This document shows positions 1 through 64,000 of a DNA stretch of 64,000 bases, in pieces; positions within the stretch are counted from its first letter, which is position 1; every line of letters begins with the position of its first letter. This DNA is from Metaphire vulgaris (Eukaryota; Annelida; Clitellata; Crassiclitellata; Megascolecidae). The stretch covers positions 12,113,794 through 12,177,793 of the forward strand of contig CM030840.1 of NCBI GenBank assembly GCA_018105865.1, read 5' to 3'. The notes under the pieces are model-generated. The model was not told the origin of the DNA, ran no database searches, and worked only from the letters and a program-made list of their open reading frames with translations. Both the position numbers and the translations under genes were made by a program.

Positions 1-95
1 CCATCACATACAGTAATTAGAGCAGGATAAATTATAAGGTTTCACACAATTATATAATAAAACAGCTTAAAATACCTAAAGAATCCGCAATTAAA

Positions 96-181
96 TTAAC
101 CCTTAAACCTCCGTAATCGAGGATACTCAGTTACATTGCATATACAGTAGTTACAAAGTATTTTTGTGGTTTAAGGGTTAA
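96..181. mobile_element. 86-bp piggyBac-like MITE
   Basis: TTAA at both ends (96-99 and 178-181) encloses the inverted termini CCCTTAAACC and GGTTTAAGGG. A TTAA target plus termini starting CCC is the piggyBac hallmark. It is non-coding and lies in a C2CD3 intron, about 60 bp beyond the exon 16 donor. Confidence 0.6.
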
Positions 182-246
182 GATCTCCATATCTCCTGTG
201 ATATTGCACAACTCTGCAATGTTTGTATAGAGGAATAACAGCTTAC

Positions 247-3200
247 TTTCAACTGGCCAACAGATGGCCATTCCAATTCTTGTCCATTTCCTGTCTGAGC
301 TGAACCTAGACCTTGAGACCTGTCCTTGACATCCAGTGTTTCGTTGAGGCACAGAGCCTTGGCTTTCAAAACAGATTTGAGTGGCACAGAACACATGCCA
401 AGAAGATTAACCTGCAAACAACCAGCCATCTAAGCAACAGGATTCTGAACTTTGCTTTAAAAATCCTGGAGAATACCGAATATTTCATCTAGACAGAAAA
501 TACAGCATTCAGCACTAATTTCATTCATTCATTCATTCATTCATTCATAAGTTCATTAAAGGGCGCAAATTAAGACTAATGCGCCTCGGCTGATTTACTA
601 AACAAGTATGTTTTTAGGTGTGAAAGAAATGTTGATCGCGATTGAGTTTCATCCCGCAACGATTACGGTATTTGTACACTGAGTGGGAGCATTACATTGA
701 ACATTTGATGATTAATAATAGTAAAAGTGATGAAAATTATTGCTAATTTGAGGTTGGGGTCACCAAACTACAGCCGTGAGCCATATCCATCCTGCGAGGT
801 AAGTTTATCCATTGATTAAACTAGGCGCAATGTCTATATTTTGCTAACATCACCTCTTTTGATAACCTTCTGGCATACAAATATGTTTGTTCTCTCTTAT
901 TTTGAGCGTATTGCAAGCTTTTTTGGTCTTCACCCACGAATAATGTAGAATACTACACTTAATTTTTTCCCTTTTCTCGGACCTTCCATTCTGGCTTGCA
1001 ATTATTATTATTAAACAGAGTGGTTATGCGGCCTGCACTCATCATTCTTTCACTTATCTGGCCTGTCATCAAAAAATTTGGTGGCCCCCATCTGAGACAT
1101 TAAATAAACTGTAAACAGATTGCAATGAAATTGCAAGACTTGTTAACAGATCTTAAAGTCATTGGTGACAAAGCTTTCTGATCCAGTGTCATAAATGTAT
1201 GATTATTTCAGGCTACGGATTAATTACAATCATCAAGCGTTAGCAATAATTTTCATTGCTTTTACTATTATTAATCACATCAAATGCTCAATGTACGGTA
1301 ATGCTCCCACTCAGTGTACAAATCAAATGCCATGTTTCTCTTAATCGCTTTAAAGTCTGAAAATCATCTATGTCCAGTAAAAGCATCTATGTTTTGTGTA
1401 ACACACCAATTTGCCTGAAATTATCACAAGCTCAACCAGTTCAAAGATCTCAATCTCAATTACCACAAGAAATGCTGTTACCGATCATCTACAGGTTACT
1501 TGACTATCTGACAGTTGAAATACATAAAGGTTCTCAAATCTGGATGCAAAAAAACTCAAATCTGGAATTTAAATGTTGGATCACTGATCAACAAGACAGA
1601 TAAAACACAAACAACGACTGAAAGTACAAGTCAAATGGGAAATTTACCATTTTCTCATTTCCAGATCGACAGTAGAGTTTAAATAAAAGTGCCGACTTCC
1701 ACCATTTTTCAACAGCGTCAGCATCAAAGAGAATTGGAAAAGCAGATAAGCCATCAAACGTTATCACTAAAATTGCCAAAATCAGCAGTTAGCAGAGGTT
1801 GACATGCTATGACGTGTTTATTCAGATGTCAAAACACAACATGCACAATTATAATCTAATATTCGAAATATAGTAGCTACTTAATTCAATTTAATGTAAC
1901 AGAATATTTGTATAGCGCCTCTTCTGAAGAATCAATCTGAAGCACTCCCACTGCAATTACTGCATATTGACAAAGAGATCAGTTTTAAGTCATTTTAAAA
2001 GAGGACCATAGAATCAGCAGTTGCTAAATTAGATATAATTGGGTCAAGAGCACTCCAGAGGATATGGTCAACTGATTCAAAACCTCGTTTCAGGAATAAG
2101 GAAGTTCGTGCTTGGGGCACACTGAGGAGACCCTGGGCTGTAGACTGAAGACATGGCCAACCAGGGATAGAGCTAAGCAGCTCTGATAGATATGATGGAG
2201 AGAGAGTGCAACCGCTCTCAACACACGAAACTTAACTTGGACAGGATAAGACAGCCAGTGTAGAACAGACTAACTAATAACTAAAGCGATCACATCTTGT
2301 GACACTAGCAATCACTCTCGCTGACAAAGAACCACCTGAAGTTAGTTTACCAAGCTGCAATAATGGAAGACCAGCAGAAAGTGAATCACAGTAGCCAAGT
2401 CTAGAGCAAATAAAAGAGCACGAATCAAAGTAGAAGCAGATGGCACGTCTAACGTATGCTGAACAACTCCGAGCTGGCGGAGATGACAGAAGCAACTGTG
2501 ACAATTTGAGTGCATCCATGAACGAAAAAAGTCATAGGCTGCAACGAATTCATGAGTGATCTGCAGCACAGTGGTGTAGTGAGGGGAGGGGCAACTCCCG
2601 GGCACCGAGGAGGGGGTGCCAAATTGATCACAGGAAATTTTTTTATAAGATAGCCCTTTACCACAGTTGAATATGAAGAATTTAAACATGGATGGTTTAT
2701 GCAACTTATATTTAAGTGAAATAGTTGAGGACTTTTTTTGCTCGTCAGACTTTTTTAGAACTTGAGGCACACTTTTTCAGATGCTGAGGGACAGTGACCT
2801 TTTTTGCTCGTCAGAATTTTTTGGAAGTTGAGGGCTCATTGGTACACATCTTGCCCCCAGGTGCCGGACACCCTCACTATGTCACTGGCCCACTGCTGCA
2901 GTACATTACTGAAACAATGAACAATACACCACAATGCTCCTAACAAATGCAACAAATAGGTGACATTCAAAACATTAAAATCATATGCAAACCTTTTCCG
3001 ACAATTTTCTTTGATACTACTTTGACAACTTCTGTTGCCATTGCATTGGGATTATTTCTGTCACGTGATGTAGCTGCAACAGGAAACTGGTACTCAACAT
3101 AATAAGTCTTCCTAAAAAATTTTAAAAAACACAAAAACTTAATATTTAGAGTATCTGTAAGTTCCATCTCAGTGGGTCAGAGGCGTAACGATAATTTTGT

Positions 3201-4051
3201 TGACAGCCCCCTGGCCCCTGAAGGGCCCCCGAAAAAAATTAGGGTTAAGGTTAACCCTAACCCTAGAAACGATGTGGTGACGACCTTTTTTTTTGCTCGT
3301 CAACACTACTACAGATATGGACGACGACCTTTTTCTGCTTGTGAACAGTAAAAACGTGGACGACGACCTTTTTTTGCTCGTCAGCCCCAAACTGTGGGGC
3401 CCCATATCAACGATGCCCCTCGGGCCCCCAAATGTCATGCTACGCCACTGCAGTGGGTCTAATCAATGTACTCTAGGAAAAGAGGAATGGAATCAGTAAA
3501 GCAAATGTGTTGAAAGTTTTTCTCTTGACAAACATTAATTTTCATAACATTAATAGCTAAAAAATCATCTTCAAAGGACAGTCTTCACACAACCAAGTAA
3601 AATTCATACAAATGACAAATCAACTTTCATGAAATGATGTCACTTTATGACAAATAATGATTAAATTATTATCTTAATAATTGACTGCTTTTCAAAATAA
3701 GTGAAGAAATAATATCAGTAATCAAATAAGCTTCTAATGTAAAGTCAAATAAAACAGCCTATTGTAGGAATTCCATTGTGAAAGTAACTTATAATTATAA
3801 CACAGTACTAACAGGAACAAATACATAAAGTACTATTTACGTTGGACGCTGCTTGACATTGTTTGGAGTTGGGGGCTTTCCCCTGACGCCAGCTTTTCCT
3901 TTATTTTTTCCAGCTGCAGAACGATCCACATCATCGCAAAGCACCAGGTTGCTCACCGTCACTCGTGCCTTTTCAATCCGACCCAGGAGCGCATAACGCT
4001 GAATGCTCAGCCCATCTACTTCACGAGACCTGCTTCTTGAACGACCCTTCA
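247..4051 (-). CDS. C2CD3: C2CD3 exons 13-16: second C2 module
   Basis: Exons 3841-4051, 2993-3111, 1648-1766 and 247-411 encode GLSIQRYALLGRIEKARVTV, then YYVEYQFPV, TEVVKVVSKKIVGK, GLSAFPILFDADAVEKWWKS and VNLLGMCSVPLKSVL. The order matches the second C2 region of vertebrate C2CD3, including the conserved WW pair. The last exon ends with a complete codon at a GTAAGC donor (241-246), so the gene continues to the left of the window. Introns here contain two related hAT MITEs, a long foldback-like inverted repeat and the antisense LINE at 4388-5890. Confidence 0.85.
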
Positions 4052-7000
4052 CTAAAAATCACAAGAAAAATTACCAGACTGACAAAATACAGAAAATGTT
4101 CCTTCATCATGAGAATGTCTATCTCTCATTATCATGAGTAAGAGAAAGAGACGGCTCTAAGAGCTCTGCTATTAAGGAGATATTATAGAGAATAATAATG
4201 CATTCATTTTGATGGGGATCTGACCAAATCTATCACAAAACTGAATAAATCTGTGCCATGAAACCACTTGAAACAAATGCTTTTAGCAACTGAGACACAC
4301 AGCAAGTATTGAACCTGCAAGTTCCTCAGACATCAAATAAAAGTAAGAGTAGAGTAGGTGTCCCATATCTAGAGGAGTCAGAGTATAGAGTGTCCTGTGA
4401 TCTCAATTGAAGAAGTGTGTATAGCAGTTAGTAAAATTAAGCTGGGCAAAGCAGCCGGGTTTGACAGGATAACTATAGAACATTTACTGTATGCACACCC
4501 AATTGTATTATCTTGTATAACTCATTTGTTTAATCTAATGTTGAAAGCAGGATATGTGCCAGAAGGTTTTGGTAATGGTATCATGATCCTCTGCTAAAAA
4601 TTGCACAGCAGACCCTGTGTGACAATTATAGGGGCATAACCTTGAGTCCAGTAGTGTCTAAGATTTTTGAGCATGTATTACTGGGGAAATTTGGGGTTTT
4701 TTGGGGAGCTCTGACCTGCAGTTTGGGTTCAAAACTGGGGTAGGATGCTCAGATGCCTTATACACATTGAGGGGGTAATAAGTTGTCTCAATAGAAATTC
4801 ATGCACAGCTGTCATTTCTGCTCTTGACATTTCAAAGCTTTTGACAAAATTAGTCACTATGGGCTGTTTTTGAAGCTGATACAAAGGAAAACCCTTGGTA
4901 TTTCATTGAAGTTTTACTCAACTGGTATTCCAAATGTAATGTTATGGTTAGATGGGGTAATGCCTTATCAGAATCTTTTACTGTAGTGGCTGGGGTACGA
5001 CAAAGGGTTTCTTTCGCCTTTGCTATTTGCTGTTTATATTGATGATGTAATTTTAAAGTTGCAAAATTCTGGATATGGCTGCTATATCAATGATTTGTTT
5101 GTTGGATGTTTATTGTATGCTGATGATATCTTATTGGTGTCACACTCTATATCCGGCATGCAGCACATGCTGGATATTTGCACCAATGACTTTGTGGATT
5201 TGGATTTGAAATTTAATGTGAAGAAATCTATGGTGATGAGGGTTGGGACACGTTGCAATATCGCATGTGCTGTAAATGGTCCTGGATGGTGTTGCCTTGC
5301 CATTTGTGGAGGAAATTAGGTATCTCGGGGTGACACTGAAAAAGGGCAGGCACTTCGGTTATCTATTTCGAAGCTAAATTAAAATTTTTCCGCACGTTTA
5401 ATTGCTTGTATAGTCGCAGCAGAGCTGCCGCTTCAGAATTAATATGGCAAAAGTAAAGAGCTATTGTCTACCTATTGTATTGTATGGTATGGAAGCCACA
5501 TTTCCAAACAAAAGTATTCTTAATGCTCTTGACAGACTGATTCGAGTAGTTGTGTGCAAAATTTTTAAAACATGTGAGGCAGATAATGTCGAGTATATCA
5601 GAGTCCTGACGGGTTTGGATAGTATGCATGTTATTGTAGAAAAGCGACAAGCATCCTTTGTTAATAGATATGAGAAGAAGCCACTGTACTTTGCTCAGTG
5701 CATTACTAGAATTTGTCTGAGGGCAGAGGCTGTACTGTGTAAAGTTTGTTCTTAGTTTATTTGTTTATTATTAGGTTTGTGTGTGTGTGTTTTTTTAAAA
5801 TTATTATTTAGTTTTGTTCAGTTGATTTGTGTTTTCCTTGGTTGTGTACTACTGGTTGTGTACTACTTTTTATGCTGTGCTTGTCACGAATAAAGATGAT
5901 TATTATTATATCAATTTTTTGCTATTTACAATGTGTAATCTCTTGTAGATAATGAATATGTCTGATTTGTAGTGGCAAAGCATAGACACAGAATAAAAAT
6001 GTTCACTTAATGGATTTTATCAGATTGAAATAATCCACCTTAAAAGATGAATTTCTTATTTTACCATATAAAACTGAATTTTAACAAAAATGCAATCACT
6101 GTAAAAAAATCTGCATTCATTTTCAGATTTTCTCCTTCAAAGTCACCAAAACCTGTCTTGCTCTATAACTTAAAAAATTTGGCTTGAAGTCTTAAATTGC
6201 TGTGAGTAGCTTTGATGTGCATATCATTAATATCATTGACAACATGCTCCTTTTCAATCGAATGCTCAGTCTCCACTGAATCAATGCCAAAGCATAGTTT
6301 TAGCAACATCAGTTGTTCCCTCTGAGTTTAATGTAGGTTACGAGTAAAGCCTGTGTCTTGTTTGTGATTGCTCAACGATAGTTCAGCAATCACAAACAAG
6401 ACACATTCTTTACTCGTAACCTGCATTAAACTCAGAGGGAACAACAGGTGGTTGAAATCGAGAGAATCTTACCGGAGACGACGGAATTCACTTCGCTATC
6501 AGACGGCGTCGGATCGAACGAAACCCTAGATCCCTCGGATCGCAGTGAAACGTTAGTGGCGTCGCTGTCACTTTCCTCTTGCTTCCGTCGAAGTTCCGCA
6601 CCCTTAGACCTCTTCCTAGCACGGCCCTTGACTGACTTTCGAGATTTTCTCCTCGGCGATTTTGGCGATCTTTGATCCCTGGACTGTGGCGGTATGACAG
6701 GAGTATTGCGACCTGAACCAGAAGCCGAAGACCGTCTAGAAGGCGGTCGCTAAGCACACAATAACGTCAAACATACATCAATAAACTTATATTTTAAAAT
6801 ATTCCAACTTTATAAATATAGAACGCAATTGCATTATGTAAGCAATAAATGCAATAAAACAGAGACTATCAATAAATATCATTAAAACCCACAAAAGCGG
6901 TCATCAACAATATATTCCTATTTTTAAATTTAAAATATAGTAATGTTGAGTATCATTCAGACTATAATGAACAATACTCATCAGCAAGCATCAACATAAC

Positions 7001-7716
7001 TGGCACAGAAATGATTCAATTTAAAATAGAGTAAAACTTTTTAAAAACTAATTGAAAATTAATATATTATATATCAAAGTATTATTGAACATTGTTTTAT
7101 CTCCACTGTCAAATCTTCAAATGCTTAAATATCAAAATTTATCACAATCCCATAAACAAAATTTACCACATTCCCAGCATCATTAAGCGAGTTTGCTGAA
7201 CTGATGCTGTGACTACGGCTTCTTTGTCTGATTGGAGAAATGGCTTTTAATTTCAAAAGCTCGATCTCTTCATCTGAATCCTACAATCAAACCTAAAGTT
7301 AAATGGCAACAAAAAAACTAAAACATAAACAAAATTAACAAAAATCAAAATAAAATACTGACACAAATTGCTTGAATCAGCAAAACTGCTACAATTTCTT
7401 TGGCAGCAACATAAAAGGCAATGCCAATGGCAATGATGATGATAATGCAAGAATGCAAAACTGAGGTGGCATGTAACTTTCTGCTCACACTTTTATAAAG
7501 TAAATCGTCTAGCAAATCAGTGTCGTGAAGCGGATTGTCAGAGTCTGACAGAACAACACGTCTGTCATCTTCAGATAAACTTAGAATTGGACTGCTGACC
7601 AAGTCTGAAACACCCTGAAACAACACCAATAATTAATTACAGTAATTAAACAGAATTCTTATTTTAACAATTCAAACAGCCTTTACTAATCAGCTAAAGA
7701 ATAATGGAACTTCAAA

Positions 7717-7811
<95 letters not shown>

Positions 7812-10800
7812 TTATATATGTATATAATATATATTATAAATATGAAGTTATGAGAAAATGCAAAAAACGTTATAACTATTAAAGTCTCCTGGACCATGCT
7901 GCAAAAGAACTGAAATCATTTGCCAGGAAAACTGCTTAATGTAAAAATATGAATGTAAAAATATGGAAAATATAATATAAAATATAATATAAAGACTTTC
8001 TTACTTTCCGTTCAGGAAATCCATCTGCTCACTACATATACAACACTGCATTATCCTTTGAAATTCATTGTTAATACTTCACTGCAATTACCAGAAATTG
8101 TGCAGACCAATATTTTTAAGAACCAGATTTTAATTTCTAAGTAAAAAAATAAAGAAGAGCTTACATTCAAACCGGCGTTTGAGTCAAAGAGAATATTGAG
8201 CACTTCGTTTTCAGCGTCCGATGGCTCGGGTTCATTTGTCAGAAGATTTTTTGATAGAGTGTCAAAAGGGCCATGCAGAACATCTAAGGGAGGATTACCG
8301 CTTAAATTAAAACAAAAAAACATTATTTTCATATTTTAGATCATGAAAAAAGCAGAAAAATTAATAACCGCAGCAACCAGTAAAGTCAAAGACTTTCCCA
8401 AGCCCCTAGCCAAAGGCATGGCTCAGAGAGCAGAGTTGATCTCCGTTTCCAAGGACTTCAGACAGGCGTGCAATACCACAGAAACAGGAAGAGTGCATTG
8501 CATGGCATGCCTTTTTTACTTGCATTACCACTGCTACTCATTTTGTCACTGCCGTCTAGCGAGTGAAGGCTGAGTCAACCTTAGGGCTCGTGTGGGTATC
8601 AAACTCGTGACCTTCAGATCTTCACTTCAATGTTGCTACCACTCCCCTAGCTTCCCATCCCAGAGAAACCAGTAGCAAATCATGGCAAATGTTCATTCAA
8701 TTTTCATTTAATTCAATTTATTCCATTTTATTTCCTGAAAATCAAATACTGATTAATAAATCAAATCAAAACTAGCAGTGAAAATGATTAGTGAGCAGTA
8801 TTTCTATTGTTAACCACTTAATCCAGTCATTGGTTTGCAAAGGCAATTCAATCTATGAGACCAACACTTGCACTAACCTAAATCCCCCTGAAAATGGACT
8901 GTCCTCTTTACTGCTGATCATTGGATCGAAGGCAGAAATGATCATTTCGTTTCGTAATTTAGATCCCTTTGTAATCAGCGTCGTCAAAAGATCTGAAAAT
9001 CGCAGTGAATGAAAAGTCAGTGCTGTTTTTTGCATTACTAGAAAGTAAATAACAATCTGTGAATCAGACGCCTTACAAAATTTTTAACTCAAGGCAAGTA
9101 CGTAAAATAATTTCGACCTTTTGTGTCGACTCCATCGGCATTCTGCTTCTCCGGGTCTTTCAAGCTCTTCTGTCCTTCTAAAACTCTTCCTCTGTCTTTC
9201 GTTGTTGCATGGAGCATTAATTTCCTGTGTGTTTCCGGCTTTAGAATCTGAGTGTCTGCCTTGCGTGCAGGAGAACCAGATCCCCGAGACAAGGTCATTG
9301 CCTTCCCACCTACGCTCAGAATCTGCGATGGCCGGAGCCCAGGAATTGAACGGTTCTTTGGTGAAGTTGACCTCTTCCGCTGAGAAGCTTTGGATAAAGT
9401 AGCAGACGGAAAACTGGAAGCTGCCTTCAGATTAGGAGAATGGAATAAACTGGCAGCAGTGGTCCTTTTGCCAGAACCACCAAAAAGCTGAGCATCAACA
9501 CCAGATGGCGTTGACCTACCACTATTCAGCTGAAAGTGCATAAAGATGATATGCCAAAGCAATTCATATTGTAGAAGGATAACAAAAAAAATCATCAATA
9601 ATTATCTCACAAATCATTCAAAGTAGTTGAAAAGTTCAGCCTCAAGATTGAAATTGACATAAAATGTCTATTTCTATAAACATATTGTCAACAGTTATCC
9701 TTAAACAAAATAATTAACAATACAAAATTCTATAAATGCCTACATGAGCTAAGAACTGAATGAGGCACACAAAACTGGTCAAAACGACGATGCCAGTGAT
9801 GATGATAATGACAAAAATGTCTAAGATGATGATGACAACGATGAGATGATGACCACAGACAAGCTCTATTGGCCTTATTATGTTCCACTTGATTAGATGG
9901 GCTTAAAAGCAACAACAATTGGGGACACACCATTCAGTTACAGATATAACAACAATGCAGTGAAACTCATAACGCAAGAATCATTTTCTCAATAAGGAAA
10001 ACACGCTAATATTTACAGCATGAAACAAAAGCAGACTCCTACTGCCAGTGCTAAAATACTGAATAAACTATTCACCAATTGTGCCACTGGATAATTGAGC
10101 ATATCCTCTTCAGCGAGTATAACCGAGTCGTAATTATCCGGTGCTGGAATGACTCGTGGAGCATTGATTGGAGGAGTGTCAAAGTCAGCCCTGGCATAAA
10201 ACTCCAAACCGTGATCTGGAGTTGGGACAGAAGATGCTGTTTCATAGGGATCTTAAGAAATACAATTAAAATCCAATACAATGAGGATCAAATATGATTT
10301 TGAAACTCAGACTGAAGCATGCCCAGTTAAGAAATGTCATATGATATAAATTACTTGTTAAGGGATATCTCAGCTATAAAGTCTTAGCCATTATCTTATT
10401 TTCACACAGTTCAGTTTCCACAATATATCGTAAAAGAGAAATAGAGCACAAATCACAAAAATTTAATATCTAATTAGCTTAAAGCCTTAAATGTTCTTAT
10501 AATATAGAATTCAATTTGCAAAGCATAATTAATACATAATTGATGATCTGAATTGCAAAAAAGCAAACAAAATATTCTCTATTGCCACTGGAAACTATGG
10601 AAGCTTACTCAGTATAGGTTCGATCGAGATTATGACTTTCAAATCCGCCACTTTCTCAGAATCAGCAGAAAGCACAGGGAAACTCCTGCAGGAAAAAGCC
10701 ATAAAAATGTCAGAAGTTTGACCATAACTGTATGACTTCACAAAATACCATCAAAGAAGATCTGAAAACTATGCTATTCAGCACAAGAGAAATTTGCATA

Positions 10801-13800
10801 CAGCTGCATCAAATGCCAGGTATAAATTCAAATACATACATATTGTAACTGAGCAGCAATATTTAGTCTTTCAGGAACACCTCAAGATATGCACTTAAAC
10901 TGTCTCAGCAGGACCAGAAGACGGCAATGTACATGCATACCGGTAATTATATTATTTTTTCTCATAAGTAAAGAAACTGTTCTTAGCTCCTTGCACCAAC
11001 TGATCATTAAAATTTTGACAAAGCTCAAATTTTAATTCAAAGTGTATCAAATAATCAAACTTTATCTAACTGAAACTGTTCAAAAGAATAATATAACAGT
11101 TAGCGTGATGTTGCAAAATTAATCACCCTAATTATTTATATCTGATTTTGCTTGATCAAATTATGCTGTTCACAGCTCGCATTAAGACCAAATAGTGAAA
11201 CTACAGCAAGCATAATGATCAATAACTTTACTAACCCAGTCACAACAAGACCACTCATATATGCCATTCATCTAGACTTCTTTCCTCTAACCCCTGACTT
11301 TATGGCTCTCACTGTTTTAACATGCAACGATAAACACCAATTCGAAAGCTGAAAACTTACCCAGCAATGGGTTTGCTGGCAGTCAGTGTACCAATGTTAT
11401 TAACCTGAGCTCTTCCAACAAGGATCATCTTCTCACTGCTCAGCACTTCAAACACTAATGTTCCCATGTCTGAAAGCATATCCACGCATACACAGTCAAC
11501 AACATTTGTTTTATATTGGCTAATAAATACCAGTAAGAGTTAGAATCATCACAAAGTTAACTTTTCTGTCCCTTGCTTATTGATACAAAAATCTGTTTTT
11601 TCTTTTAAATTTCTTTAAGCTGGTATATTTTATATTACCGTATATACTCGCACAGATAAGTCCAAAAATTGATGCTTTAAAATTCACTTTAAAATGCCGA
11701 GTTTGACTTATCAGTGAGTCAATGCAATTTTCAAAAGAATTTTTGTAAAGGAACACATTGCCTAATGCATTACAATGACCTTTGGCCTGTAAACAGCTTG
11801 GAGTCGTCGAATTGGGGGAGGAGAGAGGCTATCTGTTTGACCGCGCGGCTGACCTTAGCTTCTGTGTACCGCAAATACCTTTGACCTGTAAACAGCTTGG
11901 AGACGTCAGGTTGTAGGAGGGGAGCGGCCGCATGTTGACTCAATTTTAGTGTAGATCGGCTATTATTAGGTAATTCAAGAAATCTGTAAGCTCCTAAATT
12001 TCCTTGTCGACTTAAACATGGGTCATAGCAAATTACATAATTTTTTACCAAAAACGGGTCAACCTATCTGTGAAGTCGGCTTGTCCACAAGTATGTACAG
12101 TAAGTTGGTATATTAAATTCCTTTATATTTCTTTAAGGTGCTATATAAGGGTATTTTAAGAAATTAAATAGTCAAACAATGACTTTATCTGTACGCTCAA
12201 AAAATTATTTTAATCTCAACAACAGAATTATAATTTTGTATAAGTTGCTAATGACACCTACCATTCAAGTACTCCACAAACTGTCTTGGGCCTGACCGTA
12301 CCCCATATCGAGCAACTGTGCAACTCAGTGCCTTGGTCTCTGGTCTACCATCTTCTGGTCTGTTCAACATCATATAATGCATTAATACTGTAAAATAAAA
12401 ATCAATGAAATAACACAACAGAATACCCACACTTATGCCTACTTTAAACAAATTAAAGAATCAAGAAATCCATCCAGTAACTTACATCAAATAGCATATC
12501 ACTGAGATAAGCTACCAGTAAATAAAAAAATCTGATACTTTACCGACTTACTGTTACTAATAGTAAGAGTAAGTTGGTAAAGTGAAAATTCTGATAGGAA
12601 AACACTAAAGTTGTTTGCCGTATGTGCAACTCTTAACTAAGTTATCAGACTCCTATTCAATATACCTTATATTTCAAGATGTTTCCTTAGAATGAAACAG
12701 CCTATTCTGTTTCAATCTCCTAACTAAGAAATGACTTCCATAGCAGTTGAAGACAGGGCAAACATTCAGCAACAATATGCACCAAAAACTAATACAAATT
12801 TGTATTGAAAAGTAATAAACATCTCACCTGAAAAGTGACCCCTTGCCCTCTTCACCCCAAAACAACACGCGTACGTGTGTGATGTGGGGGGCATTTGGCA
12901 CAAGCCAAGTAATTTGACAGACTTTCACTGTCAAGTAACATCTCAGCTGACCGTTAATCTTTGGTGGTAGGCTAGTACTGACGGGTACAGTTCCATCTGT
13001 GTTTGAACCTTAGAATTCAAACAGAGCATTACATTCATGAATGCAAATAAAAAAATTTCTTTAAGTTGGCAGAGAACAGTTTTTGAATATTTGAATTAAA
13101 CTTTACGCTTAACTATTAGTATTTCAAACAATAATTTGCACTTTAATATCGACAGTAAAAATCTCATGTAGGAAAATAATGAAGTTGTCTGCTGCATGTG
13201 CATTGTACAACTCTTAACCCATTTATCAGACTACTTTTGCTCAATATACCTTCTATTCCAAGATATTTCCTCAAAGAGATATCTCCCATTCCTTCTCTAT
13301 CTCCTAATTAAAAGGAGCATTTTATATTCTCACTTTGTCTAAACATCTTTCAGATTCTATAGTTGTCGGTTCACTAACAAATATCTTCTCAGCTTAACAC
13401 TTTAAAGACCAAACCGCCCTTTTGTGCCTTCTACCATAGACGACCAAACTGCCTTTTCACACCCTCATGAGCTACATTATTTTCCAACAGCTTATCTCGC
13501 TTAATATAACATCTATGGAATTCCTGTTAGAGACCTATGTCTAGGAGGCATTTTCCTCAAGGTTTCAACAGTTACCGGCCCAACTATAGTTAAATTTAGT
13601 GAACTATGGTCCACTAAAATCGGGGTATTGGAATTCGCCACATGTGTAAACAGCAAGCCAAATGAAAGTAATTACACTATCTTTTATTGCTAAGGTTAAG
13701 TAAATACTCTCCCACAGGTATTTAAATAGATGATTTCATAGCTAAAAATTTGGTAACATCCATTTAAATCATCCCTTTTTAATTCAATGCATCCATAAAC

Positions 13801-16119
13801 AACCAGTAGATTTGAATGAAATAAGCTCTGTCTCGGCATAGAAATATCAATAAATTTGAATGAAATGAGGAAATAGATTATTTACTTGCTTTAGCTCCTT
13901 TTCATATAAAACAAAATTCCTTTGTAACTTCTAAATGGTGTAACAAAACAAGGATGTCTCCATAAAAACACCATATCTCTACCAAAAATGATCCAATTAA
14001 AAATTCTTGATATATTTTGTTTCAATTATAATCCCCTGTGAGTCTGCAGCTCATAAAAGATAGACTACCGTTCAAAAGTTTCAGCTGCAGAGCTTTGAAC
14101 AATTTTTTTGCTTTTTGAGGGGTGCTGTTTATGCTGTAGAGTGGACCCATAAATTCTACATATTTTGCATGGATGGTTAGAAAGGGAATAAAAATGAAGG
14201 AGAATGGTTGTATACCTCATCAATTTAGCTTTCATAAACCCGAGATATAGCAAATTAAAACTCACGAGTAGGAAAAGGCAGAAAAGTAATGAAGAGATGA
14301 AAAATTGTTTGGAAAGTCAACAACATCAGCATGAAAAACAAATGAAGATTAATGGAATGTATGGCATGGAGTGTAGCAACATATAGATGTAAAAACTGGA
14401 CTACCATCAAAAACAAAATCTGACAAAATTCTTGATTTATTTTGCTTCAATTACTTTGAAATATTTTCTCTCAGAACAATGCAAAGAATATCATGGACAG
14501 AAAACAAACAAATGAAGAAGTTATACCGTATATACTCGAGATAAAGTCGATCCGAGTATAAGTCGGCCCCTAGATTTTGGGTATTTGAAGGTGTCTAAAG
14601 TCATTGGCCCGGGAATAAGTCGAAGTGACGTCACCGCGGCGAAGCCTCTTGAGGTGATAGTGAGAGTCGGAACAATGGCGTACGCGAAGTGGGCATGTGG
14701 CGGCAGCGGCGCCATTGTTTTGATTGAAAAACTGCGTTTTAGCTTTGAACTATCGAGAAACTGAATGATTTTCACATTCCCAGATTGATTCCTGACGATT
14801 AAGAAAATTTTTAACCTGCTATTCACTCATTCTTGACAATATAAAAATTTTAATTACCGGTAATCTTGAATTTTTTTTATATTTATGTAGCGCCAATATT
14901 TAATTAATATTTATGTGGCGCCTATAAATTACCAATCTTAAAAGCGCTGATGTGAACTTTTATTTAGATGTCAGAGGCGTATGTTGAAAATAATTACGCA
15001 GTTAGCTAAATTAATTATTTTTGACATGCTATGTATGGAAACTTTACCCAACAGTTAGTGCCTCGAGTATAAGTCGAGGTCAGGATATATAACCTGTGAA
15101 TTGGCCTTAAATTTCTCGACTTTATCACGAATATATATGGTAAAAGAGCCAAGACCAAACAAAACTTCTTTCATATATGCCAAACACACAAGTTGACTTA
15201 TTTTGGTCACATACAAAGAAACACCAAAGATCAAAGATAACCTACAACAAACTATTCAACAAGGGATCGTGCCAGAAAAAAGAAAGAGAGGCCAGCCAAA
15301 CAGATGATGGGTGGACGATATAGAAGAGTGGACTGAAATAAGTACAACAGCAACAAAAGCATCAAAAGAAAGAACAGCCTGGAAATGCTTGATTCATAAA
15401 GACACCTTATCTCGGAAAATTGAAAGAGAGAGAGGAAATGATGATGATGATGATGATGATAGCAAATTTTAAAAAATACAAGCACTGCTTGACACTAATC
15501 AAAACAGACTTTCTCCGACCGAGGGTACTATGATTGCAAAGGCTATTTCTCTGCCAAATAAAATCCGATTTTTAAATTTCTTTAATTTGTTCCAAATGCA
15601 TTTCCCTACAACTTTACCGCTCACAGAAAATAGGTTATCCCTCAAAAATTCTAGCTGTTGATGGAAGTAGTTATGGCTAGAACTAGGACACAGTCACTCG
15701 GCATTCCCCTTCTCAGTTTCAATTGTGCATTAATACGCTCATTCCCACAGTGCAACATTAGCATCATCATCATCATCATCATCATCATTATCAATGTTTG
15801 ATTTTTAAAAGCAGCAATTGAGGATCATCTTTCGAAAGCTGTGGGGCGGAAGATGGCAGAGTTGGTTACGTGCTGGAGCGTCAGGCTGACGGAGCGGGTT
15901 CAAGCCCCGTTAGTGCCCCTAGTGTCTTTGACACAGGCAGTAATGCCTTCTAAGCCACTTTAAATCATGCTAAGTTAAAGTGTTTTCATCTTTGCATGTC
16001 CATACTTGTAGTGCAATCGAGAGCGATAAATGAGAAAATATGCGAATAAACAAGTAAAATTCTCACGCTTTACCTTTTAAAGCGGACTTTTTCCCGGAAT
16101 AAATTTTGTTCTTTACCAT
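247..16119 (-). CDS. C2CD3: C2 domain-containing protein 3 (centriole elongation factor), N-terminal part
   Basis: Sixteen minus-strand exons splice in phase into about 827 codons. In gene order they are 16074-16119, 12828-13008, 12262-12359, 11361-11469, 10609-10685, 10076-10251, 9118-9529, 8878-8992, 8165-8300, 7489-7614, 7167-7280, 6473-6749, 3841-4051, 2993-3111, 1648-1766 and 247-411. The identity rests on an N-terminal C2 module (STSLPPKINGQLRCYL, then SGPRQFVEYL) and a later C2 module (YYVEYQFPV, then ADAVEKWWKSALLFKLY) that match the order and wording of animal C2CD3. Known role: C2CD3 acts at the distal centriole and is needed for centriole elongation, distal appendages and primary cilia. 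The vertebrate protein is about 2,350 residues, so roughly the first third is here and the gene continues past the left edge. The middle exons are Ser/Arg-rich and poorly conserved. All introns are GT-AG, but the exon 7 donor (GTCGAA) is weak. Confidence 0.87.
412..1647. other. C2CD3 intron with long inverted repeat and TCAT microsatellite
   Basis: No exon was found here. A (TCAT)n run lies at about 518-547, followed by GGGCGCAAATTAAG, which resembles the end of a LINE 3' tail. Arms at 670-746 and 1240-1323 are inverted copies of one another (TTTGTACACTGAGTGGGAGC on the left). The interior has fragments such as GGGGTCACCAAACTACAGCC, typical of hAT non-autonomous elements. I could not fix a target duplication. 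Confidence 0.5.
1767..2568. other. C2CD3 intron: old LINE-like remnant
   Basis: The stretch from about 1890 to 2330 begins with a TATAGCGCCTC tail seen at the 3' ends of other LINEs in the window and continues as decayed sequence with no open frame. I see no exon and no clean boundary. It is probably an old LINE 3' region in minus orientation. Confidence 0.3.
2569..2895. mobile_element. hAT MITE with T-tract GCTCGTCA motifs
   Basis: The 327-bp element starts CAGTGGTGTAGTGAGG and ends with a related inverted terminus (CCTCACTATGTCACTGG plus a short extension). The 8-bp flanks CTGCAGCA and CTGCAGTA differ by one base, consistent with an old hAT target duplication. It contains two copies of a GACTTTTTTTGCTCGTCA-type motif shared with the element at 3178-3450. 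Confidence 0.65.
3178..3450. mobile_element. hAT MITE with perfect 8-bp target duplication
   Basis: The 8-bp sequence CAGTGGGT occurs at 3170-3177 and 3451-3458. The element begins CAGAGGCGTAACG and ends GCTACGCCACTG, an imperfect inverted pair of hAT type. It holds three GACCTTTTTTTGCTCGTCA-like motifs and a short TTAGGG/CCCTAA stretch at about 3241-3266. It is non-coding and sits between C2CD3 exons 13 and 14. Confidence 0.8.
4388..5890 (+). pseudogene. Decayed non-LTR retrotransposon (LINE reverse transcriptase)
   Basis: Antisense to C2CD3 in its exon 12/13 intron, broken frames encode LINE reverse transcriptase pieces: KIKLGKAAGFDRITIEHLL (palm entry), SALDISK-type block, LLYADDILLVS (YADD catalytic motif, about 5113-5145) and a C-terminal LPIVLYGMEA region. 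Frames are interrupted by at least three stops or shifts, so the copy is dead and 5'-truncated. It ends with AATAAAG and an (ATT)n tail at about 5888-5910, the usual LINE 3' end. The clade is uncertain. Confidence 0.75.
6312..6445. repeat. Near-perfect foldback (inverted repeat)
   Basis: Two arms of about 60 bases, separated by roughly a dozen, are nearly perfect reverse complements (outer ends GTTGTTCCCTCTGAG and CTCAGAGGGAACAAC). It lies only about 20 bp downstream of the C2CD3 exon 12 donor (GTAAGA at 6467-6472), inside the intron. Probably a foldback MITE; no target duplication was resolved. Confidence 0.75.
6473..10251 (-). CDS. C2CD3: C2CD3 exons 6-12: low-complexity linker
   Basis: Exons 10076-10251, 9118-9529, 8878-8992, 8165-8300, 7489-7614, 7167-7280 and 6473-6749 encode a long linker between the first and second C2 modules. 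It is rich in Ser, Pro, Lys and Arg, with runs such as SPRRKSRKSVKGRARKRSK in exon 12 that could be a nuclear or basic localisation signal. Short islands are conserved: LLTTLITKGSKLRNEMIISA in exon 8 and LHDTDLLDDLLYKS in exon 10 both have counterparts in vertebrate C2CD3. Every exon joins in phase. The exon 11 donor is ambiguous between GTGGTA and GTAAAT; the latter is used here. Confidence 0.8.
6750..7166. other. C2CD3 intron, nothing recognised
   Basis: AT-rich intron between exons 11 and 12. I see no open frame, repeat terminus or RNA motif. The neighbouring intron 7281-7488 is likewise plain. Confidence 0.5.
7718..7805. repeat. (AT)n microsatellite
   Basis: About 88 bp of alternating AT in the C2CD3 exon 9/10 intron, followed by imperfect TATAATAT sequence. 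The open frames over it are repeat artefacts. The rest of this intron (7615-8164) is AT-rich and featureless. Confidence 0.9.
8500..8665 (-). mobile_element. tRNA-derived SINE
   Basis: On the minus strand a degenerate pol III A box (GCTAGGGGAGTGGTAGCA, near 8634-8651) is followed by a B box (AGTTTGATACC, 8595-8605) and a body with GTTGACTCAGCC, CACTCGCTAGACGGC and CAAAATGAGTAGCAG. The same body is found at 40155-40345 and, more diverged, at 45165-45300, so this is one family. It sits in the C2CD3 exon 8/9 intron. Confidence 0.65.
9530..10075. other. C2CD3 intron, nothing recognised
   Basis: Intron between exons 6 and 7. It contains short GATGAT runs at about 9796-9850 but no element boundaries and no exon. 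Intron 10252-10608 is also plain. Confidence 0.4.
10609..13008 (-). CDS. C2CD3: C2CD3 exons 2-5: N-terminal C2 domain
   Basis: Exons 12828-13008, 12262-12359, 11361-11469 and 10609-10685 encode residues of about 16-170, the best conserved block in the window. Readable pieces are STSLPPKINGQLRCYL, ITHVRVLFWGEEGKGSLF, ARYGVRSGPRQFVEYLN, DMGTLVFEVLSSEKMILVGR and KVIISIEPIL. The alternation of hydrophobic strands is that of a C2 beta-sandwich, but I see no cluster of calcium-binding aspartates, as expected for the non-canonical C2 domains of C2CD3. The exon 3 acceptor was chosen by phase: the more obvious AG upstream, before TATTAATGC, puts a stop in frame, whereas AACAG|ACCAG restores the family sequence. 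Confidence 0.88.
11638..12100. mobile_element. pogo/Tigger-like MITE
   Basis: Flanked by TA, the element starts CCGTATATACTCGCACAG and ends with the imperfect inverted terminus CAAGTATGTACAG. Such CCGTATATACTCG termini on a TA target are typical of pogo/Tigger relatives; the element at 14526-15140 has the same kind of end. Inside is a ~100-bp direct duplication (TGTAAACAGCTTGGAG at about 11788 and 11886). It lies between C2CD3 exons 3 and 4. Confidence 0.6.
12537..12583. repeat. Short hairpin-forming inverted repeat
   Basis: ACTTTACCGACTTACT and AGTAAGTTGGTAAAGT pair over 15 of 16 positions around a 15-base loop. It is in the intron between C2CD3 exons 2 and 3. No function is evident. Confidence 0.6.
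12588..13320. repeat. Diverged direct repeat flanking C2CD3 exon 2
   Basis: About 140 bp at 12588-12735 and 13165-13320 are recognisably the same sequence in the same orientation (TGTGCAACTCTTAAC... and TGTACAACTCTTAAC..., both followed by TTATCAGACT and CAATATACCTT). Exon 2 (12828-13008) lies between them. No encoded product is seen; the repeat family is unknown. Confidence 0.6.
14245..15480 (+). pseudogene. RTE-like LINE C-terminus, split by a pogo-like element
   Basis: Plus-strand remnants encode the same C-terminal region as the LINE at 47258-57917: a LRTMQRISWTEKQTNEEV-like stretch before 14525, then FFHICQTHKLTYFGHIQRN, RKRGQPNR, WVDDIEEWTE and AWKCLIH after 15142, with stops in frame. 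A (GAT)n run at about 15436-15461 is the 3' tail. The middle (14526-15140) is a later MITE insertion. It lies in C2CD3 intron 1, antisense to the gene. Confidence 0.75.
14526..15140. mobile_element. pogo/Tigger-like MITE nested in a LINE
   Basis: TA-flanked. The termini are CCGTATATACTCGAGATA on the left and, read inward from the right, CCATATATATTCGTGATA. LINE coding sequence runs up to the left end and resumes after the right end, proving insertion. The interior contains GAGTATAAGTCG copies near both ends and a LINE-tail-like TATGTAGCGCC segment at about 14885. It encodes nothing recognisable. Confidence 0.7.
15843..15975 (+). mobile_element. tRNA-derived SINE
   Basis: A box TGGCAGAGTTGG (15854-15865) and B box GGTTCAAGCCC (15897-15907) are about 30 bp apart, as in tRNA genes, but the flanks do not fold into an acceptor stem. 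The head (GGAAGATGGCAG) matches the head of the SINE whose pieces lie at 45165-45293 and 47221-47232. It is in C2CD3 intron 1, about 100 bp from predicted exon 1. Confidence 0.65.
16074..16119 (-). CDS. C2CD3: C2CD3 exon 1, predicted start exon
   Basis: This 46-nt exon starts with ATG in a purine-rich context (GAAAAATGG) and encodes the basic peptide MVKNKIYSGKKSALK plus one base before a GTAAAG donor. One leftover base is what exon 2 needs (it begins GT in phase 1), and a short lysine/arginine-rich head before the SLPP motif is also seen in vertebrate C2CD3. No other ATG-donor pair between exon 2 and RPS4 looked as good. No promoter motif is evident; a hAT element begins about 170 bp upstream, at 16290. 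Confidence 0.55.
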
Positions 16120-16289
16120 TTTTCTTCACAAATATGTGACCAAAATTCAATTATGATCGGATTTTCTGGATAAATTAAACATCCAAATGTACGGATATCA
16201 GAGCCAATCGTTCAAATCTATGTTCAAATCCCAATCGTAGCGATAGCGACCAGTGTTGCCACTACACTATTGAAAAGCATATTAGACAG

Positions 16290-17159
16290 TAGGGCTGCGC
16301 TAACCGAGTAGTTTAGGAGTCGAGTAGGAGTCGAGTAGCTTAGCGAGTACTCGAGTACTCGCGTAAAAGCGGAAATACATGATTTGCAAACGTTACACGT
16401 CACATAATGCCTATTATTTGCCTCATGGCCCTCATTTAACCAAAGCAGACCATTAGATACAGTTCTTCTTCATGTGCCATGTATTGCTACGTCGGCGACC
16501 ATGGTTTTCCACTCTTCTCTGTTTCTGGCTTTCCTTATCAGTTCGATGTTGTCTGTAGTTCTTGTCGCTTCTCTTAGGCTGTCCGTAAACTTTATTCTTT
16601 GTCTTCCTCTTCCTCTTGCTCTTTTCCCTTCTATTTTTCCTGTTATGGCTAGATTTTCCAATCCGTCTTTTCTTATTAGGTGTCCAAAGAATTCAAGCTG
16701 CTGCTTTCTTATGGTTTTTAGCAATTTTCTTTTTGTACCAAAAGTTTTTAGTACTTCCTCATTGGTTATTCTTTCTGTCTGATTAGATACAGTTACATAT
16801 CAATTTTTCGGATATTCAAGCGTTTACAAATTTAGTATAAGAGAAGTTACAGAACAGAAACTATTTTACCGGTACTGGCAAAATATATGAGGTCTTCACT
16901 AGAGTTGGCCCACTGTGGACAACATCGTAACTAACAGGGGCATAACGAATAAGACTAAAACCTAAATAAGACTGATTAATAATTATTTGTAACAAATCAC
17001 GGTAGGCCAAATTTTAAAGAAATTCTTTGGTTATTCTTTATTTATCTATTCTATTCTTTGTGTAGTTATTCTATGCGAGTACTCGACTCCAAAAAAAATT
17101 ACTCGACTCCAATTTGGAGTCGAGTACTCGCGTTACTCGAGTTACTCGGCGCAGCCCTA
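16290..17159. mobile_element. hAT element (8-bp TSD) carrying a LINE insert
   Basis: TTAGACAG flanks the element at 16282-16289 and 17160-17167. The terminal inverted repeats begin TAGGGCTGCGC and are followed by GAGTCGAGTACTCG-type subterminal repeats. Without the LINE insert (16465-16781) it would be about 540 bp and non-coding, so it is non-autonomous. It lies just upstream of C2CD3 exon 1. Confidence 0.88.
16465..16781 (-). mobile_element. 5'-truncated LINE 3' end nested in the hAT
   Basis: The minus strand encodes a LINE reverse transcriptase C-terminus (KTIRKQQLEFFGHLIRKDGL, GKRARGRGRQR, REEWKTMVADVAIHGT) and ends in a short GAA-rich tail. The 13-bp sequence ATTAGATACAGTT flanks it at 16452-16464 and 16782-16794, the duplication expected from target-primed reverse transcription. 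It is younger than the surrounding hAT. Confidence 0.85.
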
Positions 17160-17299
17160 TTAGACAGACATTGACTAGAATAACTGTTTTTACTCGGTTC
17201 ATGAACTTGAGTAAACGTTGAAGTCCAGCAGAATAATTTCATAATGACAGTTGCTAAGGTTATGAAACAGCTCTGTTGGCAGTCCATGATTATATTGTT

Positions 17300-18060
17300 C
17301 AGACTATTGATGCTGGGAAAGTTACTGCTCTCTTACTTATTGACCTTTGATCCTGTTGATCATTCTATTCTTCATCGTCTTGAATAATGGTTTAGTTAGT
17401 ATATCTGACAATGCTTTACATTGGTTTTCTGTGTTGGAGTTGCCGGTTCAACCCCCCCAAGCTAACTTGGCAACTCTCCCAAAAATCGTATAGGGACTGT
17501 CTATTAATTACATCAACAATTTAGGGGTGTTTGAAAAGTCTAACAGTTGTTGACAGGGGGTCAAGAGAAGTTGACGTCAACAATTTCACTTTTTGCAAAT
17601 AATAAAAATAAGAAATTTCATGGAATACTACTTATTGCAATTTTAAAAAGCATGGCAAAAAGCTCATCACCACCACATTTTGACACTCAATGATCAAAAA
17701 AAATGGAAAAATGGTCATCAGTGCAAAAAATAATAACTTTATTATTGGGACCTGCCATTGAGCTGAGGGGAGGGTCAAAAGTTTTCGACATATTTTAATG
17801 GACAGCTCCACATCGGCTACATGCAGTTTTTGTCATTCATTGAATTTCAGACCTCAAATCCCCTCTACTCAAATTTCACAACTCCAACACTGGGTTTTCT
17901 TCATATTTACATCCCCACACTCAATCAGTGATAATAATGGCACTAGTTGTTCTTCAGTGTGTGGCCCTAAGCTTTGGAATTCATCACCAATATCACTTCA
18001 CATAACTAACAATTTATCATCTTTCAGATCTGGCCTTAAAACTTTACAATATCAATAATC
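17300..18060 (+). pseudogene. Fragmented L2/CR1-like LINE
   Basis: 17300-17445 resembles the start of an L2/CR1 reverse transcriptase (KVTALLLIDL and a diverged DxVDHSILHRL block). 17800-18058 encodes a C-terminus of the same type (SSVCGPKLWNSSPIS, NLSSFRSGLKTL). Between them is a DNA-transposon-like insert, and much of the LINE is missing. Dead copy in the C2CD3-RPS4 spacer. Confidence 0.6.
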
Positions 18061-18297
18061 ATTTCTACTACAGTATTAGTGTAGTCCAATTTGATACAAA
18101 GCTGCAAAACTAGCATCTACAGTACTGTACATCAGTAAATAATTACTGTACAGCAGTGTTGAAGTTGTGAAATTTGAGCTGAAGACTGAAATTCAATGCA
18201 TGACAGAAACTGCATATACCAGATATGATTTTTGGGAGGGTTGCAAAGTTAGCTGGGGGTCAACCCCCCAACCCACCCCCGGCAACTTGAACCCTGC
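17445..18297. mobile_element. Probable DNA-transposon fragments in C2CD3-RPS4 spacer
   Basis: GTTGCCGGTTCAACCCC at about 17452 and the inverted GGGGTCAACCCCCC...GGCAACTTGAACCCTG at 18240-18297 form an imperfect inverted pair. A second, smaller pair (GGGACTGTCTATTAATTA at about 17493 and TTTTAATGGACAGCTCC at about 17794) is reminiscent of Harbinger/ISL2EU-like ends. Boundaries and target duplications were not resolved. Confidence 0.4.
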
Positions 18298-18552
18298 TGT
18301 ACAGTACACTACGAAGATACAGTAGTGTATTAATAAGGACCATTTGTGCTGAAGACCAAGCAACAATTGCAAGAACCAGTGTAGAATACCAAATGCTGTA
18401 TAGTGTATACAGCAACTCTCAAAAGCCATGTAAAAATTTAAAAAAACACTCAGAGAGTTAAACAAAATTTATTCAAATTTTATACTCTCGAGAACCCAAA
18501 ACAGTCTCAGTTTTCATGGGTTTAAGATTAAAAAGTGGAGCACAGGATCTTT

Positions 18553-21500
18553 TTACTGCCTCGCTTGAATGCGGCGATCTCTTTCTTCTGCAATGGTCAG
18601 TCTGACACCTTTGTTTTTGAAGAGAGAAATCCACGGCTTGTTGCTTTTGCCAATAACAAAGACATTGTTCAATCTGAAAATAAACACATCAACAATTAAC
18701 AAATACAGTCTTACCGCATAATCTCACCCATATCGGCCAGAGATTCTATTTTGGCGAGGGCCGGTGACATAACTCAATTGCACAGATTGTACCTCTCTTT
18801 CTCAGGGCCTGATTCAGGTCCGAGTGGGCCTGGGGCTGAGAAAAAAAGGCAGTCGCCTATACTGAAAATCTCTGACCAGCAAAAAAGGGTATCTCCCTTC
18901 CAAATGGGCCGAGGGGCTACAGGCCTACAGCCCTCGCCTTAATATGGCCCTGCTCTTTCTTTCTCTCCCCCCATTTGTCTCAGTCTCTCTTTATCTCCCT
19001 CTCCTCTGCCTCTTGCTCTTCCCCTCTTGTGTGAATCCCCATTAGTGACAGGCAATTCACTTTCTGCGGAACTCCCGTCACTCAACCATACCGGCATAAG
19101 ACAATGGTGTGGACAAGATAACACGTGAAGACTGTATATCTAGAAATTATCAACAATTCAGCTAATTCATACCCAGCAAAGCACAAAATGCTTTTCTTAC
19201 TATTTACTAACTTATCTTTTAATATCTAGTCAATTACGTTTGAAAGAAGATCAGCAACCCTATTTCATTATCCAATAACCCCATTTTTAAGCAATCAAGG
19301 AGAAAGTGGGAGCCTATTTCACTCAAATAATGATGAAGTGCATAGAGACTGAATGGGTCACAACGCCAGATCTGAGTGATCATCACCAACACATTTATAT
19401 GCACACAACATTTTTTACAAATCATTAAAAGTTTCAAGCAATGTTGTTAACATTACGGATTGATGTGTCACAATAAACACACCAATATAGCGATGCAACA
19501 TTTCCTCTCCACAGTAAAAAACGCCAGAACAGCAACGCAACTGCGTATTCTGGAGCTGGACTGTGGCATTGGAAAACAAAGAATAAAGTCAGTCATACCG
19601 GTTGGAGTACAAGGGGGAATGTGCTTGGGATAGAAACCTACAAAAAGTCCTTGAGCCTTTTAAGGCTTGAACCCCACACCTAATGACTGGCCAATCAGTC
19701 CAGTCTTTTAATAGGAGTCCATTCAAATCAGATGCATAGAAACTGAATGGTCCACAAGGTTATGTTCTGAGCAGCCATTATTAACACAATTATATCCACA
19801 AGTCATTCCAAAAAATTATATAAAAATGTTAACCAATATGTTGTTAACATAACGAATTGATGTGTCACAACAAACACACCAATATAGCGATGCAACTTTT
19901 CCTCTCCACAGTATGAAACGCCAGAACAGCAACACAACTGCGTGTTCTGGAGCTGGACTGCGGCATTAGATTACAAACAATAAAGTCAGTCATACCGGGT
20001 GGCAAAACTGTGTCCTAACGAGTCCTTGATGTGAACAATGTCAAACGAGCCAGGGTGGCGTTCTCTGTGCGTAATCAATCCAACACGACCAATGTTGTGT
20101 CCACCGGTGATCATGCACACATTTCCTGAAATAGAAATTTAATATTAATAAGAACAATTTCAGCTGTTCAAATTACAAGACAATATTATTGCTGGTTGTG
20201 TACAAGATATGTATTACATCAAAACACTGATATGCAGTCAATTTAACACACTAACTGAATTACAGTGCAACATTATGTAGCTTATAATAAAGCAGTAATG
20301 CATCACTTCTTATCACCATCGAATTATTAAATCTTGCATGTCCAGTCACACTAGTCTGGTTTCACGCTTGGCAGCTATTTCCTTACAACTGTGCCTTCCT
20401 TTGTGCACCTATTTATTGATCCATCCATTTTTAAGCAAACCAAGAAGAAAGTAAGAATCTATTCCACTCAAATGGTGAAGCACATAGAGACTGAATGGGC
20501 TGCAATGCCCAATTTAAGCGGTCATCACCAACACATTTATATGTACATGTTATTTTTAACAATTAAAAGTTTCAAGCAATGTTGTTAACATTACGGATTG
20601 ATGTGTCACAATAAACACACCAAAATAGTGATGCAACAGTTACTCTCCACAGTAAAAAACGCCAGAAAACCAACGGAACTGCGTATTCTGGAGCTGGACT
20701 GTGGCATTAGATAACAAACAATAAAGTCAGTCATACCGGTTGGAGTACAAAGAGAAATGTGCTTGGAGAGAAACCGCCAAAAATCCTAGGCTCTATTAAG
20801 GCTTGAACCCTACACCTAATGACTGGCAAACCACTAGTCTTTTAACAGGAGTCCATTCAAATCAAATGCACAGAGACTGAATGGGCCACAAGGTCATGTT
20901 CTGAGCAGCCATCACTAACACATTTATGTCTACAAGCCATTCAAAAAATATAAAAGATTTTAATCAATATGTTGTTAACATAACGAATTGATGTGTCACG
21001 AATCGCACACACCAATATAGCGATGCAACACTTCCTCTCCACAGTATGAAACGCCAGAACAGCAACGCAACTGCATATTCTGGAGCTGGACTGTGGCCTT
21101 GGATATTAAACACTAAAGTCTTGTCAGCCATACCATATGGAAAAACTAATGACTGGCAAACAAGCTCAAATCACTATGCCAACAATCACCAAATTGATCA
21201 ACTTACCAGAATCAAACTTGATGAAATCGTCAATTTTCCCATTCTCGATGGTGATCTTAACTGTATCATTCACTTTGATCAAAGGATCTGGGTAACGAAT
21301 AGTGCGTCCATCACTGGTAACAATGCTTGGGACACCCTTCAGACCAACCATCACCTTCTTCACCTTACACAGCTTGTACTATTAACACAAATAAAATTTC
21401 CGTTCAAAACACTTTTTGCTTGAATTGGTACCACATTCATCATAATATAGAAAACTGTCAAAAATGCAGCCTTATTTCACATTCTTTGCAATTTAGGTAT

Positions 21501-23083
21501 TAAAAAAGAATAATTATCTAACCATTATTAACCCTTTCAACCAAGTGCAAATTCAACGCCACTATTCAACAGCAATCTAAGTTAAACGTCCACACACACA
21601 TCTCATCACACACATAAAAACATACACTTACATTATGAGTTAAGACTAGATGGAATGTTGATGTAGGTAAGACAACTGACTGATTAAGACAATATTTTTA
21701 ATCCATCACAGGATTAAAATAATTACTGTACCTTTGCCTCCTCAGCGGTGATTCTATGAATGGCAAATCTACCTTTGACATCATAGATTATACGGAAATT
21801 TTCATTCGTCTTTTCTATGGTTATGACATCTGAATAATTTAAAAAAATTAAATCAAAGACGTTCATTTGCACAAGTCCAAAGACGAGTGCAAAAAGAATT
21901 GTTTATTAAGTAATACCAATATAGAATAGAAATATATTATGAAATAACAAGTGACTGTGATAATCCATTTCTGTGAACTGAAGCATGAGTGGATTTTTAG
22001 ACAATGTAAGTTTCCTGAAGCCTCAATTCCTTAAATATAAAGATTCAACCCAAATATTTGAACTCTTTCCTAACACATAAAGCGATAAAATCCATTCTAG
22101 CTAATATCTGCATGAAGCCAGCAGCTTTTAGAGGACAATTGGGTAAATAATTACAGCATTCATATCCATGGTATGCATACCCATAAATCCAGCTGGGTAT
22201 GTCTTGTCAGTCCTAACTTTTCCATCAACTTTGATCAGCCTCTGGTTAAGTATCCTTTTTGCTTCATCATATGTCAAAGCATACTTCAAGCGATTTCTCA
22301 GGAAAATTGAAAGTGGGAGACATTCACGCAACTTGTGTGGACCACAGCTTGGACGTGGAGCCTGAAGCACAATAAAATTTATTCTTCAATAATACAATCA
22401 GTTCTATCAAATATCACAAACTGACTGCATTATTCAATATATAAAAACACTGCACAGCAACTGCAGATTCCAAAGCAAATCATTCAAACAAAGCACTAGA
22501 ATCAACAAAAATTTGGTGATACTGGTGGTTGCTTGCAACAAAAACTGATGCTGATAATATAAAAGGCTGCTGTTTGCACTTGCGCACACAAACACACACC
22601 ACACACGCGAAGGATAGTCACTGCCAAATCAAAGCATCTTAGTGCGCTGAATGCTATGCGATTCAATGCAAACAACAAAATATTTTGTAATCAATAAACT
22701 TACAAAAACTCCTCCAAGCTTATCCAACATCCAATGCTTGGGAGCATTGACACGCTTCAGGTGCTTCTTTGGGCCTCGAACCTAAAAATTCAACAAAACC
22801 TGCTACTAAAACATAGCAGAAAATATTGACTAGATCTACAATATGAGCATCATAAAAACTATAATAACAGCGACTACATACTTACAACTCGCGGTCTAAC
22901 AACGAATAAGAACGAGTGTCAAATCAGCACACAAGTTAAAGTGGTCAAAACCGATTAATAACTCACTCATCTAACATTCCTGACTTTTTATATATTTTAT
23001 TTCTTACGATCGAGTTAATGAAATCAATTCAAATCCAAAATAGAGCAATTCAAGTAACAATTTGAAAAAATTCATAATACCAT
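18553..23083 (-). CDS. RPS4: 40S ribosomal protein S4 (eS4)
   Basis: Seven coding exons on the minus strand: 23081-23083 (only the ATG), 22704-22781, 22181-22361, 21732-21829, 21207-21378, 19996-20125 and 18553-18673. They total 783 nt, 260 residues, against 263 in vertebrates. The protein is a structural component of the small ribosomal subunit. Visible blocks are [20 protein letters not shown] (RS4 N-terminus), [19 protein letters not shown] (S4 RNA-binding domain), [36 protein letters not shown] (KOW region) and [20 protein letters not shown] (C-terminus). All introns are GT-AG and in phase. The exon 3 donor was set at G|GTATGC because this restores GFMDVI. An intron directly after the start codon is usual for ribosomal protein genes. 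Introns 5 and 6 host four H/ACA snoRNAs. Confidence 0.96.
18803..18952. mobile_element. 150-bp hAT MITE in the last RPS4 intron
   Basis: CTCTTTCT occurs at 18795-18802 and 18953-18960. The ends are CAGGGCCTGATTCAGG and, inward from the right, CAGGGCCATATTAAGG. It is non-coding. Confidence 0.82.
19439..19570 (-). ncRNA. H/ACA box snoRNA, RPS4 intron 6, copy A
   Basis: About 132 nt. Hairpin 1 has an outer stem CCACAGT/ACTGTGG and an inner stem CCAGAA/TTCTGG with an internal loop between them, the usual pseudouridylation pocket. The H box is AGAGGA. Hairpin 2 pairs TTGGTGTG with CACATCAA above a second internal loop and TGTT with AACA at the base. ACA lies three bases from the predicted 3' end (ACATTG). 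H/ACA RNAs guide pseudouridylation with dyskerin and are commonly released from ribosomal-protein introns. The target is unknown. Confidence 0.85.
19836..19967 (-). ncRNA. H/ACA box snoRNA, RPS4 intron 6, copy B
   Basis: A paralogue of copy A with the same two hairpins, AGAGGA H box and an ACA box (ACATAT). The outer stem of hairpin 1 reads CCGCAGT/ACTGTGG, keeping pairing through one G-U. Its 5' end lies only about 30 nt downstream of the exon 6 donor. Confidence 0.85.
20577..20708 (-). ncRNA. H/ACA box snoRNA, RPS4 intron 5, copy C
   Basis: A paralogue most like copy A (ACATTG end, ATTACGGATTG on the plus strand). The H box is AGAGTA, still ANANNA. The CCAGAA/TTCTGG inner stem and CCACAGT/ACTGTGG outer stem are intact, but the apical loop of hairpin 1 has changed (CAGTTCCGTTGG). 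Confidence 0.82.
20967..21100 (-). ncRNA. H/ACA box snoRNA, RPS4 intron 5, copy D
   Basis: A paralogue most like copy B (ACATAT end, ATAACGAATTG on the plus strand). The H box is AGAGGA and both hairpins are intact, although the loop of hairpin 2 differs (GTGTGCGATTCGTGACAC). It lies about 107 nt downstream of exon 5. Confidence 0.84.
21379..22180. other. RPS4 introns 3 and 4
   Basis: Apart from exon 21732-21829 these introns show no snoRNA boxes, transposon ends or other features that I can support. Intron 2 (22362-22703) and intron 1 (22782-23080) are also plain. Confidence 0.45.
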
Positions 23084-23106
23084 TTTGTGCTCGGAAGCTA
23101 AAACGT

Positions 23107-23125
23107 GGAGAAAAGGAAACGGAAG
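23107..23125 (-). promoter_or_regulatory. 5' TOP-like pyrimidine tract of RPS4
   Basis: On the minus strand CTTCCGTTTCCTTTTCTCC lies 24 nt upstream of the ATG. Vertebrate and many invertebrate ribosomal protein mRNAs start at a C within such a tract and are controlled by growth signals through it. The exact start site is inferred. Confidence 0.55.
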
Positions 23126-23604
23126 TTCATCGCTTCAGCCACTTCCGTTTCATTTCAAAGACTAATCTGTATCTTATATATTATTATGGTCGATAAATTC
23201 ATCGAAAATGTACACCTTGACTGAACATTCAAGTAAAGTAATGTGGCGAATTTTTATTTTTAAAGCTTGATACGCTCACGTTATAGCGAAATCAGTCGCT
23301 ACGCGGCGCCACGATTCAATATTCTCGCTTAACGATCGTGCTCTTCATAACTTTCCCCGTTCGAAGAATTTGTACTCGGACGCACGCTCATAATTAACTC
23401 CACCTGGAAAACTAGCGGAAAATCCTTCTTTCCGTCGTACTGCACTAACCGGATCAAATCGCCAAAGGCTGGAACTCACCATGCACACACCTCGCGTTAA
23501 CCAACTCAGACTATGGCCATTTCCTTGCATTGGCGCTTCCTCGTTTATTCGGTAGGCGTCGCCTTTAACCGATTTACACGGAATGAATAGGCCCAAAGAC
23601 GAAT

Positions 23605-23660
23605 GTTCTTATGGATTCGAACCCTCACCCTACGGAGGACTATTCGACCACTATTATGTG
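23605..23660 (-). other. tRNA-like pol III promoter pair
   Basis: On the minus strand TAATAGTGGTCGA resembles an A box, and GGTTCGAATCC, about 25 bp on, is a perfect B box. No tRNA acceptor stem is visible, so this is more likely a SINE head or a decayed tRNA than a functional gene. Confidence 0.3.
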
Positions 23661-23905
23661 ACAAAAAGTCGCCAGTAACTATGTATATAGTGCTCACTAG
23701 GTGGCACTACGCGTTACGAAACAGCAACGAATTGGAGATTCGCAATTTACACCCCTTTTCTTAGCAAGCTCCGGAGTTCTTATAACAGGCCTCTTCCAAT
23801 ATTAAGGGCCGATCGTGCTAGGCTATTGTCCAGCGTCCGGAACGATCGTTTCTGGTGAGCCTTGCAAACTCTCCAGTCCCAGGCTAAGGCCTGTGGCATT
23901 ACATA

Positions 23906-24415
23906 CACGGCTGCGGCCTCTCGGTGTCCTTGCGAGGTCACCCATTCAGCATACATACACGGCTGCGGCCTCGGTGTCCTTGCGAGGTCACCCATTCAGC
24001 ATACATACACGGCTGCGGCCTCTCGGTGTCCTTTGCGAGGTCACCCATTCAGCATACATACACGGCTGCGGCCTCTCGGTGTCCTTGCGAGGTCACCCAT
24101 TCAGCATACATACACAGCTGCGGCTACTCTGTGCCCTTGCGAGGTCACTCATTCAGCATACATACACGGCTGCGGCCTCTCGGTGCCCTTGCGAGGTCAC
24201 CCATTCAGCATACATACACGGCTGCGGCCCCTCGGTGCCCTTGCGAGGTCACCCATTCAGCATACATACACAGCTGCGGCTACTCTGTGCCCTTGCGAGG
24301 TCACTCATTCAGCATACATACACGGCTGCGGCCCCACGGTGCCCTTGCGAGGTCACCCATTCAGCATACATTACACAGCTGCGGCTTTTCTGTGTCCTTG
24401 CGAGGACACTCACTG
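23906..24415. repeat. 52-bp minisatellite, about ten units
   Basis: Units contain CACGGCTGCGGCCTCTCGG, CCTTGCGAGGTCACCCATTC and AGCATACATA and vary by single bases. Because 52 is not a multiple of three, all three plus frames stay open across the array. The resulting reading frames of 170-206 codons are repeat artefacts, not genes. Confidence 0.92.
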
Positions 24416-24477
24416 ACTTCGGTCAATACTTGTGACAGGTAGTCGCCGTAAAACTCTTGTTTTGCGTTAGGTAAAAT

Positions 24478-24908
24478 ATTTAAAGGTCATCGTAGGAAGG
24501 TCGTACATATCTTTTGCCGGTCAAGGACGCTCTCGACCTTGATTCGGATCATTTATTAAGCTCGTTGCGACCTCTGGACGCTCGAATCGTTAGTTGAAGG
24601 TTAAACTCGTTACTGACACTTGTTATCGACCTTTAGAATAAGACGTAGAGATTCAAGGTTACATTTCTTAGGTTTCTGTTCTTCGTCGTCATTCGATATC
24701 ATTGTTTAGTGCTTAAAGGTCGTCGTAGAAAGGTCGTACATATCTTTTGCAGATCAAGGACGCTCTCGACCTTGATTCGGATCATTCATTAAGCCTGTTG
24801 CGACCTCTGGACGCTCGTTCTGACACTTATTTCGACCTCTAGAATAAGACGTAGAGAATTAAGGTGGCATTTCTTAGGTTTCTGTTCTTCGTCGTCATTC
24901 GATATTAA
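24478..24908. repeat. ~233-bp direct duplication
   Basis: TAAAGGTCATCGTAGGAAGG... at about 24480 recurs as TAAAGGTCGTCGTAGAAAGG... at about 24713 with the same downstream order (ACATATCTTTTGC, GACGCTCTCGACCTTG, TCTTCGTCGTCATTCGATAT). Together with the neighbouring minisatellite and an AATAAAG at about 25267 this could be an LTR-like unit, but no partner copy or target duplication was found. Confidence 0.7.
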
Positions 24909-25411
24909 TTTCGCCTTGAAGTTGATTACTTGAAGGTCACACTCATAACCTTAACCTCTGCTTAATCGTTCACAGTGGATGTCGTACTGACTAGCGATGC
25001 ATTATTCCAGTGTTAGTTATTTTAACCTTCAAATGCCCTCCTCCAATATCGAGCACTCTAATGTGTTGTTATTTAAATGTTGACTGATATAGAGTTAAGT
25101 CTTTGTTTTGTCGATTGCCTTACCTGACGTAGCCTCCTTGTCCTCCGTGATCACTCGTGGTCATTTGTATTTGTCCTTCGCCGAGGTTACTTGCATAATC
25201 GTTGAAAGTCGTGTCCTTGATTAAGTTCGTCAGTAATTAAATGACCTTCTTATTGTTATGTTTATAATAAAGTTAAGTTCTTAAATTAAAAGGTCGTTCT
25301 GTCATTCACAAGCACGGGCTGTCTCAGACCGGGACGGGGGCCCAAGTTTAACGCACGATTTCCCTCTTTGTCCTTAACCTTTAAACAGGGGTCAATTAGC
25401 GGATTTCGCAA

Positions 25412-25500
25412 CAGTAAAGTAATGTAAAATCTCGTGGATTTCTATAGCGCCTTGTCTCAGCACAACAGTAGCTAGCTGCTTATTCTTAGGCGCTCAGCCT
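25412..25500 (-). mobile_element. LINE 3' tail fragment
   Basis: Read on the minus strand this ends GGCGCTATAGAAATCCACGAGATTTTAC, the same tail that ends the LINE at 58870-60612. Only the 3' end is present. Confidence 0.55.
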
Positions 25501-25987
25501 CTCTTAAAATTCACAAAGAACTATGTAGCTCTAAAAAGAACGGCAGAAGATAAGGAGAATCGGAGGAAAATATCTGCCAACCCTGTGGCAGAGGACAACA
25601 TATTTACGTGTGGCGAACTCTCCGAAATACCCCGGGGTAGGTTAATTCGAGAATGGCCTTAAACGTCTAAAATACGGGTCCCCACCCGGTCAGGCGTGGC
25701 CTTGCTTGTGAGAAACAACTAATATGAATCTTATCAATTCTTTAATAGTAACTTCATCAACAACATTGAACACTTATGCAGTAACGAGCAACTAGAGCAC
25801 AGCCCACTCGCAATACGTCAACTGTCGGTCATCAACTGATTATACTATAAAGCAGAACGTCTTATTTTACTATAAATGCCGAAAACACACGAATCACAAC
25901 CATAAATGAAATGACGATCCTTATATCGAAATCCCGAGTAGTCGAAACCGAACTTGCCAAAAGAGGGATCGAACAGAAGGCCTTTGA

Positions 25988-26360
25988 CGAACGACTAATG
26001 CAAAGGCGTCAATCGTGAAACCTATGTAAGTACCTCGGCTACTAAGTGAACTGTCGAACAACTAATGCAAAGGCGTCAATCGTGAAACCTATGTAAATGC
26101 CTTGCTTCCTAAATGAACTGTCGAACAACTAATGCAAAGGCGTCAATCGTGAAACCTATGTAAATATCTCGATTACTAAATGAACTGTCGAACAACTAAT
26201 GCAAAGGCGTCCTATGTAAATACCTTGCTTACTAAATGAACTGTCGAACAACTAATGCAAAGGCGTAAATGAATGTCGAACAACTAATGCAAAGGCGTCG
26301 ATCATGAAACCTATGTAAATATCTTGCTTACTAAATGAACTGTCGAACAACTAATGCAAG
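25988..26360. repeat. 67-bp tandem repeat in Gypsy-1 3' LTR
   Basis: CGAACAACTAATGCAAAGGC recurs at 25988, 26055, 26122, 26189, 26245, 26277 and 26344: four intervals of 67 bp and two shortened units (56 and 32 bp). The array is repeated at 33658-34030 in the other LTR. Confidence 0.9.
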
Positions 26361-26565
26361 GGCTTCTTTGTCCGAGATGCAACGCACCACAAAAAAAGAA
26401 CAGCCACACCTACAGATAAACACAGCATCAAAACATTTACATTCGCAAGCAAACAACAACAAAAAAAACATCCTTAGACAGTTCTACTTTACGCAGAAAT
26501 TTTTGCTGCGGGAGTTCGTTCTCCGAATCCAGCTAAGCTGGAGCCCGAAGCGGGACTTGGAAATG

Positions 26566-27332
26566 CTCTCGAAGAGCTGCTCAGCCGAAGCTGGGAGAAG
26601 TGCTCACGAAGAGCTGCTCAGCCGAAGCTGGGAGAAATGCTCACGAAGAGCTGCTCAGCCGAAGCTGGGAGAAATGCTCACGAAGAGCTGCTCAGCCGGC
26701 TGGGAGAAATGCTCACGAAGAGCTGCTCAGCCGAAGCTGGGAGAAATGCTCACGAAGAGCTGCTCAGCCGAAGCTGGGAGAAATGCTCACGAAGAGCTGC
26801 TCAGCCGAAGCTGGGAGAAATGCTCACGAGGAGCTGCTCAGCCGAAGCTGGGAGAAATGCTCACGAAGAGCTGCTCAGCCGAAGCTGGGAGAAATGCTCA
26901 CGAAGAGCTGCTCAGCCGAAGCTGGGAGAAATGCTCACGAAGAGCTGCTCAGCCGGCTGGGAGAAATGCTCACGAAGAGCTGCTCAGCCGAAGCTGGGAG
27001 AAATGCTCACGAAGAGCTGCTCAGCCGAAGCTGGGAGAAATGCTCACGAAGAGCTGCTCAGCCGAAGCTGGGAGAAATGCTCACGAAGAGCTGCTCAGCC
27101 GAAGCTGGGAGAAATGCTCACGAAGAGCTGCTCAGCCGAAGCTGGGAGAAATGCTCACGAAGAGCTGCTCAGCCGAAGCTGGGAGAAATGCTCACGAAGA
27201 GCTGCTCAGCCGAAGCTGGGAGAAATGCTCACGAAGAGCTGCTCAGCCGAAGCTGGGAGAAATGCTCACGAAGAGCTGCTCAGCCGAAGCTGGGAGAAAT
27301 GCTCACGAAGAGCTGCTCAGCCGAAGCTGGGA
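26566..27332. repeat. 37-bp minisatellite in Gypsy-1 3' LTR
   Basis: About 20 units containing GAAGCTGGGAGAAATGCTCA and CGAAGAGCTGCTCAGCC. Two visible units lack AA in CCGAAGCTGG. Since 37 leaves remainder one on division by three, all forward frames are open, giving spurious proteins of 259-334 residues. Confidence 0.95.
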
Positions 27333-28250
27333 TCGGTAAGTATCAACTTACGGGAGCCCGTTTCCGAACTGCCGACTGAGGCGCGTTCTCGCGTTTATAT
27401 AGCCTCTGAAGGGGAGCGGAAGTAGAAGGGGCTTCGGCGAATGACAAGACGCCAGCGATCTGAGATACGGAACCTTGTCCAATGACAACCGGAGTCTGAA
27501 AAGTAGGGTCACGTGACCGAGGAATGGAGCGTTCTGATTGGTCGTAACGTTAAACGTCCATTGACATTTCAATAACAAATATCTAAATAATTAATGCGAA
27601 ATGAATCTTAAATATGACAAAATCGGAGTCAGAAAGGCGTGGGCTTTCGACTGATAGTTTACATGGGCCTTAAAGTGGTCTAGAAGCCGCAATTCGAGAG
27701 ATCGGATTTTAGCAAAACCACGTTAACACCGACGGCACAAATGTGGCCATAACTTCTTAAATAATCGTCCTAAAAATCTTAATTACATATACGATTACAT
27801 AATAATAAACCGTGCATTGTCCTATACGACTGGTTTTGTGCAAAAATATGTACATAGCGCACAAAAAGGGAGTATAGAAACGGCGCATGGCCATGAACAA
27901 AAATCGTTCAAAGCTCTCGAAATATGTGGTCCACAAGCTTCAAAGTCACTTTCGCTTGAGAGCAGGATTATTTCTGATCGTATTTTAGGGATTTCATAGG
28001 CGGATGGCTAATATTTGTTCAAAAATGAGTGTTTTGAAATCATAATGTATAAGAGCGTATCGGGAGAACCCCGTAGGAGCGCGGCCAAGAAAAACCGTAG
28101 ATTAGCGTAGCCGCGTATATAACTATACTAAAGAATGCAAATTCTCCACAACACCCCCGACTCAGAACGTGAACGCCCTCGTTCACAGTCGAACACATGT
28201 AACCAAACGATACATTAACTAAGAGGGGTAATTTTCGCGCGGTCGTAGCC

Positions 28251-31200
28251 CTAACGGTACCGCGAAGGCGGTTGGAGACGATCGCGGGGTCGTAGGTGGC
28301 GGGCGCCTGCGTCTTCTCTAGTCGGAGTTGGACTCCTCGCGGGTGCATCGTCCGCGTCGACGGTGATGTTTGACGGTTCCGTGTCGCGGTTCGTGGACGA
28401 TTCGGCAACCCCGTCGTTCTGTCCTGACGCCGTGCGGTACGGGATCAGCTTGTCCACGTGAACAACGAAAGAACGTCCTCTAGGAAGCTTCTGCACGAGA
28501 TAGTTCAAAGGACCGGTCTGTCTAACCACCTCGAACGGCCCTTGATAGAATTTCTCCCATTTCGGGTAGTGGTGACGTCGCTTCCTGGGGACGAACACCC
28601 AAACCTTCTCTCCGACGGCGAAGCGTTGAGCACGCACCTTCATATCGTACCCTTTCTTACGCTTCTTAGCCGCTGCACTCAGGTTCTGGCGTACTAGTTC
28701 ATAGGCATACTGAAGCGTCTCCCTTAACTCCATGGCATAATCGGTCTGGTCGGTATATCGGTGGCCTGGAGGAGGACCATACACAATATCCACCGGCATG
28801 ACATTTTCACGCCCGAAAACGAGAAAGTTTGGCGAATAACCGGTGCTCACATGCACCGACGCCCTATAGGCCGCGGCCACTACTGGCAAGACCTCGTGCC
28901 AGTTGCGGTGATTGTCAGCCACCATCTTGCCTAGCATCTGGTTCATGGTGCGGTGGTAGCGCTCGATGAGACCGTTCGTCCGGGGCTCATAGCTGGTAGT
29001 CCGCACTTTCTCGATGCCTAAGAGTTTGCACATCTCTGCGAACACGCAGGACTCGAAACTAGGACCTCGGTCAGAGAGGATCCTCAAGGGGGTGCCGAAC
29101 ACGGCGCAGATTCGCTCGACGATGATCTTCGCCAGCGTCTCCGCTTCCTGGTTGCGGATCGGTACAGCCTCCACGAATTTCGTGAAATAGTCCATCATCG
29201 TGAATATGTACAGGTGGCCTTTACTAGACCTTGGATGAGGACCGGTTACGTCAACGGACAGAATTTCCCATGGTGCCCCACAGGGAATAGGACAAAGCTT
29301 CGCCTGTTTCGGGGGGCGTCCTTGGCGATACCGGGCACAGTCTTCGCAGGACCTGCAGAAGAGGAGTGTGTCCTTGGACCACCCTGGCCAGTAGGCCCTC
29401 TGGCGAACCTGCATGCGAGTACGACGCACTCCCATGTGACCGCCGGTCATTCCGGAGTGACACATCCTGAGAAAACCATGGCGCAGCTTTCCGGGCATCA
29501 TCAACTGGCGAACCCCGTCTGTGCGTTCTCGATACATCACGCCGTCAACGAAGATTATCTGTTCTTGCATGTGCCATAGCTTCTTCACTTTCTCATCTGC
29601 GGTGAGGATCTCAGAAAGTTCGGGCGCCCCATCGGTCTTCCAGCGGCTTAAAATCCCCAAGAGAGGGTCGGCAATCTGTTCAGAGGCCATCGTTGAACCG
29701 ATGGGAATGCTGCAAATGTCTGATCCAGATTCGACGCGACCATCCTTCACTGCAGCTACTATTAGTTCTACGCCGGGCTCGGGTCGTCGTGATAGAGCAT
29801 CAGCGTTTGCATGCGACCGGCCTGGGCGATGGATAACCTTAAACTGAAACTCGGATAGTCTCTCTTGCCAACGGGCCTGTTGTCCGATCGGATCAGGCGT
29901 TCTTTGTAGCCACTGGAGGGCGGCGTGATCTGTCCTTAAAGAAAAAGGACGACCAAGCAGGTACACCTTGAAGTATTTTACAAAGTAAACGATCGACAAA
30001 AGCTCACGACGCGTCGTGCAGTAATTGCGTTCGGCCTTGGATAGAAGTCTGCTACCGTAAGCGAGGACAACCTCTGTTCCGTTCTGACGTTGAGAAAGGA
30101 CAGCACCTATGGCAAAGTCCGACGCGTCGGTATCGAGAACAAACTCGTCTTCATCGTTTGGAAGACCTAGGATGGGGGCGGACATCAGCCTCTCCTTAAG
30201 TTCTTCGAATGCGACCTGCCTTTCGTCGTTCCACTCGTATTTGACTCCCTCTCTTGTGAGCTGACTCAAAGGATCCGTAACGTCTGCAAAGCCGTGAATA
30301 AACCTCCGATAATATGAACAGAGCCCTAGAAAGGAGCGGAGCTCTTTCAAATTCCTGGGCGCAGGCCAAGTACGGACCTTCTCCACCTTAATAGGATCCA
30401 TAGAGATACCGTCACACGACACGACGTGGCCTAAAAAGTCGACCTTCTGACTCATTAAGCGACATTTTGCAACGTTCAACTTAAGGCTGGCTTGACGCAA
30501 GCGCTGGAATACTTCTCTCAGATGTCGTATGTGTTGATCTGGCGAAGCAGCAAAGACGATAACGTCGTCCAGGTAAACAAGACAGGCGCTAAAATTGAGT
30601 CCTGTCAATATTAAATCCATTGTTCTCTGGAAAGTTGCCGTGGCTCCGGATAGTCCCATGGGCATACGCTTCCATCGAAAGGAGCCCATTCGTGTGACAA
30701 ATGCTGTCTTGTCTGCGTCATCCGGGCTCATGGCTATCTGATGGTAGCCACTTTTAAGGTCGAGAGTACTGAACCACTTAGCGCCGGTTAAAGCATCAAG
30801 ACAGTCATTTATTTTCGGCAGTGGATACGCGTCGCCACGTGTCACCGCGTTAAGCGAGCGATAGTCCAAGCAGAATCTAAGCGTCCCGTCTTTCTTTTTG
30901 GCTAAAACAACGTTAGACGCCCATTCGCTTTTGGCAGGTTCGATCAATTCGTCCTCCAACATCTGTCGAACATTGTCATCGATGACCTCGCGATAGACTC
31001 TTGGATGAATACGTAGAGGTTGCCGAACCGGACGGGAGTCTCCGGTGTCTATACGATGCTGCGTTATCTCACAGCGTCCTAGGTCAGTCTTACCCTGAGA
31101 GAATACATCCTGGAATTCTAGAACTAGGTCCTTCAATTTGGTCTTGGCTTCCTCGGGAAGGTTATCATCTACCTTCTCCAACAGCAATTCTACGGTACTT

Positions 31201-33137
31201 TTGGCTTGTGCGGTTTCGTCGGGCGCTTTAATGCGCATCCCTTCGATAGCTTCCGCCGGGTGCAGGTCTCCGAGGAGCTCCTGTTCACAGATCCTAGCGG
31301 GCTCGCCGCGAGTGTTTATGACCCTTATCATGGTATTTCCGGTCTTTGCGCCCAAAAGTATTCGCGCAGCATGGAGGCCTGGACGGATCTCACGATGTTC
31401 CATCATCCACTCAGAGGAAGCGGGCGGCTCCGTCGTTCCCCCGACGATCTTCGAAGGTACGTCCATTTGGGAAAAGGGAGGAATTTCCACGTTGTTTACA
31501 ACTTGTACGCGGCGACACCATCCCGTTCCATTCTTCTTCACAAGGGGCAGCTGTTGTCGGCCTACGAAAAGTTTCCCTTTTGCGAAGCTCAGACCGCACT
31601 TGTTGGCGTTCATGAACTCCATGCCGAGCATGACTTCGTTAACCTGCTCGGAGACGACGAACGTAGTCAGCCGTTTGCAATGCCGATTGAAACTTACGTT
31701 AATTGTCACTTCCCCGCTAACTTTAATCCTGCTGCCATTAGCGGCGTACAGCTTCCTCGAAGTGGGATTGAGAGGCGCGTTGCTCGCTATCGAAAGCGGG
31801 AGCAAGTTAATCTCTGAGCCGGTATCTAGTAGGCTCAGACAGTCAGACCCGTTAATTCGGCAACGTACGTATAAAGATTGTGCGCCTTTCGACTCGGCAG
31901 AGCGCGCGGTGGTGTTGAAGTTCACGGAAGTCGTGTTTTCCCTCGGCCTACGCGGAGCCTTGCAGTTTCTACTCAAGTGTCCAAGTTGCTCACAGTTGTA
32001 GCAACGGAGTGTGCGAGGACGGTCGGATGACGGCGTTCCACGGTCGACACCCCCGACTCGTTGAGTGCTTAAGCGAACGGGTCCTTCAGGCCGTCCTTGG
32101 TGATGGCGCTCGAGGTCTGCCTTATTGCGAGGCGCGGAAGCTTGAGCTTGCGGGAACATCCTTTCCTCTATGGAACGCATCCATTGTTCTTGGTTTTGGC
32201 GTCGTATTTCTTCATTCTTTAGTTGTGTCTCCATGAAATCCTTCATCTGAGCGGACATCTGAGCGACTGCGTCTTCTTGCCTGGCTGCTCGCACCTGTCT
32301 ACGAGGTTCGCGTCCGCGGAACTCTGAAGAGTCGTGATCTCTTAACGACCTCTTATACGTCTCAAGTCGTACTGCAGTGCGGAACGTCTCGTCTAAAGAC
32401 CTAGGCTCTCTCTCGCGAACCTTCATCGACAATTCGCTATCCATCATTGCGTCTAGAAAGGCGTCCCTAGCGATTGCCTCAGTGGTTTCGCTGGCAGGAG
32501 CCGGGTAGGCTAAGGTCACTAGACGTCGAATGTCATGCAGAAGATCTGCAAGGCTTTCACGGTCTCTTTGTCGTCGGCACCTTAACTGCGTGCGAAACGT
32601 CTCGGCCTGTGACTCGAGTCCGTAACGTTGGCGCAATCGTTGGGTGAGGTCCTCGTAAGTGCAGTCCGCGCTGGAACCGAAGTCCCAGAGGAGTTGGACT
32701 GCAGACTTGTCCAATGCACACTGGAGAAAGTCGGTCTTCTCCCTCATCGTCCACCGGTTGTGATTCGCACATACTTCGAATTGCTTCAGGAAGGATTCCA
32801 AAGAACCCGTCCCGTCGAATCTTCCTGGCTTCATAAACTGCTTTCTGTCAGATGGACGGCTTTCGAACTGCGCGGGAGGAACCACTTCCCTAGCGGCGAG
32901 CTGCGGTCTCTCTTCGATGGGCTCGTCAAGTACTGACAACTCATCTGGATGACGTCTGCGTGCGGAAAGGTAAGACCTCTCCAGCGCTGAGATACGATCG
33001 AGGGTAGGCGGCTCCGATGCGAAGGAAGACTTCGGAGGTTCCTCTTTGGCAGCTTGTTCCACGAACCAACCATTGTCCAGGTCGAGCAAGTTATAGCGCA
33101 TGGGCGAGCGTTCATGGGGCTCCATATCAGGGGACAA
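28251..33137 (-). CDS. Gypsy-1 Gag-Pol polyprotein (1628 aa)
   Basis: One uninterrupted frame. In order: a Gag-like N-terminus (about 100-260), a CCHC zinc knuckle CYNCEQLGHLSRNC (about 379), aspartic protease LLDTGSEINLLP (about 436), reverse transcriptase with YLDDVIVF (about 854), RNase H DTDASDFAIGAVLSQ (about 1000), an integrase zinc-binding region followed by the catalytic core with D in SVDVTG (about 1293), D in LSDRGPSF (about 1355) and E in LIERYHRT (about 1390), and a C-terminal RGRSFVVHVDKLIPY. This is the Ty3/Gypsy order (RT before integrase). All catalytic residues I can check are present. Gag and Pol are fused without a frameshift. The true start could be slightly downstream of the first ATG. 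Confidence 0.95.
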   Translation of the reverse strand: MSPDMEPHERSPMRYNLLDLDNGWFVEQAAKEEPPKSSFASEPPTLDRISALERSYLSARRRHPDELSVLDEPIEERPQLAAREVVPPAQFESRPSDRKQFMKPGRFDGTGSLESFLKQFEVCANHNRWTMREKTDFLQCALDKSAVQLLWDFGSSADCTYEDLTQRLRQRYGLESQAETFRTQLRCRRQRDRESLADLLHDIRRLVTLAYPAPASETTEAIARDAFLDAMMDSELSMKVREREPRSLDETFRTAVRLETYKRSLRDHDSSEFRGREPRRQVRAARQEDAVAQMSAQMKDFMETQLKNEEIRRQNQEQWMRSIEERMFPQAQASAPRNKADLERHHQGRPEGPVRLSTQRVGGVDRGTPSSDRPRTLRCYNCEQLGHLSRNCKAPRRPRENTTSVNFNTTARSAESKGAQSLYVRCRINGSDCLSLLDTGSEINLLPLSIASNAPLNPTSRKLYAANGSRIKVSGEVTINVSFNRHCKRLTTFVVSEQVNEVMLGMEFMNANKCGLSFAKGKLFVGRQQLPLVKKNGTGWCRRVQVVNNVEIPPFSQMDVPSKIVGGTTEPPASSEWMMEHREIRPGLHAARILLGAKTGNTMIRVINTRGEPARICEQELLGDLHPAEAIEGMRIKAPDETAQAKSTVELLLEKVDDNLPEEAKTKLKDLVLEFQDVFSQGKTDLGRCEITQHRIDTGDSRPVRQPLRIHPRVYREVIDDNVRQMLEDELIEPAKSEWASNVVLAKKKDGTLRFCLDYRSLNAVTRGDAYPLPKINDCLDALTGAKWFSTLDLKSGYHQIAMSPDDADKTAFVTRMGSFRWKRMPMGLSGATATFQRTMDLILTGLNFSACLVYLDDVIVFAASPDQHIRHLREVFQRLRQASLKLNVAKCRLMSQKVDFLGHVVSCDGISMDPIKVEKVRTWPAPRNLKELRSFLGLCSYYRRFIHGFADVTDPLSQLTREGVKYEWNDERQVAFEELKERLMSAPILGLPNDEDEFVLDTDASDFAIGAVLSQRQNGTEVVLAYGSRLLSKAERNYCTTRRELLSIVYFVKYFKVYLLGRPFSLRTDHAALQWLQRTPDPIGQQARWQERLSEFQFKVIHRPGRSHANADALSRRPEPGVELIVAAVKDGRVESGSDICSIPIGSTMASEQIADPLLGILSRWKTDGAPELSEILTADEKVKKLWHMQEQIIFVDGVMYRERTDGVRQLMMPGKLRHGFLRMCHSGMTGGHMGVRRTRMQVRQRAYWPGWSKDTLLFCRSCEDCARYRQGRPPKQAKLCPIPCGAPWEILSVDVTGPHPRSSKGHLYIFTMMDYFTKFVEAVPIRNQEAETLAKIIVERICAVFGTPLRILSDRGPSFESCVFAEMCKLLGIEKVRTTSYEPRTNGLIERYHRTMNQMLGKMVADNHRNWHEVLPVVAAAYRASVHVSTGYSPNFLVFGRENVMPVDIVYGPPPGHRYTDQTDYAMELRETLQYAYELVRQNLSAAAKKRKKGYDMKVRAQRFAVGEKVWVFVPRKRRHHYPKWEKFYQGPFEVVRQTGPLNYLVQKLPRGRSFVVHVDKLIPYRTASGQNDGVAESSTNRDTEPSNITVDADDAPARSPTPTREDAGARHLRPRDRLQPPSRYR

Positions 33138-33255
33138 TTATTGCGCAATGATAAGGCTCAAAATGCAATTTATAATGTGCGTGTATATGTGTGTGTGCTC
33201 ATACGGAGTAACAGAACTGCGTCCTCAGATAACCATAAATAACTCACAAGCAACT

Positions 33256-33275
33256 GGACCCCACTTCTGGTACCA
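33256..33275 (-). promoter_or_regulatory. Gypsy-1 primer binding site (tRNA-Leu type)
   Basis: Three bases inside the 5' LTR, the minus strand reads TGGTACCAGAAGTGGGGTCC. It is complementary to a tRNA ending in CACTTCTGGTA-CCA; a leucine tRNA with this kind of acceptor stem is the best match I know. The same start is used by Gypsy-2. Confidence 0.7.
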
Positions 33276-33278
33276 ATT

Positions 33279-35824
33279 TGTGGCGAACTCTCCGAAATAC
33301 CCCGGGGTAGGTTAATTCGAGAATGGCCTTAAACGTCTAAAATACGGGTCCCCACCCGGTCAGGCGTGGCCTTGCTTGTGAGAAACAACTAATATGAATC
33401 TTATCAATTCTTTAATAGTAACTTCATCAACAACATTGAACACTTATGCAGTAACGAGCAACTAGAGCACAGCCCACTCGCAATACGTCAACTGTCGGTC
33501 ATCAACTGATTATACTATAAAGCAGAACGTCTTATTTTACTATAAATGCCGAAAACACACGAATCACAACCATAAATGAAATGACGATCCTTATATCGAA
33601 ATCCCGAGTAGTCGAAACCGAACTTGCCAAAAGAGGGATCGAACAGAAGGCCTTTGACGAACGACTAATGCAAAGGCGTCAATCGTGAAACCTATGTAAG
33701 TACCTCGGCTACTAAGTGAACTGTCGAACAACTAATGCAAAGGCGTCAATCGTGAAACCTATGTAAATGCCTTGCTTCCTAAATGAACTGTCGAACAACT
33801 AATGCAAAGGCGTCAATCGTGAAACCTATGTAAATATCTCGATTACTAAATGAACTGTCGAACAACTAATGCAAAGGCGTCCTATGTAAATACCTTGCTT
33901 ACTAAATGAACTGTCGAACAACTAATGCAAAGGCGTAAATGAATGTCGAACAACTAATGCAAAGGCGTCGATCATGAAACCTATGTAAATATCTTGCTTA
34001 CTAAATGAACTGTCGAACAACTAATGCAAGGGCTTCTTTGTCCGAGATGCAACGCACCACAAAAAAAAGAACAGCCACACCTACAGATAAACACAGCATC
34101 AAAACATTTACATTCGCAAGCAAACAACAACAAAAAAAACATCCTTAGACAGTTCTACTTTACGCAGAAATTTTTGCTGCGGGAGTTCGTTCTCCGAATC
34201 CAGCTAAGCTGGAGCCCGAAGCGGGACTTGGAAATTCTCTCGAAGAGCTGCTCAGCCGAAGCTGGGAGAAGTGCTCACGAAGAGCTGCTCAGCCGAAGCT
34301 GGGAGAAATGCTCACGAAGAGCTGCTCAGCCGAAGCTGGGAGAAATGCTCACGAAGAGCTGCTCAGCCGAAGCTGGGAGAAATGCTCACGAAGAGCTGCT
34401 CAGCCGGCTGGGAGAAATGCTCACGAGGAGCTGCTCAGCCGAAGCTGGGAGAAATGCTCACGAAGAGCTGCTCAGCCGAAGCTGGGAGAAATGCTCACGA
34501 GGAGCTGCTCAGCCGAAGCTGGGAGAAATGCTCACGAAGAGCTGCTCAGCCGAAGCTGGGAGAAATGCTCACGAAGAGCTGCTCAGCCGAGCTGGGAGAA
34601 ATGCTCACGAAGAGCTGCTCAGCCGAAGCTGGGAGAAATGCTCACGAAGAGCTGCTCAGCCGAAGCTGGGAGAAATGCTCACGAAGAGCTGCTCAGCCGG
34701 GCTGGGAGAAATGCTCACGAAGAGCTGCTCAGCCGAAGCTGGGAGAAATGCTCACGAAGAGCTGCTCAGCCGAAGCTGGGAGAAATGCTCACGAAGAGCT
34801 GCTCAGCCGAAGCTGGGAGAAATGCTCACGAAGAGCTGCTCAGCCGAAGCTGGGAGAAATGCTCACGAAGAGCTGCTCAGCCGAAGCTGGGAGAAATGCT
34901 CACGAAGAGCTGCTCAGCCGAAGCTGGGAGAAATGCTCACGAAGAGCTGCTCAGCCGAAGCTGGGAGAAATGCTCACGAAGAGCTGCTCAGCCGAAGCTG
35001 GGATCGGTAAGTATCAACTTACGGGAGCCCGTTTCCGAACTGCCGACTGAGGCGCGTTCTCGCGTTTATATAGCCTCTGAAGGGGAGCGGAAGTAGAAGG
35101 GGAGGCTTCGGCGAATGACAAGACGCCAGCGATCTGAGATACGGAACCTTGTCCAATGACAACCGGAGTCTGAAAAGTAGGGTCACGTGACCGAGGAATG
35201 GAGCGTTCTGATTGGTCGTAACGTTAAACGTCCATTGACATTTCAATAACAAATATCTAAATAATTAATGCGAAATGAATCTTAAATATGACAAAATCGG
35301 AGTCAGAAAGGCGTGGGCTTTCGACTGATAGTTTACATGGGCCTTAAAGTGGTCTAGAAGCCGCAATTCGAGAGATCGGATTTTAGCAAAACCACGTTAA
35401 CACCGACGGCACAAATGTGGCCATAACTTCTTAAATAATCGTCCTAAAAATCTTAATTACATATACGATTACATAATAATAAACCGTGCATTGTCCTATA
35501 CGACTGGTTTTGTGCAAAAATATGTACATAGCGCACAAAAAGGGAGTATAGAAACGGCGCATGGCCATGAACAAAAATCGTTCAAAGCTCTCGAAATATG
35601 TGGTCCACAAGCTTCAAAGTCACTTTCGCTTGAGAGCAGGATTATTTCTGATCGTATTTTAGGGATTTCATAGGCGGATGGCTAATATTTGTTCAAAAAT
35701 GAGTGTTTTGAAATCATAATGTATAAGAGCGTATCGGGAGAACCCCGTAGGAGCGCGGCCAAGAAAAACCGTAGATTAGCGTAGCCGCGTATATAACTAT
35801 ACTAAAGAATGCAAATTCTCCACA
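33279..35824 (-). repeat. Gypsy-1 5' LTR (2546 bp)
   Basis: Promoter-bearing LTR of the minus-strand element. The TATA box is at 35065-35073, the predicted start near 35035, and a candidate ATTAAA signal at 33411-33416. The GTTATTGAAATGTCAATGG region upstream would be U3. The open frames across the array are artefacts. Confidence 0.93.
34235..35004. repeat. 37-bp minisatellite in Gypsy-1 5' LTR
   Basis: Counterpart of the array at 26566-27332, with its variant units at different places (CCGGCTGGG near 34405, CCGAGCTGG near 34588, CCGGGCTGG near 34698). The two LTR arrays have therefore changed independently since insertion. Confidence 0.95.
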
Positions 35825-35828
35825 TACG

Positions 35829-36542
35829 TATAAAGAAAAAATAATCGCAAGAAATCGGCGTACCAGGAATTGTTAACGGATTCATCATAGTCATTATCGA
35901 GAAATAGCTTGTTTCAAGATTTGATAATATTCAAACCCTGGACATATTTATTATTTCTATTTTGCCATAGGGCCTATCTGTCAATCAATCAACCAATCAT
36001 TCAGCCAGTCGACCAAACAATTGTGTGGCGAAATCGGGCGGTGAATTCTTAGTCTAAAGAAGACGGCATTCCGCAAAAAGACGTTCCATTGATCAGTCAG
36101 CAAAACGCAGTTAGTAAATAAGTAAGTAACTAAAATCTCGCTAATTTCTACAGCGCTTCTTGAAACAGCACCGAAGTAGCTTCTTATTCCTAAACGCTTA
36201 ATTTTAAAATGAAGTAGCTATAGCATAGCCAAATGTGGGGTCATTCATGCAGGGTCATTTAATTCAAAGGGCCAGAAGCTCCCGCTGTTTTTCGTTAAGA
36301 ACTTTCTAAAGACCTATGCTTATGCAATATCGTTTAGTAGAGTTGCATGATTATATGAAAATCAGATAAAATATAATCGCATTTTGACTGTTAGATTTGC
36401 ATCTTAGTCTTGAATTGTGAAATTGAATTGTGAAATTTCGATTGGTTGCTTTACAAAGTTGTTGCGGTAACAGTTGTGGTGTGCGTTCGCTCTTATAATT
36501 AAAAATATTGTTTTTTGTATATTTCTTTTTAGAATTTTGAAA
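35829..36542. other. Gypsy-1 to SNRNP40 spacer and promoter region
   Basis: It contains a LINE 3' tail in minus orientation (about 36125-36205, CTAAAATCTCGCTAATTTCTACAGCGC). The last 120 bp before the SNRNP40 ATG include ATTGG at about 36440 (inverted CCAAT) but no TATA box. Otherwise I see nothing. Confidence 0.45.
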
Positions 36543-39500
36543 ATGGATTTAAAACGAAAAAGCGAGTTTGAAGGCGCAGTTGTTCCGGTCAAGAAAATGA
36601 GGGGAGATTTGGCTTTGATTTCGAATGAAAACGCTTTGGTCGTCGGCGTAAGCAGAATTTTCATGTATTATCGCTCAGGATCTGGTCGATCAGTCTGTGA
36701 ATTCTATAGCCCCAGTGGACCACTTTCATAATGCCTTTGGCATTGGACGATGGCGCCACAAATTTCAGACGAGTTAGAGCCAGGTCAATGAAGGAAGAGT
36801 CAGTCCATATTAGCGAAGGAGTTTGAGTCGGATAGACCCGTGACTGAATAAACCGAATGCTCAGCCGGTAGCATTCTCATGGCGTGTCCCTTTGTAATCT
36901 TTACAGGAATTACAGATATGTTTGAAATTACGCTTTGTCGTCTAATTAGGCCAATAGTTTTATAGTGGCGTACAGCAAAGACTCGTCTTTGTATCATGTT
37001 AGCCTTCACTAGAAATATCAATGCCATCAATCAATCACCGCCAGCAGCACAAAATTGCAGTCTAAATGCCCAATGATTTGATGACATCGGTGCATGTCTG
37101 TTAATTCACCGCCGACAAGGGGTAAATGTAAGGTCTTGTCGGTTAACACCTTCAACTTAACCCTAACCCAACACTAACCCAAACACTAACCCTAAACCTA
37201 ACTCTATTGGCACTGAATAAACTATTGGCGGTGAATTAACCGACAAGAACCATGACAGCCTTTCCATACAATAATAGACTAATAAAATTTAATGTGTGGT
37301 AGATGTTGGGACAGGCACCCCGATGTGCCCGTCCACAAACTAACCGAAGTACCAGGGTATCAGTGCACGCTTGGTTACACGCCCATACACACAAATAGTT
37401 TTTGTAACGCAATATCTGCCACATGCCCATACACGCATAGACACAGCTTTTGTAGCACAATATCTTTTGTAGTGCAGTATCTACCACACGTGCTCAAAAA
37501 TCAACAATAAATATGAGTTTTCAGATTCGAGTTGGGGGCACTGTTCTAAACATGGTGAAAAATCCACAATATATATTATATTTTATTATGCAATAAATTC
37601 GAGTTGGAGGGCACTGTTCTAAACACGGTGAAAAATCCACAATATATATTATATTTTATTATGCAATAAAATTGCTCTATATCACTTTTGGGAATTGACC
37701 GGAAACACTTCGCCGCGCTGTCTCCGCGGACCTATGGCTTCTACGGACTACTTTCAGCCGGCGGGGCACCCGTCCCAACATCTACCAAATGTGTTATCAA
37801 GACTGAATTTATTATCATAATAAAGGCGGAATTTTCATGCTTTTGACAAATTAGATGATAAATGATGATGCCGATGACAGTGGCAGCTCTGAGAGTTATG
37901 GTATTGATGGTTAGATCGTTTCCTCGTTTATTGTAAAGCACCCTTGACTTTGGCCCTTGCTATGTTACGGCGCTATATAAATTGTCATGAACAATAACAA
38001 TAACAATAACAATGGTTTTGCTGAATTCTCATGGTGAACGCATAATGATTATAAGTATCAATTTTACTTTAAGGGAGTAAGAAGATTTTCACACCTTCAA
38101 GCTCCAATTATGCTCCTGAGTGGTCATGAGGGTGACATATTTTGCACTAAGTTCTCGCCAACTGGACAGCTCTTGGCTTCTGCAGGATTTGACAGATTAA
38201 TATGTAGGTATTCAGAAAAAGGTATTTGATGATAAAAAAACTTTGATTTGTTGGTGTAGACCTGTCGATAAGCAAATACGCATTATACATCTTTCAATAA
38301 AAGTAAATCTCGGCCAAAAATTTAGTTAAAATGTGTATGAAGGAAGTGCTTTACTGACTGTAAACCAAAGCTCCTGCACAGCTAATGTGGCAGTTTTCAT
38401 TAAATTCAAAGTCCACAATTTCTTGCAGTGTTTATAGCAGATGAAATTATACTTTTCAGCAACTGGTTACAACTTTCGCCAGTTTGGCATTAATGTTAGC
38501 ATCATAACTTGATTGGATTTGTGCAGGGTTTTTTTGTGCCGGAACGAGGCGGAACGGCGTTCCGCAAAATATGAACGGCGTTCCGGAAAATCGGAAGACT
38601 GGTATTTTAAAAAATAGCTGTGGCGGCTAAAAAAAGGTCATTGCCGAAATATAGAAATTTAGGGGCCCAAAATAGAAATCTTGCCGAGTTCCGGAAAATA
38701 TTTTTTTTACAAAAAAGCCCTGGATTTGTGTAATTTCTATAGTTCTACAAAGTTGAATAGACATACAATGAAGCATTTAATGCAAAGGAAATTGCTTATC
38801 TTCGAACAAAATTTCAGTTTGCATTGATCGCAGCATCAACGATGTTGCCTGCGGTCATTTCTGTATTGTCTGTGCTTCAAGGATTTTCTACTTTAATGAT
38901 AACTCTATGGATGATAATTCAATGCTTTGACTTATTTCTAATAGTTCTCTGGAGTGTGTTTGGTGACTGTGAAAATTTGGCAACGATGAAAGGTCACTCC
39001 GGTGCCATCATGGATCTTCATTACAGTACAGACGGCAGGTGTGGAATTTAGTTTTATTTCATTATTTATTTGAAATGCCCATTTGAAAATCAGTTTTTAT
39101 ATAGGGAGAATTGAATAGAATTGAAATTTGAATCTTCCAGATGACCTGTACTCTGCAGAAGAACATAATATGTGTTATGCAGCAGTTTCAAGTGAATGAA
39201 TGTGTGAAGCTGCACATTCTTGCTATCACATTACATTACTTTGCAAAACCGATTAGTTTATGCATGTCCCACACGTGTGAATTCAGTGGACTGCTTGTAA
39301 TACTGAATGGAATTTGCCTTCATGGATATTCTCTGTGATATTGGGAAGTATGGCAGTAAGTGGGGTTTGATAATAAAGGTGGGCAGCAATGATTATGGCA
39401 TCTAAGATGCTTTTTAAAATTGACAATGTGTTCAATAGCACAGCACGCAACCAAAAAATCACATTAGAGCCTTTTCTATAAACTGATATCGGACTGTGTC

Positions 39501-40471
39501 GCTGACATTTCTTAGATGTAAAAGATTGTGTGTTTCTGATGAGTGTTACTTTTGCAATATAAAGTAATTTTAGCTTTAATGGTACTTTTGAAGTTTCTAT
39601 ATTCTTATTATTTGATTAATTATTTGTTCACTTATTTGGCCCAGGTGATATTGATTGCATTTTAATCATATGTTGATTAAATGTGTGCATAATTTTTTTC
39701 CACTAATGAGTTTTTTTAATTGCAAGTCATGAATTGTGTAATGTAATGTAATATAGCATTTGTATGGCACCTCCTATATTTCTACTCAGAGGCGCAAACA
39801 AATCTGCAGTAATCCAGTTGTTTGTTCATCATAGGACATTTTGCTGGTTCGTAACATTGATTCATAAAATTGTTTTATAATGCAGCCAGTTGCTGACCTG
39901 TGCTACTGATAAGACTCTTGCGCTTTGGGACGTTGAAGTTTGTGAACGGATGAGAAGGTTCAAAGGTCACCAGACATTTGTTAACGCATGCGATGTTGCC
40001 AGGCGGGGTCCACAGCTTCTTTGCAGTGGTAGTGATGATGGTACCGTTAGGGTGAGTTGAAGCCCGTTTGGTTTGTTTGACGCTTTATTCTGAATGATTT
40101 ACAGTAAGTAGAAACTAAGTATTTTATTCATTTATTAATCTAGCACAGGCTAGCAAGGCAGGAAGTTAGCAGAGGGGCAACAACATTGGCATGGAGATCT
40201 GAAGTTCGCGGGTTTGATACCTGCAGGAACCCTAATGTTGACTCGCTCGAGGGCAATGGCAAAATGAGTAGCAGGGTTAAGATTAGGGTTAGGATTGAAG
40301 GGCAATAGCAACAGGGGTCAGTGCTGCCCTTATGAGCCCTGTGATTTGGGAATGACTTTGACCTTTTATTTGATTAATCTAACAGTTGTATATACTGTAT
40401 GATGGGCCAACAGACTCTATAGAACTTAGCTTTTTGTATGCTGTATTTGGGGGCATACAGCACCAATGGAG

Positions 40472-40519
<48 letters not shown>

Positions 40520-40582
40520 ATATAGTGAGGAATGTCTCCCGTGTGTGTTTGTGTGTGCATGCACGTGAGTGTGTGTGCATAC

Positions 40583-40617
<35 letters not shown>

Positions 40618-40642
40618 CATGCACGTGTGTGTGCATGCGTGT

Positions 40643-40704
<62 letters not shown>

Positions 40705-41942
40705 GGACTTGATAGCTTGCTGTTCTTTTGTGGAGCAATAGTTAAACATCTTCCCTTTTGATTCTTCCTCAAGTGGACAATTGTAGAATTTGGTGGGATT
40801 TTGTAAGGGGATTCTGTTTGTGATTACAAGGCAGGATCAAGGCTGATTTGCTTAGTTCACAGAAAATGTTTATTGCATTTCCTTATCCCTATAATTGTAA
40901 TCAACAAAGCTGTAACAACCAGTTATATGTTCCCTACAATTTTGTAGGTGTAAGTGTTTGTTTATGAATTGATATATCTTGAGACTTAGTTTGAAATGTT
41001 CTCATTACTATTTGATTTCAGCTCTGGGACTCGCGTCGAAAGATCTCGATTCAGACGCTTCAGAATACTTACCAAGTGACTTCAGTTTGCTTCTCAGATA
41101 CCGCTGAACAGATAATTAGCGGTGGAATCGACAATGACATCAAGGTGTTTTGGGCTTTTGCTTTCTATTTGTTAGCATTCTGTCTTTAAGAACATCCTTT
41201 CTGTAATTTGCCATCTTATTTATATGATCCTCTTTTAATGTTTTGTCTGTGATTTAACCCCTTTACCATGTATTTAACTGTGACTCAATGTAAAATGGAT
41301 GGATATATTCGGGGTTCCCGGTAAAGGGGTTAAATGAGTTCTGCCCGAGTCTGCTTACAGATTCAGAATGTACTGTGTTTGACCAACTTAAGTTTAAATT
41401 GATTTTACGTAGCAGCCGTCATTTGGGCCTTTTTTATTTCCTTTTCGCTTCTAATTGGGAGTTGCAACAGTAATTAATGTTTTGAAATTGACTTTTCTTA
41501 AATTTTTAGCTAATATTTGCAGTCGAGCAGAAGTGACTGAAAGCGTCGTCACTGAAACTCTGTGTTCCGTTATGCATAGCTCTCATCGTTTTTAAATGTT
41601 GTTGCAGGTTTGGGATCTAAGAAAAAACGACATGGTATTTCACATGAGAGGACATTCTGACACTGTGACAGGAATTCGACTGAGTCCCGATGGGTCGTAT
41701 TTGTTGTCTACAGCCATGGACAATACAGGTGATGATTTGACATTCTAATCACCTGCTAGTTATAAAAAAGCGCTGAACATTTTAAGGTTCTTAAAATGGT
41801 AACCGGTCCTTTCAAAGATTCTGAGATGCTTCAAATTTTAAAATGAAATCTAAGAATGATTAAAAATTGTCATTCCATTAGTGCATTCCACTGCTGCTAT
41901 TTCTAGCATTATTATTATTGTTCTTGTTATTGTTGTTAAAAC

Positions 41943-41978
<36 letters not shown>

Positions 41979-43719
41979 CATCATCATCATCATCATCATC
42001 TTTGTCTTCTTCTCCTTGTTCCTTTGTGAACTGAAGTTGAGGTGACTGCATGAATTTCTTTTCTCCAGTAATGTTGATCCTGTGTCTTCTCAAGTGCTGC
42101 TGACATTTGCAGTCCTGTCCACTTTTCCATGTCATCTGCCCATCGTCTCTTTTGTCGCCTTTTTAATTATTTCAGCTGCTCTATTAGGCGATTAATAATG
42201 TATATTGTTTGTTTATGTCAATACACAGAACTGAGAACAATGAGTTTGAAAGGTTAAATTTCAGGAAGAATAAATGCATGTTTGCTATATTTGCTTTCAG
42301 TTCGAATTTGGGATGTTCGGCCGTTTGCTCCACAGGAGAGATGTGTCAAAATTTTTCAGGGAAACCAACACATATTTGAAAAGGTATTTGGGATGTCTGC
42401 TTACAAAATCTTGCAAGTATTATCTAAGCACCATAATGTATATGGACGTTTTACCATTCAGTTGTTTATCATTGGATGAAATGAAGTGTATGTTAAGCTT
42501 GCCAATATTGTGTTGAAAATAATGATAAAACTAGAGCTGTCGGAAAGTGCATCACATTGTTGGAGGCTCGCAGCACAATGTTGTAAAATAAACGAGCTTT
42601 TGGTTGATTTTGAATCAAATTATATTTATTTCAACATAACAGTCCAAACATCAAAACGGAAGAGCTTCAGAGTCAAAACCAAAGACTCTGAATCTAGATA
42701 CAAAGTAAGTAAGCAGATCAGACCCATAACAACATTTAAATAAACCTACTTCTGTTACTTACATTATACATATTAGATAGAAATGCTGTCTGTGAATGTT
42801 TAGAATTTATTACGTGTTGCTTGGAGTCCTGATGGAGGAAAGGTTTCTGCAGGTTCTGGAGACCGATTCCTCTATATCTGGGATACTACTTCACGTCGGA
42901 TACTCTACAAGTTGCCTGGTCATGCTGGATCTGTCAATGATGTTGATTTCCATCCTTCTGAGCCAATCAGTAAGCACAATTGAATTATGTTGTTTTGTTA
43001 TTTGAAATTACCTTCGTAGTTTTTTTTTTAGTTCTCATTATTTGTGTATTTGTGAAAATTTTTCGCTACTTTTTAGAATCAACTCTCTGGCAGTTGGTGC
43101 ATTTATGAGTTTATTTAGTCTTAATTGCATCGTGGACTCAGAAGACTTTATCAATCATTCCATTCTTGAATAGAGGAATGTTGTTGCTGCTTGTTCTTTC
43201 ACCATTCTCAGGATATTATACATTATGCATACATAATTATTTATAAGCAAGGGAGGCAGTTACCTTGTATTGCATTTGCTGCCAACATTTTATTATATTT
43301 TACAATTTAAATTGTGGGTCGTCTGCTGGATTGTTTTGATCGTTGTGATTTTGCCAGTGCTACAACAGATGAGAAATTAGATTTAGCAGCAGCCTCTTTT
43401 TCCACATCATGCAAAAACAGATTGCTGAGTTTGCACTTGCCTCAGAAGTTACCCTGATTCACAAATACATTTGTAGGTGATCATGCTGTTAAGAATTGCT
43501 GCCTGGTGACTAGTGTCAGCCTTGCATCCCACAACCATTTTAAAACACATGAAGCGCCCTTACCTCTGCACCAGTTGTTTCTCATTGAATGTGACAGTTG
43601 ATTTATTTTTTTGTATTCAGTTCATAGCTTGCTGGACCTGAATAGCACTTTGTATTTCTTGTGTTGCAGTTGCATCAGGTTCCAATGACAAGCGAATCTT
43701 CTTGGGAGAAATTGAGTAA
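36543..43719 (+). CDS. SNRNP40: U5 small nuclear ribonucleoprotein 40 kDa (WD40) protein
   Basis: Nine exons: 36543-36647, 38074-38203, 38945-39038, 39886-40051, 41022-41144, 41608-41728, 42301-42383, 42804-42969 and 43670-43719. They total 1038 nt, 345 residues. Known role: a WD-repeat subunit of the U5 snRNP and the activated spliceosome. After a short basic N-terminus come seven WD-like blades, seen as LLSGHEGDIF...FDRLIFLWSV, MKGHSGAIMDLHY, FKGHQTFVNA...SDDGTVRLWD, SGGIDNDIKVWDLR, MRGHSDTVTGIRLS...MDNTVRIWDVRPFAP, SGDRFLYIWDTTSRRIL and LPGHAGSVNDVDFHP, ending DKRIFLGEIE. The match to the vertebrate protein runs the whole length, with the human alanine-rich N-terminal stretch missing. All introns are GT-AG and in phase. 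Confidence 0.97.
37101..37239. mobile_element. Small TTAA-flanked inverted-repeat element
   Basis: TTAATTCACCGCC and GGCGGTGAATTAA form perfect 13-bp inverted ends. TTAA may be the target duplication (piggyBac-like) or part of the terminus. The interior has degenerate CCCTAAC repeats (about 37157-37205). It lies in SNRNP40 intron 1. Confidence 0.5.
37525..37669. repeat. 72-bp tandem duplication
   Basis: ATTCGAGTTGG...GCACTGTTCTAAACA...GGTGAAAAATCCACAAT...TTATTATGCAATAAA occurs twice in a row in SNRNP40 intron 1 with only a few differences. Non-coding. Confidence 0.85.
37900..38014 (+). mobile_element. LINE 3' end with (AACAAT)n tail
   Basis: TACGGCGCTATATAAATTGTCATGAACAAT followed by AACAAT repeats is a typical CR1/L2-type 3' terminus. 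Only the tail is recognisable. SNRNP40 intron 1. Confidence 0.5.
38524..38722. mobile_element. 199-bp hAT MITE in SNRNP40 intron 2
   Basis: GATTTGTG flanks it at 38516-38523 and 38723-38730. The ends are CAGGGTTTTTTTGT and ACAAAAAAGCCCTG. The interior carries CGGAACGGCGTTCCG-like palindromes. Non-coding. Confidence 0.85.
39039..39885. other. SNRNP40 intron 3
   Basis: The only feature is a LINE-tail-like segment at about 39735-39810 (AATGTAATATAGCATTTGTATGGCACC). Intron 2 outside the hAT is plain. Confidence 0.4.
40155..40345 (+). mobile_element. tRNA-derived SINE
   Basis: A box TAGCAGAGGGG (40167-40177), B box GGTTTGATACC (40211-40221), then GTTGACTCGCTCGAGGGC and CAAAATGAGTAGCAG, the body shared with the SINE at 8500-8665. 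It lies in SNRNP40 intron 4. Confidence 0.68.
40474..40700. repeat. (GAT)n and (TG)n microsatellites
   Basis: About fourteen GAT units at 40474-40515, then a long TG-rich tract with CATGCACG interruptions at about 40540-40700, in SNRNP40 intron 4. All open frames over it are artefacts. Confidence 0.93.
41254..41333. mobile_element. 80-bp piggyBac-like MITE
   Basis: TTAA plus CCCCTTTACC at the left and GGTAAAGGGG plus TTAA at the right. The ends match the longer element at 62472-62802. SNRNP40 intron 5. Confidence 0.68.
41930..42175 (-). pseudogene. RTE-like LINE 3' fragment with trinucleotide tail
   Basis: The minus strand encodes RRWADDMEKWTGLQ and HYWRKEIHAVTSTSVHK, related to the C-terminus of the LINE at 47258-57917 (RRWVDDIEEWTG). 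It ends in (GAT)n then (AAT)n at 41941-42000. A severely 5'-truncated copy in SNRNP40 intron 6. Confidence 0.65.
42970..43669. other. SNRNP40 intron 8
   Basis: AT-rich; I see no exon, RNA motif or transposon end. Intron 7 (42384-42803) is also plain. Confidence 0.4.
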
Positions 43720-44142
43720 ATAATCTTAAGAAGTCACTAACAAGTTACTTTTTACCAATGGAATGTATCTTAAGTGACATGACTTATATTTCTTCTTGGT
43801 AGATGAGAACTACTTGTTTTGGCACATTTCAAATGACTGTCTACTGTAGTTAAATTTTAAGTGCAATTGGATGGACATTTGTGGCATGGTTGAATTGAAT
43901 GAGTACTGGTAATGTTATGATGATTTGAGGATGCAGTACTGTGTACTCCGTGACTATGTTGTGTTCTTATGCAAGATAATTAGATTTAGGCCCCAATTAG
44001 TCTTTCGTAAGCTAGATTCAAACGGATAAGGGATGCATGGTGATGGTTTGTATAATCTGATCATTCAGATTCTTAAATATTTTATATATCCAGTATAGAG
44101 AATTGCAATAACAGATTAATTAAAAGCTCAGTGATGACTTTA

Positions 44143-44783
44143 GGGTCCATCCATATAGTACGCACGCGCTGAGGGGGTCGGAATTTGGGAATCTTTTTCT
44201 ATGTACGCTATGTGCAACGGGGGAGGGGTTGAAAATAGACTTTGCGTATATACTATATGGATGAACCCAGGCCCGCCGAGAGAAATTCCGGGCCCCTGTG
44301 CAAAATGGCCGGCGGGCCCCAAAAATTTTAACCCAAATTAACCGACACGTCATGTTGCAACTCTCGAAAACTAGTAGTGCCATTTCACACTTTTCTTGGG
44401 GGGCGAGATAATTTTTTGGCCAAATTTTGGGAAATTCTAGACAAATTTTGGACCAAAATATTTTGGCAAATTTGAAATTTTTTGACTTTCTTGGGCAAAT
44501 TTTGGCAATTTTTTGCACATTTCACATTTATTTATTTACCTAATACATTATTTCTTCATTTTCCTTGGGGGCCCGCCTGCCCCTCCCCCAAATGACGCCC
44601 CTGTTCACACTGTTCATTTTGATGTTCTCAGGTCCGGGCCCCCTTTTACTCACCGGGCCCCCTTTCTTTAGTGTTATTATTGATATTATTGTTAATTATG
44701 CATATTCATCATCGGCCCGGGCCCCCTCCAGACCGCCGTGCCCCTGTGCATTTGTCCCCCTCTCGGAGGCCCTGGATGAACCC
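44143..44783. mobile_element. Harbinger-like MITE interrupted by a hAT
   Basis: The left end GGGTCCATCCATATAGTA (44143) is matched by the inverted ACTATATGGATGAACCC. TTA precedes the left end (44140-44142) and follows the right end (44784-44786), fitting a 3-bp TWA target. The right terminus is split by the hAT at 44268-44774; without it the MITE is about 126 bp. Confidence 0.65.
44268..44774. mobile_element. 507-bp hAT MITE nested in a MITE terminus
   Basis: GATGAACC flanks it at 44260-44267 and 44775-44782. The ends are CAGGCCCGCCGAGAG and CTCTCGGAGGCCCTG. The target lies exactly inside the right inverted repeat of the older MITE. Non-coding and GC-rich at both ends. Confidence 0.85.
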
Positions 44784-44958
44784 TTACTAAATCAGTATCA
44801 ACTATCTTGTCATATTAATAAATTAGATAGAGCGGAGGTCCTGTTACTCCTGTACTTGAGTTTGTGCGTTGGGGTCAGATGCTTATTAGGAAATCAGCGA
44901 TGTAGGTGGTTTACTGGTATAAGCCAATAATCTGGAGTAGGTCGCCAATACTTCGACA

Positions 44959-45140
44959 CAGTGTTTAATCTAGACTCCAGGGGGAAACTGAAAAAACCGG
45001 GGGGGGGCTGACAAAGCCGGGGGAATTCTGCTAGGGACCGCTGTTAGTCCATGCAGTATTCCAAAATTTCCGGGGGGAATTTGAAATTTCCGGGGAGGAA
45101 AAAGGGCAATCCCCCTGGAAACGGCCTAGATTAAACACTG
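44959..45140. mobile_element. 182-bp hAT MITE
   Basis: CTTCGACA lies at 44951-44958 and 45141-45148. The inverted ends are CAGTGTTTAATCTAG and CTAGATTAAACACTG. The centre has G-runs (ACCGGGGGGGGGC). Non-coding. Confidence 0.88.
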
Positions 45141-45164
45141 CTTCGACATGCCCATGTTTTTCCT

Positions 45165-45293
45165 CGCAGCTTGGCGATGCTCCTCAGTTTTTACCCCCGC
45201 CCTCTAGCGAGTAAGGTTGATTCGACCTCAATGCTCCAGCGGGACTCGAACCTGTTCCCGTCAGCGTGCCTCTCTAGATTGTTACCTAACTGC
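45165..45293 (-). mobile_element. tRNA-derived SINE, body (split by hAT)
   Basis: On the minus strand the A box begins GGCAGTTAGGTAAC and the B box is AGGTTCGAGTCCC (45241-45253), followed by TCGAATCAACCTTACTCGCTAGAGGGC. The first bases of the A box and the head (GGAAGATGG) are displaced to 47213-47232 by the hAT at 45294-47212. Confidence 0.7.
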
Positions 45294-47212
45294 TAGAGCT
45301 GGGGCGATTACGATTATTTTTTACGATTACGATTACGATTATTTTCGATTATTTTTCACAATTACGATTTCGATTACGGTTTTTTAAATAATCGCGATTT
45401 CGATTTCGATTATTTCACAGTACCTTTAGAAACTGGCTTTCCCGCCATATTTTACAGTATTCGGCAATCCTCTGTGTATCGATGCTCAGTTGGTCTTCAA
45501 CAGGGATATTTCTACACCCCTAACACCGGCCCCCAACACCCCCAATTTGAGGTCGACACCCCCCAACATTTGGTGATGTGACAATGATATGCATATAGAA
45601 TGCATATTTATTTATTTATTTATTGACAATTTATATAGCGCAGTACGCAAGGCTAAGGCCTACAACAAGAGCGCTTAACACAGTTCATATCCAATATTAA
45701 ATAAATGTGTCTTCAAATTTCTAATGAAAAGTCCAGCTGAGACTGCTCCAGTCACATTGTCTGGAAGAGAGTTCCCCAGGGCGGGATTCCCCCGTGCGAA
45801 TGATCTTTCCCCAAACTTAGGGGTCTTGGACGGGGGAGGGACCAACAACTGCACTCTCCGACTGGACCTAAGAACCGATCTCCTCTCGATCACAGTCGAT
45901 CTTCGTACAAGCACAGTTAGATAATCAGGACAGAGTGCATGGATCGTGTAAAGCCCGAAACGTAAGCCAACAGCGCTTGTAGACAATGCGCTGTGGAACA
46001 CGGAGCCAGTGGAGTCGATCTCTAAGGAGAGGAGTGATTAGCCCTGAACATCCCCAAACAGGCCCATTCAGAGGGGGGCTAGGATGGCCATTCGGCCCGG
46101 GCCTCCATCATTTTGGGGGCCTCCCTTTGTTTCATTGTCGAGAATTCTGGGAGAGCTAGAAAGCTAGATAGCTACTACTAGAAGGGGCCTCAAAATTTGG
46201 TGATGACCTTTTTGCTTGTTGATAATTTAGGGATTTTGGGAAAGCTAGGAAGGTATTCTGCGGTCCTCAAAATTGATGATTACCTTTTTTCGCTTGTCAA
46301 AATTTTAATTGTTGGGAAGGCTAGGAGAGGCCTCGAAATTCCAACTGGCCTGGACCTCCTTCAGTCTCTGAAGAGACCTGCCCCCAAATGGAAAAATAGA
46401 CCCCACAACTTTATCCTCGGATATGACTTTTTTTGCTTGTCAGACTTTGTGTGAGTCTCTATAACGGTTTTTTGCTTGTCAGCCTTTTTCGGTAGAGACT
46501 TCCAAATTTCGACACTCCCAGATTTTCCCGACACCCCAAATTCCCAATCCCACAATCCTAGAAATAAACACACCCCAGATTTTCCCGACACCCCACCCCA
46601 ATTCACAATCCTAGAAATAACCCTGGTCTTCAATCTCCTTAAAGGATCGAGCCTGGGTGGCAAGACCGATATCGTCAGCGTATCCAAACTTCCTACTGAT
46701 GGTACCAGGTAGGCCTAAGTCGTTTGTAGGCCTATAGGCCTACAAATTGAATAACGTGGGGGCTAGAACTGGACCCTATGGTAGACCGTTTCGTCGACGT
46801 CTCCAGGAGCTGACATCTCCCAAGTGAACTCAGAACCGTCTGTCAGAGATGAGTAATTCCACAAGTTGACAGAACCAGGGTGGCAAGTTGAGCGAGAGTT
46901 TGTACATTAAACCCACCTGACACGCCGTATCGAAAGCTGCTGTCAAACCCAGAAAGATGGTACCTGTCTTTAGACGCTGTTGAATCCATTTTCAATGAAA
47001 ATCTTATAATCAACGGTAAATTGATCTTTCTTTGAATCGGAAATATTGTATAATATCACTTACGGGAATAATCGAAAAATAATCGCGATTTCGATTATTT
47101 TTTCGACGATTATCGATTATTTCGATTTATTTAATAATCGTGTCGATTACGATTACGATTTTTTCAAAAATCGCGATTTCGATTGCGATTTCGATTAATC
47201 GACCCACCCCTA
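45294..47212. mobile_element. 1.9-kb hAT with ATTACG-rich ends, hosting LINE debris
   Basis: CTAACTGC occurs at 45286-45293 and 47213-47220. The right terminus inward reads TAGGGGTGGGTCGATTAATCG; the left is the related TAGAGCTGGGGCGATTACG. Both ends carry long runs of ATTACGATT/AATCGCGATT repeats. Inside are fragments of a LINE rather than a transposase, so the element is non-autonomous and inflated by insertions. Confidence 0.82.
45605..46990 (-). pseudogene. LINE fragments inside the hAT
   Basis: At about 46620-46985 the minus strand shows a decayed reverse transcriptase (GLMYKLSLNLPPWFCQLVEL, ISDRRF and a YADD motif near 46672). At 45660-46000 it shows a C-terminus (LGNSLPDNVTGAV, NLKTHLFNIGYELC) followed by GCGCTATATAAATTGTC and an (AAAT)n tail at 45605-45622. 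The middle (46060-46600) is different repeat sequence with GACCTTTTTGCTTGT motifs. Confidence 0.6.
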
Positions 47213-48697
47213 CTAACTGCCATCTTCCAGGTCCTAAAGTGCACATAATCAAATACATCATCATCATCATCATCATCATTTCCTCTTTCCTTCATTATTT
47301 GAAGATGAGGTGACGTCATGAATCAGGCATTTCCAGGTAGTTCTTTCTTTAGATGCTTTTATTGCTGTTGTTATAGCCATTCCAGTCCATTCTTCTATGT
47401 CGTCCACCCATCTTCTGTTCGGCCGACCTCTTTTTCTTTTTCCTGGCATGATACCTTGTTGTATTGTTTGCTGTAGGCTATCTTTGTTGTTTCTTTGTAT
47501 ATGACCAAAATAACTCAATTTTCGTCTTTGGCAGATGTTAAAGAATTTTCGTTTGGTATTTGCTTTTTTCATGACTTCTTCATTTGTTTGTTTTTCTGTC
47601 CATGATATTCTTTGCATTGTTCTGAGAGAAAACATTTCGAAGGCATCTAGTCTTTGTCTTATTTTCTTTTGATGGTCCAGCTTTCACATCCATAAGTTGC
47701 TACACTCCATGCCATACATTCCATTAATCTTCCTTTGTTTTTCATGCTGATTTTGTTGCTTTTCCAGACAGTTTTAATCTCCTCATTACTTCTCTGCCTT
47801 TTCCTAATCGTGAGTTTATTTCTTCTTCAAGATTTCCATTACTGCTGATTATTGCTCCTAGATATGTGAATTTGTCCACCTGTTCAAGATTCTTTTCATT
47901 AACAATAATCTTAATTTTCTTTCCATTTGTTGTCATTACTTTTGTTTTAGTTTCATTAAGGTGTGTAGGCCATATTTTTTGCTTTCCAAACTTATTCTGT
48001 CAACCAGTTGCTGTAATTCTTCTTCTGATGTTGCTATTAGGATTATATCATCAGCATATCTCAAATTGTTGAATGTTTTTCCTCCTAATTTGACCCTCCT
48101 TTAAATCCATTTAATGCATTTCTCATTATCATTTCTGATATGATGTTAAATAGGAATGGTGATAATATGCAACCTTGCCTAACACCTTTTCTAATTCTAA
48201 ACCAGTCTGTTATTATGTCATTGATTTTATTGCTCCTTTTTGATTTTTATACAAATTCATTAGAAGATGTACTAGATGTGCTGAAATCCCATATCTAGCA
48301 TGACATACCAGAGCTTTTCATGAGAGATAGAATCAAAGGCTTTTGTATAATCTATAAAGCACATGTACAATGGTTGTTGATATTCTTTTGCTTTTTCCAT
48401 AATAATTCTGAGATTGGTTATTTGATCTCTAGTTCCTCTCCCTTTTCTAAAACCAGCTTGTTCTTCTGCCACTTCATCCTCCATCTTTTTGTCAATTCTA
48501 TTCAGTATTATTCGAAGCATGACTTTGCTTATATGTGCTATCAATGCAATGGTTCTATAATTTGTGCATTCTTTCCTATCACCTTTTTTTGGTATTGGAA
48601 TGAATATTGATTTTAGCCAGTCATTAGGCCATTCTCCAGTCTGCCATATTTTACAACATAATTTATGAATTATGTTAACTGCTCCATCTTGTCCTAG

Positions 48698-49302
48698 TTC
48701 AACGACTCTGGGGGGGACACCCTCTATTTCTACCAACTCCCCTCCTAAATCTCGTTCCCCTAGAGCGGCTCCTTCCTCCCTCCCCTGACCCGATGTCGTT
48801 CGTCCGCTGGGTTCCCTTAGTTGATGATAACCGAGAGATAATGGATAAGACTGTCTTGGTTTTAACATGTGATTATTATTAACATTATAAGGCTTCCAAT
48901 AAACATATAACAATCGTCAAGGCTGTCTAAATGTGAACTAAACGAATTTATTCTACGACCACTACGCAATACAGAATTAGTATTAAACTTCTTACCATCA
49001 CCACTCGCTCCTGCTCCGTCCTTGGATCTCCCTGTCCTTCCGATCCGTCCTTTCTTCTTTAGCATCCAGGTCTTTCCCGCTGACCGCGTCTTCCCGCGTC
49101 TCCAGCAGACCTACCTCGGCCGCAACGCCAACCAACCAACCAACGACGACCAACGACTCCACGACCAACCTCTACCCGCGCTTCCCTCTTTTATAAGCTC
49201 CGCTCTGGCACGCCGCCATCTCCTTCGGCCTCTCCATTCTCTACCAGCGCCGGCCTTTCCTCTCCGTCTTATTCTCCATCTCCTTCTCCCCTACCCGTTC
49301 AA
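48698..49302 (-). repeat. Gypsy-2 3' LTR (605 bp)
   Basis: On the minus strand it begins TTGAACGGGTAGGGG and ends CCAGAGTCGTTGAA, so it lacks the usual TG...CA ends; boundaries are set by the CTAG duplication. TATA box CTTATAAAAG (48 bp of T-rich sequence around 49188-49197) and an AATAAA signal at 48947-48952 place R between them. Confidence 0.9.
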
Positions 49303-50351
49303 CTCTCTCACTGTTTAAACCAAAACCCATCTTCCATCCGATCCATACTTAGTAACAAATATAAAATTGACATGCTAAACTGTATATTAAATGTTAAATC
49401 GGAATTGTCTCTTGATAGTGTTGTTTCGGCCTAAACATATATTTCGATTCTATAATGCAATCTGGCTGCTAATGTAAATTATTATATAGCTCTAACATAC
49501 TGTGGTTGCGTCTGCTGTCTGGCGTCTCAGCTGGTTGTCGTTCTCCATCGTGATACTTGGGATCGGCATCCGCAACGCTCCTGACGGCGCCCGCGTATCC
49601 ACTGCTCTGGCTGGGTCTCCCGAAGGGCTTCCGACTGAAGCTGGTCGGATACTGCCAACCGTCGACATCGTCCCGAGGCTTGGACGGGACGTCGCCATCG
49701 TCCTCGGCGGCGTGATCTTCAGCGTCCGCTCTCTCCGTGTCTCCGCCTCCTCCTCTGCCCGACTTCCATGACGTCGGATCCCATCGCCTGTCAATCACTT
49801 CTGTCGCCTTCGCTATGTCTGCGTCTGCAAATACATACTACAGAGGCAAATTTACTCTCCCCTCCCCACCCTTTTTTCAAATTCGGGGTGCATTCACCTT
49901 CTCCTCCTTTGCCTTCCAGCAAATCTTCAACATCCTCTTATCTCTTTTCACGATCTACTCTTGCCCTGAGGGATCTCATTTTCCCCTTTACTAACCATTA
50001 TGATACTTACTCACTCCTCTATTTTCCTGTACATACCTATTTATCTTCTATTTCTGTTGCTTAAATTTCTACTTACTTATTTACTTCATTTGTAGTCCTT
50101 TCTGTTTCTACGCTATTCCTTAATGCTATATAACCTTTCAGAATGGATTCTGCTTAACCTCCTCTTACTGTCCCAACAGTATCATGCACTATACATATAT
50201 ATATATATATACAGTTACAGCTATTTCTACCCGCGTTTCTTGAATTTATTTTTTTTTTATTGACTTTTTCTGACAACATAGGTCCTAAACAGTTCTATCT
50301 TAATTTTATATACAATGCACGTCTAAATATTCTGTATCCTTTCCGTTATTT
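49303..50351 (-). other. Gypsy-2 3' region between pol and LTR
   Basis: This holds no recognisable envelope. Two overlapping minus frames (49492-49794, 100 codons; 49469-49798, 109 codons) are rich in Arg, Asp, Ser and Pro and resemble nothing that I know. An AT run lies at 50193-50210. The polypurine stretch next to the LTR reads AGTGAGAGAG on the minus strand. Confidence 0.45.
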
Positions 50352-51161
50352 TCACATATATCGTATCGGGGTCTTAATTAATCTCTTGGGCCGGTTCCCT
50401 TGGTCTGGGTTAAATTCTGGTTCAGGGTTTGGGTCAAACGGGTCATTCGGTGCACTTTCCATGTCTTCGTTTAAATCTTCTCTCTGTCTTTCTTCAATCT
50501 CAGCGTCTCCCGTTTCTCCCGCATCATTATCTCTTTCGTCCTGGCTTTCCTCTAATCCTGCTGCATCGTCTTCTCGGCATTTCTTTAACTTGTCAATGTG
50601 GGTTATAAAAACTCGCCCTCTGGCGTCTAATTTCCGTATTTCTACATTTACCGGTGAAGTCTGCCGGATCACTTCGTACGGGCCGTCGTAGCAGAGCTGC
50701 CACTTGGGGTATAGGCCTTTTCTCTTTTGCGGAGTATACCAATAAACGCGGTCTCCGGGGGCAAAAGTTTTGGGCTTTACTGAAGGAAAATATTTATCTG
50801 CCCTCCTTTGAGCGCATCGTTCTAATCTAGTACGGACTAGGGCGTACGATGCCTCCAAATTATCTCTCAGTCTTGTGACATATTCGCTAGGGGTCGCCAC
50901 TTTTTCGGACGGCGGTATACCATACACTAAATCCACGGCCATTCGATTTTCTTTTCCTAGCACCATTGCATTCGGTGTTTGGCCCGTGCTCTCGTGGACC
51001 GAAGCTCTATATGCCGCGGTTACGAGGGGAATGACGTCATCCCAATTACGATGATTGGCTTTAACACATTTTCCCAGCATCCCGTTCATCGTACGGTGCC
51101 ACCCCTCCACAAAATTTGCCCGTGGCCAGAAGCTGCTGGTACGGACCCTATGCACCCCCAA
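50352..51161 (-). pseudogene. Gypsy-2 integrase C-terminal part
   Basis: A 269-codon frame. The FWPRANFVEGWHRTMN region retains the catalytic Glu but is altered relative to Gypsy-1 (LIERYHRT). It continues through PKTFAPGDRVYWYTPQKRKG and RGRVFITHIDKLKKC to an acidic tail. It is separated from the upstream part by a shift. Confidence 0.8.
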
Positions 51162-51192
51162 AATTCTACAGAGTTCGCTAAACAGGGCACTT

Positions 51193-53983
51193 TCAAACGC
51201 GGCCCTTTATCAGTAAGGACCCGGTGGGGACCCCAAAGTGCACGATGACGGATTCGACTAAAGCGGAAGCGACCGATTCTGCCGTTGTCGATTTTATCGG
51301 GATGGCTTCTATCCACTTGGTAAAACCACATAAGGCGGTTAAAATGTATTTATTCCCTTTCTCGGTGCAGGGGTGGGCGCCAGTCCAGTCGATTGAGAGA
51401 AGCTCAAAACTGTCCCCGCATTTGTGTGTTTGTAATTGTCCATGGTGGGGAAGGGGTTGCCGAATGTACCGACGACATTTCTCACAATTTTTCACGAATA
51501 GTTCTGTGTACTTTGACCAGCCGACGAAATATCCTCGGCTACGAATTGCTAGACGGGTGCGTCTCACTCCCAAATGGGCCAGGGTGGCTGGGTTTGAGTG
51601 TGTCAAGGTCAAGAATTCATTTTGGAGGGCTTTCGGTATGACCAATTGTTTAACCTGGGTCGCACTAATTCTGTACAATATATCATCGATGATTACCGCT
51701 TGACTTAGTTGGAAATGCCATTGCTTCAATTCGGCGCTTTCGTATAAAATTTCCGCTGGCTCTGGGGCGCCATCTATTAACCACTGTCTAACTTTACTTA
51801 AAACTGGGTCATCCTTCTGGAAAGCTATTATACGGGCAGTAGGAGTCGGGAAATACCTGTCTATTTTTATCGGTTTCTGGTGCACTGCGTGCACTCCTTG
51901 GAACATGAGTTCGTCTATATCCCTACCCTTGTCTTTGTCTGTCTCTTCATCCTTCTCTGTGTCATTTAGTCTCTGTCCGTCTTCTGCTTCTGGGTTCACG
52001 GAGTGCATTTCTCGTATTGTCTCTCCGTCTCCGTTTCTGTCTATGTCCGTGTGTGTATCTGTCTCCTCGTCGTCGTCCGTTTGGTCCTGTCTTTGTTTGT
52101 TCGCTGGCTCTGGGTCAACTTTGTGCGCCTCTTTCGGTTGGAATTTCCAGTCATTTGTCTCGGTCGTATCTTGTAACCATTCAACGGTCAGCTTTTGCCC
52201 TTCCCTCCCGTCAGCCTCGTCTTCATTCCCATCAGATTCTATGGCACGCCAACGACTCAATGCATCAGAATTTCCATGTAAAGAACCTCTACGGTATGAA
52301 ACAACAAAATTAAATTGGGATAAAAAATCTATCCACCTCGCATTTTGACCATATAATTCTGGGGCTTTAAATATGTACTTGAGGGCCATGTGATCTGTTC
52401 GGATCTCAAACGGTCTTCCTAAAAGGTGATGTTTAAAATGCTTAACGGCCTGGACTAAGGCGAAAAATTCTCTTCGAGTCGTCGAATAATTTCGCTCGGT
52501 GGGGGTAAGTTTATAACTATAATAAGCTACGACTTTTTCTTGTCCTGATTGAATCTGACTTAAAACGCCACCTAAAGCAAAATCGCTAGCGTCAACATCC
52601 AAAATGAAGGGATCATAATCATTTGGCATCGCCACAATTGGTTCAGATGTGAGTGCCATTTTTAATTTTTCGAACGCCGACTGACATTCGGCGCTCCATA
52701 CAAACGGTTGCCCTTTGCGTGTTAGATCAGTTAAAGGCGCAGCCAGTACAGAAAATTTTTCTATTAATGACTTGTAGTACGTGCAAATTCCTACGAAAGC
52801 TCGTGCCTCTTTTAACCTCCTTGGTATCGGCCACTGTTTTATTTTTAGCATCTTCTCTGGGTCCGGGGAAATCCCCTGAGCCGAGATAGAGTGTCCTAAA
52901 AATATTAATTGCCTCTGCATGATCTTACACTTATCTAATCTGAATTTAAGGCCTGCCCTTTCTATTCTATCAAACACTGCTGCAAGTCGTTCTATATGCG
53001 TCATCGCATCTGGGGCGAATATAAGAACGTCATCCAAGTAGGCCAAAGTACCCATATAGTCCATCCCTCTAAGAAGTACACTCATCAAGCGACAGCACGT
53101 GATGGCGGAGTTGCGTAATCCCATGGGTGTTCGCTTAAATTCAAAAAGGCCTTTTCTTGTTCTAAAAGCAGTCAGGTGACTGTCTGATTCCTTTATTGGA
53201 ATTTGATGGTATCCAGAACGGAGATCACAGACGCTAAACCAGGCACTGCCCCCTAGCGAATCCAGGCAGACTTTAGTTAAAGGGACTGGATAGCTATCAT
53301 ATCTAGTTTTCGCGTTAAGAGCGCGATAATCGATGCAAAATCTTAATTTTCCGTCTTTTTTTCTTTACTAACACTACATTTGACGCCCATTCACTCTGAG
53401 AGGGCCGTATGACGTCCTGTCTTAACAACAGGTCAGTGTGCTCGTCAATTGCATCTAAATGTGCGCTAGGCTGTCTCCTAAGGGGTTGTCGAATCGGTAT
53501 ATTATCAGTCGTTGTTATACTATGTTTTATCAAATCAGTGCATCCCAAATCAGTATCATTCATTGAGAATACGTTACGGTAGCGAAGCAGTACCTCGGTT
53601 AATTTTAATTTTTCTTCATCGGTTACTTCAGTGGGTAATTTTTCAATAATTGTGGCTACAGCGGTTTTCCATACTTCGTTGTTTTCGGGGTCGGTTTTAT
53701 GGCCTTTATTCTGGACAATGACTGGGGTGAGTTCACCCAGCACTTCGTGCGCTCGTATAATAGCGGCCGTAGGGTTCGTATTAGTCATCTGCACTGCTGC
53801 TTCCCCCGCCCGGCCTCCGTATACAGCGCGGGCTAAATGTACGCCAGGGCTGACCTCTTTGTGTTCGAGCAACCAACCTCCTTCCCCTTCTCCTCGGCGT
53901 TCCCTATCAACATTTTGGCCGGTATTATACTGGTCGATTCGGGGCAGGGTTATTTCTCCCCTAACTGAACCCGTCTGGCCCAA
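51193..53983 (-). pseudogene. Gypsy-2 reverse transcriptase, RNase H and integrase N-terminal part
   Basis: Frames 53315-53983 and 51193-53124 together cover the linker, reverse transcriptase, RNase H (DVDASDFALGGVLSQ) and integrase zinc-binding region plus the first catalytic Asp (LLSIDWTGAH). A frameshift lies in an A/T homopolymer at about 53360-53370, inside reverse transcriptase. The YLDDVLIF catalytic motif (about 53020-53045) is intact in the second frame. A further shift near 51190 precedes the second integrase Asp. Confidence 0.82.
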
Positions 53984-54870
53984 CGCTGGCCAACAAAGGT
54001 CGTCAATTTTATTATTTCTTGTCCGATTTGTAACGTGTCAGTCTGAAAGTCTAGCTTGCATTTTTCGCTTTTAAGAAACTCCATTCCTAGTAATATTTCA
54101 CTTATATCATCGGACACAATAAACCTGACTTTAGAAACACATCTGGGGTTAAATCGTACAGTCAAAATCGTCTCGCCCTTCACATTAATTCTGCTACCGT
54201 TGGCTGCATATAAATCGACAACAGTGGGCCTGATTGTGGCGCCTCTAGTGAAACGACTGTGGATCAAATTTTCAGTAGCCCCGGTGTCCATGAGTGACCA
54301 CAACGGTCGGCCATTTATTCTGGCTTTCACATAAAGTGACTTCGGGCCCCCTACAATGCTTTCCCGGTTTACACTTTGGTTCACTTGGGGTCTGGGACTT
54401 CTATTGCGCCATTTCTCTGGGCAGTTCCGTCTAAGGTGCTCGTGGCTTAAGCAGTTCCAACACCGGGGAGGCTCTCTTGATCGGTTATTTTGATCATAGG
54501 ACCTAACCTGTGTTTCACGGTTATCAGGGGCGGGTCTAGATCGCCAATTATTATTATGATTATTCATCTCTGGCCCCTCATGTCTCGGTGTAAAGAATGG
54601 TGTCGGAGACGGAGCTGGTGACGGACGATTGTTCACTTCGAAACGGACCTGTTTTTCGGTCGCTTGCATCGGGGGAGGGCTGGTTTTCTGACTATACATG
54701 GCGGCCATTTTCTGCAACTGGTCGTTAACGGACTGTTGGAATTTTTCCTGCGCCATGTTCTGGACTCTTATGGCTTCTTCAAATCTACGGCAAATCGATT
54801 CAGCTTCCGTTCCCCCTTTCGTCCCCTCCATATATTGGACCGGGTGTGGTGTAATTTCGGGTCCGCTCAA
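53950..54870 (-). pseudogene. Gypsy-2 zinc knuckle and protease
   Basis: A 306-codon frame. CWNCLSHEHLRRNC (54412-54453) is a CCHC knuckle; SLMDTGATENLIHS carries the aspartic protease DTG. It ends at QRWARRVQLGEK, where the frame shifts into the overlapping downstream frame at 53983. Confidence 0.82.
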
Positions 54871-54871
54871 T

Positions 54872-56290
54872 TTAGAAAAAACTTTCTAACCGAAGGGCTA
54901 TTTTGAAGGCGTCATTTAGGGTCGTGGGCTCTCGTTCACGGACCTTCAAACTTAACTGGGGGTCTGCTATAGCCTGAACGAACACATCGCGGGCTATACC
55001 TTCAATTGCATCATTATTGCTCTGATTTGGGTAAGATAAACAGGTCAACTTTCGTATCTCAAACACTAGGTCATTTAAAGATTGAGACTTTTTCTGTTTA
55101 TATCCAAATAATTCCGCCCTATATGTCTCTGACTGGCCCTGACAGCCGAATCGCTGTCTTAAGCGGTCCACCAATTTCTCGTAAGTAAGATCCCCTATGC
55201 CTTGTAAATTCCATAAAATTTCAGTGGCGCCGCCCTCTAGTGCCCACTGGAGGAAGTCACATTTTTCACTTGCATTCCAGGCATTATACCGTGAGCAAAT
55301 TTCGAACTGTCGGATATAGGACTCGACCGGCCCCGTCCCATTATATTTGGCAGGTTTCATGAACTGTCTGGGTTGATTTCCGGGCCTATCGGTTCTATCC
55401 ATTGGCCTCGGTGAGTCATGGTCCAAGCGGTGGTTAATATCAATCGGTCTAGTGATCAATGGTAGCGTTCTGCCTGTTCCCCATCGGTCATACTCGGTCT
55501 CGGGCCAACGGTTGTCCCGGTTATATACTCTATTCGGATCAATTGTCGGATAGCAATGATTTTGATCGGGGTAATCTATTCTGTCTGCCATTTCGATCGG
55601 ATCCCTGTTCAATGGCCTAAAACCGGGTGTTTCTGGTCTATAGTACTCGGCCCCCGACCCTCGATTATCACTGTGGCTCGGGTCAATCATCTGTGTGGTG
55701 GGCCCCGACCGGTATCTGCTATCATGATTTCCTCTGTGATCGGTGTCTATCGGGTAATGATCTACGGTCATCCCTCGGAGTCGGTCTGGGTAGTAAAATT
55801 CTCCCCCCGTTCTTCGGTCGTGATTGCAGTTATTTTCCCTCCGATCGTAAACCTGGTCGTTTTCGGGCCGAGCCCCCCTTTCTTCCCTTCTATAAATCGG
55901 TATCGGACTAAGGCCAGGCGATTGCGCCTCGTGTTCGGTGTTTATGGCCAGGTCGACTCCCCTTGCTATCGGTCGCTCACTGTCTCGGACCCCTCCTCGT
56001 CTTACCCGGTCCCCAGGGTGCTGAGATAATGTTCTGATCGTACGCCTCGGAGACGGGCTTCGCAACAGGCCATCATTAAGGTTCGGACCCCTCGCTACAC
56101 TGGCGGTATCATGTCCCCTCCCTCCCCTGTCGTGATCGAAGGCCGTTCTAGCGGGCGGTGTAGCTCCCCGATTATCTCCCCCAGGCTCTAACGGATCATC
56201 GAAACTAATTTCGGGATCGTCGGGCACCCTTTCTATACTCAACAACGGTATCGACATTCTAGAATCTACCCGCGTCGATCGTGCCGCCAT
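54872..56290 (-). pseudogene. Gypsy-2 Gag region
   Basis: A 472-codon frame with a long Asp/Arg/Pro-rich N-terminus, then a Gag-like core (PRQFMKPAKYNGTGPVESYI, DLTYEKLVDRLRQRFG, GIARDVFVQAIADPQLSLKV) parallel to that of Gypsy-1. It stops shortly after RLESFF at an A-run, where homologues continue; the next frame begins one base away. Probably a single-base indel. Confidence 0.8.
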
Positions 56291-56426
56291 TTATGCAAAA
56301 ATGTATGCAAGACAATTTTATGCAATCACGTTATGCACACAAATTTATGCAATCAAGATTATGCAATCCTCACATTAAAATTTCTCTCTCAACTCCAAAA
56401 TCTCTCAAAAGGGATTAGAAAAAAAA

Positions 56427-56441
56427 TCACTTCTGGTACCA
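56427..56441 (-). promoter_or_regulatory. Gypsy-2 primer binding site (tRNA-Leu type)
   Basis: Two bases inside the 5' LTR the minus strand reads TGGTACCAGAAGTGA. Fourteen of its bases equal the start of the Gypsy-1 site, so both elements use the same class of primer tRNA. Confidence 0.65.
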
Positions 56442-56443
56442 AT

Positions 56444-57048
56444 TTCAACGACTCTGGGGGGGACACCCTCTATTTCTACCAACTCCCCTCCTAAATCTCG
56501 TTCCCCTAGAGCGGCTCCTTCCTCCCTCCCCTGACCCGATGTCGTTCGTCCGCTGGGTTCCCTTAGTTGATGATAACCGAGAGATAATGGATAAGACTGT
56601 CTTGGTTTTAACATGTGATTATTATTAACATTATAAGGCTTCCAATAAACATATAACAATCGTCAAGGCTGTCTAAATGTGAACTAAACGAATTTATTCT
56701 ACGACCACTACGCAATACAGAATTAGTATTAAACTTCTTACCATCACCACTCGCTCCTGCTCCGTCCTTGGATCTCCCTGTCCTTCCGATCCGTCCTTTC
56801 TTCTTTAGCATCCAGGTCTTTCCCGCTGACCGCGTCTTCCCGCGTCTCCAGCAGACCTACCTCGGCCGCAACGCCAACCAACCAACCAACGACGACCAAC
56901 GACTCCACGACCAACCTCTACCCGCGCTTCCCTCTTTTATAAGCTCCGCTCTGGCACGCTGCCATCTCCTTCGGCCTCTCCATTCTCTACCAGCGCCGGC
57001 CTTTCCTCTCCGTCTTATTCTCCATCTCCTTCTCCCCTACCCGTTCAA
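56444..57048 (-). repeat. Gypsy-2 5' LTR (605 bp)
   Basis: Same length and sequence as 48698-49302 apart from one substitution. The TATA box is at 56934-56943. It is followed immediately downstream by the primer binding site. Confidence 0.9.
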
Positions 57049-57964
57049 CTAGTTTTAATAATTCTATAGGGACATCATCAATCCCTGCTGCTTTTTTGTT
57101 TGCTGTTTTCCTCATAGCTTCTTCTACCTCAGATCTCAAGGGGAGAGGTTCAAAGTCTTTCCTATTGTTATTTGGATGTGTGTTTATTTCTTCCATGCTT
57201 TTATATTCCATTTCTCCATCAAACAATTCATTTCCATATTCCTTCCATCTGTCTGCTATCATCTTTTTATCAGATAACATTAAACCATTTTTTGCTCTAA
57301 TACATTGCATTTTTGGAGCAAATTTCTTAGTCAGATCCTTTAATTTTTCATATGTTCATCTGCTATTTCCTCTTTTTGCTTGTTCTTCCAGTTCGTTGCA
57401 GATGCTATTGATTTGTTGGTTTTTGTCTTTTCTTAAGTTCTTTTGTACCTCTTGTTTTATCTTTTTGTATTGATGTTGTTCTACCGGTGTGGTTGCATTT
57501 TTCAATCGCCTTTTTTCTGCAACTAGCCTCCAGGTATCTGATGTTATCCATTCTTTGTTCTTACTTTTTTGTTTCTTCTGTAGATTTTGTGCTGCCGTCT
57601 CCTTTATTATGTTTTTTATGTCTTCCCATAATTCATCAGGTGTTTTTTCTTCTTGTACATTTTGTAATATTTCAAACCTATTCTGCACTTCCATTGAATA
57701 TTCATCGGTGTCTTTATCCAAGTTATACTTGATAGGTTGCTGTGGTTTCTTTAATTTTTTTAGTCGTATCTTGATAACTGCCACTAGTAGTTGGTGGTCA
57801 CTATTAATATCTGCCCCAGGGTAAGTTTTACAGTTCATCACAATTCTTCTCCATCTATCATTTGTTAAAATGTAATCTATTTGATTTTTTTTTGAATCAA
57901 ATACACCGCTATATAAACAAATACACATTCTTAATATCTTTATCACATGATACAGCCTTTCCGT

Positions 57965-58063
57965 ACTTCCGGCTGAGGTCGTGTGAAGAATTTCCGTTAG
58001 AATTTCAAATAAAATTCCTATTTTAAAATTTAATTTAATAAGTCTCCGTCTTGATTCGTAGAG
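57965..58063 (+). promoter_or_regulatory. Probable promoter and non-coding exon 1 of the HNRNPK-like gene
   Basis: ACTTCCGGCT at about 57966 is an ETS-type motif typical of TATA-less housekeeping promoters. About 95 bp later GTAGAG|GTAAGT (donor at 58064) is a strong 5' splice site. The next acceptor on this strand with a good context is TTTCAG at 60891-60896, which opens the start exon. No cDNA evidence is available here. Confidence 0.4.
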
Positions 58064-58194
58064 GTAAGTTCGTTGTTAATGGAAGTGAATGTATCTAATC
58101 GAATTTTGCGAAACTAGAGGCGAATTTGATTTTAAAATGCACCCATTTTCACTTATCAAAATGGCGCAGGTTCCTTGTTAATATAATATAATAA

Positions 58195-58280
58195 AAGTAA
58201 AGTAAGTAAAGTAAAATCTCGTGGATTTCTATAGCGCCTCGGAAAGCAGCACAACAGTAGCTGCTTATTCTTAGGAATAG
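58195..58280 (-). mobile_element. LINE 3' tail fragment
   Basis: On the minus strand: GCTACTGTTGTGCTGC, GCGCTATAGAAATCCACG, AGATTTTACTTTACTTAC. It is the same 3' end as the LINE at 58870-60612 but inverted relative to it. Confidence 0.65.
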
Positions 58281-58325
58281 AAATAGAAAATAGAACAAGG
58301 TTTTAAGTGGTTAGGAGGTCTACAC

Positions 58326-58668
58326 CAGCGGTTCTCAACCTTTAAAGTGCCGCGACCCTTTTAATTCAATTCCCCATTATGTGGCGACCCCCAACGGTAA
58401 AATTATTTTCGTTCACAATGTAAACTGCTAAAAATAATAATGCTACGACAATCAAAATGTTCGAAATCGTTATTATTTAATTGTCTCCATGTCTATTTTC
58501 GAATGACAATTATAGTAAAACAACTAGTACGTCGTAACTACCACTGAGGAAATTTTGTACAATAACAAGAAAAGAGACAACCCCATATTTCTGATGGTCT
58601 CGGGCGACCCCTTGCAAATCGTCATTCGACCCCCTTGGGGGTCGCGACCCACAGGTTGAGAACCGCTG
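58326..58668. mobile_element. 343-bp hAT MITE
   Basis: GTCTACAC flanks it at 58318-58325 and 58669-58676. The ends are CAGCGGTTCTCAACCT and AGGTTGAGAACCGCTG, a widespread hAT terminus. Inside, GCGACCC and GGGTCGC blocks extend the inverted repeat. Non-coding. Confidence 0.92.
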
Positions 58669-59056
58669 GTCTACACTGTATGAGAAGCACTATGATCACG
58701 TAATGAACAGAATCGCAAAGCCCTTTGGCCGAATTTCCTCCCAATCCATAAACTAGACAGAAATATTCGTGCACAGTTCTTGAAATATACCTTCATTTGC
58801 TTGTTTAATCGAAAAATTGAATTGTAATTAAAACAAATGTGAGTTAGGTGATTGATTTGTAAAAGTGAATTTTGGATGCGTATATTGTCTCCACAATTGC
58901 CACCTCAATAGTCCACTCCAAATTAGATTAATGTAACTCACTCTACTATAACCTACCCAAAACCTCCATCTACAAATTGCAATCAATACAAAATGCACTA
59001 GCTCACGCTGTTACTAAGTCACCCAAATTCTCCCATATTTCACCCATACTAAAATC

Positions 59057-60070
59057 GGTACTTTCCCGTTATCCGGACCCCACTGAAGAAATGCTTAGAA
59101 AACAGAAGAGATATTAAGAAATGCGCTGAGAAATGCTTAGAAAACAGTTATGTGTATAATAAAGTTACATTTGAGATATTGGTGGCCAAAAATCCTTCAC
59201 CGCACTGCTTCCAGTGGAAGTGATCATCGGGATTCGTCGCATTAAATTTAACGATCTGACGCCATTTTTTCTTGTTGCGCCAGGGATCATCGTCACCGAA
59301 ATAGTCCCACATTATTATAATACAACCAACATTACCCAAAATATATCTTTTAATACTCCGAACAATATATTCAACATCAACAATAGCTGTCATCGAATCA
59401 AAAGTCTGACAGTCTTTCTCTTCTAACTTAAGTTCACTACTAATGTCTAGGCTAACGACAGTTACTACAGATGCTAATCTACTACAAAAGTCACAACGCT
59501 AATAAAACATCAATTAAATAACAGAAAATTAAAATGTCCTGTAACACAGCATCAACCTCAACATCGTCACGAAACTCTAATTAAAAGTTCACTAAGCAAA
59601 ACTATTGGAAATAACACTTCTTAAAAGACAATTGATTAAATCTAATGCACACAAATTCTGCCGATCGACATTTTCTTCCTTCTCTAGTTAATCGGTTTAG
59701 CGACGGTTTTCATAACTCCTTGTCACGTGGTACAGATCCTCGGCATCGATTGGCTGCTGATAGGTGACAATTTATAGGTGACCTAGAAACAACCAATCCA
59801 AACGCTGTCGACTGCTTCTGTCGTCATAACATATGCAAATTAGGTTCAAAGCTGTTTAATCATTCTCATCCGCTTCACAGCTGTTTAATCATTCTCATCC
59901 GAAAATCTTAGAAAATCATCCGAAAATCTCATCCAAAATCGAAGATATTCATCATACACTAATGCCACGATACCGCTTTTTGACGAAAGGGTCAACGCCA
60001 ATTAAAAATTTCAAAATTTTCCGTCCCGCTAAGCATTTCTTCAGTGGGGTCCGGATAACGGGAAAGTACC
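59057..60070. mobile_element. 1014-bp DNA transposon with perfect 41-bp inverted ends
   Basis: CTAAAATC lies at 59049-59056 and 60071-60078. The ends begin GGTACTTTCCCGTTATCCGG and are perfect inverted repeats for 41 bp (to TGAAGAAATGCTTA). An 8-bp duplication and GG-initial ends would fit Merlin, hAT or P-like superfamilies; I cannot decide. There is no full transposase. Identical arms suggest recent activity. The target lies inside LINE coding sequence. Confidence 0.88.
59148..59393 (-). CDS. Unrecognised 81-codon frame within the TIR element
   Basis: The C-terminal half looks protein-like: MWDYFGDDDPWRNKKKWRQ, NPDDHFHWKQCGEGF and LATNISNVTLLYT. A splice acceptor-like AG is not obvious. 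It could be a captured exon of a host gene or the tail of a lost transposase; I do not recognise it. Upstream within the element (59730-59810) are CACGTG and two inverted/direct CCAAT boxes that could form a promoter. Confidence 0.25.
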   Translation of the reverse strand: MTAIVDVEYIVRSIKRYILGNVGCIIIMWDYFGDDDPWRNKKKWRQIVKFNATNPDDHFHWKQCGEGFLATNISNVTLLYT

Positions 60071-60902
60071 CTAAAATCATTACATTGGCTTAAAGTAACT
60101 GAACATATTCAATATAAGATGACACTTGCATATAGCTCACTTAAGTCATCAAAACCTGTCTACCTTAGATCACTATTAACCCCTCAGCCTCTTCGACCCA
60201 CGCGTTCATCATCTCATCTCATCTCACTCTGTCACGCCCGCTGAGTCAGTCATCCCTGAAAATTTGCAACCGTGCCTTCTCATACGCCTCACCTGAACTT
60301 TGGAACTCGATCCCAGCTTCCCTCCGCAGACTTGGACACTTTCAAACAATAAAATCGGACTCCTCATTTCCTATAATTCCCGCATTACCTCCTCAAGTCT
60401 TCAGGTCTAAGCTTAAATCCTTCCTTTTTCTAAAATCATTTATTCCATAGCTGTAACAACCTAGCCTCACTGCCCCTCGGATGTTGACTCTTGCGTGACT
60501 GATCATATACCTACCCCATAGCTATTTTAAGAAAGGCTGAGTGCTTAAGAATTAGCAGCTACTGTTGTGCTGCTTTCCAAGGCACTATAGAAATCCACGA
60601 GATTTTACTTGTTTAGTTACGCACGATATAGTGTGGCCGATGTGTTTCCAGTCCATTTGTTTCAATTCATTACTTAATGAATTGAAAAAAGGAATGAAAA
60701 CTCATTGGCAGCTGATAATAAACCAAAGCACATATGCAGCAATCAGTTTCTGTTAAGATAATAGACAGTCATAGATCAAATCAGATTGATATTTTAGACT
60801 TTATTACTGAATAAGTCATTATTGGACATTTTGTTGCAAGCTGTTATTTCTTTGATATTTCTTCTAACTGAGAGTTTTGGTGTGTTTATGTTTCAGTTGA
60901 AA

Positions 60903-61749
60903 ATGGCAGCCGATGAATCTGGACAGGGTAGATTTCATAATTAACAAGCGTTTGACAAATACTGTACCACATCTTAAATAGTAATTTTATTTTCAATAAT
61001 AGAATTTGCACTGCAATAGTTGGTTAGGATTAGCCAACAGATTTAAAGTAAATGATTAGGATTAGAAATTTGATCACACTTCAGTGTTCATCAAATGGTA
61101 TGTCCAATTATGAATGACTTTTCAATGTTTGTCTCTAGGTTTCAAGCGTGGCTATTCCGGTGACGATAACAATGCTTTAAAAAGGCAGCGCATGCAAGAA
61201 GGCGGCGTCCCGCACATTGACTTACGACTCCTCATTCAAAGCAAAGTATGTTTAGGCAACTGATTTTTAAAAGGAGATGCTTGATTATGTGTTTTTCACT
61301 TAAAGTTCCACTTATAAATTTCAAATGTCAAGTTTTGCTTTAGAATTTTTGTGATGCTGTATTTAAAGTTAGTGTTAAAAGAAATGACAAGTATTTACCA
61401 ACATTGTTATTTTTTTATAAAATAAATTCAAGTATGCAATTTGAGATCCCCAAGTCTGTTAAAGCTTCAGAACTTAAATTTTTTGCTGAATTTTATACGC
61501 ATGAACTTGACTTGTAAATAATTCAAGTTGTAATTAAGTTTGAATACTTTAGTGAATGAGAAGGTTGTGATTTGGACCATCTTATTTAATTAATTCAGTA
61601 TTATGCTACTGTGCCTGTGGCCTGTGTTTTACTGTGCGATTATATTCAGTATTTTAAATATTTCTTCCATCTGCTTTGTCTTTGAATTATAGAATGGTGG
61701 GGCTATCATTGGAAAATCGGGAAACAATATAAAGCGTCTGCGCAGTGAT
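60903..61749 (+). CDS. HNRNPK: hnRNP K-like KH-domain protein, N-terminal exons
   Basis: Exons 60903-60927, 61139-61245 and 61693-61749 join in phase to 63 codons. The start exon opens after an acceptor at 60896. After an acidic/basic head (GFKRGYSGDDNNALKRQRMQ) comes VPHIDLRLLIQSK and NGGAIIGKSGNNIKRLRSD, the first half of KH domain 1 with the GKSG version of the GxxG loop. This order and the intron between LLIQSK and NGGAIIGK fit hnRNP K, a poly(C)-binding RNA/DNA-binding protein of nucleus and cytoplasm. The PCBP family is a less likely alternative, since it lacks the basic head. The rest lies beyond the right edge. Confidence 0.82.
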
Positions 61750-62471
61750 GTATGTGGCCATGGCAGAAATTAACGTTACATTATATATCTATACTTAATA
61801 TAGACTGCTCTCATTGGCAATCCTTACTTATAAGTGTTTAAATATTAACTACAAATATTGAATTTTTATGGATTGGCACTAGTGTCTAATAGTTGTTTAC
61901 TTGAACTGATGCTTTTCTAAATCAGTTACTGTTTTTTATATAGCTATACTGAGATTCAATGAACCAGTTTTTACAAATTTGCTCATTTGATTTCTTTAAT
62001 CAGTTAAGGCTGACATAGATATGTTTAATTTTCAATGCATTAAGTGGAATTGAGGAAATTTTAACTTCATTGTAGAGCTTTTAAGGTATTTTAATATATA
62101 AGTTAGAGTTAAGACTTGCAGTCAGTAAGTAGTTACATGCTCTCCAGTGACTTTAAGTTCTAGGTAGTTGAGTAATTTCTGACATGAGCATTGTAAATGT
62201 TTTTATTTGCCTTAACTAATATATTGTCCTTTTTACCCTTTCATGATTTTTGAAACGCCCAATACACCTGACCCGTCTGTGTATTGAATAATGGCCTGGC
62301 CTGACCTCACCCAACGAAAATGCCCTGCTTGGCCCTGGACGTCCACATCTATAGTACAATGCAACAATCCTTGTACCCGATAGCGACGGTCCCGAACGGT
62401 ATGAACCTCATCAATTTCTATTCAGCATAATCCATTGCTTAACTTTTTAAAAATTATATCATGGTCTGTTG
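61750..62471. other. HNRNPK-like intron 3, first part
   Basis: AT-rich; no exon for the rest of KH1, no RNA motif. The segment at about 62260-62400 is GC-richer and may be repeat debris, without recognisable ends. Introns 60928-61138 and 61246-61692 are also plain. Confidence 0.4.
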
Positions 62472-62802
62472 TTAACCCCTTTACCGTGCATTAAAAATTT
62501 TGAAACCGTCACCATGGCGGCAAAATATTTTGAGAAAATTATTTTGTTGGAATTTTTAAAATCCCTTCAAAACTTAAAATATATTTTAAAATGTGTATCT
62601 TTGATTTATTTTCTCTTCATTTCATGAGTTGTACTCTTGAAAATGGATACCGTGCCCATAAATATGTATATCATTGCCCGAGTCTCTCATGCTTTCCGAT
62701 TAACTGTCGACTTGCAAATTACAGCCGGAGTCCCACTTGGGTGATCGGGTAATGAAAGCTAACAGTCCGAGTATAACCCGGGCTAACCGGTAAAGGGGTT
62801 AA
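62472..62802. mobile_element. 331-bp piggyBac-like MITE
   Basis: TTAA plus CCCCTTTACCG on the left, CGGTAAAGGGG plus TTAA on the right. It shares its ends with the 80-bp element at 41254-41333. Non-coding. Confidence 0.75.
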
Positions 62803-63076
62803 GTTTAATGGAAGTGAAGACACACTATGTGTTAGGCCTGCCATTGCTGTCAAATTGTCTTGGTGGTAGATCAGATTGCAGCATTCAGCTGTTGTGAAGG
62901 GTTGTGGTCAGAAGTGTTAGTGTGTCATCATTTTGCTTTTAGTGAAATTTCATTAATAGTACTAAACATTCTAACAGACCATCTTTGCATTTTCAAACAT
63001 ATTCCCTTCATATAAAATTACAAAAGTCATGTATTTATTTGCATTTTATTTGTCATTATAGTTTTGTCATTCATTT

Positions 63077-63648
63077 TTAACCCTATCGCCCCATCAGACC
63101 GATATTTCGGTTTGACGTTCCGTTGCAGGTCTCCATAAGACAGACATTTCAGTTTGGCATTCCGTTGCAAATCCCCATAAGACCAACATTTTGGTTTGGC
63201 GCTCCGTTGCAAATCCCCATAAGACCGATATTTAGATTTGGTGTTCTGTTGCAAAGCCCCATGAGACGGCATGGCAATATATTACAAATCCCCATAAGAC
63301 CGATATTTCTGTTTGGTGGTCCATTACTGATGCTTTGGTTTGAGCTCTTTTACTGATCCATGTAAGACAAATATATATTATTGGTTTTGGTACTGAAAAC
63401 AACTGTGCAATATTAGATGAACCAAATATGATAATGTGTATTAAAAATAATAGCCAATCAATAGAACTGAATGACCATGTTTGAGGCACTTTTCAGCCAT
63501 TTATGTTTCACAATGGGTAGCTTTCAGCATATGTTCATATGCAAATGGAATATTGGTGATAACCAGATTGGAGTGAAGGGTGGCTAGTGAGCAGGTGTCC
63601 ATGTTTTCTTATGGTTTTTCTGTAGGAACTTAGGGGTGATAGGGTTAA
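63077..63648. mobile_element. 572-bp piggyBac-like MITE with 42-bp internal repeats
   Basis: TTAA plus CCCTATCGCCCC on the left and GGGGTGATAGGG plus TTAA on the right. Between 63097 and about 63330 a 42-bp unit (GACCGATATTTCGGTTTGAC, CCATAA) recurs four to five times with decay. Because 42 is a multiple of three, repeat-like frames appear on both strands. Confidence 0.75.
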
Positions 63649-64000
63649 AAATCATGATGTTTGTTATCTAGTATTTGCTGTTCATTCATGTGCATATTCT
63701 TTCTGTCATACTTTTGTAGAATATTTTCTCATGCAATATTTATTAGGATATTGTAATTAATATTTCTAATTCTGAAGTTGTGCTACTGTTTAAAATAAAA
63801 ATGGAACTTGATTTAATGCTGTAATGCTCTTATTCTGTTTAAGTTGTAATTTGTCATAATGATATTCATAAATGTTGAATTCAAGATTTTTCAGCTTTGG
63901 GATGGTGTTTATATTGCATTTATAAAGTAAAAATTATTAATCTATAAAGTTGATAAGTTTTGTGACAAAATGTTTGAGAGCAGAAAAAGCTAAGGACTTT
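63649..64000. other. HNRNPK-like intron 3, last part
   Basis: AT-rich sequence up to the window edge; nothing recognised. Confidence 0.4.

Follow-up and report, generated by a model that had tools for sequence, protein, structure and literature searches.

Two pairs of probable H/ACA snoRNA genes in consecutive RPS4 introns of Metaphire vulgaris

Multiple clusters of H/ACA genes within introns are reportedly the subject of a Drosophila paper of 2004, and another paper on clusters is said to have followed in 2005. The prevailing rule in animals is described as one snoRNA per intron (PMC1821038, PMC11028025). The initial annotation of the DNA studied here had called two per intron unusual, in agreement with this rule, and the arrangement is unusual in animals, yet it has precedent in the intronic snoRNA gene clusters reported from rice and Drosophila (PMC2780460). 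The mfl gene of Drosophila is described with four isoforms of a C/D snoRNA, one gene per intron (PMC1821038), whereas four H/ACA isoforms lie here as two pairs in two introns. According to PMC8178906, all expressed members reside in one host in only 7.3% of human H/ACA families. In chicken, almost all snoRNA paralogues are attributed to duplication within one gene (PMC2653536). A brief search of the literature found no published report of snoRNAs in an RPS4 intron or of the present arrangement.

Guides of the sites discussed below have been described in several organisms. Yeast 25S Psi2944 is guided by snR37, and the site is listed as PTC (PMC8307265). Yeast snR37 and human ACA10/SNORA82 are listed guides of the same LSU site as the one predicted here (PMC8307265, PMC2653536, PMC2780460). 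They are mentioned as functional equivalents only. Chicken GGgACA30, the cognate of human E3, is listed for 28S-3976 with its 5' hairpin (the snR37 site) and for 28S-3875 with its 3' hairpin (the E3 site). Human E3 is stated in the same source to have lost the other functions (PMC2653536).

In Metaphire vulgaris, four units in RPS4 are very probably intron-encoded H/ACA snoRNA genes. They would be paralogues of one guide, co-transcribed with RPS4, and would guide pseudouridylation of LSU rRNA.

Units in two consecutive RPS4 introns

The window, that is, the whole stretch of DNA analysed, comprises 64,000 nucleotides. Five coding exons of RPS4 were joined on its minus strand (18553-22361), with GT/AG borders and a frame that is open to the stop. 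The joined exons represent the coding part without a traced start-codon exon. The best 120 of 7992 matches of the protein show 55-90% identity. Two unnamed metagenome proteins head the matches listed (90% and 88%), and the named ones include Paralvinella (annelid, 82%), Lineus (nemertean, 81%), and Saccoglossus (hemichordate, 82%). The two introns that carry the units are consecutive, and each holds two units in the same sense as RPS4. The copies are named A to D in transcript order. The initial annotation used the plus-strand order, so that A is its D, B its C, C its B, and D its A. The exon borders below come from exon joining.

21207-21378, minus strand: RPS4 coding exon 5' of the snoRNA introns
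20126-21206, minus strand: upstream RPS4 intron with copies A and B, 1081 nt, GT...AG
20967-21098, minus strand: first predicted H/ACA snoRNA of the upstream intron, copy A, 132 nt
Parts of copy A, minus strand: 5' guide 21089-21084, 3' guide 21053-21046, H box 21038-21033, ACA 20972-20970
20577-20706, minus strand: second predicted H/ACA snoRNA of the upstream intron, copy B, 130 nt, with the hinge AGAGTA
19996-20125, minus strand: RPS4 coding exon separating the two snoRNA introns
18674-19995, minus strand: downstream RPS4 intron with copies C and D, 1322 nt, GT...AG
19836-19965, minus strand: first predicted H/ACA snoRNA of the downstream intron, copy C, 130 nt, 30 nt past the 5' splice site of the intron
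19439-19568, minus strand: second predicted H/ACA snoRNA of the downstream intron, copy D, 130 nt
18553-18673, minus strand: last coding exon of RPS4

The initial annotation had described four minus-strand units of two hairpins in the sense of RPS4, with an ANANNA hinge and an ACA three bases from the end. The present analysis bears out this description for units of 130-132 nt within 19439-21098. Two hairpins and the hinge are present in 4/4 copies, the hinge reading AGAGGA in A, C, and D and AGAGTA in B. The ACA lies three bases from the 3' end in 4/4 copies, the 3' end itself having been set by that rule. The 3' ends read ACATAT in copies A and C and ACATTG in B and D. In both hairpins, the distance from pocket to box is 15 nt (alignment columns 46-60 and 112-126), in agreement with the rule of 14-16 nt between the pseudouridylation pocket of H/ACA RNAs and their H or ACA box. 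The 5' hairpin has the lower stem CCACAGT/ACTGTGG and an upper stem that starts CCAGAA/TTCTGG. Between them lies the 5' pocket, formed in DNA letters by CCAGCT and CGTTTCAT or CGTTTTTT, and in RNA letters by CCAGCU with CGUUUCAU or CGUUUUUU. The 3' hairpin consists of the lower stem GTTGCAT/ATGTTAAC, with one bulge, and the upper stem TTGGTGTG/CACATCAA.

Folding of the units is more stable than that of dinucleotide shuffles, with z-scores of -2.7, -3.8, -3.4, and -4.1 for A, B, C, and D. The shuffles that fold as well number 2, 0, 0, and 0 of 200 per copy. The free predicted fold pairs part of the 5' pocket, and the open pocket is the form assumed with the target bound. A covariance model built from the four copies recovered these four alone in the 64-kb window at E up to 10 (151.8-162.5 bits). 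The short guide pattern matched four times, against 0.00 expected from 100 shuffles. No further copy of the unit, the tail, or the spacer was found in the window.

Predicted rRNA targets and related guides

The pockets were scanned against rRNA of other eukaryotes, namely the SSU and LSU of contigs L007 and L013 (the LSU of L013 is cut at its 3' end) and the LSU of contig L010. These contigs are filed under bacterial MAGs and were found by a pattern that contains the later target. Since the pattern contains the target, conservation of the target across the three contigs proves nothing; its rank among all uridines is what carries evidence. The initial annotation had proposed a search of the pockets against rRNA and snRNA of the same species. 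In the rRNA of other eukaryotes used here, the 5' pocket found a strong and specific target in all three LSU sequences. In the strict scan with stacking energies, GGGAACG-U-G-AGCUGGG was the best site for all four copies in each LSU. The energies were -23.65 kcal/mol for A and C and -23.3 kcal/mol for B and D, and the runner-up in any of the five rRNAs reached -13.2. These energies include three lower-stem bases. On rescanning with the pocket bases alone, the target was still first at -21.0 and -20.65 (6+6 and 8+6 pairs), and the next strict site stood at -13.2. In relaxed registers, the target stays at the top in the LSU sequences, but the gap is smaller. With the lower-stem bases included, rival sites for copy D reach -20.9 in L010 and -20.5 in L013, and none goes beyond -15.35 when the guide is limited to its pocket bases. 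Shuffled 5' pockets reached the score anywhere in the SSU and LSU of L007 (1376 uridines) in 3 and 2 of 2000 cases, and in 10 and 4 of 2000 with the pocket alone. The difference between CGTTTC and CGTTTT among the copies keeps the pairing with this target (C-G to U-G). A shared 28S target of all four copies is therefore well supported as a prediction.

By its position, the predicted target is equivalent to yeast 25S pseudouridine 2944, because the spacing fits Um2921, Gm2922, Psi2923, Am2946, and Cm2948. In L010 and L013, the target U is preceded by UGU at 23-21 nt and followed by A at 2 nt and by C at 4 nt. The upstream spacing in L007 is off by one.

The 3' pocket behaves differently. The strict scan of the rRNAs gave scattered weak sites and no convincing target. 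A relaxed scan, which allows up to two unpaired nt per side, places the uridine of the E3 site (CCAAGCGU-U-C-AUAGCG) at rank 1 in L010 and rank 3 in L007, A/C and D alike. When only the pocket bases are used, the ranks in L010 and L007 are 1 and 1 for A/C and 2 and 3 for D. The 3' pockets of A, C, and D form 6-7 + 3-4 pairs at this site, in the relaxed scan only, and other sites score nearly as well. Copy B fits poorly, with ranks 30 and 22. The exact E3-site pattern is absent from the 3'-cut LSU of L013. Shuffles reached the score at the E3 site in 33 (A/C), 35 (D), and 1154 (B) of 20000 cases, and with the pocket alone in 40, 91, and 1174 of 20000. As a positive control, the 3' pocket of the SNORA63 consensus has its top site at the E3 uridine in L007 and L010, which hold the exact site. 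The two sites are 101 nt apart in L010 (3622 and 3723) and 100 nt in L007. The 3' pockets of A, C, and D may thus address the E3/SNORA63 uridine, 101 nt upstream of the 5' target. This assignment is tentative because the relaxed scan was chosen once the strict scan had failed. Three copies (A, C, and D) would accordingly combine intact apices with a plausible second target. As an aside, yeast m3U2843 is listed 101 nt before Psi2944 (PMC8307265), and, by arithmetic only and if there is no indel, would correspond to the U addressed by E3 in chicken.

Assignment to a described family is less direct. The initial annotation had also proposed a covariance-model search of Rfam. At gathering thresholds, it gave no match in the whole window, and the nearest families lie below these thresholds. 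The best match is ceN36-1 (RF01627) on copy B, with 36.4 bits against a gathering score of 48 and an E-value of 4e-4 in a search of 3.3 kb. SNORA63 (RF00092) matches copy D over the whole length of the model with 24.7 bits, against a gathering score of 90, and SNORA41 matches all four copies weakly (20.9-24.3 bits against 80). An E-value scan of the whole window did not list the snoRNA matches of the 3.3-kb search, presumably owing to stricter filters for long input. It returned a weak match to U85 and, near 40.6 kb in a simple repeat, one miRNA match and one C/D match. Among viral contigs, 42 loci carry the pocket pattern, and the four-copy model found no credible copy in any of the 42 (best 15.4 bits, E 0.39).

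The nematode ceN36-1 resembles the units in its consensus 5' pocket: the guide letters are near-identical, and the top target is the same one in the three LSU sequences. The 3' half matches poorly, and the comparison of targets covers the 5' pocket. Like SNORA63/E3, each unit is a two-hairpin H/ACA RNA of about 130 nt. Unlike SNORA63, the units reside in RPS4 instead of EIF4A2 and number four, and the 3'-side pairing of the 3' pocket has 3-4 pairs, weaker than the 9 of SNORA63. The 5' pocket of the SNORA63 consensus has no listed match at the 2944 site. Chicken GGgACA30 is listed with both predicted sites, which are assigned to the 5' and 3' hairpin in the same way and lie 101 nt apart, as in L010. 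The 5' pocket pairing is longer here, with 6+6 or 8+6 pairs compared with 4+7 in chicken (PMC2653536). GGgACA30 is also listed with a third site, 28S-1612, and the likeness rests on the other two. The four units are probably E3-like double guides, because the chicken cognate of E3 is listed for both sites; their scores for SNORA63 and ceN36-1 are below gathering. An E3-like H/ACA guide would thereby be added to a window in which the curated thresholds of Rfam annotate nothing. Since its two predicted targets are also those listed for a chicken snoRNA, such a double guide may be old in animals.

The following course of events is proposed from these features. The RPS4 transcript would carry all four snoRNAs, and each would be freed from its spliced intron. 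The freed RNA would join the H/ACA core proteins, which are dyskerin, NHP2, NOP10, and GAR1. Its 5' pocket would pair with GGGAACG-U-G-AGCUGGG, and the U at the equivalent of yeast 2944, in the peptidyl transferase region, would be isomerised. The 3' pocket of A, C, and D would probably address the E3/SNORA63 uridine. We infer transcription, processing, and modification from the anatomy and the complementarity described above. The layout also suits the question of whether one intron can release two H/ACA RNAs.

Divergence and duplication of the copies

The initial annotation had stated that changes between the copies keep the stems. This is mostly so, as 4/70 paired columns vary in the four-copy alignment, compared with 21/62 unpaired columns. 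However, its example, CCACAGT to CCGCAGT, is a one-sided change (A-U to G-U), and copy B breaks two of 35 pairs, both apical (U-U and G-G). None of the 35 pairs is changed on both sides among the four copies, and 383 of 500 shuffles reach the covariation score. Support for the stems comes from their conservation, from folding, and from the match of the guide, and not from covariation.

The snoRNA part diverges less than the tail that follows it. It has fewer mismatches in all six copy pairs, significantly so in 5/6 (p 3e-4 to 9e-10), the six comparisons being non-independent. Copies C and D differ at 9/128 positions in the snoRNA and at 53/140 in the tail (p 9e-10), and B and D at 7/128 and 29/144 (p 3e-4). 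For A and C, 10/130 against 20/138 falls short of significance (p 0.08). Copy A has 5 substitutions that occur in no other copy, B has 6, C has 4, and D has none.

These counts bear on whether all copies are in use. Only one or some of them may function, with the others being redundant or decaying pseudo-snoRNAs, and B would be the likeliest to be failing. Copy B has the two broken apical pairs and an H box changed to AGAGTA, which is still ANANNA. Furthermore, the fit of its 3' pocket at the E3 site is equalled by about 6% of shuffles. Copy B is also more changed than its partner D, with six substitutions of its own against none, and may therefore be decaying or relaxing. Its 5' pocket and both lower stems are nevertheless intact, and its energy at the 5' target equals that of D (-23.3). 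The low mismatch of B and D in the snoRNA relative to the tail (7/128 against 29/144) hints at constraint on B and does not show it, because 6 of the 7 B-D differences are unique to B. On balance, a partly functional set is rather unlikely, and four H/ACA genes, paralogues of one guide, are the preferred reading.

As another reading, hairpin-rich repeats of mobile or other origin could resemble H/ACA RNAs by chance. The units stay below the Rfam gathering scores, and the spacer contains GGTTCAAGCC, which we take to resemble a tRNA B box, as in some SINEs. On the other hand, chance would hardly bring together the boxes, the 15-nt pocket spacing, and a single outstanding rRNA target, the window holds no other copy of the unit, tail, or spacer, and conservation is higher in the snoRNA part than in the tail. 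Chance resemblance is strongly disfavoured and hardly credible beside H/ACA snoRNA genes. A C/D snoRNA in the tails, suggested by GTGATGA after B and D, was rejected by eye: there is no shared D box, and the sequence after C reads ATAATGG.

Block A-B matches block C-D at 85.5% over 732 nt, and between single units that differ in position the match is 79%. Together with the shared 3' ends, ACATAT and ACATTG, this bears out the proposal of the initial annotation that a pair was duplicated as a block. The sequences between the units are as follows.

21099-21133, minus strand: leader of copy A, GTATGGCTGAC, a diverged form with 5 extra nt, behind an apparent inter-copy spacer remnant
20737-20966, minus strand: A-B tail and spacer, the last 99 nt (20835-20737) 84% as in the C-D spacer
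20707-20736, minus strand: leader of copy B, 29/30 bases as in C, with a duplicated decoy-like 5' splice site within the intron
19966-19995, minus strand: leader of copy C, the intron 5' splice site GTATGACTGAC plus 19 nt
19599-19835, minus strand: C-D tail and spacer, in which 39 nt ahead of the decoy splice site (19637-19599) may form an in-frame cryptic exon
19569-19598, minus strand: leader of copy D, 26/30 bases as in C, with a duplicated decoy-like 5' splice site within the intron

The GTATGACTGAC that stands 30 nt ahead of B and D repeats, without a change, the 11 bases with which the downstream intron opens. We infer an order of two steps. A unit with its 5' splice-site leader would have lain at the start of the downstream intron and undergone tandem duplication inside that intron. 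The two-copy block would then have been copied into the neighbouring upstream intron. Gene conversion or another order of duplication is possible, because the leader of C is closer to that of B than to that of A. The four-copy layout with its duplicated splice-site leaders offers a clear case for the multiplication of intronic snoRNAs by recombination within one gene.

The decoy sites also allow a different view of the two units per intron. If a cryptic exon in the spacer ahead of B and of D were spliced in, some transcripts could again have one snoRNA per intron. The decoy donor GTATGACTGAC lies 30 nt before both copies, and the 39-nt segment of the downstream intron keeps the RPS4 frame open. 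However, the acceptor AG of such an exon is absent from the upstream intron, which reads TTTTTGGCGG at the matching place. An open, in-phase frame of 39 nt is fairly frequent by chance, and 13 residues would be inserted into a highly conserved ribosomal protein. Restoration of one snoRNA per intron is thus very unlikely. A shade less likely still is that RPS4, through alternative splicing via the spacer, alternates between two introns that bear snoRNAs and four, and in this way adjusts how much is made of a guide for the peptidyl transferase centre.

For the 39-nt segment itself (19599-19637, minus strand), which runs from TTTTTGTAG to the decoy site before D, the frame is open, the RPS4 frame is kept, and 13 residues would be encoded.

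Other features of the window and the rRNA contigs

No tRNAs were found in the window, and matches to bacterial-type promoters are without meaning here. Twelve contigs filed under bacterial MAGs (L002-L013) contain the exact eukaryotic-type 28S pattern. Rfam calls eukaryotic LSU rRNA in the 7 of these 12 that were scanned, and L007 carries a group I intron. Eukaryotic contamination of those MAGs is likely because of the LSU calls in these 7 contigs.

A tandem array at 23900-24409 consists of 52-nt units in 9.8 copies with 90% matches, and three plus-strand frames are open through it. By eye only, the frames at 48272-48916 and 56987-58075 resemble those of LINEs. A pair of direct repeats of 607 nt (48698-49304 and 56444-57050, 99.8% identical) flanks minus-strand gag-pol-like frames that extend over several ORFs. 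The only ORF scanned between these repeats, 51193-53364, has matches to RT, RNase H, and integrase. Another pair of direct repeats (25609-28150 and 33279-35824, 2.55 kb, 99.4% identical) delimits an LTR-type retrotransposon. Each of these repeats contains a 37-nt minisatellite of 21 copies that is open in three frames. The element between them (28251-33137, minus strand) holds a frame of 1628 aa with matches to a zinc knuckle, protease, RT, RNase H, and integrase. Since the direct repeats are 99.4% identical, the retrotransposon at 25609-35824 appears to be a recent insertion.
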